From: Taiwanofungus camphoratus
Lineage: Eukaryota; Basidiomycota; Agaricomycetes; Polyporales; Taiwanofungaceae
Length of the DNA: 64,000 bases
Assembly: GCA_003999685.1 (NCBI GenBank)
Contig: CP021223.1
Location: 434,001-498,000 of the forward strand
Direction: 5' to 3'
Part shown: positions 1 to 64,000 of the stretch, piece by piece
Layout: the number at the start of each line of letters is the position of its first letter
Numbering within the stretch: position 1 is the stretch's first letter
Translations under genes and position numbers: made by a program
Notes under the pieces: generated by a model
Seen by the model: the letters and a program-made list of their open reading frames with translations, nothing else
Told to the model about the DNA's origin: nothing
The model's database searches: none

Positions 1-151
1 ACCTTCCGTAAAGGGTGCTGGCATGCGACTCTTTATACACTCTAGCTCGCCATAAATATGAGCGCTAGCTGATACGTATTATCTACAGCACTGAACAGTA
101 CAAGCCCTTGAAGGTATACGTAGGGATAGATGTTACATGACCGTACGATAT

Positions 152-1464
152 TCAAGCCGCCTTTGGCAGCCCGTCTGAACCTAACAATGCTTCCTCCGTA
201 CCCAATACTCTCGGACCGTCTCCGACTCTTGTGTGAATGAGGCCCTTCACCGCGCCAACGCTGAATGGTTTCGCCACCGCGGTATTGAATCCATCCACGA
301 CCTTGCCCTGTACGCCTGCGGCACCGAACAGTGAGAAGGGATCTTTGAAAGGTTCGGCCTGGGGAAAGTAATTGACGATCAACTCAATAATCTCTTTCAA
401 GTGCTCCTTTGGTGCGTAGATAACGGCATTTGGACCAGCATCGTAGGTATAAGCGGCCTTGAGTTTACCTCCGTTCGCGACAGATACACGGTTGTATTCG
501 ACAATGAGGGCGATGATTGCGCGTGAGACGTCGTTCATGTAGAAGATGGGCGGGTCCGTGTCAAGCGCGACGGCATGAAATTGGTTCGAGTCCTGCATCG
601 TAATGCGCGCGAACGTGTCGAAATCACGCGCATGGATCGCCTCCGAGATTGCCTTCATGCGTGCGGGGACGACATGTGCGATACGGTGCTGGAGAAGCGG
701 GGATGTCTCGACGGTGCGTTGCATGCCCGAGGTGGAGGACGTGCCCTTCTTGTCGTCGGAAACGACGCAAATAAGCGCGTGGATGTCTGGCCAGTGCTCA
801 CGCGGCGCAACCTCAACGGCGAGCGAGTCCGAACCGTCCGGCTTCGTGCCCATCTCCCAGGCGACGAAGCCACCGAAGAGGGAGCGGCATGCAGACCCAG
901 AGCCCTGACGGGCAATAAGAGACAGCTGAGAGGGAGATGCAGGGAGAGCGTAGAGCGCAGCGAGCGATGCGACGAGAGCTGCAAAACCGGATGCAGAGGA
1001 TGCAAGACCTGCCGCAGTCGGGAAGTTGTTTCGGGAGCAGATGTGGACAGCGTACGGAGAAAGCTTGCAAAACGTGGTGTTGTAGGCCAATATATGAGGA
1101 ATATGCTTCGTTAATAACACACCTTAGGAAGGTTGGAATCTTTCTCTTCAAGCTCCCGACGCAAGCGCTTCATTTCCTTGATACACGTCGCAAGTCGACC
1201 GCCTTCCTTGATATCTTCCTCGACGCCATTCAACCATAGTCTATCCTTCTGGAATGACGGATCAGCGCGGGATGTGGTCGTCGACCGAAGGTGATCTTGG
1301 TCAAGGGTAACGGAGAGAGAAGAGTTCGTGGGCAGGATGAGCTTTGTGTCCCGCTTCCCCCAGTACCTATAGACAGTCAGAATTAGCAAATCTCCAATTG
1401 AATGCACTCACTTGATGCAAGCGATATTCACTGGTGCGGAAGCCGTCGCTTGATAGATAGTCAT
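152..1464 (-). CDS. MVD1: Diphosphomevalonate decarboxylase (3 exons)
   Basis: This GHMP-family enzyme uses ATP to decarboxylate mevalonate diphosphate to isopentenyl diphosphate, the last step of the mevalonate route to sterols; it acts in the cytosol. I read three exons on the minus strand: 1464-1412, 1366-1123 and 1063-152. They total 403 codons, giving 402 aa against 396 in yeast. The N-terminus MTIYQATASAPVNIACIKYW matches the family start. The ATP-binding stretch FPTAAGLASS lies near residues 113-122, and the catalytic aspartate is in YTYDAGPNA (about residue 307). Both introns are GT-AG (45 and 59 bp), and a lysine codon is split across the first junction, which supports the model. The gene looks intact. 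Nothing in the sequence hints at its regulation. Confidence 0.96.
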
Positions 1465-2789
1465 GGCGGATGAAGAAATGAAGAAAGTACAACGAAAGAC
1501 CCAGGGGGATTTTGTACGGCCGTAGGCATTGCACGATGTCGTGAAATCTCGAATCGTACGGCTGTGTTGAGCGCTTCTGATGAATTTTGATCAAGTCACG
1601 GTGAAAGTTGACACTGAAACACCAAGGCGCCTGGCATGTATATGTTCTTGTCACCTAATAGATACCATTTGACCAGTGTTTGAAGATTTCCGTCATTCGA
1701 TTTTTAGCTCCACAATGACTGAATGGATTGCTCTCGGAGCAGTGTCATTTTGTGGCTATGAATCTTGGCTACATGGCTATATACTTACATTTTCAATTAC
1801 TTTCGTAGTGAGGTGCCCAAGGACGTTCCGGTGGAGGGGACTAGTGTTTGACGATTTTTCCGAGCAATGTCACGAAGAGTCACCATACCAGGACAGTGCC
1901 ACAATGAAGCTCCGACGTGGCTTTTGGGCATCCGCCTGCAGCATTGCAATGACAACGAAGTGCGTCTGCTGGCGGAGTTCAAATCCAGATTGAGGAAGTG
2001 TCACTCTTGCTCATGGATTGTAACGCACAGCAACACATTTGCTGCTGTACACTCATTGCGCCCACGATAAGCTTCGGAAAAATTGGGAGAGTGCATGTTA
2101 TGGTGTGCTTGAGTTAGACACAAGTACAGGAACTAAGCGGCCATGGTTTGGGATGAGGCGAGAGGGTAGAAGAACGGCGATCGGCCTAATTAATAGATTT
2201 TCTGACACTCATATTGAACTTGTTCTCTACACACTCCCTCTCTTTAAAATCGGAGAACACAGTTGTGTTGCATGATTTTCTAGACTATTTTAGATATCGT
2301 CTGATCTTGAGAATATCCCAAGGAGAGTTTGCGATAAGCCATTCTCAAACACTGGGTCCTTCTCAAAGTGGTGTCACACGATAGTATGTTCTCAGTCGAT
2401 GCGAGGCTTATACTACTCAATCAGACTTCCAATCGAAACCCAATTTGCAGGTCATTACTCTGTATACGTTGTGCGTTGCCATGATAGTGACTATGCACTA
2501 CTGGTATGCATGGTAAGGAAGAATCACAATTCATGTGGTCCGGAGGGCGTCTCAGTCCTGAATCTACCCAAGATTCCGCAGACAGAGGGAAGGAAGTAAG
2601 TCTTCACTACAATTATTTATGCTTCGTGAAACCAGCTAGGCCGGGCTCGCTCGCTACTGGGATTCATGTAGAGCGTCATTGATATAAATTTGGTCCATTA
2701 CAGTATGTTTCTCGGCCTATAACACTATTTATGACGATCATGTTCGATATTCATGCAACGGGAGAATGTTTTTATTTGGGGTTGACAAC
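1465..2789. other. Intergenic, no gene seen
   Basis: This stretch lies upstream of MVD1 and downstream of the cupin gene. The open frames here are short, have no recognisable motif and do not link through splice sites. It must hold the MVD1 promoter, but no clear TATA or operator could be picked out. Confidence 0.5.
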
Positions 2790-3531
2790 CTATGCCTTTG
2801 CCCACGATGGCGGCTCGTCTTTGCCTTCTTCCTCGAGTTTCTCGCCTTGTTCCAGGCTGTCATGCACCGTATTTGCTTTGTGTTCTGCGGGAGCATACAC
2901 CTGTTCGTTGACGGTAAGATCTTCTGCGGAACTCAGGAGACTCGGAAACTCACTGTTGAGACAATCAGAGTGGTAGGGCCCGTGTTGATGAACTAGTTGG
3001 ACCGCAGATCAGTGTATGAGCTACCGGCAAAGACAAGAACTATCTCGAAATGACTGACGTTGTGCAGTGTCCCAGCAGGTACTATGACAGCGTCGCCAGG
3101 GCTGATGTTGTGCTTCTGCGCCACGCGAATGGTGAGCTCTGCAGCGCGATATTCATTCCTGAAGACGTCATACTATCTTCCCATCCTGGATTGCTTGTGC
3201 GGTTCCGGACAAGAAATAGAGATGTTGGTCGACAGTGTGCGTTTCCTGCATACCATAGTCAGCCAAGTAACAGCCCGCAGTGTTGGCAACACGTACCTCT
3301 CCAATCTCTCCACCAACGGGTACAGTCATGATGACCATCTGGTATACAAGACATGTTTTTTCTTAGCTGACTTGTCTTGTCAGGATGTGTAGCAGCCCCC
3401 CCTCTCACCTGGCTGTGTCGTCCTGTCCAGACTACCCTCCTGAACTTGTCACTCTCGGATGCCATCTTGATGACATTGTTAATGATCTTGAAGCCCTTCG
3501 GAGGCTGAATGTTTAGCCTAGGCAGAGACAT
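2790..3531 (-). CDS. Small cupin (RmlC-like) domain protein, 6 exons
   Basis: A single-domain cupin of about 154 aa. I read exons 3531-3409, 3338-3297, 3245-3174, 3136-3059, 2992-2954 and 2900-2790, all joined in phase 0. The product opens MSLPRLNIQPPKGFKIINNV, then MTVPVGGEIGE, then ETHTVDQHLYFLSGTA (first cupin motif with metal-ligand-like Glu and His), then SPGDAVIVPAGTLHNF (second motif with the conserved PxGxxH) and ends in YAPAEHKANTVHD. Such proteins occur widely in basidiomycetes; substrate and reaction are not known. The fourth intron (3137-3173) would be only 37 nt. It could be mis-drawn, since a TAG/TGA-bearing alternative frame also continues past it. An earlier in-frame Met (near 3600) is less likely than the chosen start, because family members begin at MSxPR-type sequence. 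Confidence 0.8.
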
Positions 3532-4117
3532 TACTGTTCTCGACGGAATGCGAGTAGAGATGTGAGCTGAGCTACGGAGAAAAGTTCGTAACATCGGGGA
3601 CAAATGTCGATGGTAAATGGTGGCTTTATATACTCTGCGTTCCTGTCTTTCGCGATCCGCTCTCGTAATGTCTATCATCCCGATTGACAGACGGTAAGCT
3701 TACTGGGTTCAGTGCCCATTGACGTCACCGACTTGAGTGTTAGTACATCGTCATCGTGAATCCTTCCTAAGCCGTTTTTCCTCATAATGTCGCAAAAAAA
3801 TCACAATGTCGGCCATGGTTATAGATTTGAAGAATAATTTTGCATTGAACAAGACCGTACACGCACATGCTACAGATTTTGCAGGTTCGAACGCGACAGA
3901 GAAAGGACCAAAACCAGAAAGCAGGAGGAAATGACGACAAAAGACAGTTAAATTTAAGAAGAGTTCAAAAAAACCTAAGACGGATTGGGGTGTTAATCCA
4001 CAAAAGACTGAGTGAGGGAAGAATACGCCAAAGCCGGCATATTTACAAAAATGAAATATATGCAGGAAGATTAAGGTAGAAGAGGGGGGATGCGGGTATG
4101 TGGAAGACCATGATACC
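3532..4117. other. Intergenic between cupin and CCR4
   Basis: No coding signal was found. The long minus-strand open frame here (from about 4179 down to 3751) is out of frame with the CCR4 last exon, has biased composition and ends in random sequence. The CCR4 3' untranslated region and the cupin promoter should be here. Confidence 0.5.
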
Positions 4118-6615
4118 CTATGTATGTGCTCGTGATGTCGACTCGGGAAATACAGGCGGAGGACGAGGCGCCTGAGCATCTCTGGGTGGCCGTACGCGGA
4201 ATTCGGATACGATGCACAAGTGACTACACGCCCATAGTCAAAATCAATGATACCTCACCGAACAGACAATGAATACGTACTCTGACGGAAAGTGGGCGTT
4301 CGGGAAGCCGACCACCTTCTCCAGATACTGCTTGTCCACCTCTCCGAGAACAGCGTTGACGGACAGGTTCGCCGTTGAGTACCAGATGAAGTCGATCGCA
4401 CCTTGGTAGCTCGGCGTGTAGTTCGTGAACGGCAACTCGCCTGTCGCAGCGTACGCGCTCTTCAAGCCAAGGCGGTGTCTCAAGCCATCCGACGTATACC
4501 TCCCGTACAGGTGCGACATGAAGTCCTCATGGTTATGCGGGACGGCGCCTGTGGAGAGGAACTCGTAGACGCCGCTCGACGGGACTGAGTTGAAGTCGCC
4601 GCAGATGATCAGCGGGATCTTGTACCCATCACTGTATACAGGCGGCGGACGTGACGACCCGTTATTATCACCCGCGGTGGGTGCGGACCCCGCAGAAACG
4701 GCTGAGGCGGGCGTCGGTGGCAGGCGCGGCGGGTACTTAGCGAAGCTGTTCGCAATCTTCTCCACCTCCTCGACCAGCAACGCGACTTGCACAAGCTTGA
4801 CATCACGATATCGGTGATCCCAATGGAGATGCGCGTTGGCGATGATGATGCGGGTGCCTGTCGCCTTGTTCTCGAGTAGGCACACGACCGCAATGTGGTC
4901 CTTGCCCAGTACGCGGTTGAACATATCGTCGGTCTTCTTGAAGTCCGACCGCTGCATCGCAACGGCACTGAATTCAATGAGCTGCTTCTCAACAAGGGTG
5001 TATCTGAATGCAAGGGTCAGATGTGTACGATATCTTTTCAACAAATTTACTCACTTAGAACCCTTGAAGAATGTCGCACACCCATCGACCAGCCGCCGAT
5101 CCGATTCATTCATCGTCTTGTACCTTGACTTTGGCCAAAAAACTCCCTCGTAATCCTTCTCGGCAAGATGGGGCAAGAAGTACTCCTCGTACTGCGCGAT
5201 GTCCATTTCCTGCAGACACACAAAGTCTGCATCATGGGTAAGCACCTCCGAAAGGATGAGCTCTTTCCGGTAGTCCCAGTTAAGCGCCCACGTCGGAGTG
5301 TACCCATACATCCGCTCCGTTGCGCATCTCTCGCAGAGAATATTGTAGCACAGTACACTGAACGTCTCCACGTTCGGGTCCGTCGCCATCGCATCCCGCT
5401 CCGCCTGACTCACAAGGTTCTTCCATGTACGTTCCGGCGGGGCTGGCGGCCGTGGGCATGAGTCCCGGAGGAAGGACACGAGCGCGGGTGTACCGTCTTG
5501 CTGCACGATCTGCATGTACTTTGGATCCATCGGGTTACCCTCGATGCCAAGCGTCTGCAGCTGATGCAAAGTGCCAAGCTCCGGAGGGACCGTCGTGAGA
5601 TGGTTGTCGAAGAGGTACAGCTCCTTCAGCGAGGTGAGCATGCCCAGCTCCGGGGGGATGGAGAGGAGGTTGTTGCCAGAGAGATCGAGGAGTTCGAGGT
5701 GGCGGAGCTTGGCGATCTCGGGCGGAATACAAGTGAGTGCGTTGTGGTTGAGGTAAAGGTTGATGAGGAAGGTAAAAGAGAAGAGGCCGGAGGTGGGAGG
5801 GATGCTCTTGATGTTGACGCCGCCCATGTCAAGCGAATTCCATGTGTTCCCTGGTGGTCTAAGCGCAGTGGGCCGCGGGGCTTCTGAGATGGGCGCAACG
5901 GTCGACGATGGATGATCTGCCGATCCAGGTGTGGGTGAGGATTCGGCCGCGGATGTTGCGGACGGAGAAGAGATGGGGCCTGCATTCCCATTACCATTCT
6001 TCTCCGCACTTGCGCTGTTCGTAGTCGCAGTCGCATTCACGCTGGCAGCGCCGTTGGTTTCTGCGGGTTTGATGGTATTGGGATTGGTGATCGGAATGGC
6101 CGACTTGTGCACGGTGCGCGATGCCATTGCGCTTGCCCTGGCACGGTGGTGCGGTGAGCGTGCAGAACGGATCATCTGAACTGGTGTGAGCAGATGCAAA
6201 CTGTGAGATGAATAAATGGGAGGCTGACCTCACACTTGAGCAATTGTTGCTGCCAATGGGTCGTCATAGGCTGCGTCGAGACGCTGCCAGGAGAGCCGTT
6301 CTGACCGAGAGTACCATGCTGGAGCGCATTCCCGTTCGGGGGAGAAGGAAAATGTGTGTGAGACAGAGAATTCTGATGGTGGTGATGATGAGTGAGAGGG
6401 CCAGGCATGTGCGGGTGGGGGTGGTGCTGGATGGCGGTCAGTGCGCCATTGGTAAAAAGGGGGTAAGCAGGTGAGGTAGGAGGTTGGGGGTGGTTGGGAG
6501 GACCAAGGACGGGATGGTGGGTCCCCCGCGACCAAGGTGACTGGTCATGCACCTGAGGGTGCTGGTGAGTCGGGAGCTTATGGGCGATGCCCGGTGACTG
6601 CTGGGGATAATACAT
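4118..6615 (-). CDS. CCR4: CCR4 deadenylase (LRR plus EEP nuclease), 4 exons
   Basis: Catalytic poly(A) nuclease of the CCR4-NOT complex, which shortens mRNA tails in the cytoplasm. I read exons 6615-6229, 6175-5055, 5003-4281 and 4223-4118, giving 778 aa. The N-terminal 129 residues are rich in His, Pro and Gln, a low-complexity region typical of fungal CCR4. They run into KCEMIRSARSPHHRARASAM, a stretch shared by basidiomycete CCR4. Leucine-rich repeats lie at about residues 241-346 and dock on NOT1/CAF1. The endonuclease/exonuclease/phosphatase domain runs from about residue 399 to the end. It has the metal-binding Glu in FVCLQEMD (about 452), ICGDFNS, and the C-terminal catalytic pair in HFPSDH, whose Asp codon is split by the last intron. 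An additional 5' non-coding or coding exon cannot be excluded. Confidence 0.95.
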
Positions 6616-7531
6616 CGCATTGGAAGTGAGCGTAGCCACTAGGGGACCGGGTGATGGCCGGCCAAAGACCGCAGAAAGTAGGCACAAGAATAGAATTCAA
6701 AATGGATATTTCGGCCGTAGGTCAAAGGGTCGTAGTCGTCGTTAAAGACAGTGAGCAAGAGGTCTTCGTCGCCGTTGCAGTTTACGAGTAGAAAGCCTGC
6801 CTCGAGCGTAAGCCTTCGACACGCTGACAAAGAGTACCTTCCTGATATGGAAATCAAAATACTCTCTGCTCCACTAACTTCTAACGAATATCATTTGCTT
6901 CATTTTTGACAGAGTCTTGATTCATTTCGTCGTGCTTGAGACATGCGAAGTGATAAGCACAAGCTATTACAAGAGTGTCTGAATTTTCCTGCGTATCAAA
7001 TACGCACGAGCCGGGTCTTTTACGCATACAAGACCATCTGAGACATGAACGATCAGGATCATCAGGTTCAACCTTTGCAGGCTTTGCTTAAGTTCGCTAG
7101 AACAATGCTCATGCTTTTTGGAGGGCATGGTGGTGTTGAATGCTGGTTGGTGGATCGAGTGGACACTTGCAACCTTTTGTGGGGGCCGAATATCCTTACG
7201 ATCCAGGCGTCTGTATATCGTACAATAAATCGCCATAGAATGTATAACTTTAAAGCCGCCAGTGTCTCGCTGCGGACGTAGTATGTACTCGTTTTGGATT
7301 CTTGATCAAACTATAGCAATTCGTAGATCTCGAGATCTTCGTGGCGTACCTGTCGCGTTCATAGGTTTCTCTCAACTTGTTCAAGGCTCCCATTTCCTAT
7401 TGGACACGCTCGAGTTCAAATAGAAGCGCCCTGAGGATAGCTCCACATAAACTTGTCATTTGGTTACTATCACTACTTGAAGCGTGAAGATCGAAAATTC
7501 TAGGATAACTGCAGCCTAGCTACAGACTACG
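6616..7531. promoter_or_regulatory. Divergent intergenic region between CCR4 and muskelin
   Basis: These 916 bp separate two genes transcribed away from each other, so both promoters must be here. I see no convincing TATA box, no tRNA and no open frame with a recognisable product. Open frames at 6639-6857 and 6967-7236 look random. Confidence 0.45.
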
Positions 7532-10500
7532 ATGGACAACATCGTGGAACAGCCACCGGTCGTGACAGTCAAGTACGATATCGCAGACTGCTCTGAACAT
7601 AGTGGAAGATATGTCCCGGAGAATATCATGGTGGACCATCCGCTCGACCAGGGGAGCAGGTGGAGTAGCGCATATCATTCACCCAATGTGAAGCAGTGGA
7701 TGCTCCTACGCCTCAAGACGTTGTGTGTCCTCAGTTGAGTCCGTTGCTTCTGGGTTTGGATACTTCAGCTGAAGGAATCGCAGAGAGCATAACATTCGGC
7801 AAGGTATGTTAGCTACCAACTTCTCTCTCCATATCGTCAACCTGCATAATTGCACGCCTCCACGTTGTTAGTTCCACAAACGTACGTGCCAAAACTTAAC
7901 CGGGATAGCCCGTGCACTGCATTGCGGATCTTACAGCCCACCCATGTAACATGAAGGAGTTCAAAGTGTATATTGGTCTGACGGAAGACAACATGACCGA
8001 GGCAAGTGTTCCATTTACATGTATATGCTCTCGACATCGAACTGTAATTCCAGGTCTTGCACTCTGGCCTCAAGAATGACTCGATCCCTGAGACATTCTC
8101 TATTCGACACGCCAATAATGCAGGAGTTTGTTTCCCGACACTCTACGTCAAGATTGTCCCGCTTTCGTAGGTGCCTTCGTATTTATCGCTCTATACCGTC
8201 TTCAGCTTTTGTATTTTCCCTCATCAGCGCGCACGGACAAAGCTTCCATACGTCTATCTGGCATGTCTCCTTGACGGGCATCGCCGATCAGGTGTATGTG
8301 GAACAGGTCCGGATGAGACATGATGAGGTGAGCTTACGTCAACACTAGACTCAGCTTCAATCAATTCTAAGCGCTTCTAGTATCGTGAAGTCGTTATACT
8401 CAAACATGTCCTCAAGCATCTCCGTCAGCGGCGCTTCCTCACCCCCTACAACGAAATCCTCGCCCGCACTGGCCTCCGACTCGAACACTCACTTGTGACG
8501 GAACTCTATGATAGCCTTGTACTGCAGGGAAACTGGTCCGATGCCGAGCAAACTGTCCGTACTGCAGCCTCTGCAGAACTCTTCACCGATTACCGCCATG
8601 CATGTTCGCCCCGCGCGCGGTGGACGCAGCTCCATGGGCTCGACGCAGACGGCGACGCGCCTTGCCGGCGCGGTGGACACGCGATGTGCATGGATGAGCA
8701 GGCCGGGCTTGTGTACCTTTTCGGCGGGTGGGACGGTCAGCGCAGCCTGGACGACTTCTGGGTATACGACATCGCGCGCGACACGTGGCGTTGCCTGAGC
8801 CTCGCGACATCGCGCGAGACGAACGGCCCTGGCCCTCGCGCATGTCATAAAATGGTACTCGATAGCAAGACAGGTTCGATATACCTGCTTGGCCGGTTGG
8901 GCGATGGGGATGCGCTCGAGCCTGCGAACATCGTGGGCGCCGGAAGTAGAAGCACGTCTCCGATACCTGTCAGACTTTCGAGCTCAAGGCAGACTGAACA
9001 CGTGCACCGGCTAGACTCCAGTGACGGCTCCCCAGCATCCACTCCTTGGACATCGTATTGTTCTGAGTTCTATCGGTATCATACTCGGGGTCTTGATGCC
9101 GGAAAATGGGATCTACTCTCGTTTGATACTGCGGTAATGCTCTGTCTTCAATGGACGTCGACGTTGGCTGAAGGCGATCTCTCTTCGTGTTTATTGTGTA
9201 GTCGTCTGGCGGTCCACCCCTGATATTCGATCATCAAATGGTCATTGATAGTGAAGCACAGAAAATCTATGTCTCAGGAGGCCGTGTCGTCGATGGCGAC
9301 TGGGAGTCTTGCAAATGCTCCGGGCTATATGCCTATGATATTCATACTGGCATGTGGGAGATGCTCCAGTTAGTACCACTTCGTATTTTATTCCTGCATC
9401 TCTTTGTAAACTGATGCGGATTCCTGATACATCATGTTGCAGGTCTGATGCATCTAGTTCCTACCCTTGCATTTCATCGCGATGGGGTAAGATCAATATA
9501 ACTCATTCATGTTCCCGGAGTGTAAAACATCACGTCTAATCCAGGCCATTCTATGCTTCTCGAGCCAACATCTCGCGTTCTTTTCATTTTTGCAGGGAAA
9601 CGTGGCGATGAGTACATGTCGGACATGTACGCATTCCACATCCCTTCTGGCACAGTAACCGAACTGTACTCGAACTTCACTGCCGGTGGCGGGCCAGCTG
9701 CCTGCTTCACACAGAGGGCAGTAATTGACCCTGAGCTGAAAGAGATCTATGTGTAAGTGTATTCCTCAATGACCAGTCTTCCCTGTATCCGAGGACATGT
9801 TCATTTTTCAGGTTCTGTGGTCTCACGCGTAATCGGCCTGGGTTGACGATTCTCGAGACTGAATCCTCGAACTGGATATATCGATATGATCGTCCTGATT
9901 GCCCAGGGCAATGGGTTAGGATAGTCCCGGCCGACTTTAACACAAGGGAAGGGTCTGACGTAAACGGCAGCTCGCCAGAGACGGAAAGGCCTCCCCCTCG
10001 ATACGCACACCAGGTGGTCTATGACAGCCGGAAGAAAATGATATTCATGCACGGTGGGAACTCGGGTATAGTGAAGGACGCTTCTGCTGTAAGCAGTGAT
10101 GGTGTTGAGAGGGCGATGGAAGAAGCACGTAGAGGTGTCCTTGAGGGACTGGATACCTCAAGAGAACAGCGGTTGGATGATTTCTGGAATATGCAATTGG
10201 AACGGTACACTATCAGAAGATGACCTATTCAGAGCAGATTGCTAACGCGCTTTTCTCTGATTCATGAAGACCTCAGCCAGAAGAAATGGTTCGACGGGCG
10301 ACGTACCAAATCAGACAGCAACAGTGTGTGATCTCCTTTCATCCTTCATTGATATGCTCTTATTTGAGGGTTTGGGTAGATTCCGAGAGTTATGTGAGGA
10401 TGCGCCAGGGGTCAAAGCGCTTGCGTTCCTGCAGACAGAAGTGTCACCCGTCGTGGACCATAGCGATGCAGACGAAGCGCATGCATTTCGCACATTGCTC

Positions 10501-10884
10501 TCTCACCTACTTGCGACGCCCTCGTCCGTGCATAGCATGCCAGATACCTCGATCTCTGATGGAAGCCCTGACCGACGTGCCAATAGGTCCGAAGGAGGCT
10601 CTCAGCCAGATATACATGTAAAGGAGGATATATCTAATGCGACGGGAGAAGACGAAGAAATCATCGCTTCAACAAAATCACGGAATGCTACTTCACGGTC
10701 GGTCGTGGGGATGGAAGAGGATCCGGTGGAGAGGACACTGTGCACCGAAGGTACTTCTTCACCAGTTAGATTCAAGCAGCGCATGGCAGTGTTTGAGAAG
10801 TTGATGACCTATGTGAATGAGGATTCCAAGCAGCCGGACAAGGACCTTCTCGACTTGATAAATACGGACGGCGGTGATGTATAG
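7532..10884 (+). CDS. MKLN1: Muskelin (LisH-CTLH-kelch), 13 exons
   Basis: Muskelin-family protein, a subunit of the GID/CTLH E3 ubiquitin ligase in animals and fungi. I read exons 7532-7724, 7769-7803, 7872-7881, 7937-8001, 8054-8166, 8228-8327, 8381-9133, 9202-9368, 9443-9486, 9545-9752, 9812-10204, 10270-10323 and 10380-10884: exactly 880 codons, 879 aa. The N-terminal discoidin-like domain contains FHKPHPCNMKEFKVYIGLTE and SAHGQSFHTSIWHVSLTG. It is followed by LisH/CTLH helices (LKHLRQRRFLTPY; VTELYDSLVLQGNW) and kelch blades (GGHAMCMDEQAGLVYLFGGW; RYAHQVVYDSRKKMIFMHGG). Exon 3 is a 10-nt microexon, and the intron after exon 4 is GC-AG. The C-terminal 150 or so residues are acidic and low complexity. 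All junction phases agree, so the gene looks intact. Confidence 0.95.
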
Positions 10885-11086
10885 ATAATCGATTCGATTA
10901 AAGACACTGTAAAATATCAGGTTTTGGTGGTAACATCAGGTTTTGGGAACAAAAAGATCAAAAACAGCCTGCGGCGAAAGAATACAGCATCACATGAGAC
11001 TGAATCTCTCAGAAAGCGCCAAGTCACGATAGACACTTTTGTATACATAATGATACAGATACTCTCAGAGGATTGTCCTTGATACA

Positions 11087-12250
11087 TTACGCACCCCACA
11101 CCAGCTGTTCGATGTCCTTCAAAGCGGCACTAATGCGGATTTGATCTTTAGCTTCTTCATTAATATTGATTTCTTCCGCCTCAACGTCTTGTTTCATATG
11201 CTTTTCATTAGTAGTACCCGAGAGTGGGGTAATGCCGTGCAGTTGCGCAAGCCTGAATAGCGCCTGCGCAGGAGTACAGCCTTTGGTGCGAGCGATTTCG
11301 CGGAGGCTAGGGTGTGCAAGAAGATTCGGGGAACCAGACAGAGTCCAAAATGATCTGACAGACAGGACCGTAAATGTGATTTGAGAAAAAATGAGCATAA
11401 ATTACGCACTGATATTGGATGCCGTTCTCTCTGCAGTAGCCGCAGACCTCCTTGTCCCAACGGTTGCCTTCGAACCACCGGTTCTGCACGACTTGAACCC
11501 TGCGACCAGTCTCTGCCTCTAGTTTCTTCAGTAATTCAACGTCGTACGTGTTGCTCATTCCAATCAGGTTGGCTTTCCCGGTATCCTGAAGGCGTATCAA
11601 GGTTTTCCAAGCAGTGACCGTATTGGAAAGCGTCTCCAGCGGCGAATGGAGTAGAAGGCTGTCAAGGTAGGAAGTACCAAGGTTTTCGAGGGAATGCTGG
11701 ACGGACGTCTCGATCTGAGTGGCTATGTCGTCGCGCGGGTTGTAAGGAAGAGGCTGGTTACGATCTTGACCACCTAGCGATGTATATCTTGGACAAATAC
11801 GTTAGATACAGTCACGTTGAAGCTGTCGCAGACGGAATACAGCACATGGATGACGGTGAGAACGCTCGCCTACTTCGTCTGTACAAATAGATCTTCACGC
11901 TTGATACCATGATGTTCTTGCAGCACCCGGAGTGCTTCTCCGACCAGATCTTCGCTTTATGGACAGTAGTTATACACTCGATCTTGCAATGCAATGGTCG
12001 ACACTCGGGCCTACCGGTAGTGCTTTGGTTGCGCAGCTGTATCATTCAGAGATGAAGTTGTGTGGATGTTGTTGATGCATGGCAACACACCTGTATCAAT
12101 CGCCCGGAAACCATTCAATACTGCACTGACCACAAAAGCAGTGGTCCGCTCTTTCTTCCTATCCCCTTACCATTATTCTTTCAGAGACAGAAATGATGGG
12201 ACATGGACAACACACCATGCTGTACCGTAAACAATTTTAAAGGTAGCCAT
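11087..12250 (-). CDS. Aldo-keto reductase, 6 exons
   Basis: NADPH-dependent aldo-keto reductase, fungal AKR3/AKR5-like. I read exons 12250-12216, 12158-12091, 12036-12015, 11954-11874, 11787-11410 and 11354-11087, giving 283 aa. The barrel begins MATFKIVYGTAWKK. The catalytic tetrad is visible: Asp33 (GFRAIDT), Tyr41 (KHYRED), Lys69 (FVQTKY) and His116 (LLLHSPL). A later strand carries GKANLIGMSNTYDVELLKKL, and the cofactor-binding part contains PLSGTTNEKHMKQD. The length is a little short of the 300-330 aa common for the superfamily but normal for this fungal subgroup. The substrate cannot be told from sequence. It is convergent with muskelin, with only about 200 bp between stop codons. Confidence 0.93.
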
Positions 12251-13330
12251 AGTTTTGATTCGTCAAGGTATGCTCATTGCCGCGACCGCTGTCCGCAGGC
12301 GTACTCATTATCGTTTAGCGGAGTACCCAAGTAGTCGGGGCCAGCCATGCCGCGGACTCCGCTGGTGGCTGGACTAGATCGGGGTATAACTGTCCTCCAT
12401 CAATAAAAAGAAGCTACATTGCACACAGTCAAGTTGTCATCCTGGTGTTTCAGATTCGTAGGTAGACGAATACTCATCAAATGATTTTACAGACAGTGTA
12501 GAGGTTTGGTGTATAAGCCACGTCTGACAGCGGCTTGACACGTCCATCAAACGAATGTCTCATCTGCTACTATACTTGCCTTGAGTAGCTAATTCTTTCC
12601 TCACTTTATTCTTGAAGCAGGCCCACAGACTTCTCTGACGTGCTCATACTTACGATGTGGCCACAAACACTATCTCACTCATTTCGAAATCACCTTTCCT
12701 GCTTCCGCTAACAAGGGTATTTTCATTGTCATGAGTTGGTGGCATTGCAAATGTCACTGTGATAACTATCACCATCCACCTTTCCTCTCAATTGTATTCT
12801 TGGCGTGAAATGAGTAATACATTCGGTGATGTCCATCAATGAATTTGATAAGTGCTATACCAAGACCATGATAACTAATTTTAACAGAGGCCCAAGCCCA
12901 CAACAGTGATATCATCTCCCCAGTTAGAAAGCTTGTAAAGAGAACCATTGGCTATACTTGTTTTGACCATGTGGTTGTGATGGTTAGTGAGTGGTCATGC
13001 CCAAGAATGAAAATACCAATAGTCTAAGTGTTAGATGTAAGAGGCTTTGAAACTCACTGTTTCCCCTTTTGAATATTTTGCAGTGACCTTTATTGTTCTG
13101 ATCAGGGGTCTAATTTTTTTTCAATAATAAATCCGGCTTTTGCTTTCTTGCACACAAGTCCACCTGCTGCCAGCGGACACAGTCATTGGATGGTATACAA
13201 ATGCGGATGAGGTGCCAACAACAACTTTTATGGCATATAGATATTGCTGTGCTTTTGATTGACCTGTGGTTGAGTTGTTGTGTGCACTATGAGGTCAACA
13301 TTGGCTGATTTGTCTCATCCGGATCTCTTG
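12251..13330. other. Intergenic, AT-rich
   Basis: No open frame or motif was recognised. It lies between the aldo-keto reductase start and the first kinase-like remnant, whose missing 5' portion may have decayed beyond recognition in the last 500 bp here. Confidence 0.4.
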
Positions 13331-13449
13331 CTTCTGATTTGTGCAATCACTGTGTTCTCGTCTACGATGTTCTTCCAGATTAGAATGATGAAGATGTTGT
13401 GATAATAGTGATGCCCTTTCTATAACTTTATAATGACCATGGTAGGAGA

Positions 13450-14003
13450 TGATACAAGCTGGTATCAACGACCGGAAAGCCTCGAACGTGAGGACCTGGC
13501 TACCGGAGATGGTAGTGAGGCTTTATGGACACTGCGTATGTCCTCCTGGGCGAAGTCAATAGAGTCGAGCAAGTACTCAGGTACAAAGCGAGAGGTCGCA
13601 AGATACGAGTATAAGATTGCTAGTGGTAACTAGCTACTTGGTAACCAGATCGAACTTAAGGTCCGACCTACAAAATACAGGGCCTTATATACGTATTCTA
13701 CTCTGCGCATGGACCATGGCATGTGGTCTAGGAATCAGCATGAGTAAGCGTAAGTAAGGCGATATGAGTCATCGGGCCGTATTAGCAATCAGTAAACGTA
13801 AGACGGAAGGTGTAAGCGGGGCCCGATATGAGTCAGAGTCCATGAGTAACTGGGGCCCGTCCGGGGCCCGTACCGTAAGCAGCGATGAGTCAAGATGCTG
13901 CGTGAAGAAGCTGGGCCTACCCGAGGCCCGTCCTAGAAGCGAAAGGTCATGGGACCGATCCGAGGTCCGACCGATAAGATATGTGATAAAAGAAATTGTA
14001 TCA
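13450..14003 (-). repeat. 3' LTR of chromovirus copy 1
   Basis: 554-bp LTR, with the same ends and length as the partner at 19,965-20,518. The differences between the two are nearly all C/T or G/A changes at CpG sites. Confidence 0.95.
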
Positions 14004-17000
14004 TTACCCCCCTACTTATGATTGAACGCCTGGTCAATCAACTAAACTCCAATGGGGGACGTGTCGAGTTTCTCCGAGTTGAACTTTGGGCGACCATTGA
14101 CGAACTTGACGAACTTTCGAGGACAAACTTGAAAAACTTTTCTGGAAGTGACGAGCGGGTGTTTCACCGCGACCAATAAGGGATGACCCTTGAACCCATA
14201 GGGGATGACCCCTCCAACTGTGAGCATCCTTTCAGCTCGAACTTTACAGTTTTACGACATGTCGGTCGTACGGTGTAGTTTAACGACGTGCACGGTCGTT
14301 CCCTCGCAGTTTAACGACATGCAGGAACCACTCTGGATGGTATGGCGGTACCGGGTCGTTTGTGAATGCGTAACGGACGGCGGTGCATTCGCGCATAAGG
14401 TGCCCAGGCGATGGGCGACTACAGCGGAGACATTTGTAGTCGGGGCACGTCCTGTGCGAGTGATGAGTGCTACCGCAGAGGTAGCATGGACCGTAACAAG
14501 TGAACGAGGATGAAGGACCGTTTGACTGAGACATGCGAGTGATGAGTGGGGTGAAAATGCGACTGATTGTACTCATCGTAAGTTCTTGCGCTGCTTATAT
14601 GCGTCCAGCAGCTCGTCCGCAGTACCGGCTAAGTTCTCTTCCGGTTCCCATGAGTCATCGGCGGACGAGTAACCTTTCCACCTGACTCGGTATTCTCGGC
14701 GATTCCTTCAGCGATTCTCACGATGTCCGACCAGAGCTTTGACTTCGTAGTTATCTTCGCCGCTGATAAGCTCCGGTGGTGGTTCCGTGTAGTTGGGACC
14801 ATGGGTGTCCGTCTCGATGTATGGCGAAAGAAGTGCCACGTGGAAAATGGGGTGCACTCGCCATGTCGTCGGGAGTTTCAACTTGTAAGACACCGGTCCT
14901 AGAACGTCCGTGATTTCGAAGGGTCCCTCACGCTTGGGAGCCAACTTCCTTGTCGGGTATGGCAGCTTTAGGTTTCGTGAGTCTAGCCATACCTTTTGTC
15001 CTTTGCGGAAACCCGTTCCCTTGGGTTTCACGCGTCTTGCTAACACCGCCTGTGCTAGCTCCATTGCTGAGTGTGCGTTTTCCCGAATCTTCTGCAAGTT
15101 CCGCAGTCGATAAGCAGCGCCCGGTGTGTCCGATCCGACGTGTACGACGGGAATCCCTCGAGGTTCATAGCCCATCATGACCTTGAAGGGTGACGCCTTG
15201 ATTGTAGAGTGCTCACGCGAGTTGTGAGCGAACTGTGCTGAGCCCAGCAGCGATGACCAATTGTCCGGGTTGTTGCTCATGAAGCATCGCAGGTAGATTT
15301 CCAGTTCCTGGTTGACTCGTTCCGTTTCTCCATCCGTCTGAGGGTGGAACGCTGTGCTCATAGCCGACTTGACTCCAGTCATACGGCAGAGCTCCTGGAA
15401 TACCTTTGATGCGAATTGTGGTCCTCGATCGCTAATGATCTTGTCCGGAAGACCAAACCACTTGTAAACCTCGCGATATAATGCCTCGGCTGTTCCTGAT
15501 GCGTCGATCGTTTTGTTGCATGGGATGAAAATTACCCCCTTCGTAAGGTCGTGGTCCACAATGACCAAAATTGAATTGTAGCCCTCCAAAGTTGGCAAAT
15601 CTGTAATGAAGTCGCAGCAGAATGTACTGAACGGAGTGGCGTGCTGCGCGGATTTGATCGGGAGTAGGGCTGGTTGGGTGGGGTGCGTGTTAACTTTCAT
15701 TTGCTGGCAAGTGCCGCAACCTTTGACGTATCGCGTGACGAAGTCAGCCATTCCAGGCCACCAGTAATCTCGCCAAATAGACGAGAGAGTCTTTTGAATT
15801 CCAGGGTGGCCGGCGGAGGGGAGGTCGTGATAATTCGAAACTGTTTGTCGTTGTAGATCCTCGTTCAGGGGAATATACACCCGATTATCATAGAGGAGGT
15901 CTCCGTCTCGAATTGTCCAGTGGTCATTTGAGCCGTTTTGTGCCTCGCGCATCCCTTCCGTGTACACCGAGTCGTTTACGCATGCTTCCGCGATGGAAGC
16001 CCTGAGACTCGTGTCGATTGCTGCTGCCCATACCTTGTCTGGTAGGATGGTTACATCCTGGTTGTCCGATGAACCGTCGTCGTGGTCGGGGCGTCGGGAG
16101 AGCGCATCACTTTGCACCATTTGCGTTCCCGGGACATGAATTAACCTGTAATCGAATTTGGACAAGCGAAGAGCCCATCGCGCTTGCCTTCGATTCAGAT
16201 TCTGTGCCGTCTTCCAGTATGTCAGATTCTTGTGGTCGCTATAAATCATGACTGGATACGGGCTTCCGATGAGAAGGTGACTCCATTCGTTGAGTCCTCT
16301 CATGACGCCCATGAGTTCTCGGTCATAGACGTCGTAATTTTGTTCCGCTGGTGTCATACTCTGGGAAATATAACCACAAGGATGCCAATCACCATTGTCG
16401 TCCTTTTGTCTGAGGACGGCGCCTGTGACAAACTTTGATGCATCCGTTTCCAACGCGAATGGCTTCTCCGGGTCGGGCATCTGTAAAACCGGTTGTTCCA
16501 GGAAAGCTTTCTTCAGTGCCTCGAACACTTCCTGCTGTTCATCGTCCCAGTGCCATTTGACGTCTTTTCGCGTAAGCGAGACCAGAGGCTGGGCCAGATG
16601 CGAGAACCTATATGAACCGACGGTAGAAGTTCTCAAATCCGACGAACGACCGAACCTCTCTGAGGTTCTTCGGTATCGGCCAGTCCTTAATGCCGGCTAC
16701 CTTGACGGGGTCCATGGCGAGTTGTCCGGGTCTGATGATCATGCCTAAGAATTCGATTTCTTGCACGTCGAATTTGCATTTCTCCGGTTTGAGATACAGG
16801 TCGGCATCTCGAAGTCTTTCGATAACTCACCGTGTTCGCTTCTTGTGCTCCTTGGGGTCTGTCGAGTAGATAAGGATGTCGTCCATGTAGATTGCCAACC
16901 ATCCTTCCTTGAGCATGTCTGCGAAGACCGTGTTCATCATCTATTGGAACGTTGCCGGTGAGTTGCACATCCCGAAGAACATTACCAGGGGTTTGTAGAA

Positions 17001-19950
17001 CGAGGGAGGTCCTTCCCCGGCTGCTGGAACACCAAAAGCCGCTTTCCACTCGTCACCTTCCTTGATGCGAAGGTTGTTGTATCCTTGACGAAGGTCCATT
17101 TTCGTGAAGATCGTGGCGTTATTGAGGCGTTCCAAAAGCTCTGTTACGAGGGGAAGAGGGTACCTGTCTTTGATCGTTCCCTCGTTGAGTTCCCTATAGT
17201 CCTGGCAAGGTCGGTATCCGCCGTCCTTCTTGTCCACGAAGAAGAACGGACTTGCGAGTGGCGATTTGGATGGTCAGATGTATCCCTTCTCTATATTCTC
17301 TTCGAGGAACTTATCCAGTTCTGCTCGTTGATCCTGGTTGAGAGAATACGTCGTCTGCTTGAAGTCCTTAAAGTCTGGCTTGAGATTTATCTCGTGGTCG
17401 AACTCTGAGTGCTGGGGAAGTCTCGCTGCCTTAGCTTTGTCGAACACCGGGAGGAGATCGTGGAGGTACTCGGGGATGAGTTCCGTGACCGGTTTCTCCT
17501 CTTTCTTGACATGTTCCTTGATAGCGAGTTCCGTGGAGGTGGTGAGTCGACCGATGTCGTGCTTGACCTGCCAGATAAGACCGTTTTCGAGACGACAATA
17601 AGTTCCGTCGAGAGGGTACTTCTCTTTCATAAGCGGGGCGTCTTGATACGCCGGGTGTGAGTCCCGTCCATATGTCGTGATCCGATCGTCTCCCTCGATG
17701 AACGCTATGACCAGTTCATCGTCGTCGATCGTTTCCATCGCCTGATCCAATGTGATACCATTGACCGATTCTTCTACCAGGGGTGCGACTGGGATGTCGC
17801 GGCGTGCCGTCTGCCTAGACATGTCTGTTGTCGGCAAGACAGGAGACATGGTGTCGATCACCTCGAAGTCTCCTTCATCCTCTACCTCTTCAATGGTGGG
17901 CTGCCATTGTTGCTTGAGGCGTTTGTCTCGTTCGGCAAGGAATGCCGCTACCTGTGAACAAGGGGGTGCTGACCAGTCTACCTCATAATCTAGCACGGGA
18001 TCCAGGGCTTCTTCCTGTTCTCGTTCAGCTAGTTTCTTCAGCTCCAGTCGCGCTACTCGTTGCGCGACGATCCCCTTCTTCCACTCTCGAGACTCCTGCA
18101 GGGTCATGTGGTGCTTCAGTTCCACACGCCCTCCCTTCCAGTCGATATTGGGGTTCTCGAGTTTGAGCCATGTATGTCCGAAGATGACGTCTTCGTTCCC
18201 TATACTGGCCACGTATGCTTTGACAAACCGGGGCTCGTTCCCGATTTTGTATGACAGCAAGGCTCGTTTGTTGATGAGTGCTTGCTTATTGGCAGTGCCG
18301 TCCACGTTGAACACCAGTATTGGGCGTGGTAGTGCCTCGGTTCGTAACTTGTGTTCCTTAACAAATCGTGGATGCACGAATATTCCCGATGCGCCACTAT
18401 CGATGAAGGCGCGGGCTTCGATGGCTTTTCGTCCCACAGTAATCGGAATGTGCAAAGCTCTGTCATTCCGGACTACAAGCACAACATGGGACAGTGAAAT
18501 GGATATGGGCAGTGGTTGCGTCGGCTCACCCTGCCCCTTTAAAAATCCTTCGTTTCCTAACTCCTCGAACATCGCCCTTTTCTCATCCGATGAGAGCGTC
18601 TTGATGTACGAGCAGAAATTCATGGGGGATTGCACCTCGGGTTCCTTCGAGGTATTCCTTTGGCCTACCCTGGCCATCTTCTTTGGACACTTGCGCACCG
18701 TGTGTCCTTTCTTGTGGCAGTAGAAACATAGACGATTGTCCATGTGGTACTTCCTTTCCTTCTCGCTAAGGTTGCATCCGTCCTCCCACTTCTTGGTGAA
18801 CAGTGAGGGACGCGGGGTAGTGAGCGCGTCCACCTCCATGGGTTCGCCGTAGTCGACGTCGGTAGTGGCAGAGAGGGTTTGGTCGATCCCTCTGTAGACG
18901 GTGTCGAGGTGAAGAACATCGGTGTACCATTTCTCCATGGAGTTGGGTCGCTCCGTATTGGTGCGGCCTGCGAGTGTCGTGTAGATCTGGCGGTTCAGAC
19001 CCTTGGTGAAGATCGCCCTCAACGTGGGGTAATCGTTCTCGGTGCGTTGGCCTTGGAGGCTCGTGAAAGCGTCCTTTAACTTGGCCTTCTCTGCCAGGAG
19101 TCGGAACCTTTCCACATACATCTTCGTACTGACCCTGGTCTTCTTGTTTAGTTGCTTGGCCGGCAACTCCATTAGCACCTGATGAGCCCTCTGAACTCCT
19201 TCATGCTCGGGGAACGCGAGTCGCAAGCTCGCCTTGAATACGTCCCAGCTAGCGTAGGGAGCATGCCCTCCCGCGGCCCGTTCGTAAAACGTATCGCGCC
19301 AGATACGTGCATCCTGCCCTCCTTTCATGAGAGCGACTGAGTAAGCGATCTTTGCATCATCGCTCAACCCCTTATTGTTGGTGGCAGTGAGGTAGTGCTC
19401 CACCCGCTGGAGGAAACACTCCAGATCTTCTCCTTGCCCAGTGAACGGCTCCGGTGCAGGAATGTTGAGCTTAAGGGGTCGACTCCCCTGTTGCTGTTGC
19501 GCCGAAAGGTGCACTATAAGCGCCTCGAGCTCCGCCCTGGTCATTGTTGCGATAGTAGCCATCGTGGTGGGGGTGGTAGGTGTTACGGGGGTGGAAGGAA
19601 GTGATGGGAACGTAGGAGTGGTTGGAGTGGCTATCAACGGTGTCGAAGGTATCGACGCGGGAAAGAAACCAGCTGGGTCTCTTTCGTCTGGCGGAGGGTT
19701 ACGTCTGAAGTAGGAGGCTAATTTCTCCTGTGCTCGTCGATTCAAAATTGTCCCTGCCCACGCTAGTGGGGAGTTTGGGTAGATCAGATCAAGGTTCTGG
19801 TCAACGAAAGTTCAACGAAGATGATCGTACAGAAGCGGTGCGTTGTTTACTTGAGTCGGCAATCCCCAAGCGGTGGGGTCGACTGTCTCGATGGTAGACG
19901 TGGTGTCTAACGGTTAGCCCTACTAGATAAGACTAGGGGCGACTTAGCGA

Positions 19951-19962
19951 TAAGTTCGATCT
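19951..19962 (-). promoter_or_regulatory. Putative self-priming primer-binding site
   Basis: Two bases inside the 5' LTR, 12 nt are perfectly complementary to the predicted first bases of the element's own transcript (LTR positions 20,162-20,173). No tRNA 3'-end TGG is seen. Tf1/sushi chromoviruses are known to prime in this way; the assignment here is inferred from the complementarity alone. Confidence 0.65.
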
Positions 19963-19964
19963 TT

Positions 19965-20518
19965 TGATACAAGCTGGTATCAACGACCGGAAAGCCTCGA
20001 ACGTGAGGACCTGGCTACCGGAGATGGTAGTGAGGCTTTATGGACACTGCGTATGTCCTCCTGGGCGAAGTCAATAGAGTCGAGCAAGTACTCAGGTACA
20101 AAGCGAGAGGTCGCAAGATACGAGTATAAGATTGCTAGTGGTAACTAGCTACTTGGTAACCAGATCGAACTTAAGGTCCGACCTACAAAATACAGGGCCT
20201 TATATACGTATTCTACTCTGCGCACGGACCATGGCACGTGGTCTAGGAATCAGCATGAGTAAGTGTAAGTAAGGCGATATGAGTCATTGGGCCGTATTAG
20301 CAATCAGTAAACGTAAGACGGAAGGTGTAAGCGGGGCCCGATATGAGTCAGAGTCCATGAGTAACTGGGGCCCGTCCGGGGCCCGTACCGTAAGCAGCGA
20401 TGAGTCAAGATGCTGCGTGAAAAAGCTGGGCCTACCTGAGGCCCGTCCTAGAAGCGAAAGGTCACGAGACCGATCTGAGGTCCGACCGATAAGATATGCG
20501 ATAAAAGAAATTGTATCA
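19965..20518 (-). repeat. 5' LTR of chromovirus copy 1 with promoter
   Basis: 554-bp LTR. In element sense a TATATAAGG box (complement of about 20,198-20,206) lies about 30 nt before TTAAGTTCGATCT (complement of 20,162-20,173). That makes the latter the likely transcript start and thus the start of the R region. Confidence 0.9.
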
Positions 20519-21350
20519 GGAGAAGTGGTTGAATTCTTCCGACAGGCTTTTGAGGTAGGCCTTTGTCATCGAACTTACTATGGTATGGGTCACTGTCTCT
20601 ATACCTATCAAGGGCTTGCACTTCATACATCAACATCATGTTGCACACTGGTAAGATTGATTTTTGGCTATGCAGAACAGTGATGGACATTTCTTGCTTC
20701 AAGTGATATTATGGATCTCAATACAATGATGGGTCCTGCACCTATGTATCCGGAAATGTATCACCCTCGAGCCAACACCAAGAAATGTGATTTTACTGGG
20801 TCTGTCAGGCCTTATACTTGCATAGAGTGTCTGACGAGATTTTACTTCATCAACTTTGGTCTTTCTAGGAAATATAACCCAGAAAATGGGCCGCCTCGAG
20901 AACTTCCCATAATGGGTGGAGACAAGACAGTATCTGAATTTCAGAAGGAAAGGTACAATAAGCTGTCCGATCCATTCCCAGCCAATACATATTACCTAGG
21001 CAATGTAATACGTGAAGACTTTCTGCTGGTAAATCTTGACTGTTGATTTTGCCATATAGATTTCACATTGACTTTTGGTCTGCTCCTAAAAATACCTCAG
21101 GCTAGACTTTATGCACACTCTCATTGCTGACATGGTCCAAGAAGATCTGGAGGGCCATTCAACAATTGACCAGGTCGTCACTCGCTTTGATGAAATTCAG
21201 CATTCCTTAGTGCTGTGGAAATTACGTGCTTATCTGGTATTGAGAAGGGAGGACGTTGCAACCCAGATATTTAAAGAATTCAATCACTTACTTCAGACCA
21301 CCGCATACATTATCCTGCAATTACCATCTGTTCCTACCCCTACTTCTTGA

Positions 21351-21869
21351 AAAGTCATTTATGTCTATAAGCTGTCTATACTACTCATGACTACCACTGA
21401 TACACTTACATTGTTATCGCTGCTTTCATTACTTCCCATTGTTCATCTCTACCTCAGTGTATTTATGTAAGTACTATATCATCACTACCAAAGATTGGAA
21501 AGGAACAGACAATCGAATGTGATCACAAACCACCCATCAGTATACAGGCTTCACCCATCCTGTTTGCTAGTAACACCATGAGTCACATGTGTGAGCCCAA
21601 ACTTTCATGTCTTGTTGATGCCGTAGTAGAGCTTGTGGGTCTGTTAGGGTCCTGGGCCATCACTACCATCATGATTTTTCTGTATAGACACCTCATTTGA
21701 ACCAGTGCACGGAATGTGTAATGCTTAGAGTAGATCTCAGACAATACAAAATTGAATGCTGACATAATGCATACCTTGTGTGCATAATATCTATACATAT
21801 TTCAGCTTCCTTCAAGTTACCCCTGCAGTACTATTGTAAACATATAAGCTGGCAGAGTAATAGGCACGA
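21351..21869. other. Flank of the kinase remnant, no gene seen
   Basis: AT-rich sequence between the kinase-like remnant and the first LTR of the nested island. It has no recognisable open frame. Confidence 0.4.
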
Positions 21870-23476
21870 TGATACGACCTAGGGGACCCTGGTACCTAGG
21901 GAGTGCTCCGCAACGTGGCTGGGGGTAGTGTGATAACTGTGAGGGTCTGAGGGTAGGAGCTACGACCTGTATGATACCAGGAAACCTGTATGTCTTGTTT
22001 TTGTAAGTGGGGGAGTAAGGGGTCAAGGGTCCTGCACAACAGGATCTTGTTCCTAAGTGCTATACGATCCCTAAGGCCTTGCAAGGCCCTCCGAAGTACG
22101 CGAAGTTCTTCGAGATTCTGCGAAGTCCTTCGAAGTTTTAGCTAAATCGCACGAGCTGACTTCGTAGATGCTGCGAAGTCCTTTTAGCTAGAGTTAGCTA
22201 AAGGGCGTATGGTTTAGAGGTTTGTTAGAGCGAGGTGGGCGAGGTTTGGCTAGCGTAGGAGACCTGTAGGAGAGGTCGGAGAGTTTGAGGGCGTAGGGCG
22301 ATGTACTATAGCCTGTAACTAAGGCTATGGGAGAGTCGTAGGGCTATTCGTAGGACGTAGGGATGACGCAACGTGAGCCTAAGGGTATAACTAAGGTGGA
22401 GGCCCACCAGATAGGTGCTATAAGAGGTGCTGCAGGGCGTGAAGTCACGGCGACTTCGTAGATCGTAGTGCGTAGTTCGGGAAGCGTAGACGTGGTTCGT
22501 AGATATATCGCGAGCACAGACGTAGTTCAAAGGTACTGAAACGGAGCTGGGGTGGAGACTTGGGGACCTTAGGACCGTTCCTAAGGTTGTACTCGCGGCA
22601 CTTTCCTGAGATCGGAGCTACAGGGGAACTAGTATTCCAACGAGAGAAGCGTGCACTGAGGGGTCTCTCTCGTACATAGTAAACTACCTCTGACTAAATA
22701 GGGGAGCGTGAGGTGAACTAATCTTGCACGAAGTGATCCTTACGAGTCCGAAATGTGTACTAAAACGCATGGACTCCGAAGTGAACACGAGGGGGATAGG
22801 AACTAATTAGGAACTGAAACAGGGGAACTACGAACGGTAGAAAGGTGACCAACTTCATTCACGAGGGCGGGATGACTATCCGAGAGCAGCCATGCGCCGT
22901 GATCACCTATCTTAGCGGGCTAAGAGCGCACGAAGTTCTTAGCAGCGGGACTTGGCCTAATCGGGGCAGAAGGTGTCCTAACTGGGTGGAGGGTCATATG
23001 GGTACGCCCTAGGATGACCTTATGGCATAGGATCGAGACCCATGGGGGTGCACAAGGCTTCCTAAGTCCAACTTCCGGAACTTCGGACCGTTTCGGAGCC
23101 CATCGGAGGTAACTGCAATCACAAGAGCTAGGAGAGACTTAGCTAAGACTTCTTAGCTAAGCCCGGGATGAGTGACGTAGTAGATGGGACCTAGATCCAA
23201 TGGAACAGTATGGGAGGGCCGGCAGTGTCCGATAGTGGACTTAGCAGGAGTTAGGGACTTTGCGTCTAGCATTCGAAACCTCGTAGCACCTCGTGTGACT
23301 TCACAAGACTTTGTAGGGTGTTAGAAGGGTTTAGGAAGGAGAGGGGGCGTTAGAAATATTATAGGAACCTATCCCTCCTGTCGTAGGCTGTAGGAGAGTC
23401 TTAGAGTGGTCGGTTGGGGGATTAGAAAGCTCCTAATAATCGCGATTCAGGGCCCAGGAGGCTACGGGACTCATCA
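21870..23476 (-). repeat. LTR A: family-2 gypsy LTR without target duplication
   Basis: 1,607-bp LTR running from TGATACGACC to GGACTCATCA, the ends of the family whose whole copy is at 23,771-35,850. It is more diverged from LTRs B and C than they are from each other. It shares several variants with the old stub at 40,116-40,797. The left flank (ACGA) is host sequence, while the right flank (ACGG) is the inside of chromovirus copy 2; they do not match as a target duplication. It is best read as a recombinant between two LTRs, with loss of the DNA between them. Confidence 0.88.
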
Positions 23477-23770
23477 ACGGCGATTGGCATCCGTGCGGTT
23501 ATATTTCCCAGAGCATGATGCCAGCGGAACGAAATTACGACGTCTATGACCAAGAACTCATGGGCGTCATGAGGGGACTCAATGAATGGAGTCATCTTCT
23601 CATCGGTAGCCCATATCCAGTCACGATTTATAGCGACCACAAGAATCTGACGTACTGGAAGACGGCACGGAACCTTAATCGGAGGCAAGCACGATGGGCT
23701 CTTCGCTTGTCCGAATTTGATTATAGGTTAATTCATGTACCGGGCACGCAAATGGTGCAAAGTGACGCGC

Positions 23771-25379
23771 TGATACGACCTAGGGGACCCTGGTACCTAG
23801 GGAGTGCTCCGCAACGTGGCTGGGGGTAGTGTGATAACTGTGAAGGTGTGAGGGTAGGAGCTACAACCTGTATGATACCGGGAAACCTGTATGTCTTGTT
23901 TTTATAAGTGGGGGAGTAAGGGGCCAAGGGTCCTGCACAACAGGATCTTGTTCCTAAGTGCTATACTAACCCTGAGGCCTTGCGAGGCCCTCCGAAGTAT
24001 GCGAAGTTCTTCGAGGTTTTTGCGAAGTCCTTCGAAGTTTTAGCTAAATCGCGCGAGCTGACTTCGTAGATGTTGCGAAGTCCTTCTAGCTAGAGTTAGC
24101 TAAAGGGCGTAAGGCTTAGGGGTGTGTTAGAGCGAAGTGGGCGAGGTCTGGCTAGCGTAGGAGACCTGTAGGAGAGGTCGGGGAGTTTGAGGGCGTAGGG
24201 AGCTGTACTATAGCCTGTAACTAAGGCTATGGGCGAGTCGTAGGGCTATTGGTAGGACGTAGGGCTAACGCAACGTGAGCCTAAGGGTATAACTAAGGCG
24301 GAGGCCCACCGGATAGGTGCTATATGAGGTGCCGAAGGGTGCGAAGTCACGGCGACTTTCGTAGATTGTAGTGCGTAGTTCGGGAAGTGTAGACGTGGTT
24401 CGTAGATATATCGCGAGCGTAGACGTAGTTCAAAGGTACTGAAATGAAGCTGGGGTGGAGACTTAGGGACCTTAGGACCGTTCCTAAGGTTGTCCTCGCG
24501 GCGCTTTTCCTGAGATCGGAGCTACAGGGGAACTGGTATTCCAAAGAGAGAAGCGTGCACTGAGGGGTCTCTGTCGTACATAGTAAACTACCTCTGACTA
24601 AATAGGGGAGCGTGAGGTGAACTAATCTTGCGCGAAGTGATCCTTACGAGTCCGAAATGTGTACTAAAACGCCTGGACTCCGAAGTGAACACGAGGAGGA
24701 TAGGAACTAATTAGGAACTGAAACAGGGGAACTACGAACGGTAGAAAGGTGACCAACTTCATTCACGAGGGCGGGATGACTATCCGAGAGCAGCCATGCG
24801 CCGTGATCACCTATCTTAGTGGGCTAAGAGCGCACGAAGTCCTTAGCAGCGGGACTTGGCCTAATCGGGGCAGGAGGTGTCCTAAATGGGTGGAGGGTCA
24901 TATGGGTACGTCCTAGGATGACCTTATGGCATAGGATCGAGACCCATGGGGGTGCACAAGGCTTCCTAAGTCCAACTTCCGGAACTTCGGACCGTTTCGG
25001 AGCCTATCGGAGGTAGCTGCAATCACAAGAGCTAGGAGAGACTTAGCTAAGACTTCTTAGCTAAGCCCGGGATGAGTGACGTAGTAGATAGGACCTAGAT
25101 CCAATGGAACAGTATGGGAGGGCCGGCAGTGTCCGATAGTGGACTTAGCAGGAGTTAGGGACTTCGCGTCTAGCATTCGAAATCTCGTAGCACCTCGTGT
25201 GACTTCGCAAGACTTCGTAGGGTGTTAGGAGGGTTTAGAAAGGAGAGGGGGCGTTAGGAATATTATAGGAACCTATCCCTCCTGTCGTAGGCTGTAGGAG
25301 AGTCTTAGAGTGGTCGGTTGGGGGATTAGAAAGCTCCTAAAATCGCGATTCGGGGGCCAGGAGGCTACGGGACTCATCA
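23771..25379 (-). repeat. LTR B: 3' LTR of the 12-kb element
   Basis: 1,609-bp LTR, nearly identical to 34,242-35,850. Around 23,995-24,110 it is dense in short inverted words of the CTTCG/CGAAG and TAGCTA type that could fold. Confidence 0.95.
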
Positions 25380-25547
25380 CCTCCTCCCTATTGAAATCCT
25401 GACTGTCCTCAGTCAGTGTGCGCGACCGTGGGAACTTGTAGCCTATCGCGTCCGATCTGCGAAGCGGGCGATATCCTGATAGAAGCTAATTGTGGGTGCC
25501 TCTTATCTTTTTCTCCTTTCTCCCCTTTTGCCTTTCCCTTCCCCATC

Positions 25548-26925
25548 ATGTTCGACGATATGGACTCTGATGGTGTTGGCCTAGCTCACAGCGATGTCCT
25601 GGCGCTCCTCGATTCTCGTCCGGAGGGCGTAGCGGAGGCCGAAGATTATCTGCGGTGGGCGAGGAACTTAGGACGTCGTGTGGTACGTATTCTCCTCGAT
25701 CGCTCGATACATCGTCTTCACTGCGTTATAGGGTAACTGGCGGGTCCTGTCCCAGGCTTCGAACGCTCCTGCCGATCCTACCTTAGAGGCCGCCATCGTC
25801 GAAGGTTTGACGGCGATCCTCCCTCTCGCGGACTCGTCGTGGATCTCGTGGGCCCGCACCAGTTTTCCTCAGTTCGCTGCTATGCTTCAAGAGCGAGACG
25901 CACAGCGCGAACTCGCCCGTGCGACCGAACGACTTCGTGTGGAGGCGGTCGAGCGCGCTGCGCTTGAACGTGCTGCCCAACTTGCGGCTTCGTCTTCTGC
26001 TCCTTCGCCGGCTCCTAGTCGTACCTCCTCGCGTACTCGTCGTCCCTCAGCTCGGGCCAAGGCAGCGGCTTCTACTCGCGCGGCTTCCCAGGCCAGCTCG
26101 ATCATGGCCTCCGTTTCTAGCGGCCAAGTTGGTGAACTCGCCTCGTCCACTAGTTCGGGTGTCTTCGTAGGGGTCCCTCCTACTCCGGGGAAGGACGCTG
26201 CGAAGGCGAAGGCTCCTCCGACGCCCGAAGCCCTGGCTAACATGGCGAAGGCGGCGGAGCATAGGCGAACTCATGCGAAGGTGAGTGCACGTCCTTTTCG
26301 TGACTGTTCGCGGCTTATCATTGCTACCTAGTGCGATCGCTGCAGCACCTACACCGCAGACTTCGAGTGCGAACTCCCCGCGGGCGCCGTGAAGTGTGGT
26401 AAGTGCCTGCGAGAGTCGCAGGGGTGTTATTGGGGCGGATTCTCCGTAGACGGTAAGGAGCGCGGCGTGCGCGTTTCGAAGCGTGGTAGGGCTTCTCGTG
26501 CCCTCGTTATCGTGACATTGCTGATGTTAAGACGTTCCCTAGCTGCGGGCCAACCTCCTCAGGTGTCCCCGCCTCGCGCCCGCGAGTCCAAGAAGGCGAA
26601 GTCGACCCCTGCACCTACGATGTCGCTCGAGGCCTCGCTGGCCCTTAACGGCGCTGAATACTTGGACGGCCTCACCCCTGCGCATCAAGCCGTTGTCGAA
26701 GGCCTCTGGTATGACCGCGCGATGGCCGAGAGTCGCGCGATGCGTCTCGAAGACTACATCTCGGGGCTCTATCGTGCCGAAACCGCCCTAACCGGTCGTA
26801 CGCCTGCGCCGCTCGACTTGAGCTCTCTCCCCCTTCCTCGCCGTCGCGTCGCCGCCTCCTCTACCGATCCTGGTCCCTCTGGTGAGTCCGAGCAGGATGA
26901 GGAAGATGCCGAGGCCGAGGTTTAG
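25548..26925 (+). CDS. Antisense accessory gene with Zn2Cys6-like cluster, 3 exons
   Basis: The gene lies between the 3' LTR and the end of pol of the 12-kb element but runs the opposite way. Open blocks 25,548-25,682, 25,756-26,280 and 26,332-26,925 are separated by GT-AG introns of 73 and 51 bp, both phase 0, giving 417 aa. Exon 1 begins MFDDMDSDGVGLAHSDVLAL. The middle is Ala/Arg/Ser-rich with a probable coiled coil (RELARATERLRVEAVERAAL). Exon 3 opens directly with a cysteine cluster of spacing Cx2Cx8Cx8Cx2Cx6C (residues about 221-252), close to the fungal Gal4-type Zn2Cys6 pattern Cx2Cx6Cx5-12Cx2Cx6-8C. The tail is acidic (ESEQDEEDAEAEV). An AATAAA signal follows at 27,049. I do not recognise the family. 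A DNA-binding regulator is only an inference from the cysteines; a structural Zn fold is equally possible. Confidence 0.75.
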
Positions 26926-27048
26926 AAGGTGGGGGGTTCGTAGTTCGTCATCTCGCTCGTTCCGTATCTGTCGCACCAACGTGCTGTATTCTCTCTCGTT
27001 GCGCGTCCCTTTGCTAGGGACCTTTTCCAATATGTGTACAGTAGTCTG

Positions 27049-27054
27049 AATAAA
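27049..27054 (+). terminator. Poly(A) signal AATAAA after the antisense gene
   Basis: Canonical hexamer 124 bp past the antisense gene's stop codon and well before the end of pol on the other strand. It supports an independent transcript. Confidence 0.5.
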
Positions 27055-28897
27055 GCGGACGCAAACGTCGTCCTTGTGAAAAGGTTCCTAAGTGCGTGAA
27101 GTAACCAAACAACACAGCGAAGAATTAGAAGACTTAGGGGGATAAAATGCGCTCATTTAGGCTCAGTAAATCATCATGGCCTTGAAGGGCTTAAGGCCCC
27201 TCGCGCAATCTTCGCTCCGCTCAGCGTTTTAGGAGCCTTTAGAACGATATCGCGACTTCGTGAGTTGAATCACTATAGTAAAAAGTAGGAGATGTTGTAA
27301 GTAAAAATTCGTAGACATTCGGAACTTCGTAGCTGTCAAAACTGAGTGGGGGACTTGTTGGGGAATGTAAAACATGACTAAAGGGTAAGCGAATAGTAAA
27401 ATGGACGTAGCGTAATCTTAGCTAAAGTCGGGGTATCGTCGATTGCTCCTCTGATTCTTTAGTGAGATTCGGATGGACTAGAGCCGGACTTAGGAGAGTA
27501 GGGATACGATCCTAGTTCTTCGTCATCGCCTTGGGTGGTAGTCAGCTCTAGTTCGCGAAGTCGCTCCGTCGACACGTCCAGGAGTTCGGTAGGAAGTTCG
27601 AGGGCTTTTCGCGCTAAGTAGGGGATGACTCGGAAGGCTGCCGTAGGCCTGTCGAGTACCGAACCATCCAATTCGCATAGGATATAAGCACCACCTTTGT
27701 TTCTAGATACCACGAGTACCGGGCCGAGGTAGCGAGGTCGCATCTTTCGATTTAGGGACTTTTCTATCTGTGTGTTGCGAATTAGTACTAAATCGCCCTT
27801 TTCGAAGTTGAAATCGTGGATGGTGTGCTTATGCTTTTCTTCGAATCGCAGAGCAGCTTGTCTTCGCGCTTCGTAGACCTTCGAATGTAGTTCCGCTACC
27901 TGAGTCACCCGCTTTTGCAATGCGATAGCTCTACGTGCGATAAGATCGGTCGTGGATAGCATGGAGGACGGAGGAGGAAGGATATAGGTGGCCTCTACGA
28001 CGTCCAAAGGGATAACAGGGTGGGTGCCAGTGACCGCGAAATAGGGCGAACATCCCATGCGCTTTCTAGTCGTGATCCTTTCGGACCAGAAGACTGAGTA
28101 CGTTGCCTGAGACCATTTAGACTCTTCGCCATCCACGGCCTTGAATAGAGCCTGCCTAACATCGAAGTGAGGCCTCTCCACCAGTCCGTTGGCACGCGAA
28201 TTGTATCCGCTAATTCGGATATGTCGTAGCTGGTACTTCTTCGCTATGTAGTTCGTAGCTTTTACGAAGGGAGCACCGTTGTCCGTGACTATCTCCGATA
28301 GCGCGCCCCACCTACAGACCAAGTCTTCGAAGAGCCATTCTGCCAAGGCTTTAGCCGTCTCCTTGCGAAGCATCCGAAATTCGGGGTACTGGGTTAGAGA
28401 ACACCGGCCTTGCACCAAGTACCTAAATCCGTTAGAAGGGGGCATATGCATGGTATCTATGTGAACCTTTGCGAAGATCGGAGCGGGCGTAGCGACCGTA
28501 GGAGGAATTAGGATCTGCCGCACTTGGCGAATCTGGCATAGGTGGCAGCTTCGAACATACCAGGCAATGTCGATATGATGGTAGGGCCACCAAAACCGCT
28601 CTGAAATCAGCACCTTCGTAGCGTGTATTCCTCGATGCGCGACTGCATCGTGACATTCTCGGAGGATTCGTAGACGATCTGCCTGCTTAACAACTAGTTT
28701 GTGAGCTCCTTGTGGATCTTTGCGCCAAAGTATGTCCTCGTCGAGGAAGAATAGAAGACAGTATTTTACGAAACCTTCGTATTCTGAATCTGATAGGTTG
28801 GCAGGTCTCGCGAGGCTTCGTAGGAATTTTGCTACTAAGTCAAGTCTTGCGTCAGCTTCCTTGGCCATTTCGGATCTTGGGACGCTATCGTAGCTCT

Positions 28898-28930
28898 CCT
28901 CCTCCCTATTGAAACCTTGGCTGTCCTCAG
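28898..28930 (-). promoter_or_regulatory. Central polypurine-tract-like repeat inside pol
   Basis: 33 bp match the tract next to the 3' LTR (25,380-25,412) at 30 positions. In sense, both read AATAGGGAGGAGG preceded by a shared CTGAGGACAG. The site lies just before the integrase zinc domain in pol. Central polypurine tracts in this part of pol are known from lentiviruses and Ty1; use here is inferred. Confidence 0.5.
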
Positions 28931-31900
28931 CCAACTCGGAGGCGAAGGTTGGAGCTATCGGAGGTGTGGGGGTTGTGATAGGAATGTTAGAGGCGAATTC
29001 GTAAGGGAATAGGGTAGAAATCGATGGTATAGGATGAGAAGGGGGGGCTTGGATGTGATGTAGAAACGAGTGCATTTTGTCTATCCAGTCTTCGAAGTCT
29101 TCTTCGCTGCTCTCTTCTTGATCTCCTGGCTGGGGGGTTCGTCTTGATAGTCCATCTGGTCCATGCATCGTACCTGGTACATGTACTAGGGTGAAATGGA
29201 ATGTTAGAATCGATACGATCCAGCGATTTATACTCGCGCTGGGTGCGATGTCCGGATTTTGCAACATCCCTTTGATATAGCGTGCGTCCACTTCCACTAT
29301 AAGGTTCCTAACTCCGATTAGGTAGATTCGTAGTACGCGAAGTGCTCGAAACAATCCGTAGATCTCTAACTTCGGTTGCGAGAACCTCCGCTCGCGATCA
29401 TTTAGGGTGATGGATCCGAAACGATTGTAGAATCGGACTTTAGGGTTGTCCTCATCGCATTGGCAAAGGTGATAGCCAACTGCAATATAGGAGGTGTCAA
29501 CCGCTAAGATGACGGGCGCACCTGACAAATAGTTAATGGATCGGAGAGCTGGAGAGGACAGCAAAGCATCCTTAAGGTCCTCTTGCGCTGCGATTTGCGC
29601 TGGACCAAATTCGAAGGGTACCGCCTTTCGCGTTAGGCGTACTAAGGCATCTGCACGATGCGCGAAGTTTCGGATGAAGATACGGACCACTCCAATGGTT
29701 CCTAAAAAGGCTCGAACGTCAGATAGGGTCGCACAAGGTCCCCAGTTGCGTATGGCTGCAACACGAGACTCGTCCGGTAGGCGACCTTCTGGAGTACACC
29801 GATGCCCCACAACGGTGATTTCGCGGGCAATTAGAATGCTTTTAACTCCAGAAAAGGTACCTCCTGCGTAGCGCATGCGTGTGACTATCCTATTGAGGTT
29901 CGTAAAATGTTCCCAAACAAACTTTCGAATGCCTGGGTTCTCCGAAATAGGTACGAGATCGTACGAACTTTCAGGGCCTTTGACCGGAACATCGTCGATA
30001 TAGGGAACTGTTAGGTGAGGAATTTCGGGCTGTAGGATGTGCGTAACATCATCGTGGAAGATAGGGACCGAGTTGGTCCATCCCATAGGTAGAGTGACCA
30101 ATCTCATAGCTCCGAAAGGTGTTTGAAATGTCGTAAGATCGCGCGAAGTCTCCGCTATCAAGCGTTCATCATAGCCTACATATAGATCCAACATAGCACC
30201 ACAAGGTCGTCCTCCGAACTGTTCTGCGAGGTGTTCGGGAGTCGGGGGAACGCCTGAGTGTTGAATCGTGACAGCGTTTAGGGGTTCCAGACTATGTACG
30301 AGACGTAGGGACTTTCCGTCTTTCTTCACCACACAAAACCATCGTGAACGATAGGAAGAATTCGAAGGTTCGTAGACCCCCGCTGCGATCTTCTTTTTGA
30401 TTATTGCGCACACTTCGTTGTAGATTCCGGGTGGGATAGGAATGTTCTTTTGTACCCATGGCGTGTGCGGTACTACCGGAAAGTCGATAGGAGGGAAGTA
30501 CTCCGGCTTGAAGCACCCCCTTTCGGAGTCATTCCAAGCGAACGCATCAGCGTGTAGGGTCATAAAATGATGTAGTAGGTCCCTCTCTGCTGGTTGTAGG
30601 AAGTCTCCACTGTGTAGCTTGTCCGTGAGATCGTGCCGTTCTTGCGTATATCGCGAAGTAGGTTCGAAAGGTGGTGGAGTCGGTGATAGGGTAGGCATCG
30701 TCGCTAAAGGTTCGCCTTTAATTTCGCGAATGATTCGGAATCGTTCGTCCAAAGCTCCCAGAATAGGGCGAGTCTTCAGCGCTACAGGCTTGTACTTCTT
30801 TTTCGATGCTGCAAATGTAGGAATAGGGGAAGAATCTGACAACTTAGGAAGGGATACCATCGGATTAGGAGCAAGGGAGGGTCTTCGGGCTGACTTCGTG
30901 ACCTTCGTAGCGTTCCTGGGACCTGGAATGGGGATAGAGGATATGTCTTTAGAGGCGGAAAGCGAAAGCATAGGGAGAGAATTCGGATTATCGTGTGAAA
31001 GGAAGGGAGCCTCGTGCGGTGTTGCTGCTGCTAGAAAGCCAGATAGCCACCTAGTATGATCAGCCGGACCTTCCGAGACTTTCGAAGTTTCGCTAAAATA
31101 GAGAGACTGCAGATAGCTAGACACAGAGTTAGAGACTGATAGATAGAGCGCAGGAACAGAATTGTTATCTGCTGCATTTACAGCAGCGAAAGACACGATT
31201 TTAGGGGTATCGGATTCATACTCAACGACCAGGGCGACCTCTCCTTGATTTCTCAAATCCTCGAAATCTAAAAACCCGATCGCAAATGATTCGAAGAGTT
31301 CGCGTGGGGGCAACTATGATGATGGGCTGGTAAGAACTTTTGACGTCCTCGAGGCATCGTAGGGATGGTCGCGACTTCGCTCGTGTTCGGGCATACGATC
31401 GTGATGGTCTGCTCCTCGTTTCCGAAGTTCTTAACCACACTCTCGGTTACCACATCGAAGGGACGGCCTAGAAGGATATCGTAGGAGGGATTGCGTATGA
31501 CGTGTATCTGTAGGTACAACACGATGTCGCCTACTTGGAACGAGACATTTCGAACCAGTCCTAAAGAACGGTCAATACTGCCATTAGCAGACTGCATATT
31601 TAGCTGCACGGAAGGGTCGTAAATTAGCCCTAAGGCATGACAGACTTGCTCTGACATCGCAACCACTTGTGACCCAGGGTCCACGATGCATTCGATTCGC
31701 TCTTTGTTGTCGATTAGGGCTTCGATAGAACGGATAGAGTTCGAGTCGCGGGCTACTATGATTTCGGAGGGTTCTTCCTTTCCGGGTACGTGTCGTAAGT
31801 ACGTTTCGTAGGGGTCTGGAATGATGGTCGAACCAGGGACAAGGGGTTCACCATGGCACGATAGTTCGGAGGTTGCTAGCGTCGTTTTAGAAGTGAGATC

Positions 31901-34241
31901 GTCTGAGAGTTCCGTAATTTGAGCCATATGAGTAGCCTTAGGATCCATAGGCACACGTTTAGGGGTGATAGCCTCGCGATATCGCGCACGAACATCCGGG
32001 GATATAGATAGTAGCTCCTCGGGCGTTAGTGTAACCACTGGTGTTCTCATAGATCGCGCGAATATTTCCTCTGTAAGTTTCTCCTGATGAACCGGTGTGA
32101 TCGTCTTATAGGCCACGTCCTTGCCTTTATCTGCTGTAGGCTTCGGAGCTGCTGCGAAATTTCGAAGATTCGGAGGTGCGTAAGTAGCATCTCGAGCATT
32201 AGCGAAAGGATGTACTGGTGGAGCGGGCGGTGGAATGGCTGCCTGTGATGCTGGTTGGGCTGGTACGTTAGGTGTAGACGAGGCATGCTCTGATGAGTTC
32301 GTGGGCGGATCGGACGCATTCGCAGGCTTCGGAGGCGAAGGCGCTGAATTAGAAGGATAATTGGATCGCCTTAGAATGGTAGGAGGGGTCTGGTTCTGCG
32401 TCTCTGCCACTGGGGCATCTTGGTTAGCAGGGGGATCCACTACCGGATGCCGATCGTGTCCTATCGGAGGTGCGTTGGCTATGGGTGGGTTTCTAGGATC
32501 AGACTGCGCGTTAGGAGCACCCTGCCTTCTGCGCTGGGGTACTTCCACACCATCGAAGACTTCGCGACGTCTCCGAAGTTGGTAAATCTCGTGTTCTAAA
32601 GCGGCTATACGATCCTCGGCGGATAGTGAGAATGCGGGCACATTTAGGCGATTGTCGATTTCGAATAGGAGCTGTGGGGAGGAATTCGTGCCATTTCGTC
32701 GATGATATTCGTAAAGCCTATCGCGAATCGTACGCCCTGGGATCGTTCTGGGTACGAAATTTCCATTTGGCAGCACTATCTTTCCATCTGGGTTGCGCTT
32801 GCACTTGCCATCCTTGATGTCTTGCTCGATGTGCTTGCAACACCTAGTGCAGCAGTCCAAGTCCCCGCAATAGTGACAGTACTGGCCTTCTACATGAGTG
32901 TGCTCGCCGCGCGAGCTGTCCAATCGAGGGGGTCGCTGGTTCGCAAGAACAGGAGCTAGCGCACTGGTTACGGACTTCGTGAGGATCTCTGCGAACGTCT
33001 GTAGATCCTCTATCTTTAGCGATGAGCCCCCCACGGGCATGGTAGTGGTCGAAGTAGTTACAGTCGTAGCAGAGGTAAGAGTCGTAGAAGTACCAAGGAG
33101 TACGAACTTTGCTGCGCTATGTAGCTGGTCCAAGGTGTAGGGATCATCGGGTAAGTGATCAGGGAACTTTAGCTGTAACCTAGTAGACACGCGAGCCCAT
33201 AGCGAAGGCTGGAAGGCCCTCGTGAAAGCACGGCTTTGCTCGATAGTAGACAACCTATTTTTCGAAATTAGGTACTTCGTGATGGCATAAAACTCACGAT
33301 AGAAGCTTCCTAAGTCTGCCGCATTGTTGATTCCAATTCTAGCACGTTCTCCTATCAACTGATCCAAGTCAGACATAGACCACATTCTATTGTCCTCTGT
33401 GCCTGGGTAGAGGCTTCTAATCTCCTTCTTGAAGTCTTCGTAGGTCTTCGTGACATCGGAACACTCAGGGAGGGACTCCCATAGGTCCGAAACATCGATA
33501 GGAGGGTAGCGAGTAGTCCAGTGTTTCTTCGTCGCCTCATCCGCTATCTGGCAGCGGACAAAAAGTGACTCTAAGTCCTGGAAATACCTTCGGATGGTCC
33601 TAGGCTGGTCAGGATCGAAGGTAGGGGATGTACGATCTCCTCGAGGCGGCATGAGTGGAGGTGCGTTCATGGTTGACACAGAAATAGGATTTAGGGGATT
33701 AGCTAAAATGGGTGCAGTCAGAGATGGGTTCGAAGCTGAGTTGATGCTAGCCGAAGAAGATTGGGTCGTAGAAGCGTCGGAAAGTGTAATAGAAGGAATC
33801 GGAGGGGAACGCGAAGCTGATGGGAGCGTAGAGGATAGCTGAGGGGATGCCGGTAAATGGACTAAGATAGGGTCAGACGCTGAAGAAGGACCGCTTCCTT
33901 CGGAGGTGTTAGGAAGCTCAGGGGACGTGGACTGAGGTTCGAAGTCCTCAATTGGTGAGTCTTCGGACGTGGTAAGCGTGTCTAGAGACCCTTCGAAAAG
34001 AGCCTCAAAGTCGGGGGTCAATTCGGAAGATTCGAGTGTAGAAATGATATCGGAGGGGATAGTCGTAGGTGTTCGCGAAGAGGTGCTTCGTGGAAGGCCT
34101 GCTTGAGTATAGTAACGATAGCCGACCTGAAAGAACTCGGATAGTAACTGATCGCTGTTTCTCGGAGAGGACTGGTTAGACGTAGGATGATCTGAAGGCA
34201 ATGAAATCTTGACTGCTCCCCCTCGCGGTGGGCTCCAGAAA

Positions 34242-35850
34242 TGATACGACCTAGGGGACCCTGGTACCTAGGGAGTGCTCCGCAACGTGGCTGGGGGTAG
34301 TGTGATAACTGTGAAGGTGTGAGGGTAGGAGCTACAACCTGTATGATACCGGGAAACCTGTATGTCTTGTTTTTATAAGTGGGGGAGTAAGGGGCCAAGG
34401 GTCCTGCACAACAGGATCTTGTTCCTAAGTGCTATACTAACCCTGAGGCCTTGCGAGGCCCTCCGAAGTATGCGAAGTTCTTCGAGGTTTTTGCGAAGTC
34501 CTTCGAAGTTTTAGCTAAATCGCGCGAGCTGACTTCGTAGATGTTGCGAAGTCCTTCTAGCTAGAGTTAGCTAAAGGGCGTAAGGCTTAGGGGTGTGTTA
34601 GAGCGAAGTGGGCGAGGTCTGGCTAGCGTAGGAGACCTGTAGGAGAGGTCGGGGAGTTTGAGGGCGTAGGGAGCTGTACTATAGCCTGTAACTAAGGCTA
34701 TGGGCGAGTCGTAGGGCTATTGGTAGGACGTAGGGCTAACGCAACGTGAGCCTAAGGGTATAACTAAGGCGGAGGCCCACCGGATAGGTGCTATATGAGG
34801 TGCCGAAGGGTGCGAAGTCACGGCGACTTTCGTAGATCGTAGTGCGTAGTTCGGGAAGTGTAGACGTGGTTCGTAGATATATCGCGAGCGTAGACGTAGT
34901 TCAAAGGTACTGAAATGAAGCTGGGGTGGAGACTTAGGGACCTTAGGACCGTTCCTAAGGTTGTCCTCGCGGCGCTTTTCCTGAGATCGGAGCTACAGGG
35001 GAACTGGTATTCCAAAGAGAGAAGCGTGCACTGAGGGGTCTCTCTCGTACATAGTAAACTACCTCTGACTAAATAGGGGAGCGTGAGGTGAACTAATCTT
35101 GCGCGAAGTGATCCTTACGAGTCCGAAATGTGTACTAAAACGCCTGGACTCCGAAGTGAACACGAGGAGGATAGGAACTAATTAGGAACTGAAACAGGGG
35201 AACTACGAACGGTAGAAAGGTGACCAACTTCATTCACGAGGGCGGGATGACTATCCGAGAGCAGCCATGCGCCGTGATCACCTATCTTAGTGGGCTAAGA
35301 GCGCACGAAGTCCTTAGCAGCGGGACTTGGCCTAATCGGGGCAGGAGGTGTCCTAAATGGGTGGAGGGTCATATGGGTACGTCCTAGGATGACCTTATGG
35401 CATAGGATCGAGACCCATGGGGGTGCACAAGGCTTCCTAAGTCCAACTTCCGGAACTTCGGACCGTTTCGGAGCCTATCGGAGGTAGCTGCAATCACAAG
35501 AGCTAGGAGAGACTTAGCTAAGACTTCTTAGCTAAGCCCGGGATGAGTGACGTAGTAGATAGGACCTAGATCCAATGGAACAGTATGGGAGGGCCGGCAG
35601 TGTCCGATAGTGGACTTAGCAGGAGTTAGGGACTTCGCGTCTAGCATTCGAAATCTCGTAGCACCTCGTGTGACTTCGCAAGACTTCGTAGGGTGTTAGG
35701 AGGGTTTAGAAAGGAGAGGGGGCGTTAGGAATATTATAGGAACCTATCCCTCCTGTCGTAGGCTGTAGGAGAGTCTTAGAGTGGTCGGTTGGGGGATTAG
35801 AAAGCTCCTAAAATCGCGATTCGGGGGCCAGGAGGCTACGGGACTCATCA
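34242..35850 (-). repeat. LTR C: 5' LTR of the 12-kb element
   Basis: 1,609-bp partner of LTR B. It ends at CATCA just before the second GCGC of the target duplication. Confidence 0.95.
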
Positions 35851-36286
35851 GCGCTCTCCCGACGCCCTGACCATAACAACGGTTCATCAGACAACCAGGA
35901 TGTAACCATCCTACCAGACAAGGTATGGGCAGCAGCAATCGACACAAGTCTCAGGGCTTCCATTGCGGAAGCATGCGTAAATGACTCGGTGTATACGGAA
36001 GGGATGCGCAATGCACAAAGTGGCTCAAACGACCACTGGACAATTCGAGATGGGGACCTCCTTTATGATAATCGGGTATATATTCCCCTGGACGAGGACC
36101 TCTGACGACAAACGGTCTCGAATTACCATGACCTCCCCTCCGCCGGCCACCCTGGAATTCAGAAGACTCTCTCGTCTATTCGACGAGACTACTGGTGGCC
36201 TGGAATGGCTGACTTTGTCACGCGATACGTCAAAGGTTGTGGCACTTGCCAGCAAATGAAAGTTAACACGCACCCCACCCGACCGG

Positions 36287-37894
36287 TGATACGACCTAGG
36301 GGACCCTGGTACCTAGGGAGTGCTCCGCAACGTGGCTGGGGGTAGTGTGATAACTGTGAAGGTGTGAGGGTAGGAGCTACAACCTGTATGATACCGGAAA
36401 ACCTGTATGTCTTGTTTTTATAAGTGGGGGAGTAAGGGGCCAAGGGTCCTGCACAACAGGATCTTGTTCCTAAGTGCTATACTAACCCTGAGGCCTTGCG
36501 AGGCCCTCCGAAGTATGCAAAGTTCTTCGAGGTTTTGCGAAGTCCTTCGAAGTTTTAGCTAAATCGCGCGAGCTGACTTCGTAGATGTTGCGAAGTCCTT
36601 CTAGCTAGAGTTAGCTAAAGGGCGTAAGGCTTAGGGGTGTGTTAGAGCGAAGTGGGCGAGGTCTGGCTAGCGTAGGAGACCTGTAGGAGAGGTCGGGGAG
36701 TTTGAGGGCGTAGGGAGCTGTACTATAGCCTGTAACTAAGGCTATGGGCGAGTCGTAGGGCTATTGGTAGGACGTAGGGATAACGCAACGTGAGCCTAAG
36801 GGTATAACTAAGGCGGAGGCCCACCGGATAGGTGCTATATGAGGTGCCGAAGGGTGCGAAGTCACGGCGACTTTCGTAGATCGTAGTGCGTAGTTCGGGA
36901 AGTGTAGACGTGGTTCGTAGATATATCGCGAGCGTAGACGTAGTTCAAAGGTACTGAAATGAAGCTGGGGTGGAGACTTAGGGACCTTAGGACCGTTCCT
37001 AAGGTTGTCCTCGCGGCGCTTTTCCTGAGATCGGAGCTACAGGGGAACTGGTATTCCAAAGAGAGAAGCGTGCACTGAGGGGTCTCTCTCGTACATAGTA
37101 AACTACCTCTGACTAAATAGGGGAGCGTGAGGTGAACTAATCTTGCGCGAAGTGATCCTTACGAGTCCGAAATGTGTACTAAAACGCCTGGACTCCGAAG
37201 TGAACACGAGGAGGATAGGAACTAATTAGGAACTGAAACAGGGGAACTACGAACGGTAGAAAGGTGACCAACTTCATTCACGAGGGCGGGATGACTATCC
37301 GAGAGCAGCCATGCGCCGTGATCACCTATCTTAGCGGGCTAAGAGCGCACGAAGTTCTTAGCAGCGGGACTTGGCCTAATCGGGGCAGGAGGTGTCCTAA
37401 CTGGGTGGAGGGTCATGTGGGTACGCCCTAGGATGACCTTATGGCATAGGATCGAGACCCATGGGGGTGCACAAGGCTTCCTACGTCCAGCTTCCGGAAC
37501 TTCGGACCGTTTCGGAGCCTATCGGAGGTAACTGCAATCACAAGAGCTAGGAGAGACTTAGCTAAGACTTCTTAGCTAAGCCCGGGATGAGTGACGTAGT
37601 AGATAGGACCTAGATCCAATGGAACAGTATGGGAGGGCCGGCAGTGTCCGATAGTGGACTTAGCAGGAGTTAGGGACTTCGCGTCTAGCATTCGAAATCT
37701 CGTAGCACCTCGTGTGGCTTCGCAAGACTTCGTAGGGTGTTAGGAGGGTTTAGGAAAGAGAGGGGGCGTTAGGAACTTTATAGGAACCTATCCCTCCTGT
37801 CGTAGGCTGTAGGAGAGTCTTAGAGTGGTCGGTTGGGGGATTAGAAAGCTCCTAAAATCGCGATTCGGGGGCCAGGAGGCTACGGGACTCATCA
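36287..37894 (-). repeat. LTR D: solo family-2 LTR
   Basis: 1,608-bp LTR alone within chromovirus copy 2, flanked by the 4-bp duplication CCGG. That marks an insertion followed by LTR-LTR recombination. Its ends match LTRs B and C, but a block near 37,330-37,560 carries variants shared with LTR A. Confidence 0.92.
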
Positions 37895-39561
37895 CCGGCC
37901 CTCCTCCCGATCAAATCTGTGCAGCATGCCACTCCGTTCAGCACTTTCTGCTGCGATTTCATTACGGATTTGCCAACTTCAGAGGGCTACGATTCAATTT
38001 TGGTCGTTGTGGACCATGACCTTACGAAGGGGGTAATTTTCATTCCATGCAACAAAACGATTGACGCATCAGGAACAGCCAAGGCATCATATCGCAAGGT
38101 TTACAAGTGGTTTGGTCTTCCGGACAAGATCATCAGCGATCAAGGACCACAATTCGCATCAAAGGTATTCCAGGAGCTCTGCTGTATGACTGGAGTCAAG
38201 TCAGCCATGAGCACAGCATTCCACCCTCAAACGGATGGAGAAACGGAACAAGTCAACCAGGAACTGGAGATCTATCTGCGATGTTTCACAAGCAACAACC
38301 CGGACAATTGGTCATCGCTGCTGGGCTCAGCACAATTCGCTCACAACTCGCGTGAGCATTCGACAATTAAGGCGTCACCCTTCAAGGTCATGATGGGCTA
38401 TGAACCTCGAGAGATTCCCGTCGTACACCCCGGATTGGACACACCGGGCACTGCTTATCGACTGCGGAACTTGCAGAAGATTCGGAAAGACGCACACTCA
38501 GCAATGGAGCTAGCACAGGCGGTGTTAGCAAGACGCGTGAAACCCAAGGGAACGGGTTTCCGCAAAGGACAAAAGGTATGGCTAGACTCACGGAACCTAA
38601 AGCTGCCATACCCGACAAGGAAGTTGGCTCCCAAGCGTGAGGGACCCTTCGAAATCACGGACGTTCTAGGACCGGTGTCTTACAAGCTGAAACTCCCGAT
38701 GACATGGCGAGTGCACCCCGTTTTCCACGCCGCACTTCTTTCGCCATACACCGAGACGGACACCCATGGTCCCAATTACACAGAACCACCGCCGGAGTTT
38801 ATCAGTGGCGAAGATAACTACGAAGTCGAAGCTCTGGTCGGACATCGTGAGAATCGCCGAAGGAACCGCCAAGAATACCGAGTCAGGTGGAAAGGTTACT
38901 CATTCGCCGATGACTCATGGGAACCGAAAGAGAACCTAGCCGGTACTGCGGACGAGCTGCTAACGCATATAAGCAGCGCAAGAATTACGATGAGTAAAAC
39001 CAGTCGCATTTTCACCCCACTCATCACCTGCATGTCTCAGTCAAACGGTCCTTCATCATCGTTCACTCGCTATGGTCCATGCTACCTCTGCGGTAGCACT
39101 TGTCACTCGCACCGGACGTGCCCCGACTACAAATGTCTCCGCTGTAGTTGCCCATCGCCTGGGCACTTTACGCGCGAATGCACCGCCGTCAACTACGCAT
39201 TCGCCAACGACCCGGTACCGCCATATCATCCAGAGTGGTTCCTGCATGTCGTTAAACTGCGAGAGAACGACCATGCATGTCGTTAAACTACAACGCACGA
39301 CCGACATGTCGTAAAACTGTAAAGTTCGAGCTGAAAGGATGCTCGCGGTTGGAGGGGTCATCCCCTATGGGTTCAAGGGTCATCCCTTATGGGTCGCAGT
39401 GAAACACCCGCTCGTCACTTCCAGGAAAGTTTTTCAAGTTCGTCCTCGGAAGTTCGTCAAGTTCATCGACGGTCGCTAAAAGCTCGACTCGGAGAGACTC
39501 GACGTGTCCCCGTTGGAGTTTAGTTGATTGACCAGGTGTTCAATCATAAGTAGGGGGGTAA

Positions 39562-40115
39562 TGATACAATTTCTTTCATCGCATATCTTATTGGTCGGAC
39601 CTCGGATCGGTCCCATGACCTTTCACTTCTAGGACGGGCCTCGGGTAGGCCCAGTTTCTTCGCGCAGCATCTTGACTCATCGCTGCTTACGGTACGGGCC
39701 CCAGACGGGCCCCGGTTACTTATAGACACTGACTCATATCGGGCCCCGCTTACACATTCCGTCTTACGCTTACTGATTGCTAATACGGCCTGATGACTCA
39801 TATCGCCTTACTTACGCTTACTCATGCTGATTCTTAGACCACGTGCCATGGTCCGTGCGCAGAGTAGAATACGTATATAAGGCCCTGTACTTTGTAGGTC
39901 GGACCTTAAGTTCAATCTGGTTACCAAGTAGCTAGTTACCACTAGCAATCTTATACTTGTATCTTGCGACCTCTCGCTTTGTACCTGAGTACTCGCTCGA
40001 CTCTATCGACTTCACCCAGGAGGACATACGCAGTGTCCATAAAGCCCCACTACTATCCCTAGTAGCCAGGTCCTCACGTTCGAGGCTTTCCGGTCGTTGA
40101 TACCAGCTTGTATCA
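39562..40115 (+). repeat. 3' LTR of chromovirus copy 2
   Basis: 554 bp, the same TGATACAA/TTGTATCA ends as the copy 1 LTRs but more diverged from them. It is preceded by the polypurine tract AAGTAGGGGGGTAA. Confidence 0.93.
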
Positions 40116-40797
40116 GAGGATAGGAACTAAATAGGAACTGAAACAGGGGAACTACGTACGGTAGAAAGGTGATCAAGTTCATTCACAAGGGCAGGATGAC
40201 TATCCAAGAGCAGCCATGCACCGTGATCAACTATCTTAGTGGGCTAAGAGCGTACGAAGTTTTTAGCAGCGGGACTTGGCCTAATCGGGGTAGGAGGTGT
40301 CCTAACTGGGTGGAGGATCATATGGATGCGCCATAGGAGGACCTTATGGCATAGGATCGAGACCCATGGATGCGCAAGGCTTCCTAAGTCCAGCTTCCAG
40401 AACTTCAGACCGTTTCGGAGCCTATCGGAGGTAGCTGCAATCACAAAAGCTAGGAAAGACTTAGCTAAGACTTTTTAGCTAAGCCCAGAATGAGTGACGT
40501 AGTAGCTAGGACCTAGATCCAATAGAACAGTATGGGAGGGTCGGCAGTGTCCGATAGTGGACTTAGCAGGAGTTAGGGACTTTGTGGCTAGCATTTGAAA
40601 CCTCATAGCACCTCGTGTGACTTCGCAAGACTTCGTAGGGTGTTAGAAGGGTTTAGGAAGGAAAGGAGGTGTTAGAAATATTATAGGAACCTATCCCACC
40701 TGTCGTAGGCTGTAGAAGAGTCTTAGGATGGTCAGTTGGGGGATTAGAAAGCTCCTAAAATCGCGATTCGGGGCCCAGGAGGCTATGGGACTCATCA
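40116..40797 (-). repeat. LTR F: truncated, old family-2 LTR
   Basis: About 680 bp matching one end of the family-2 LTR, from GAGGATAGGAACTAA through GGGACTCATCA. It is the most diverged of the set. Chromovirus copy 2 inserted in it; the other side of this LTR is gone. Confidence 0.88.
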
Positions 40798-40799
40798 CT

Positions 40800-40873
40800 G
40801 ACACTATAGCTTAATGGTCTAAAGCATCGGAAGGCCAGTTGAGAGGATGCAGATTCAAATCCTGCTAGTGTTG
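40800..40873 (+). tRNA. tRNA-like sequence, degenerate anticodon arm (possible tRNA pseudogene)
   Basis: The sequence has exact tRNA spacing: a 7-bp acceptor stem (GACACTA with TAGTGTT), A-box-like TAGCTTAATGG, a closed D stem, B-box-like GATTCAAATCC, and a T loop TTCAAAT with four clean T-stem pairs. A CCCTTTTC run just after it could stop Pol III. The anticodon stem (TCGGA versus TTGAG) does not pair, and position 33 is G rather than T, so no amino acid is assigned. GCC or CCA could be read in the loop. It begins 2 bp after the end of LTR F. Confidence 0.5.
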
Positions 40874-41712
40874 CCCTTTTCTTGGTTCGGCCATTGTCTG
40901 TGCTCATCATCGGTTTATCCTTCAGTTCTCGATTTACCATCAGTTCACTTTCAGTTTCCTTCAACTCCTTTACACCTGGCCAGCATCCTACCAGCCCACT
41001 GCCATTGGATTAGAAGACCACGTTCTTACCTCCCTGGGACTGTCCACACCTCGGCACAAGATCTTGTTGTGCAGAATTCATTGGCCCCTTACTCCTCTGC
41101 ACACACTAGACTTTTAGGCCCCTGACTGTGGTCTTGGTAGTTTCTCTGTCATGTCCCCTCACTTACCTTTTCCTTTGATATCTTCCATAGGTACTGCACC
41201 ACTTTAGCTCTCCCTACTCATTAGAATGCATCAGACCTACTCTCTAGGTTCATCCCTCCATTCAGGACTCCCTAGGTCATATCATCGGATGCCACCCAAT
41301 GATGAGACTGCCATTCTGCAACAGATATGACTTCACTGGTAATATGGTTGCTTACAATCAACATATCCATGTCAGACAAACAATCATTTCAAAAAAATAA
41401 CAACCTGCAGATCATACAGAAGTATGGCGAGGAATGATGGTCCATGCGGGTCATTCCCATGCAGAGGTTTCCCGGTCTGAACATCATGTCAATTGCCAAC
41501 TTTGTCCATTGACAAGCAAGCCATACAACCAAGGTATGGATCCAGGTCCTTATGTGGAAACCTGATCTTAGATCCGATCTATGATTCCAGTCACGGAAGT
41601 TGTCACAATTTTCAAGTAATGTCACTGTCTTATCGGCAGTCAACGTACCACAACATCTTAGCAGTCTGTATTAAAATTATGGAGATGGAATACACACAAT
41701 GTCACATCCTTT
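40874..41712. other. Intergenic, possible traces of a kinase-like copy
   Basis: No open gene. Around 41,320-41,345 the words RYDFTGN resemble the NRDFTGN of the neighbouring kinase-like copies, so a further decayed fragment may lie here. The match is too short to call. Confidence 0.35.
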
Positions 41713-43008
41713 AATTCCTGGCGCGATCGTCAACCTTGGCTTCAACAATGCGGCTTCATGCTCCGTCGGCGATATCAACCAGACTGGAAGCCCTCATGGG
41801 AAGGCACAAAAAGACCATTTATACTGTGTGAAGACGGGCAGTCCATAAGGGTACGAGACTCTTTGCGTTTCCTGGATCGAGGCTGATCCTCAACCAGCAT
41901 CCATACGTTCTCGATGCTACTCGCGTATCGGATGGATCTATAGTGACACTGAAGAGGACGTCAAAGTCCAAACATCCTTACGAGGTAGACATCGGACGGT
42001 ATTTCTCATCAGAGTCGCTCGCCTCCGACCCGCGCAATCACTGTGTGCCCATACTCGACGTTCTACAAGATTCTCGAGATGAGGATATCCTCATTCTGGT
42101 GATGCTCCTTCTCAGGGAATACGATGATCCCCAGTTTGAGACAGTAGGAGAGGTAATCGATTTTCTTAGACAGGTCTTTCATGTTAGTCATTATTGGGAC
42201 ACGTAGGCACCATATATACTCATGGCTCTTTACATTACTAGGGACTGCAGTTCATGCATCAACATCATGTTGCACATCGGTGAGTTCTTTTTCGGCTGTC
42301 CAGGCCCGAGACTTACATGTTGTTCAGTGATATAACGTCGCTCAATGTCATGATGGATCCTACTCCCATGTTTCCAAAGTTATATCATCCACGGGTCTAC
42401 GACAAGAATCGTGATTTTACTGGTAATGCGAAGTATTATCCTCGCACTGAACGTCCGACAAAATATTACATCACGGATTTTGGCCTTTCTAGCATGTATA
42501 ATCCTGAGGATGGTCCTCCTCAAGAGCTTCCCATTGTGGGTGGGGACAGCTCGGTACCTGAGTTCCAGGATGGTCGATTAAGTGAACCCAGCAATCCTTT
42601 CCCTATTGACATCTATTGTCTGGGCAATTCAATGCGACAGGATATTATTGAGGCGGGTCCAACACTCTCACTTTCATGTCCTCTGCTGTTGAGTGATGAT
42701 TTGTGGCTTGCATACAGAAATACTCTGGCCCGGAATTCATGAACGCCCTCATCGTAGATATGGTCCAAGAAAATCCTCAGAAGCATCCCACGATCGACTA
42801 GGTCGTTCATCGCTTCAGTGAAATCCAGCTTACACTGAGGCCTTGGAAGTTGCGATCTCGTCTTGTCGCCAAGCGCGAACATATGCCTGTCCGATTTCTA
42901 AAGGGAGTTTGGCATGTGCTCCGGACTGCTGCGTATATCATCCTGCGTTTACCAGCCGTTCCAACTCTTCCATCCTACCGATCTATTCAACTTTCGCGCC
43001 ACGTTTAG
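41713..43008 (+). pseudogene. Kinase-like pseudogene, nearly full length
   Basis: A copy of the 45,688-47,031 family on the opposite strand. It starts inside the first exon (WRDRQPWLQQCGFMLRRRYQ) with no start codon. It continues with DATRVSDGSIVTLKRTS, ISSES-type sequence, ETVGEVIDFLRQVF, GLQFMHQHHVAHR, a catalytic-loop-like DITSLNVMMDP and YYITDFGLSSMYNPEDGPPQ, and ends LPAVPTLPSYRS. Intron positions match the intact gene. A TAG interrupts the C-terminal helix at 42,799-42,801 (TID then VVHRF). It is probably dead, although the kinase core up to DFG is well kept. Confidence 0.82.
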
Positions 43009-43315
43009 TGGACATGCTAGCCTTACTTATACCCTCTAACTGCTGTCACTGCTTTGTCGCATTTGTTGCATTCTATCTACATGGATAAACCTTTTTTTTT
43101 CAAAAACAGTACACTTAAAGGTGCCAGGCGGCTCGGTGGGGATAGAGGAGCCACGAAGCTTTGGCCGTGATGTTCCCAAACAACAATTGCCTGCGATCCC
43201 GGGCGCTTATGAGCAAGCTGAGTCTTAGCGAGGTCAAAAGCTCGTCTGGTTATTCCGAAGGTGCATATTTAAACTTGCGGTCACTATTGACATAATTTAG
43301 ACCATATATCTCACG

Positions 43316-44022
43316 TTGAATGCGTCGACCATGTCACCAGATGGAATCAGCTCTGTACTATGCATTCCACAGGCTCGATTTGGCGTAAGTTTTCATAGCG
43401 CGGGCTTATGTATATACCCGCAGGTGTATCACCCGCGCCTGACTATGATGAAGCGTGACCTAAGTAGTAAGGCGAGGCATTATACTCGCACAGAGCGTCC
43501 CACGAAACACTATTACATCGACTTCAGCCATGCTTGGAGGTATAATCCTGAGGATGGTCCTCCTCGAGAGCTACCCCTTCTGGGCGGTGACAAAACCGTC
43601 CCAGAATTTCAAAATGATGGATATAATGTACCAAGCGATCCTTTCCCTACCGATATCTACTATGTGGGCAACGTAATACATCAGAGAGTTTTGCAGGTAA
43701 AGTCATAATCCATCATCTACCAGATTCCATGACTGAGTATTGTACAACCCCTAGAAATATTACGGTCTGGAGTTCATAAACACTCTTGTGGCAATATGGT
43801 ACAAGACAACCCACAGGAAACGTCCCACTATTGAGCAAGTCATCAGTCAATTCCATGAAATTCACAGTAAACTTTCGCTGTGGAAGCTCCACAGCCGTCT
43901 TGTGGGAAACAATGAACATATCATTGTGCGAGTGTTCAAGGGCACTGGACACGTATTCCGTACAGCTGGGTATGTTGTCCGACGGCTACCCCCAGTTTCT
44001 ACTCCATCCACCAAATCATAGG
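43316..44022 (+). pseudogene. Kinase-like pseudogene, C-terminal half
   Basis: Only the part after the catalytic loop remains: PQVYHPRLTMMKRDL, then HYYIDFSHAWRYNPEDGPPR (DFG changed to DFS), LLGGDKTVPEFQ, then the C-terminal helices RPTIEQVISQFHEIHSKLSL and LPPVSTPSTKS. Compensating small indels sit near 43,790-43,815, where NTLVADMVQD-type sequence is read in another frame. It follows the previous copy by about 300 bp in tandem. Confidence 0.78.
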
Positions 44023-45687
44023 AGTTCGTTCTTTACCGCCTTGATACCTCAATATTGTCAACATGGCTTTCGCCACGCTCTCCATTGGCTTGGCGAATTT
44101 GTTATACTGAGTACTGTAAGCCTTTGATATGCTTAATAATACATTCATACAGCGATCGACATTCTACGCACTCTCCATATAACCCGGCATGGTGGACCCT
44201 TGTATCCAGCCTGAATTCATGACCAAGAACACGTCAGACAGTATGTGTTGTGTTAATTTTGACCGGAGTTGTTTCGGGATTGATACATAATGAGAAAATC
44301 TTACAGGCCACTCTAGATGATCACGTATTGAACGCCCATACCGATAGTTGTTGGCTAGGTTATGAACCTTACCCAAAGCGAACAAGGTCGTTGCCGGAAA
44401 GCTTGCTAGCAGGATGCTACTATAGGACTTCAACGCAAATCGCGGATGCAGTGTAGGGGGGGCTGTGGATAATTTTTGATTGGTGGCCGCACACCTCATG
44501 TGAATGACCGCGGTGACAAGGAGGGAGATCTTGGTTCACAATGGGTCCTATAATTTCTACGTTGATTCAACTGGATACTATCACACTTTTGAATAACCCA
44601 GGCGTACCTCGTATCAGCCATCTTATATTTTTTCTCAACCTTCAGACCGTTGTACACAGTGACTTTAAGAGATGACATCCTACTTGCTGCTTTTCTCGTC
44701 TGAGAGATTGTGGGTTCCTGCATAATCATAGTTGGTTTCTAGAATTGTGGGCCTCCAAGCCAGAGGGGGTTCCAGAAGGCCAAAACAACATTGTCCCCCT
44801 TCAGTAGGTATCTAAATCCGTAGGCTGGACGTAAGACCCATCATAATGCTGGGATTTCGAAATGACATCTTGGAGTACAAGGAGCTGGGCTAGAATGACA
44901 TGGCAGTACTAGCGGGGAAACGGTCTCTCGGAAGGCCTGAGGCTTGAGACCTTGTTGTGCCGCAGGTATCCAGAAACGCAACAAGAGCGACCGACCATGC
45001 AGCAAGTGGTTCACGACAGTTATGGCCTCCTGCAAACGATACTTGAGATACTGAGAATAATCTAGACTGATGAAGATTGCGTTGCGTTTCGTTCGTTTGT
45101 GGTTACAAAAAATGTGTCGTTTTCCACGGGCAGGTATCCGCGGCGGACTCCGCAGGCGTCTGATTTTGTGCCTGGAGTCAACCACATCGCTCGTACAGGT
45201 CAATCCATTCCCTCCCTGCGCCCTGTTTCGAAACCCTCTGGATTTTCTTGCCGTACTTACTCGTTGGTTGCTTCGAAAGCCCGAACAGGATCGGTCGATG
45301 TCCATTGGATGCTCAGCCAGGCAGGGTCGGGTCAGTGAGCATGACGCCTCCGATTATCCCCCTCCCTCAAATCGAACTACGATGAACTCTTGTGTGCTCA
45401 GAGAGCATATGAGCCGAGATGTACGGAGGAAGCGGCTACAAGGGTCAGTGTCTGCATACACCTCATCAGAGTCGTTTGATAGCACAGCTATGAAGAACTG
45501 GAGAACCAAATGCACTACAATGACTACCCATATTTTAATTGGATACCACAATGATGATGAAAGTATACTATGGACTGCAAGATATAGATCGGTAAGTAGC
45601 AGTTAGTACAGAAATATGAATCCAGGTAGCGGTGTATTAGATGACGACAGGAAGACGACCTTTCAAAAGGGTAGATAAAAAGCAAAT
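44023..45687. other. Intergenic, no gene called
   Basis: Two fairly long open frames overlap on opposite strands (45,070-45,606 plus; 44,841-45,305 minus). Neither has a recognisable domain or supporting splice sites, so neither is called. Confidence 0.4.
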
Positions 45688-47031
45688 TCAAGGCAAGGGT
45701 AGAGCGGAATGACGCGTCACGATGTACGTAGCTGTTCGAAGGGCATGCCTGATCCTCCTGTGTATGCGCACAAGGGGTATCTCGTTCCGTTCAGCCAGTC
45801 TCGAACGAAGCTTCCAGTGACTTAAGGAGCGGCAGATCTCTTCGAAACGAGTTGCAACCTGGTCAATTGTGGGGCGCTTCGCAGGATCGTCTTGGACCAT
45901 GTCATCGACAAGCGGTTGCATGAACTCGACTCCGCGCAATGTCTGTCCAGAATAAAGATCGTCAGCTCCAAAGACGACGGGAGTATTCCGCTGGAGTACC
46001 TGTAAAAAATCTTCTCTAATCATGTTTCCGAGATAGTATACGTCAGTAGGGAACGGATCGCAAGGAACGTGGGATTGCTGGAACTCGGGTACGGTCCTAT
46101 CTCCTCCCCAGATAGGATCCTCGCGCGGAGGGCCATTGTCTAGATTGTACTTGCGAGAGAGCCCAAAGTCGATGAGATAATACTTTGTCGGGCGTACAGT
46201 ACGAGTGTAGTGCTTCGCTCTCCACTTAATATCGCGCGTCCGCAGCACCAAACGCGGGTGGTACATGTCTGGGTAGAGCGGTCTGGGATCCATCATGATG
46301 TTCAGATTCATGCAATCTCTGAGACAGTGTCAGTATACATCAGGATGAGCAGAGAAAATTGAACTGACCTATGAGCGATGTGATGTTCGTGCATGAACTG
46401 TAGACCCTATGTAAATAGATAAAGGTATGACTATTGTTGTTTAATGCGTATTTGTGGAATCGAATGATTCACTTCAAAGACTTGCCGGAAGTATTCCACA
46501 GCCTCCCCCACTGTCTGAAATTGAGGATTGTTATAACGTCGTAGGAGGGGCATCACTAGGAGCACAGTATCACATTCATCCGGAACTTCAAGAACCTCAT
46601 AGATAGGTACGCAGTGGTTCTGAGGGCTAACACTCAGCGGCTCAGACGAGAAGAGTTGACTGATCTGAACTTCATAGGGATGCGCCAATGTGGATATTCT
46701 CTTGAGAACGACCATTTCTCCGTCAGATATTCGAGTGGCATCTAAGAGATGGGATACCTGGTGTACGGAAAACTTTAGTCAGTCGTTGCACGGACCGCAT
46801 GAAAGGAAGACGCACCATGATCGCCTGTCCGTCTTCGCATCTCCGACAGTTCGTGTGAGTACCCGTCCAAGACGGTATCCAGTCCGGTTTATAGCGCGGA
46901 CGGAGCATGTACCCATTATGTTCGAGCCACTTCTGATGATCACGCCAGAAGTATTCTTCAGGTAGGAGGTCTCCCGGAAATGCTGGACCAGGAGAGGAAA
47001 CATGTACGTCAGACTTTGCACTTGCCCTCAT
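45688..47031 (-). CDS. Fungal protein-kinase-like protein, intact member, 5 exons
   Basis: I read exons 47,031-46,816, 46,757-46,473, 46,406-46,369, 46,318-46,000 and 45,942-45,688, giving 370 aa. The protein starts MRASAKSDVHVSSPGPAFPG, then carries a family-specific segment WRDHQKWLEHNGYMLRPRYK. No glycine-rich loop is visible. Lys91 (VVLKRIS) would be the ATP lysine. The catalytic loop is HRDCMNLN (Asp181 and Asn186 kept, the usual Lys replaced by Met) and the metal motif is DFG (230-232). VPEFQ stands where APE is expected. It could be an active atypical kinase or a pseudokinase. The 57-nt last intron is a multiple of three without stops, so retention would add 19 residues. The start is the first ATG after an in-frame stop; an extra upstream exon is possible. 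Three or more decayed relatives surround the transposon island. Confidence 0.85.
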
Positions 47032-47220
47032 ACGTGACACGACAATCCGAGCATTCTAGAGGGAAACAGACAGCGAAAGGCCATTATGTCAATAATTCTC
47101 ACACATACATCTCGGCTTCAATGGGATAGGGGAAGGGCTGTCGATACTCACAAGTCGGACTGCATCATCAAACGACTGGTAAACTTCACAGTCCGAGAAG
47201 GATCGTGCGACTGATCGCCG

Positions 47221-48188
47221 CAGTGATGTGCGGGTCAGTGACTTTCCACAAGTCAGTGACCCTGACCCTGATCTGGCCTTACTGACTGTGACCTTACCCA
47301 CGGTCCTGGCATACAGCGGCCCGACTGCGGCCCGTTACTGAGATAATAAAGTCGTCGCAGCTAATATTCAACGTACCCCGCGAGAGAAATACAATTAAGT
47401 ACTAAGGATTGTATCTGCCGTCTCATCAATACTAAATGCTGCTTCCTCCTCGCCGTCAACATCTAATTCAATTAGTTCATAAAATTCAAACTCTTCATCT
47501 AGGATACTATGCCTCACCGGGGAGTCGGCACCCCCTAGAAGTCGGCACCTCCATGATATCTGACTTAGATACTGTCGTTTCCCTTATAAATTTCATGTTT
47601 ACATAGGTTTTTACATATCTGCTTCCATTTCGAGCTTGAACGAAAGCAAACGGATGAGTCATTGAGTTTTCCCTTCTTCTGAGCATTTGCAGGCCATTGT
47701 CACGCCTGGGATCACGGTCAGTCACGCCTCGGACACATTCCGAGGGTGGTTTCACACTGTTTTGCAGCGGTCCATGTGTGACTGCAGTGTTACTTCTGCG
47801 TTACCTGCCGACTTCTAGGGGGCGACTCCCCGGTGAGGCATAGTATAGTGTGCACCCCTCTCGTATCTTTCCACCCAAGTGGTCCTGGTAAAGTCAAAGA
47901 GAGATTTGAGTTCAATTGAGATGCTTGACGGAAATTATGCAGCATCAAGGTCAAGATCGTCATCTACCATTTGCGATAGGGTGTCAGTGATCATACAAAC
48001 TTGGTCTGCCATGATTGCTCTGTGACCTCTGTCTGCATTCACTACCGATAAGGAAGGGTGCCCTCTGTCACCACTCTGGACAAGCCGGCGTTACCTTCGG
48101 GGTCATGACCCTACCAGTGGAAAGTCACTGACAGTCGTAGGGTCAGTGACCGTGACCTATGACCTTGGGCACTGACCGTACATCACTG
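47221..48188. mobile_element. Non-autonomous hAT-type DNA transposon
   Basis: 968 bp flanked by an exact 8-bp target duplication GATCGCCG (47,213-47,220 and 48,189-48,196). The ends are inverted: CAGTGATGTGCGGGTCAGTG on the left, against CAGTGATGTACGGTCAGTG on the complement of the right. Copies of TCAGTGAC crowd both subterminal regions, as in hAT transposase-binding sites. CAGTG ends and an 8-bp duplication fit the hAT superfamily. The interior holds no transposase, only an acidic open stretch on the minus strand near 47,400-47,500 that might be a remnant. A MITE (47,507-47,843) lies inside. Without it the element is about 630 bp. Confidence 0.85.
47507..47843. mobile_element. MITE with about 40-bp inverted repeats, TA target site
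   Basis: 337 bp bounded by inverted repeats of about 40 bp (47,507-47,547 and 47,803-47,843). They start CTATGCCTCACCGGGGAGTC and have one 3-nt gap (GCA) in the alignment. It is flanked by TA on both sides, as for Tc1/mariner-type insertions. No transposase gene; mobilised, if at all, in trans. It is nested in the hAT remnant, so it is younger than that element. Confidence 0.82.
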
Positions 48189-48196
48189 GATCGCCG

Positions 48197-49998
48197 TCAA
48201 GATCGTGAGGATCGTTAGGTTAGGGTCTCGAGTATTTTGTATCTCAGCGAACACGTGTCTCCAAGATCCCGATTTGGATATCGCTACCGGTAGTCTACGG
48301 CACTTCAAGTTGAAAGTAGTTGATCAAAGTTGGTCAAACGATTTCTACCTTCGTCTTGTAGATTGCAGAACCAGTGATTACACAAAGCTTCCATCGTAAG
48401 TGCAGAATGCACAACACCTACTGATATGAAGGGGACGCCGCTCACTACTTGCCACGGTATGTCAATCTCCAGTGATCGTGAAAGGGTACGTCGAGGCATA
48501 CACAGGCGTGCAATGAGAAAATAGTTTTAGTAAGACTTCTCCTGTCGCAGAAGATAGGCTATAGTTACCGACCCAGCTTTGTAGAACACTCCGTTGACTT
48601 AGAGATGAGGTTGCAGACATCAACACAGAACAACTGAATATCCATCTTCAGGACCTTCTGATTGTTTTCCCCGAGGCCGAAATCAAATGGAGAGCCGGAT
48701 CTAAGTCGTCGAATCACCCGGACGTCATTTCGTGAGTCGCTGAGTCGAACTGCGGTCTACGGATTTTGATCATGAGTTCAGTTGGATGCGGATGAACCTT
48801 CAATTCGGTCAGAACGTGAAGCGAAGTAGACTTAGGGTCAATGAGGATGGCCTAAACTCGAGGGAGTCGCGTCAGACAAACTGGAGTAGATCTCGAACAC
48901 GAGCACATGATCACAAGTTGAATTCTAGAGCTGCATCATGCTGATATTTGATTTTTACGCACCCTGTCACCAAGTCCCAGCCGGCTGCGCGCTGAACAGT
49001 TCAAACTTGAAGGCGATAGGCACAGCAATCGATCCATGGGAATGTCAACAAAGCAAGAGATTTGAGACGGATGTCCATCCCGGACAACAATAAAAGAGCT
49101 CGATGGTATCAGGCCAGCGATTCAAGTGACTCGAAATTACTCATATGGGTGTGCATGAATCCATGGGAGAAATTGGCGAGCAGGCGCACAGTCTGGTGCA
49201 TTTTGGGCAACAGTGTCCCATAGTCATTTATCGGACTGTCGTAGAAGATGTTGCAAAAATTCAATATATCGGCTGCATACATGAGGACGTGGTGAGAGTA
49301 GCGTACAGCATGCGGCAAAGATACGGGTTAGCATCTTACTGGCAGGGCATATGCCGAACTAAAGACCGACTCGGAGCTTGGGGCACTCGTACTGAAAATT
49401 CTTTTTCTACCATTCTAGCTACTAGCATCCCCTTCACCCTTCTGTCATAAGGTCATGGCACGCTCGCAGATGCTATTTTGTTATGTCTCTTCAAGTGATT
49501 CATATAACTTCTGTCTAGGTTCCGTTCCACTATCCAAAATCTATTGCTATCTCAACCTTCAATTCAAATTGCTAGCCGCTCTACGGCTTCACCTTCCCCT
49601 GAAGGCTCCAGCTGAGGATTAACGGTTCCATCGGTGCATACTTCCAATCCATCGAAATTTGTCTCTCCAACGCGGATTCCGAGTGAAATTTACTCCGTTC
49701 CTGGATCTTCACCCGTCATAACCCCGCAAGTGCAGGAAGGAGGGTGCGTACATTATGCTCACGCAGTCAGGTGATTCATTGCGGTCGTAGGTGGGATCAA
49801 AGGGCATTTCGATAACCATAGTTGGCGTATACTTCTCATTGGTCAGCTTGTTGTTATTCTCAGCGGTGGCATCCGCAGCGTGTACAGCCTTGGTCCACAG
49901 GAGAACGCCGTCACAAGCAATTCAGATCTTGGTGTCCTCCTCGCTTTCCACCACTGCTCATCAGATCCTACTTTTCAGTCGCATTCGACTCACAGAGT
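48197..49998. other. Intergenic, no gene seen
   Basis: Short random-looking open frames on both strands. There are no recognisable domains, repeats or RNA genes. The promoter of the dehydrogenase lies at its right end. Confidence 0.4.
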
Positions 49999-51492
49999 AT
50001 GTCGGCCTTGATATCTTTGATAAGCCGGCTCAATAAGGTACTACCACTAGTATCTGCCACTGCTCTCGTGGTACTCACAACCTTCAGGGGAACAATCCTC
50101 CTGTAGTGGAGAAGAGCTCTAACCCCCTCCGCTTCGGCGTAATTGGTGCATCTCGGATCGCTCCCAGTGTCATCATCAAACCTGCCAGGTGTCACGACGA
50201 TGTTGTTGTAGTCGCTATTGCTGCCCGTGACCAGAAGCGTGCAGTCGACTATGGCCGGACATGGAACATCGCAAAAGCCTATGGCGGTCCGAATGGTTAT
50301 CAAGGCAAGTGTTCAAATGCGAACACGAGTAATGGAATGCCACTTCACGTATACTTTCCTGACAGACCTCCTCGATGACAAAGATGTTGATGCTGTTTAC
50401 ATCGGGGTAATATCACGGCTTAACGAGAATTTTGGCTGGTCTGACATTTTTGACCTGGACCCAACCTTCGCAGCTGCCTAATGGCCTTCATTATGAATGG
50501 ACATTGAAGTCGCTTGCCGCGGGGAAACATGTTCTTTGTGATAAACCGATCGCGAATACTGAAGAGGAAACGCGCAAGATGTTTGCTCTCGCAGAAGAGA
50601 AGTCTCTTGTGTTGTTAGAGGTCTGGCAACCTAGGTCAGTGCCGTTCCGGGGGGATCATATGGAGAATTAAATAAGGCTTGTAGATTCCATCCTGCACTT
50701 CAGAGAGTCAAAGCTATAATCGACGAAGGATCACTTGGAAAAATGGTCAAAATATCTACCAATCTAGGCTTTTGGGGCAATTTGTTGTTTCAAAAAGACG
50801 ATATTCGTTTCAATTACGACCTTGGGGGCGGTGCAATGATGGATCTAGGTCGTGAGTTGCAGATGCTCACTAATAATTCTTTTAGACCTTAATTGGCTCT
50901 TTTTACCCCGTATAAAAAGCCTATCCAGTGAACTGCATGCGTTATCTTGCGTCGTCAGAACCCGCAGTGGAGTCCGCTCAAGCTACCTGCATCTCCGAAA
51001 ATGTAGATAGAAGAATGGAGGTACAATTGACCTTCGCAGATTCAATTCCTGCCACCCTCGTTGTCGATTTTGTGCTCGAAGGCTGGGGACCCCTGAAGCT
51101 TTTCCCTCAGTGGATGCAAATGTTATCACGAGTTGAATGCGAAAAGGGCGCGGTTGAGATTTTCAACTATGTAGTTCCATCCATATACCATTACATCAGG
51201 GTCATCCCGAAGGTCGGAAAACCCTGGACAGAGAAGGTCTACAAGCCGAGTGAAGGAAAGGGTGAGGAGTGGTGGTCAGCGTGCGTATTCCATGCGTAGT
51301 CATGTCTGTCACAATGCTGACTGTGTAATACACAGTTATCGCTACCAGCTCGAGGCGTTCGTAGACAAAGTGAGAGGTCGCACACCGCAAGCGTGGAGGA
51401 CTGCCGAGGATTCAATCAATTCAATGCGTGTTATCGACGCCATTTACGAAAAGGTGCGACTTGAGCCTTGTACGCCGACAATGACTGACTAG
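49999..51492 (+). CDS. Gfo/Idh/MocA dehydrogenase (D-xylose/dihydrodiol type), 7 exons
   Basis: NAD(P)-dependent oxidoreductase resembling fungal D-xylose 1-dehydrogenase (NADP+) and mammalian dimeric dihydrodiol dehydrogenase. I read exons 49,999-50,037, 50,088-50,304, 50,366-50,406, 50,474-50,634, 50,685-50,851, 50,920-51,280 and 51,336-51,492, giving 380 aa. The Rossmann fold opens with RFGVIGASRIAP (about residues 28-39). The family's catalytic-lysine motif is CDKP with Lys123; LPNGLHYEWTLKSLAAGKHV precedes it. RFHPALQRVKAI and GGGAMMDLGPYPVNCMRYLA follow, and the C-terminal beta-sheet dimer domain ends in SINSMRVIDAIYEKVRLE. Intron 2 is GC-AG (G|GCAAGT). All junction phases agree. The usual NPLPN is read here as IGLPN, and HYRFHP as QPRFHP, so substrate preference may differ. 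Confidence 0.92.
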
Positions 51493-52257
51493 TGTGATAG
51501 AGTGGTCTTCCCCTGCGTCCGATGTCAAAATTCGAGTTGTAAAAGACCAGAAATGAATCTCATGCGTGTGTGCTTTGGAATTGGCAGGAAAGACTTGCCC
51601 GTGTTCATGTTTCGTGATCACATTATATTCCGTGGCGGTATAAGATGTATTACTTGCAGGATAAATTAGGATTGACAAAAGTTCCTTGAGGTAGGCAGAT
51701 TAAAACAACCTTGACGCCTGGGTTCTAAAGTTCGGGGATGGTCCATCTTGTCAAGAAATCTATTGAGCCAAGGTCCGACACTAAGATGCGATTGAAGCGG
51801 TGCAATGTAACAAAAAGAACGAGTATAGGGTAACCCGCTATGCCCTGTTGTAGAGGAACCAAAGTGTCAAGTCGTTCATAACGTGCAAGTTGAGCCGTAT
51901 ATATGGCCGTGTACCATTTCTTCCCGTACACGGCTGATGGGGAATACTGGAACGGTATGCAACTCTTGACTTCGATTTGGCCAGGTACCTTGTAGCCGTA
52001 CTATATATACTATAGCTTCAATTAGCGCTCGAGGGTCAAGTCATCCGGCGTGAGTGAGAAATAGCAGCGTACCAAACCTTGGAAACAGCATTTTCATGGG
52101 TGTCAGATACGAAGAGATCGTCACGCCTCTCAGCTTTCTCGGAGCCACGAGTTGGTGTTAATTAAATGTGATGCCGAATCCTCATGTCTAACGACTCATG
52201 CTCTTCATACAATGATAGGTCCATCTCCAAGTTAATGATGAAGAATGATAGCTATCT
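51493..52257. other. Intergenic, convergent gene ends
   Basis: Lies between the stop codons of two convergent genes. Nothing recognisable was found. Confidence 0.4.
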
Positions 52258-53548
52258 TCAAAAGTACATGACCTTCTTCGCGGTTGTAGGCTTCTTCGCA
52301 AAAGACATGACGACTCCGGTATGCGCCCCTATCTTGATGTTGGCTTGCCGCTTGACTCGCTCCTCCGTCTTCTCGGCCTTGTCCACTTGGGCATTGCGCC
52401 GCCTGAAAGTATGGAAATCGTCCTCGTCGGCGCCTGCATCACGTCCAGTGCCAAGGAAGACAGTCTTAGCCACCACTTCTGCGGAGGTATGCGCTCGGTA
52501 TCAAGAAGCTCGATCATTCAGGAGGCCAAATACCTACCACTTTTCCTTAACGTGCAGTCTTTGGCAAGGTGTGTCGTTTCTCCGCAAAGCTTGCAACAAC
52601 CCCCATTGGGATAAACACCTTTTGATTGATTCTGAGGACATGATGACGCCAAGTGGCCTTTTCCGGAGCAAACGAAACAGGATGCGAACGGGAGGGGGTT
52701 GGATGGATCAATAGATTTCATGCATCGCGAGAGGTTATGTTTTCGAGAGCCACATCTGTGAACAGAGTTAGTTATGAATGACGCGAAAGACACCTTGCGA
52801 TGCCGCAATGGTTATCGGGCAAATAGAAATTGTGAGCTGAGGACTTACCTGTAGCAAACTCCAACAGCAGTCTGTCCTGATTGGTCGAATTTTGTACCTT
52901 TTGTAAGCTCGTTACCAGCCCCGCAAGCAATGGCTTTCGTGCAATCTCTCGCGGTGTGGCCTATTTCCCGACAAGCATAGCAAACGGTTTCTGATGTGCG
53001 CCGGTCCTTGCGCTTCAGCCTGCGCCGCTCTGAAGCTAATTTGCGAGCATCCGTGTCTTCGCATGACCAATAAATTAGGACGATTACAAAAAATGAAGTT
53101 CACTGCCAAGGACGGGCTGATGATAATACTAACCCTTCTTGTGTTTATGCTCTATTTTCTCCTTCGCCTTGGCTACCCGACTGGAGGGCCTTTTCATCAC
53201 CTCCGGCCTGGACTCGCCACTTGAACCATTCTCGCCGGCTCCGTCTCCTCCAGGAACCCTCTCAGACTCTTCTGTCTTCGTCTGCTCACTATATTTCGTA
53301 CCTCCCATTTCCGCTCGGCCAGTCTCCACGATTTCGGCTGAAGACTTTATCTCTTCATGGCTATCCTGCGTTCTCTCCTTTCTTCTTCTCTTCCTGTTCT
53401 GTCCTGTATCTGTGGTTTTTGCTGTATTCACCGATATAGGAAGATCTTGATCATTGTCGATTGCACCACTTTCGGGGAGCGCATCGTTGTAGTTCAGATT
53501 AGCCTGCAAGTATGTTCTTTTGCGAGCAAAGTTCGTATATCTCGTCAT
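52258..53548 (-). CDS. ZCCHC9: ZCCHC9-like zinc-knuckle protein, 4 exons
   Basis: Orthologue of ZCCHC9, a nucleolar CCHC protein tied to RNA and ribosome biology in other eukaryotes. I read exons 53,548-53,134, 53,056-52,849, 52,755-52,538 and 52,478-52,258, giving 353 aa. The N-terminus MTRYTNFARKRTYLQANL matches the family start and is followed by a charged low-complexity region. A basic stretch (ASERRRLKRKDRR) precedes four knuckles: CYACREIGHTARDC (about 164-177), the CYRCGSRKHNLSRC type split by an intron, CFVCSGKGHLASSC, and CCKLCGETTHLAKDC. The segment KSIDPSNPLPFASC between knuckles 2 and 3 is diagnostic. The C-terminus is basic. All introns are GT-AG and phases agree. Confidence 0.94.
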
Positions 53549-54553
53549 CAAATAGACTTTTATCGCTTCAAGGCAGCGAACACAAAGGGGGAAAGTCTCA
53601 TACTGTTGTCATCACGTGACTGTTCTTATTTCTGCACTGGGCGTCAAGTGGGCGTGTTACAATCCCATGCTGATGTAGTTGCAAACAGTTCCCATGCGGG
53701 TCTCCTTAGGAGCATGATCATCAGAATGGTGAATGGTGGAGGAATGGTGAATGCATGAATTGATTGACCCCCTGTCGCCTATCCGACAATAGACGTACGT
53801 AGATCCATTGTCATTTGGAGGTCACTGCTCATTCTGACTTCTTTGTCCAGATCCATTCATGAAATGAACTGTTATACCTGTATAATGCCTTGGATGCAAA
53901 TACAGCACCGCATCTTCGATGGGGAACTGAATTGACGTTACTGAACGTGTACACTCTCAAACATGCTGAACGATGCCAAAAGTCAAATAACACAGTGGCC
54001 ATGAGCGCAGGAATTTCAGTTCTGGCGGCCGAAAAGTCTCACTAATGTGGGTCCGTATGGGTCCATGTTGGATGCGATGCGACGAACGCACACAAAACAG
54101 ACAGACAGTCTCTCAGGAGTTCAAGGTTTGTGGTTTCGACCAGCATCGACCGGGCTCAATGGCACCAATCACTAGCTCTCGAGCCCAGAGGAATAAGGAA
54201 GCTTATACGCGAGCGGTCGAGAGCAAAACATGCCAATGAACGGACTTCACCGACACCGAGCCGAATTAGGCAAGGGATATTTCTTCCGTATAGTCGTGGT
54301 CACTCTGCACTTAAATAGCGCGCTAAGCTATTGTCTGTTGTGGTGCATGAAGCCTTCCGCATCAGCTCCGTCGTGTCAACCTTATCCATTTACGACGAGT
54401 CTTGTCTGTGTTTAGTCCCGACAGTGATATTACCTCAGGCTCACCTTCGAACGGAACATTCGGTCCAATCATGCTGACATCTGAGTGGTATTGGCCCCCG
54501 ATTGTTCTAAGCTTCCGCCTTCATCTCCAGCGTGGCGGTCGACGAAGTTAGCC
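53549..54553. other. Intergenic upstream of the first small paralogue
   Basis: No gene. GTGGGTCCGTATGGGTCCA at about 54,049 recurs in similar form about 400 bp upstream of the second paralogue (near 60,090), suggesting the duplication included upstream sequence. Confidence 0.4.
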
Positions 54554-55322
54554 ATGGTCATTGTCCGTGTCGTCAAAAGTGTCATCTCCTTTGGAAAGGC
54601 TACGTCTCGATTCGCGTCTAAACTTACGTTGCGATCATTCCGGAAGACCATATACCAGAGTCGGCTTTACGAGGGAGATAGGCTGAAAAAAGAGGCAATA
54701 TCATGCATCGAGACATGCAAGAACAAGCTCAACCAGGATGAAATCAAAGAGTGGGACACGATGTTTGAATCGTAAGTCATATGCTCCATACTTCGTGCAA
54801 TCATTCTCCGACAATGCATACATTTGATCGCAGGTTGAATGTAGAAAGAAAGAAGCTCATCTTCTTTGCCCGATACGAGGAAGATCTAAGTGCAGAGCTG
54901 TCCGCTTTGGCTGGAGCAGACAAATCCAGAGTAGATGCCCGAAGACTTCGTGAGACTGCCTCTGTGCGTTTGGATGCAAACCTAGTATGATTCAAAATCT
55001 GGTACTCACGAGCATACTTTTAGAAATTTGCGAGAATCGGTGAAGGACGGCCTGACGTTGGCGCGAGCCATTCTCCTCCCTCCATTAAAATGCAGGAACG
55101 AACAGATGATCACGTTCGCTCAAATAGTTGGTGCAGACTCCAACAGCCCAGACGGTGGACAGCAGCGCTGTAAGATATTTCGGCCTCAGCATTGAGATCT
55201 ATCCGTTCACTTGATACCCATTTAGTGGATGGTATGACGGCTCAGATGAGCGGGAATATGTCATATCCAACCACACCGGAGAACGCATTGGGCTTGCGGT
55301 TTTATCGTCATGCAGAAAGTAA
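54554..55322 (+). CDS. Hypothetical protein, small paralogue 1
   Basis: Not recognised. I read exons 54,554-54,771, 54,834-54,963, 55,024-55,169 and 55,226-55,322, giving 196 aa. The product has a basic start (MVIVRVVKSVISFGKATSRF), then TIYQSRLYEGDRLKKEAISC and a predicted helical stretch (LNVERKKLIFFARYEEDL; LSALAGADKSRVDARRL). The same two blocks, split by an intron at the same place and with a second exon of exactly 130 bp, occur in the gene at 60,496. The exon 1-2 structure is therefore well supported. Exons 3-4 (ending TGERIGLAVLSSCRK) rest only on splice sites and phase. The open frame at 55,663-56,181 could be a further exon. An in-frame Met at 54,485 is an alternative start. Confidence 0.55.
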
Positions 55323-55662
55323 TTCGCGCAGTCCGACGTCTTCGACTGGGCGAACATGAAGTTTAAGTGTGTAACTCTGCTCTATCAAAGTCACGTTGTT
55401 ATACTAAATCGCTTTGCTGTAGAATCCGTGCTCAGCTCCCTACTCATGCCGATGAGACGTTTTAGTAGTCCTTCTAATCCAGATGATGGTGCGCCTTGAA
55501 ATACTCTCATTCCGCTATGCACTGATTCCCTGTCAGGGGCTATCGTTGAGGCTGAAGAGGGAGGTGCGGATCCTGCTTGGCCATCTCCACCAAAGGAACC
55601 TGTTACCGAAGAGGGTGAGCGAATTATATCACTAGTCCAGACGTCTCTTAAACCCATTCTAG

Positions 55663-56181
55663 GCCTCGCTTCTTGGCATGGTATGGGCCAAGTCCAACCT
55701 GTTGAATTCTAACCTCCCAGATGGAGTGTCAATCACAGGCATGCTGTGTGTAACCATTATTATAGTAATACAGACAAATACAAGTTTCAGACACCTTCTA
55801 TTGTGTGCGTTCAATGTTTGGGTTACTGAGTCACCAGCAACAACGTCGAGGGCACAATGGATTTGTTTGGCATGCATTGTCGCACCATGTCTCCAGCTAT
55901 TGGGTGACATCTTGAATGGTGGGTCCAGCCAATCCCTTTTCAGCCACTCGAGTTCACCGTCACTTGGTGCCAAACGCCAGATAGCCCGCGAAAGCCGTCT
56001 GTCGACGATTTTCGTGATCCACCAAGACAAGACCGCTAGTACATTCCAAGCTCCCCATTGCAGTGCATTTTCGTTACCGTCTCTCAAATTGTTTCAGTAT
56101 GAAATCGTGCTCTCGGCTAATGTAATGACCGTCTCCACGTATAGGCTTCATTCATCGTGTTCAATTCCACCTAAGGATTGA
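55663..56181 (+). CDS. Possible coding frame with a hydrophobic segment
   Basis: Not recognised. An open frame of about 170 codons starts after a plausible 3' splice site (CTAG at 55,659-55,662). It contains MLCVTIIIVIQT, a possible membrane helix, followed by Ser-rich sequence and a stop after SIPPKD. It may be a distal exon of the gene at 54,554 or spurious, since the complementary strand is open too. Confidence 0.25.
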   Translation, partial: ASLLGMVWAKSNLLNSNLPDGVSITGMLCVTIIIVIQTNTSFRHLLLCAFNVWVTESPATTSRAQWICLACIVAPCLQLLGDILNGGSSQSLFSHSSSPSLGAKRQIARESRLSTIFVIHQDKTASTFQAPHCSAFSLPSLKLFQYEIVLSANVMTVSTYRLHSSCSIPPKD

Positions 56182-56401
56182 GGCCACTTCGAAATGGCTG
56201 TACAACTCTACATTTGCGTATTGTTTCCAAGCACTAGAAAATTCATGTTCCAACCAGGAAGGCAAGGTAGGCTCCATCCCAAGTAAGTTATGTTCTATAG
56301 TCTACAAGATTCCAAAGGCATTCGGAATAACAATCAGACCCGAAATACAGTCCACTTGACAATGCGGACATCAGCAGTAACTCGTCCATATCAACTCGGC
56401 G

Positions 56402-56734
56402 TTAAGCACCCGGACAATTCTCCCTTAAATGCCGGGTCAGCGTGTCTGTCCTTGCAAACATCTCTCCACAATGTGGACATTTCCTGTTCGTACTCTTCAG
56501 ATGGGTCTCTGCGATGTGTTTGCCCAGGCTGTCATGTTTCATTTCTTCACTCCGACAATTAGCACCCCACAGACACCTGCACCGCTGGCCACCCCACGGG
56601 TTGGAGTGGTCAAAGTGTGTGTCTTTCAAGTGACGCCTGATGCCAGCGGGCGATATATCGTCAAGGAGTGCGTTGCATGTACCACCCCAGAGACAGGGAA
56701 CCCGATGCGAGGGGTAGGGTGCGTTCGTCGGCAT
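56402..56734 (-). CDS. Small C2H2-like zinc-finger protein
   Basis: Single-exon frame of about 110 aa from the first ATG (MPTNAPYPSHRVPCLWGGTC). The frame is open some 19 codons further upstream without an ATG, so a 5' exon may be missing. It has two long-spaced finger-like units (CLWGGTC...GIRRHLKDTH and CLWGANC...LGKHIAETH) and a compact C-terminal C2HC finger CPHCGEMFARTDTLTRHL. Proteins of this layout are common in basidiomycetes with unknown roles, presumably nuclear DNA or RNA binding. Confidence 0.65.
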   Translation of the reverse strand: MPTNAPYPSHRVPCLWGGTCNALLDDISPAGIRRHLKDTHFDHSNPWGGQRCRCLWGANCRSEEMKHDSLGKHIAETHLKSTNRKCPHCGEMFARTDTLTRHLRENCPGA

Positions 56735-56791
56735 CTCACGCGTGTGCTGAGGGTGATCTATTGAGAAGACTGGTCGGGCATAATCAGACAC

Positions 56792-59700
56792 GGATGTAGT
56801 TGCATTGAAGGAGTATAGAGAAAGTTACTCACGGCACGTTGACAGTAGTTCTCAGTCTACAGCTGTAGGGCCGGAGCAAGGGTGGATCTGCGGGGATGGG
56901 TGGCTGAGTATATTATAACTTCAATTGTCGTTCACTCACCACCGAAACTTAGAGAAGGTTGGACTTTAGGCAAGGGGTTGGGGGAGCTCCGCCTTAGAGC
57001 CCTACTGAGACGAAGAGACGATCCTCCCATATTTATAGTGCGTTGTGAGCGACTGCGTATGTGCGTATGCCATACTATCGACTTCCATACAATAGGTCTG
57101 AACAGCACGTCAGTGGAGATAGCAACACCCAAAGCCGTCTATGCCAGCATTGCCTTTCACGAAAATATGTACATCGCCTTTCCCGGTCGTCCGATAGGTC
57201 CGTCCTTCAAAGAACTCTCATCATTCAGAGGATGCTTTGGCGCGAGAATAAGGGTCGTACATGCCGATTATCGAGGATCTGGCAGGAGGCGCTCATATAA
57301 CTATTAAAGTCAATAATTTTGATCTTTCCATGAATAGCCAATCATTTTGGTCAGCCAGCACTCCAATTACCGTATACAATTTTCGCAAACGGTTTAGATG
57401 AGCCTCAGCGGGGACATTTGAAATGGACCGACACTAGGCAACCGAATGCGCTAGGTGGGCTAACGTATGACAGCTATTAGTGTCACAATTCAAAGTGTTT
57501 CGGACTACATTTGTTGATATTCATGTGAGTAAAACAGATATGAGTTTAGTGAAAACATTTCGGCGTCCAGCATCATGAGGTGCCGAGTTGATTCGGACAC
57601 TACATTGCGCAAGATTCATCACCGTCGATAAACAGATCACATCCAATGCTCATCATTCTGATAGCATCGTCTGACTTTCCATCTTCCGAAAACTCACAAT
57701 GCCTTTCACACAATCTTATGACGGGTCTTTTAATGAGTCATCACGCATGCTTCACTTCATCATTCTGCCACCTTCAGGCTCTCGTATATGGCATCTGACA
57801 CATAATGAGCGGATAGAAGTGTGCTTCCTGACTTTGTGAGGAGGGAAAGTAAACATTAAGGACAAAAACATTGAGCGATACAACCACACTGAAGCAGGGG
57901 TACAACGGAAAGTAAGGTGATCTTCCAAATCTTGCCTGAGAGGGGGCCGTACATTAAAAGAAACTAATTGATGCCTCCAAACCACATTCTCTGGCATCGA
58001 CAGCGTCTGTGGAAATCTCTCGCGTGTTCATAGACGATGGCCGCTTATTTTCCGCGGAGTCCGACAAATGACAAAAGAAGAATGGCGCGTAAGAGATGGA
58101 GAAGGTTTGATGAATGGTATATGAATGGTATATGGGGATATTTCAGCAAGACTTATGGTGCCTATTCCAGAACGGCGTGGCGGCACGCTCAAGCTAAGTG
58201 AAGATTCGTTACCAGATAATTTCGAATATTAGTATGGATTCCACTTACACTCTTTACGTTCTACTCGCATGTTGCTACAAAGAGATATGCTGAGGGGTTT
58301 TCTCCCACACGGCTTGCTTTACGACACCATGTATGTTATGATTGATAACGCGGACTGGAAGACCAACTGATAGAGCACCTGTCATGTAGGAAGGTAACAT
58401 AACATGGATGTCCGGTAGATTGAAGTAGATATCCCAAGGGAGATGACGAATCATACTAGCCAAGTTCTTCGAGTCCGGAACGACATTAGTTGCGCTAACT
58501 GCCGGAAACATCTATCACCGTCAAAGATATCGAGGACAGCAAAGGGAAGCGAAGCATAGCCAGTAAATCCAAGACATTGGTGCCTGTATCAGGATGTCCC
58601 GCGTATATTTACGAGACAGACATCAGTGAGAAGCAAAAGCTATGTATAGTGGCTTCTAGTGGTAGGCGCCAATGGGAAGGAATGTTCCGTTCCTCCATCA
58701 AAGCCCTATGGAGAAACAGACTGACCAAGCGCCGCTGCTGACTTGAACATGGTGGAGAATCATCCACACGCCCTCAAAATGGTACTTTTGACGTAGCAGG
58801 AATACTGGAAGTGACCAGACAGGGAACCACAGATTTGAAAGCAGAATGCACGCGAAGTGCACAAGTTCAAGTTAGCCCTTCGTCATGCCTCGATGCACAC
58901 CAACTCAAAATCGGACGATATATCCTCGATGACTTTCCAACGAAGACCGAGACCCAAGCAGTCCAATGGCGATTGATTCGGTGAGGGCGCGACAGTGTTT
59001 GTTTCAACATGTGGATGACAGCATTGGCAGGTCAGCGAATTCGGTAGCGACCGTGCAACTTCGTATAATTTACCGACTTTCTTCGTAAACGCATCGGTAG
59101 AGAAGCACAGGAGCATTAGCAAGGACATGCTCCCCGTATGTCACCTCAGAAAGGAAACATCTGTCCTTCACGAACCCACCGCAATGACCTAGCTTCGAAA
59201 CTTCCATGGATCCACCAGAAAGCGGGGTCGGGCCAATACGCTAGAAGAGATTGGATACATTAGGTGCAAATTATTTTGTATATTACAGAATGTACGGGAA
59301 GAAAAGAATCCTATCCAGTCAAGTGCAGGATTTGACAAAGGTCCGGTAGTTCAACGCCGTGCCTTTCGTTCCAGTATAATGATACAAGATCGACAACTCA
59401 CTCAGTGTAATAGTTTCAGAGACCTCCATTCATCATTCATGAAGCCTGAGGTGCGAGACCGCTTGTCAAGGGGAGATATGATATTTGCCTTGGATGACGC
59501 AGATAGGCTTGAAGCTCACCGCCAAACCATCGACCAGATGTTAAACATAAAAACTGGTATTATACCAGTTTTCATATTTCACCTTGATCTTTAGGAAGGA
59601 GTTCTCGGTCTACTTCTCCTTGAAGACACCTTGTCCGTTCGTTAGTTTAATGCACTGAGTAGAGGGGGCCAGCAGCAAGTATCGAACATAGGGAAGGCAC

Positions 59701-60495
59701 ATCCAATCCAACAACACAGAGCACTCTGACAAGTAAACTCCGGAGAGCAAGCGTAAAATTGCAGACAAACTTGGAAAGCACTTATGAACTTGGTGTAAAG
59801 AAACCATCCCCTGAGTCGGGAAGGACTGAGGACGCTGCAAATGATGGTGAAGTGACACTGCATACCAGCTACTGGCTTACGTAAAGGACAAGCGCTCAGC
59901 TTGCAACTTCGACGGCATCGACAGTTAATAGTACCCATATATTGAACAACACTTTGAAGCCTGGCACCTCAAAGCATGGCGTTGCACTGATGATTGTATA
60001 CAGTTTCCTGCACTTTATTGAGCGGATGTTCAAATGTACCCTGCCAGCTCGTCCCATTTTGGGTCTGCATTTTGGTATGCCTGTCTAGGTCAATGTGGGT
60101 CCATATAGGTCCACTAACAACTCTGCACAACGACTTGTGCTCCTTCGCCTCCCCTCAACAACAACCTGTTCCCAGATGAAGCCTTGTTTTTGTTTCTGGG
60201 ACTTGTAAATGTTCTTCAGTGTTAATTTTGATGTTGATCCTCTTTGCCTCCCTGTCGCACTCGCATCTCTCGGGCTACTTTTCCGGTCTACATGACGACG
60301 GCCATGGCATTGACAAAATGTTTGCTCGGTCCTCCCGTCACAACAGACAAGTCCTAATCAAGTCTGGATATTGTTGTTGCTGAGACAAGAGAACGGTGCA
60401 ATATAAATTGGACCTCTGACTTTGTGAATTGACAGAACTCCTCTACCTCTCAATCCTCTCATCAATATCGAATCCAACGACTATGGCTACCATCG
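56792..60495. other. Long intergenic stretch, no gene called
   Basis: About 3.7 kb. Open frames here (for example 56,882-57,307, 58,883-59,128 and 59,379-59,594) show no domain and no splice-linked partners. A 10-bp palindrome with a 3-nt loop sits at 59,550-59,572 (AAAACTGGTA ... TACCAGTTTT). The upstream region of the second small paralogue occupies the right end. Confidence 0.35.
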
Positions 60496-61011
60496 ATGGG
60501 CTCGACGGTGCCAACTCCCCTTGGAAAGTCACGTCCAAATTTCCAAAAGCTTGTGTATCAAAGCCGACTGCACGAAGGAGACGCGTATTGCTCAGAGGCC
60601 TCAGAATGTCTGAGGAAATACGAGCATAGACTTAGATCACATGAAAGACTGAGTTGGAGAGCGAGGCTGGACGCGTTAGTTGTCTGACATGCGGTGATGG
60701 TGTTCTTTGGTTCTCACCCAAATACAGGTTGAACGCGGAACGAGCAAGGCTCGTTGAATATTCGGCGTGCTGCAGCTCCGTTGGATCTCAGCTAGAAGCT
60801 CTATCCAAAGCTGACAAGTATAAATCGCACGCGAAGGACTTATTCGAATCTCTTAATGTATGATATGTTCCTACGAATCCTCGAGTCAGTTACTAATCTA
60901 GAGTGATTGTAGAAGCGATACGCTAGTCTTGTTGCTAAGTCATCCAATCGTGCAGGTCCACACGGAGCGACATACATTACGACATCAAATAGGAGACCAG
61001 AATCTAGTTAG
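60496..61011 (+). CDS. Hypothetical protein, small paralogue 2
   Basis: Not recognised. I read exons 60,496-60,674, 60,728-60,857 and 60,913-61,011, giving 135 aa: MGSTVPTPLGKSRPNFQKLV, then YQSRLHEGDAYCSEASECL and LNAERARLVEYSACCSSVGS with LEALSKADKYKSHAKDLFES. The first two exons match paralogue 1 in order, intron phase and exon 2 length. The 3' end is uncertain: the third exon may instead splice on through GTTAGT at about 61,007 toward the open block at 61,264. The alternative ATG at 60,483 is in a different frame and is rejected. Confidence 0.5.
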
Positions 61012-61263
61012 TGCTATTAGGAGTATGCGTTGCGGCGATATCGCTGATATCCCATTCGTAGCTGTATACTGCCCGCCCGGATTCTCGGGAGCAAGCTATT
61101 CGACAACGTTAGTCCATAAACACAACCCAAGCGAGTGCTCGATCTTAACAAGCAATAGATCATAGGTTTGACTCAATTTCCCAATCTAAGTAATGCACCA
61201 GCGGCAAGCCAGCGGAAGCTCCAGTTCATCATCATCAAGCTCACGAACTGATGGTGCGCGCAG

Positions 61264-61543
61264 TTCGAGTTTGGTTTCGTAGATTCAAAGGCTCACGAAA
61301 TTCCTCACAACAGAGAGCGTGAAGCGCAAGGTTCTCCCCGGGAGATATCTTACCGACTCCCCAGAACCTATCTCGGATATATGTGCGTCTGCACCGTCCC
61401 TGGCTACCTGCTTGAATTGACCACCTTCAATGTACAGACAGCTACAAAATGGAACACGCGTGTCAGTCCCGCGTCACGTCACATTCCAGAGACCGCGATC
61501 ACTCTCCGTCTGCTCGCCCAGTTCAAGTTCTCTATCGAGGTTA
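61264..61543 (+). CDS. Possible coding exon, unknown product
   Basis: A 92-codon open block directly after a CGCAG splice acceptor, ending at a GAG|GTTAGT-like donor. It contains RLPRTYLGYMCVCTVPGYLL and TRVSPASRHIPETAITLRLL. A further open stretch (DAPTAGYIQMRNGYGSGGLY) ends at about 61,667. It could be the 3' part of paralogue 2 or a separate gene. No family recognised. Confidence 0.3.
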
Positions 61544-61667
61544 GTCGCTCCTAGTTGCGTTCATCCTGCTAATCTGATATCTCTTATGAAGCACCGGCGG
61601 ATGCACCTACTGCTGGTTACATCCAGATGAGGAACGGGTATGGCTCAGGCGGCCTTTATCATTACTA

Positions 61668-62130
61668 ATGTTCCTGGGCCTTCCTGCATAAGGCAAGAAT
61701 GTCTAATATCTCTGAAGAGGACAGTAATCAAAACGGGACTGACGATGAGGAGGTGATACAGCGGAAATGAGAAAATGTCATAATCCGCGTGCAATGCGAT
61801 ATAATGGGTGGAATGTACTAATAATGACTGTAATGCAATGTAATGACTAGAACGATATGTAATGACTAGACCGCGACATAATGTAGATTTACGACGCAAT
61901 GTTACAGCAATGACTTCACACAAAGACCATCGAGAAACTGCCAGACATGTCATATAATAGGTACGACTAACCATTCTTGTTCGTATCGAAGGACAGGTAG
62001 ATCGGAGGAATAAGATAATGTGACTAAAACAGCATAGCTGAAACGGAAAACCCAAGACCCCGACTGGAGTTGACCGACGTTACAATTGTACAGGTTGGGT
62101 CAAGAAGAAAAGAATGACTCACAGAATAAT
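61668..62130. other. Intergenic with a weak AATGACTAGA-type repeat
   Basis: 3' flank of the CLC gene. Around 61,800-61,880 the word GTAATGACTAGA occurs twice about 25 bp apart amid AATG-rich sequence. No gene seen. Confidence 0.35.
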
Positions 62131-64000
62131 CTATCGTCGGACGAGCCTTCGACACCATGACGTGAAAGTATTTACTCTGTCGCTCGCCCATGCCCAAACC
62201 TCCTCTATGATACCCTCAAACTCTTGCTCATTCCATGGGGACCGAATGTTATCCTGTTCTGTCAGAGTGAACCGCAAGACATCTTTGACCGTGATCAGCC
62301 CGACCAAGGCTCCGTGGTCTTCCACCAGGATGACGCGTGGTCTATGGAGAAGATTAGAGAAGTGTGGGATGAATGTGCCGTGTTTGCTCACCCCATTCTT
62401 TTGAATAATTGCATGACTATTTCTAGGGGAAGTTGAGGGGCAACAGTAAGGGGGGTCTGCATACGGTAATGTTAGAAGCCACGCAATACGAACGACGAAA
62501 ACGACATGCCTGATTGACCCATGGCCAAAATTTTAGAACTTCCGGGGTCGCAGTTGTCTCAATAATCTCCAGTGAGTCATTTTCATCAATCCCCACCGCT
62601 GGTCCCGTGGTAACTCCAGGTAATTCGACTTCAGTCTGGCCATTTGTAGCAGAGAACGAGCAAGGAGTGTCTTGAGAAATTGTTTGCACTTTACGCGCTT
62701 TTTCTGCAAGTTCACCTTTAGTGATGCTCAAAAATCTGGATTGTCAAGACCTCACCTAAGACGTATTGTAGTTCCGATCGTTCGATGTACCCAATCAGAT
62801 CCCTGTTGACATCGTTGGAAATGATAGGAAAGCCTTTCACATCCGTGCTCGCCAGACGTTCCTCTGCACTGATGAGTATTCACTCAGCTCCTTGATCGTA
62901 GGCAATACTTACCAAGATCATGGACACACAATCCAGATGCTGGCAAAGTGTACAATTCATTTTTCATGGCCCTTGAAACTATTCTTTTCGTAAGGTGTCT
63001 GGGTGTGGTATACTGGTTAATGAGACTTACCAGGAACATTGTACGCCTGATCATCCTTCTCAAGAAAAGGATAACCGTTGAAACGAATCATCTCGTCCGC
63101 GATGCCATTGGTTCCCAGGAAGTCTCCAACAGCTTTCGTTACAAGAAGAACAATCTGGTATCACTATCAGCATTCAATCTGAGTGACAAGTGAATATGAG
63201 AGTACCATCGTAGGCAAAATGTACGTTAGGGCTCCAGTCAACTCGAACATGATGACAACTACAGTCACAGTGATTCTCATGACACCACTGGAAACAGTTG
63301 AGTTTAGAGAGGTGAAGAGATGTACGATGGACAAGTTTACCTCAGTGCAGCCGCAGCACCGAGGAAGGCATACGTTCCAGGAGTAATGCACTGCGTATCG
63401 AGTTGACACACTGCAAACATACTCGATTGTGGGTACGCGCTACATCATTGCTCAGTTAATTAGAACGTTACGGCAAGATTTGGCATGGAAAATATCCCAT
63501 ACCGATACAACGCCTTGACCATGATACCTAGCATGCGTCCAAACGTGGCGCCAATTGCCATGGAGGGCACAAAGATACCTGCAGGGACTTTACAGCCATA
63601 CGATACCACGACAAGGCCGATCCGGAGGATGGTCGCAAGGAAGAGCGAATTGACCATAGGCCACTGGACCGAGGTCCTGCAAGCAGCTCTCATAAGACTG
63701 CAGACGATCACACATTCCATGACTCACTGGCAAATGTTGTCATAGTCTCCCCCACCCTGACACTCCCGGAATAGGATTGACATGCTTTCCGTCATGTCAA
63801 TCCGTGTGAAGCGATTGAACCACCCGACCATGGCCGTCAGCGTTGCCAGTACAACTGCCTCGGCTACAGGGTAGCCTGCAAGATGCTTGCGACGGAATGC
63901 AGCTACTTGCAGGTTGAATTTGACTACAAATGCACCGTACAAGCCCTTGTTGATATCATTGACGTCAATGGACTATTGTTAGGATATTTTATGTCGTACA
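62131..64000 (-). CDS. CLC chloride channel/transporter, GEF1-like, 3' part
   Basis: The C-terminal half of a CLC-family protein whose 5' exons lie beyond the right edge. Exons read toward the C-terminus: about 63,976-63,728 (start uncertain), 63,676-63,503, 63,439-63,341, 63,287-63,206, 63,154-63,031, 62,978-62,913, 62,863-62,756, 62,715-62,510, 62,456-62,392 and 62,341-62,131. Visible parts are GLYGAFVVKFNL, then RIDMTESMSILFRECQGGGD, the pore segment GCKVPAGIFVPSMAIGA (as in yeast Gef1), ITPGTYAFLGAAAALSGVMR, IMFELTGALTYILPTM and two CBS-domain halves (RLASTDVKGFPIISND; GPRVILVEDHGALVGLITVK). It ends SWCRRLVRR. The intron after VNQ is GC-AG. Gef1-type proteins sit in Golgi/endosome membranes and exchange chloride for protons; the gating-glutamate region is outside the window. 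Confidence 0.93.

Follow-up and report, generated by a model that had tools for sequence, protein, structure and literature searches.

An intron-bearing antisense gene with a six-cysteine motif in a young Ty3/gypsy-like element: a candidate accessory gene

How does a retrotransposon with gag and pol on one strand come to hold a gene with introns on the other, and does that gene belong to the element? The question is raised by a stretch of 64,000 nucleotides, hereafter the window, which we infer from its gene content and short introns to be nuclear fungal DNA. Host-like ORFs at one side of the window match mevalonate diphosphate decarboxylase, LRR plus endonuclease/exonuclease/phosphatase, kelch and aldo/keto reductase families, and a nest of LTR elements fills approximately 13-41 kb. 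The element in question, Ty3/gypsy-like and 12,080 bp long (23771-35850), has gag and pol on the minus strand. On the plus strand, inside the element and in the interval between pol and the 3' LTR, a coding frame of 45, 175 and 197 codons begins at an ATG at 25548. The original prediction placed an intron-bearing gene on this strand and in this interval, and it is found there.

The element itself is well defined. Its 3' LTR (23771-25379, minus strand, TG...CA) and 5' LTR (34242-35850, minus strand) are each 1609 bp long and identical at 1607 of 1609 positions, and the pair is flanked by a GCGC target-site duplication (left copy at 23767-23770, right copy at 35851-35854). Rejoining the empty site across GCGC restores a chromovirus pol frame (VQSDALSRRPD). 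A polypurine tract, AGGGAGGAGG (25380-25389, minus strand), adjoins the 3' LTR. A probable primer-binding site, TGGAGCCCACCGCGAGG (34221-34237, minus strand), lies 4 nt inside the end of the 5' LTR and is assigned by its position and TGG start only; an ARAGORN scan for tRNA genes returned none. The gag-protease ORF (31268-34267, minus strand) spans 999 aa from stop to stop, or 800 aa from its first Met at 33670, and matches Asp_protease_2 and gag-asp_proteas in Pfam above the cut-off. Upstream of that Met, the gag frame (33671-34267) runs for 199 open codons with no ATG and reaches near the primer site. The pol ORF (27459-31313, minus strand, 1284 aa) is in a different frame from gag and carries YIDD, RNase H, the integrase H2C2 and the residues D953, D1011 and E1046. 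Pfam matches its RNase H and integrase zinc-binding domains, and the D,D35E spacing is present; as neither RVT_1 nor rve was matched at E 1, the reverse transcriptase (YIDD) and the integrase core (D,D35E) are assigned from motifs. Folding of the RNA across the gag/pol overlap gave nothing unusual (z 1.15). Paired LTRs, target-site duplication, polypurine tract, gag-protease and a pol with RNase H preceding integrase together place the element in Ty3/gypsy. With only two differences between the LTRs and with both gag and pol open, the description of a young gypsy element stands.

Further LTRs of the same family occur nearby. A solo LTR at 36287-37894, with CCGG on each side and approximately 98.7% identity to the 3' LTR, apparently landed in the integrase part of the chromovirus that is also split by the full element. 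A second solo LTR (21870-23476) is 95.5% identical, and a truncated one (40116-40798) is 92% identical. Together with the full element, these amount to four insertions of one family within approximately 19 kb, probably of differing age. Chromovirus sequence also lies in the surroundings (13450-20518 and 37894-40121), with one copy on the minus strand and pieces of a related chromovirus on the plus strand; their matched arms are 91-95% alike. At the end of the plus-strand copy stand an integrase and a chromodomain. Queries with gag, pol and the antisense protein found no second copy of the element's internal region in the window. Searches of viral contigs with pol, the reverse transcriptase core and the gag N-terminus, and of prokaryote contigs with the reverse transcriptase core, confirmed no relative.

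The predicted structure of the antisense gene, with three exons, two phase-0 GT-AG introns, a product of 417 aa and a downstream AATAAA, is borne out at the locus and on the plus strand. Its ATG, 168 bp into the internal region, has A at -3 and directly follows a promoter- or leader-like pyrimidine-rich stretch (25508-25547, plus strand) that is 95% C+T, a richness equalled by 0.04% of 40-bp windows between 20000 and 45000. Stretches rich in C+T ahead of the ATG are a common look of fungal promoters. Exon 1 (25548-25682, 45 codons) is followed by predicted intron 1 (25683-25755, 73 nt, GTACGT...CAG, phase 0), the acceptor of which is ambiguous, in that an alternative AG ending at 25731 leaves the frame intact and lengthens the product to 425 aa (1278 nt, the longest frame). 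Exon 2 (25756-26280, 175 codons) encodes an Ala/Arg/Glu-rich helix-like stretch and then a basic linker rich in Ser, Ala and Pro. Predicted intron 2 (26281-26331, 51 nt, GTGAGT...CTAG, phase 0) is in frame with a single stop at its 3' end, such that its retention would yield a 236-aa form without the cysteine cluster. Exon 3 (26332-26925, 197 codons and a stop) encodes the cysteine cluster, basic patches and an acidic C-terminus, and a possible poly(A) signal, AATAAA, follows at 27049-27054. All of these features are on the plus strand.

The least demanding account of such a frame is that it arose by chance in a GC-rich stretch and that there is no gene. Here, as in the period-3 and cysteine-pattern tests below, the nulls were first-order Markov resamples rather than exact shuffles. 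An ORF of 199 aa or longer appeared in 7% of 1000 resamples of the interval and in 14% of 1000 resamples of the gene stretch, which makes the length of a single ORF weak evidence of coding and lends chance some room; two ORFs of at least 197 aa appeared in 0.3% and 1.3% of the same resamples, respectively. A spliced frame of at least 1254 nt, on the other hand, occurred in none of 300 resamples of 25380-27458 (longest 1101 nt) and in none of 300 resamples of 25548-26925 (longest 942 nt). The best spliced frame observed was 1278 nt on the plus strand versus 357 nt on the minus strand. Also on the side of chance, a minus-strand ORF of 159 aa overlaps the gene. It is one of two env-like ORFs in the interval that are sense to the element, the other being of 127 aa. 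The 159-aa ORF was rejected as coding; a codon model trained on host ORFs scores it at -0.128 versus -0.034 for the plus frame, and it lacks avoidance of A-ending codons (0.95). In the model trained on gag and pol, the corresponding comparison is -0.146 for the best minus frame versus -0.128 for the plus frame.

Frame-specific signals speak against chance more directly. When base-position preferences were trained on two exons and the third was scored, the annotated frame was the best of six for all three exons, and the same was true of a codon model built from four host ORFs. With a model trained on gag and pol, the annotated frame was the best of six in two of the three exons; exon 1 narrowly fails, a reverse frame scoring -0.055 versus -0.095. 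Short stretches are indecisive in this test, as one of the reverse frames of intron 1, only 73 nt long, reaches scores on a par with the exons (-0.013 host-trained, 0.048 gag/pol-trained). The period-3 chi-square values of exon 2 (54.9) and exon 3 (28.9) each exceed all 2000 resamples, and that of exon 1 (14.7) falls below the resample maximum of 28.0. GC content falls from 0.59-0.64 across the exons to 0.51-0.53 in the introns and nearest flanks, and stands at 0.44 in 27080-27458. Judged from its sequence, the antisense gene looks coding, and the frame-specific codon signal of its last two exons suggests selection on the protein at some time. Given these signals, the spliced-frame result and the gene-like ends, we regard a chance frame as very improbable. 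The same codon signal also tells against a proposal in which the antisense RNA itself does the work, feeding back on the element through dsRNA or siRNA with the reading frame secondary. Antisense promoters, non-coding products and siRNA roles of LTR elements are discussed in what we cite of PMC7264820, and as an account of this locus we hold the proposal to be improbable.

If the gene encodes a protein, the codons themselves bear on where it came from. A-ending codons make up 18 of 274 four-fold degenerate codons in the antisense gene versus 339 of 1212 in gag and pol (Fisher 2e-16); the two remaining forward frames of the gene give 50 of 284 and 55 of 273. When 30 window ORFs of at least 150 aa are ranked by relative use of A-ending four-fold codons, the two lowest values belong to exons 2 and 3, in that order; exon 1 falls below the length limit of this ranking. 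Among single amino acids, Lys is AAG in 13 of 13 cases, Ile is ATC in 6 of 6, and Pro is CCA in 0 of 29.

Such usage, far from that of gag and pol and nearer that of the host, would easily be explained by recent capture of a host gene: read-through or recombination would have brought it, in reverse orientation, into this element or a small subfamily, and it would now travel as a passenger without a role in transposition. The A-ending share of four-fold codons is 7% in the antisense gene, 14-17% in the four host ORFs and 26-30% in gag and pol; codon usage correlates at 0.50 with the host and 0.36 with gag and pol; coding GC is 63% versus 50-52%; and the gene has introns. This distance from gag and pol, with the nearness to the host, is the strongest result against residence, as a gene long settled in the element would not be bound to show it. 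Nevertheless, the avoidance of A-ending codons is stronger than in the host ORFs tested (18/274 versus 109/697, Fisher 8e-5), the usage would also follow if a resident gene were highly expressed, Pfam returned no domain typical of ordinary host genes, and the gene occupies the interval typical of resident antisense ORFs in other elements. A repeat scan of 25380-27600 gave short matches only; an imperfect 20-nt inverted pair (75%) that flanks the gene (25468-25487 and 27234-27253) was among 11 inverted pairs listed and is taken as chance. Recent capture is the main rival explanation, serious but rather doubtful.

The encoded protein is rich in Ala, Ser and Arg, with basic patches, and has a net charge of -7 over its first 40 residues. 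The predicted acidic tail is present, at -8 over the last 17 residues. The six-cysteine motif, CDRCSTYTADFECELPAGAVKCGKCLRESQGC (26332-26427, plus strand), matches the Cx2Cx8Cx8Cx2Cx6C pattern exactly as had been proposed. A broader double-CxxC pattern occurs at two places in the six-frame window and in none of 20 Markov-resampled windows. The other place is a double zinc-knuckle-like motif at 52554-52679 on the minus strand, within a 97-aa frame. Of the coiled-coil-like stretch in the original prediction, what survives is a modest helix-like stretch, the coiled-coil claim itself being weak on a/d counts. The best proline-free windows of 28 residues start at residues 342 and 98; hydrophobic residues fill 7 of 8 a/d positions with Ala counted, and 5 of 8 without, in the first, and 6 of 8 and 3 of 8, respectively, in the second.

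The motif resembles the fungal zinc cluster (Zn2Cys6, PF00172) in its six cysteines, two CxxC pairs and Cx6C end, and the original prediction had set it close to that pattern. The canonical form is Cx2Cx6Cx5-12Cx2Cx6-8C with a basic first loop. Here, unlike that form, Cx8C replaces Cx6C between cysteines 2 and 3, and the loop, STYTADFE, contains neither Lys nor Arg. Zn_clus was unmatched at E 1 with the whole protein and at E 10 with a 55-aa segment around the cysteines, in searches in which HMMER filters may drop matches above approximately 0.1. Zn2Cys6 membership was thus rejected by profile, spacing and basic loop alike, although metal binding by the motif is plausible. No Pfam family was matched by the antisense protein at a meaningful level. 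Sub-threshold scores were taken as noise, namely SDP_N (E 0.15 with the whole protein, 0.044 with exon 2), POU2F1_C (0.8 and 0.16) and zf-CRD (0.062 with the cysteine segment). A sequence search of PDB returned nothing for exon 3 and one chance-level match for the cysteine segment (E 0.48), and AlphaFold2 models from single sequences were too poor to use (pLDDT 43 and 47). The 417-aa product had no relative confirmed in viral contigs (19 pattern matches) or prokaryote contigs (150), nor had the 55-aa cysteine segment in viral contigs (12 pattern matches); these collections being viral and prokaryotic, and the scan being seeded by exact short peptides, such absence, for the product as for the element, says little about fungi.

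On balance, we lean slightly towards the antisense gene being an accessory gene of the element that encodes a nuclear, HBZ-like regulator and has its own promoter or leader, adjacent to the 3' LTR, and its own poly(A) signal. Its position, orientation, gene model and coding signal, and the youth of an element with open gag and pol, are read directly from the DNA. The gene-like ends, and a place and orientation typical of antisense accessory ORFs (aORFs), add to the case; a single copy, a weak exon 1, codon usage unlike that of gag and pol, and the lack of a Pfam or PDB relative detract from it. In the mechanism we envisage, RNA polymerase II would read the gene from around the C+T-rich leader and the host would splice out both introns. 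Retrotransposition would leave the introns in place, since the genomic RNA is of the opposite strand and contains them as reverse complements, invisible to the spliceosome; the earlier argument that orientation fits intron survival, with the minus strand as genomic RNA, is sound as reasoning. The protein, with a metal-binding-type six-cysteine motif, basic patches and an acidic tail, may act in the nucleus to regulate transcription of the element or of the host, and retention of intron 2, giving the shorter form, could serve as a switch. A bolder version, in which this gypsy lineage evolved a spliced antisense cysteine-cluster nuclear regulator of the element independently of the deltaretroviruses, with a splice switch at intron 2, seems to us unlikely.

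LTR elements with antisense accessory genes are known from plants and from one fungal family. A fungal copy such as this one, young and with gag and pol both open, would permit a direct test, as its clear introns mark antisense transcripts unambiguously, and the strong codon bias of the gene points to real translation. Should the gene prove resident and conserved, it would represent a retroviral-style antisense regulator in fungi; should it prove captured, the element would offer a neat example of a retrotransposon that transduces a gene with its introns preserved.

How, then, does this gene compare with those already described? Zhao et al. 2011 reportedly gave the original account of brtn in Boty-like elements. 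PMC7264820 lists brtn of Boty with the antisense ORFs that occupy the interval from pol to the 3' LTR, and PMC8365987 notes an antisense gene in Boty of Botrytis cinerea and Sclerotinia sclerotiorum. Boty is thus, like the present element, a fungal LTR element with an additional antisense gene, the likeness covering its described position and orientation. The claim of novelty must be narrowed accordingly, since a fungal gypsy element with an antisense gene is already in print; an intron-bearing or cysteine-cluster antisense gene in a fungal LTR element was not found in the literature searched, most subscription journals lying outside it. In PMC3248453, which treats fungal LTR elements, the words 'antisense' and 'intron' are absent from the main text. 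Boty differs in that its gag-pol is described with a chromodomain (in the portion of PMC4227169 cited), whereas the pol of the present element has no Chromo match in Pfam.

The plant aORFs, as they appear in the main texts of PMC7264820 and PMC11963269, share the interval and orientation of the antisense gene in the cases of Grande gene23, RIRE2, Retand ORF4 (TRP28) and PvRetro13. Nuclear or DNA-binding properties are reported or predicted for them, and regulatory roles for antisense accessory ORFs are suggested, in these papers; according to PMC7264820, the Grande antisense protein is nuclear and its gene has its own promoter. The plant proteins carry TRP28 (PF04195) or SMC domains, neither of which was matched in the antisense protein. 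Words in 'intron' occur in neither main text, and 'splic' occurs two times in one and five times in the other.

Splicing instead recalls the deltaretroviruses, for which we draw on PMC3185765. HBZ (HTLV-1) and APH-2 (HTLV-2) are transcribed from starts within the 3' LTR, where the major HBZ form also has its ATG, unlike the present gene, whose ATG at 25548 is outside the 3' LTR that ends at 25379. A bZIP domain is present in HBZ, absent from APH-2 and unmatched in the antisense protein. Like the antisense gene, however, both are spliced antisense genes near the 3' LTR, and they encode regulators of viral transcription (PMC3185765), HBZ being at once spliced, antisense and regulatory. Nuclear and regulatory roles for the antisense protein are inferred from this analogy, HBZ being the closest working analogue known to us; together with the place and orientation shared with the plant and Boty accessory ORFs, it leads us to favour a nuclear regulator encoded by the element.
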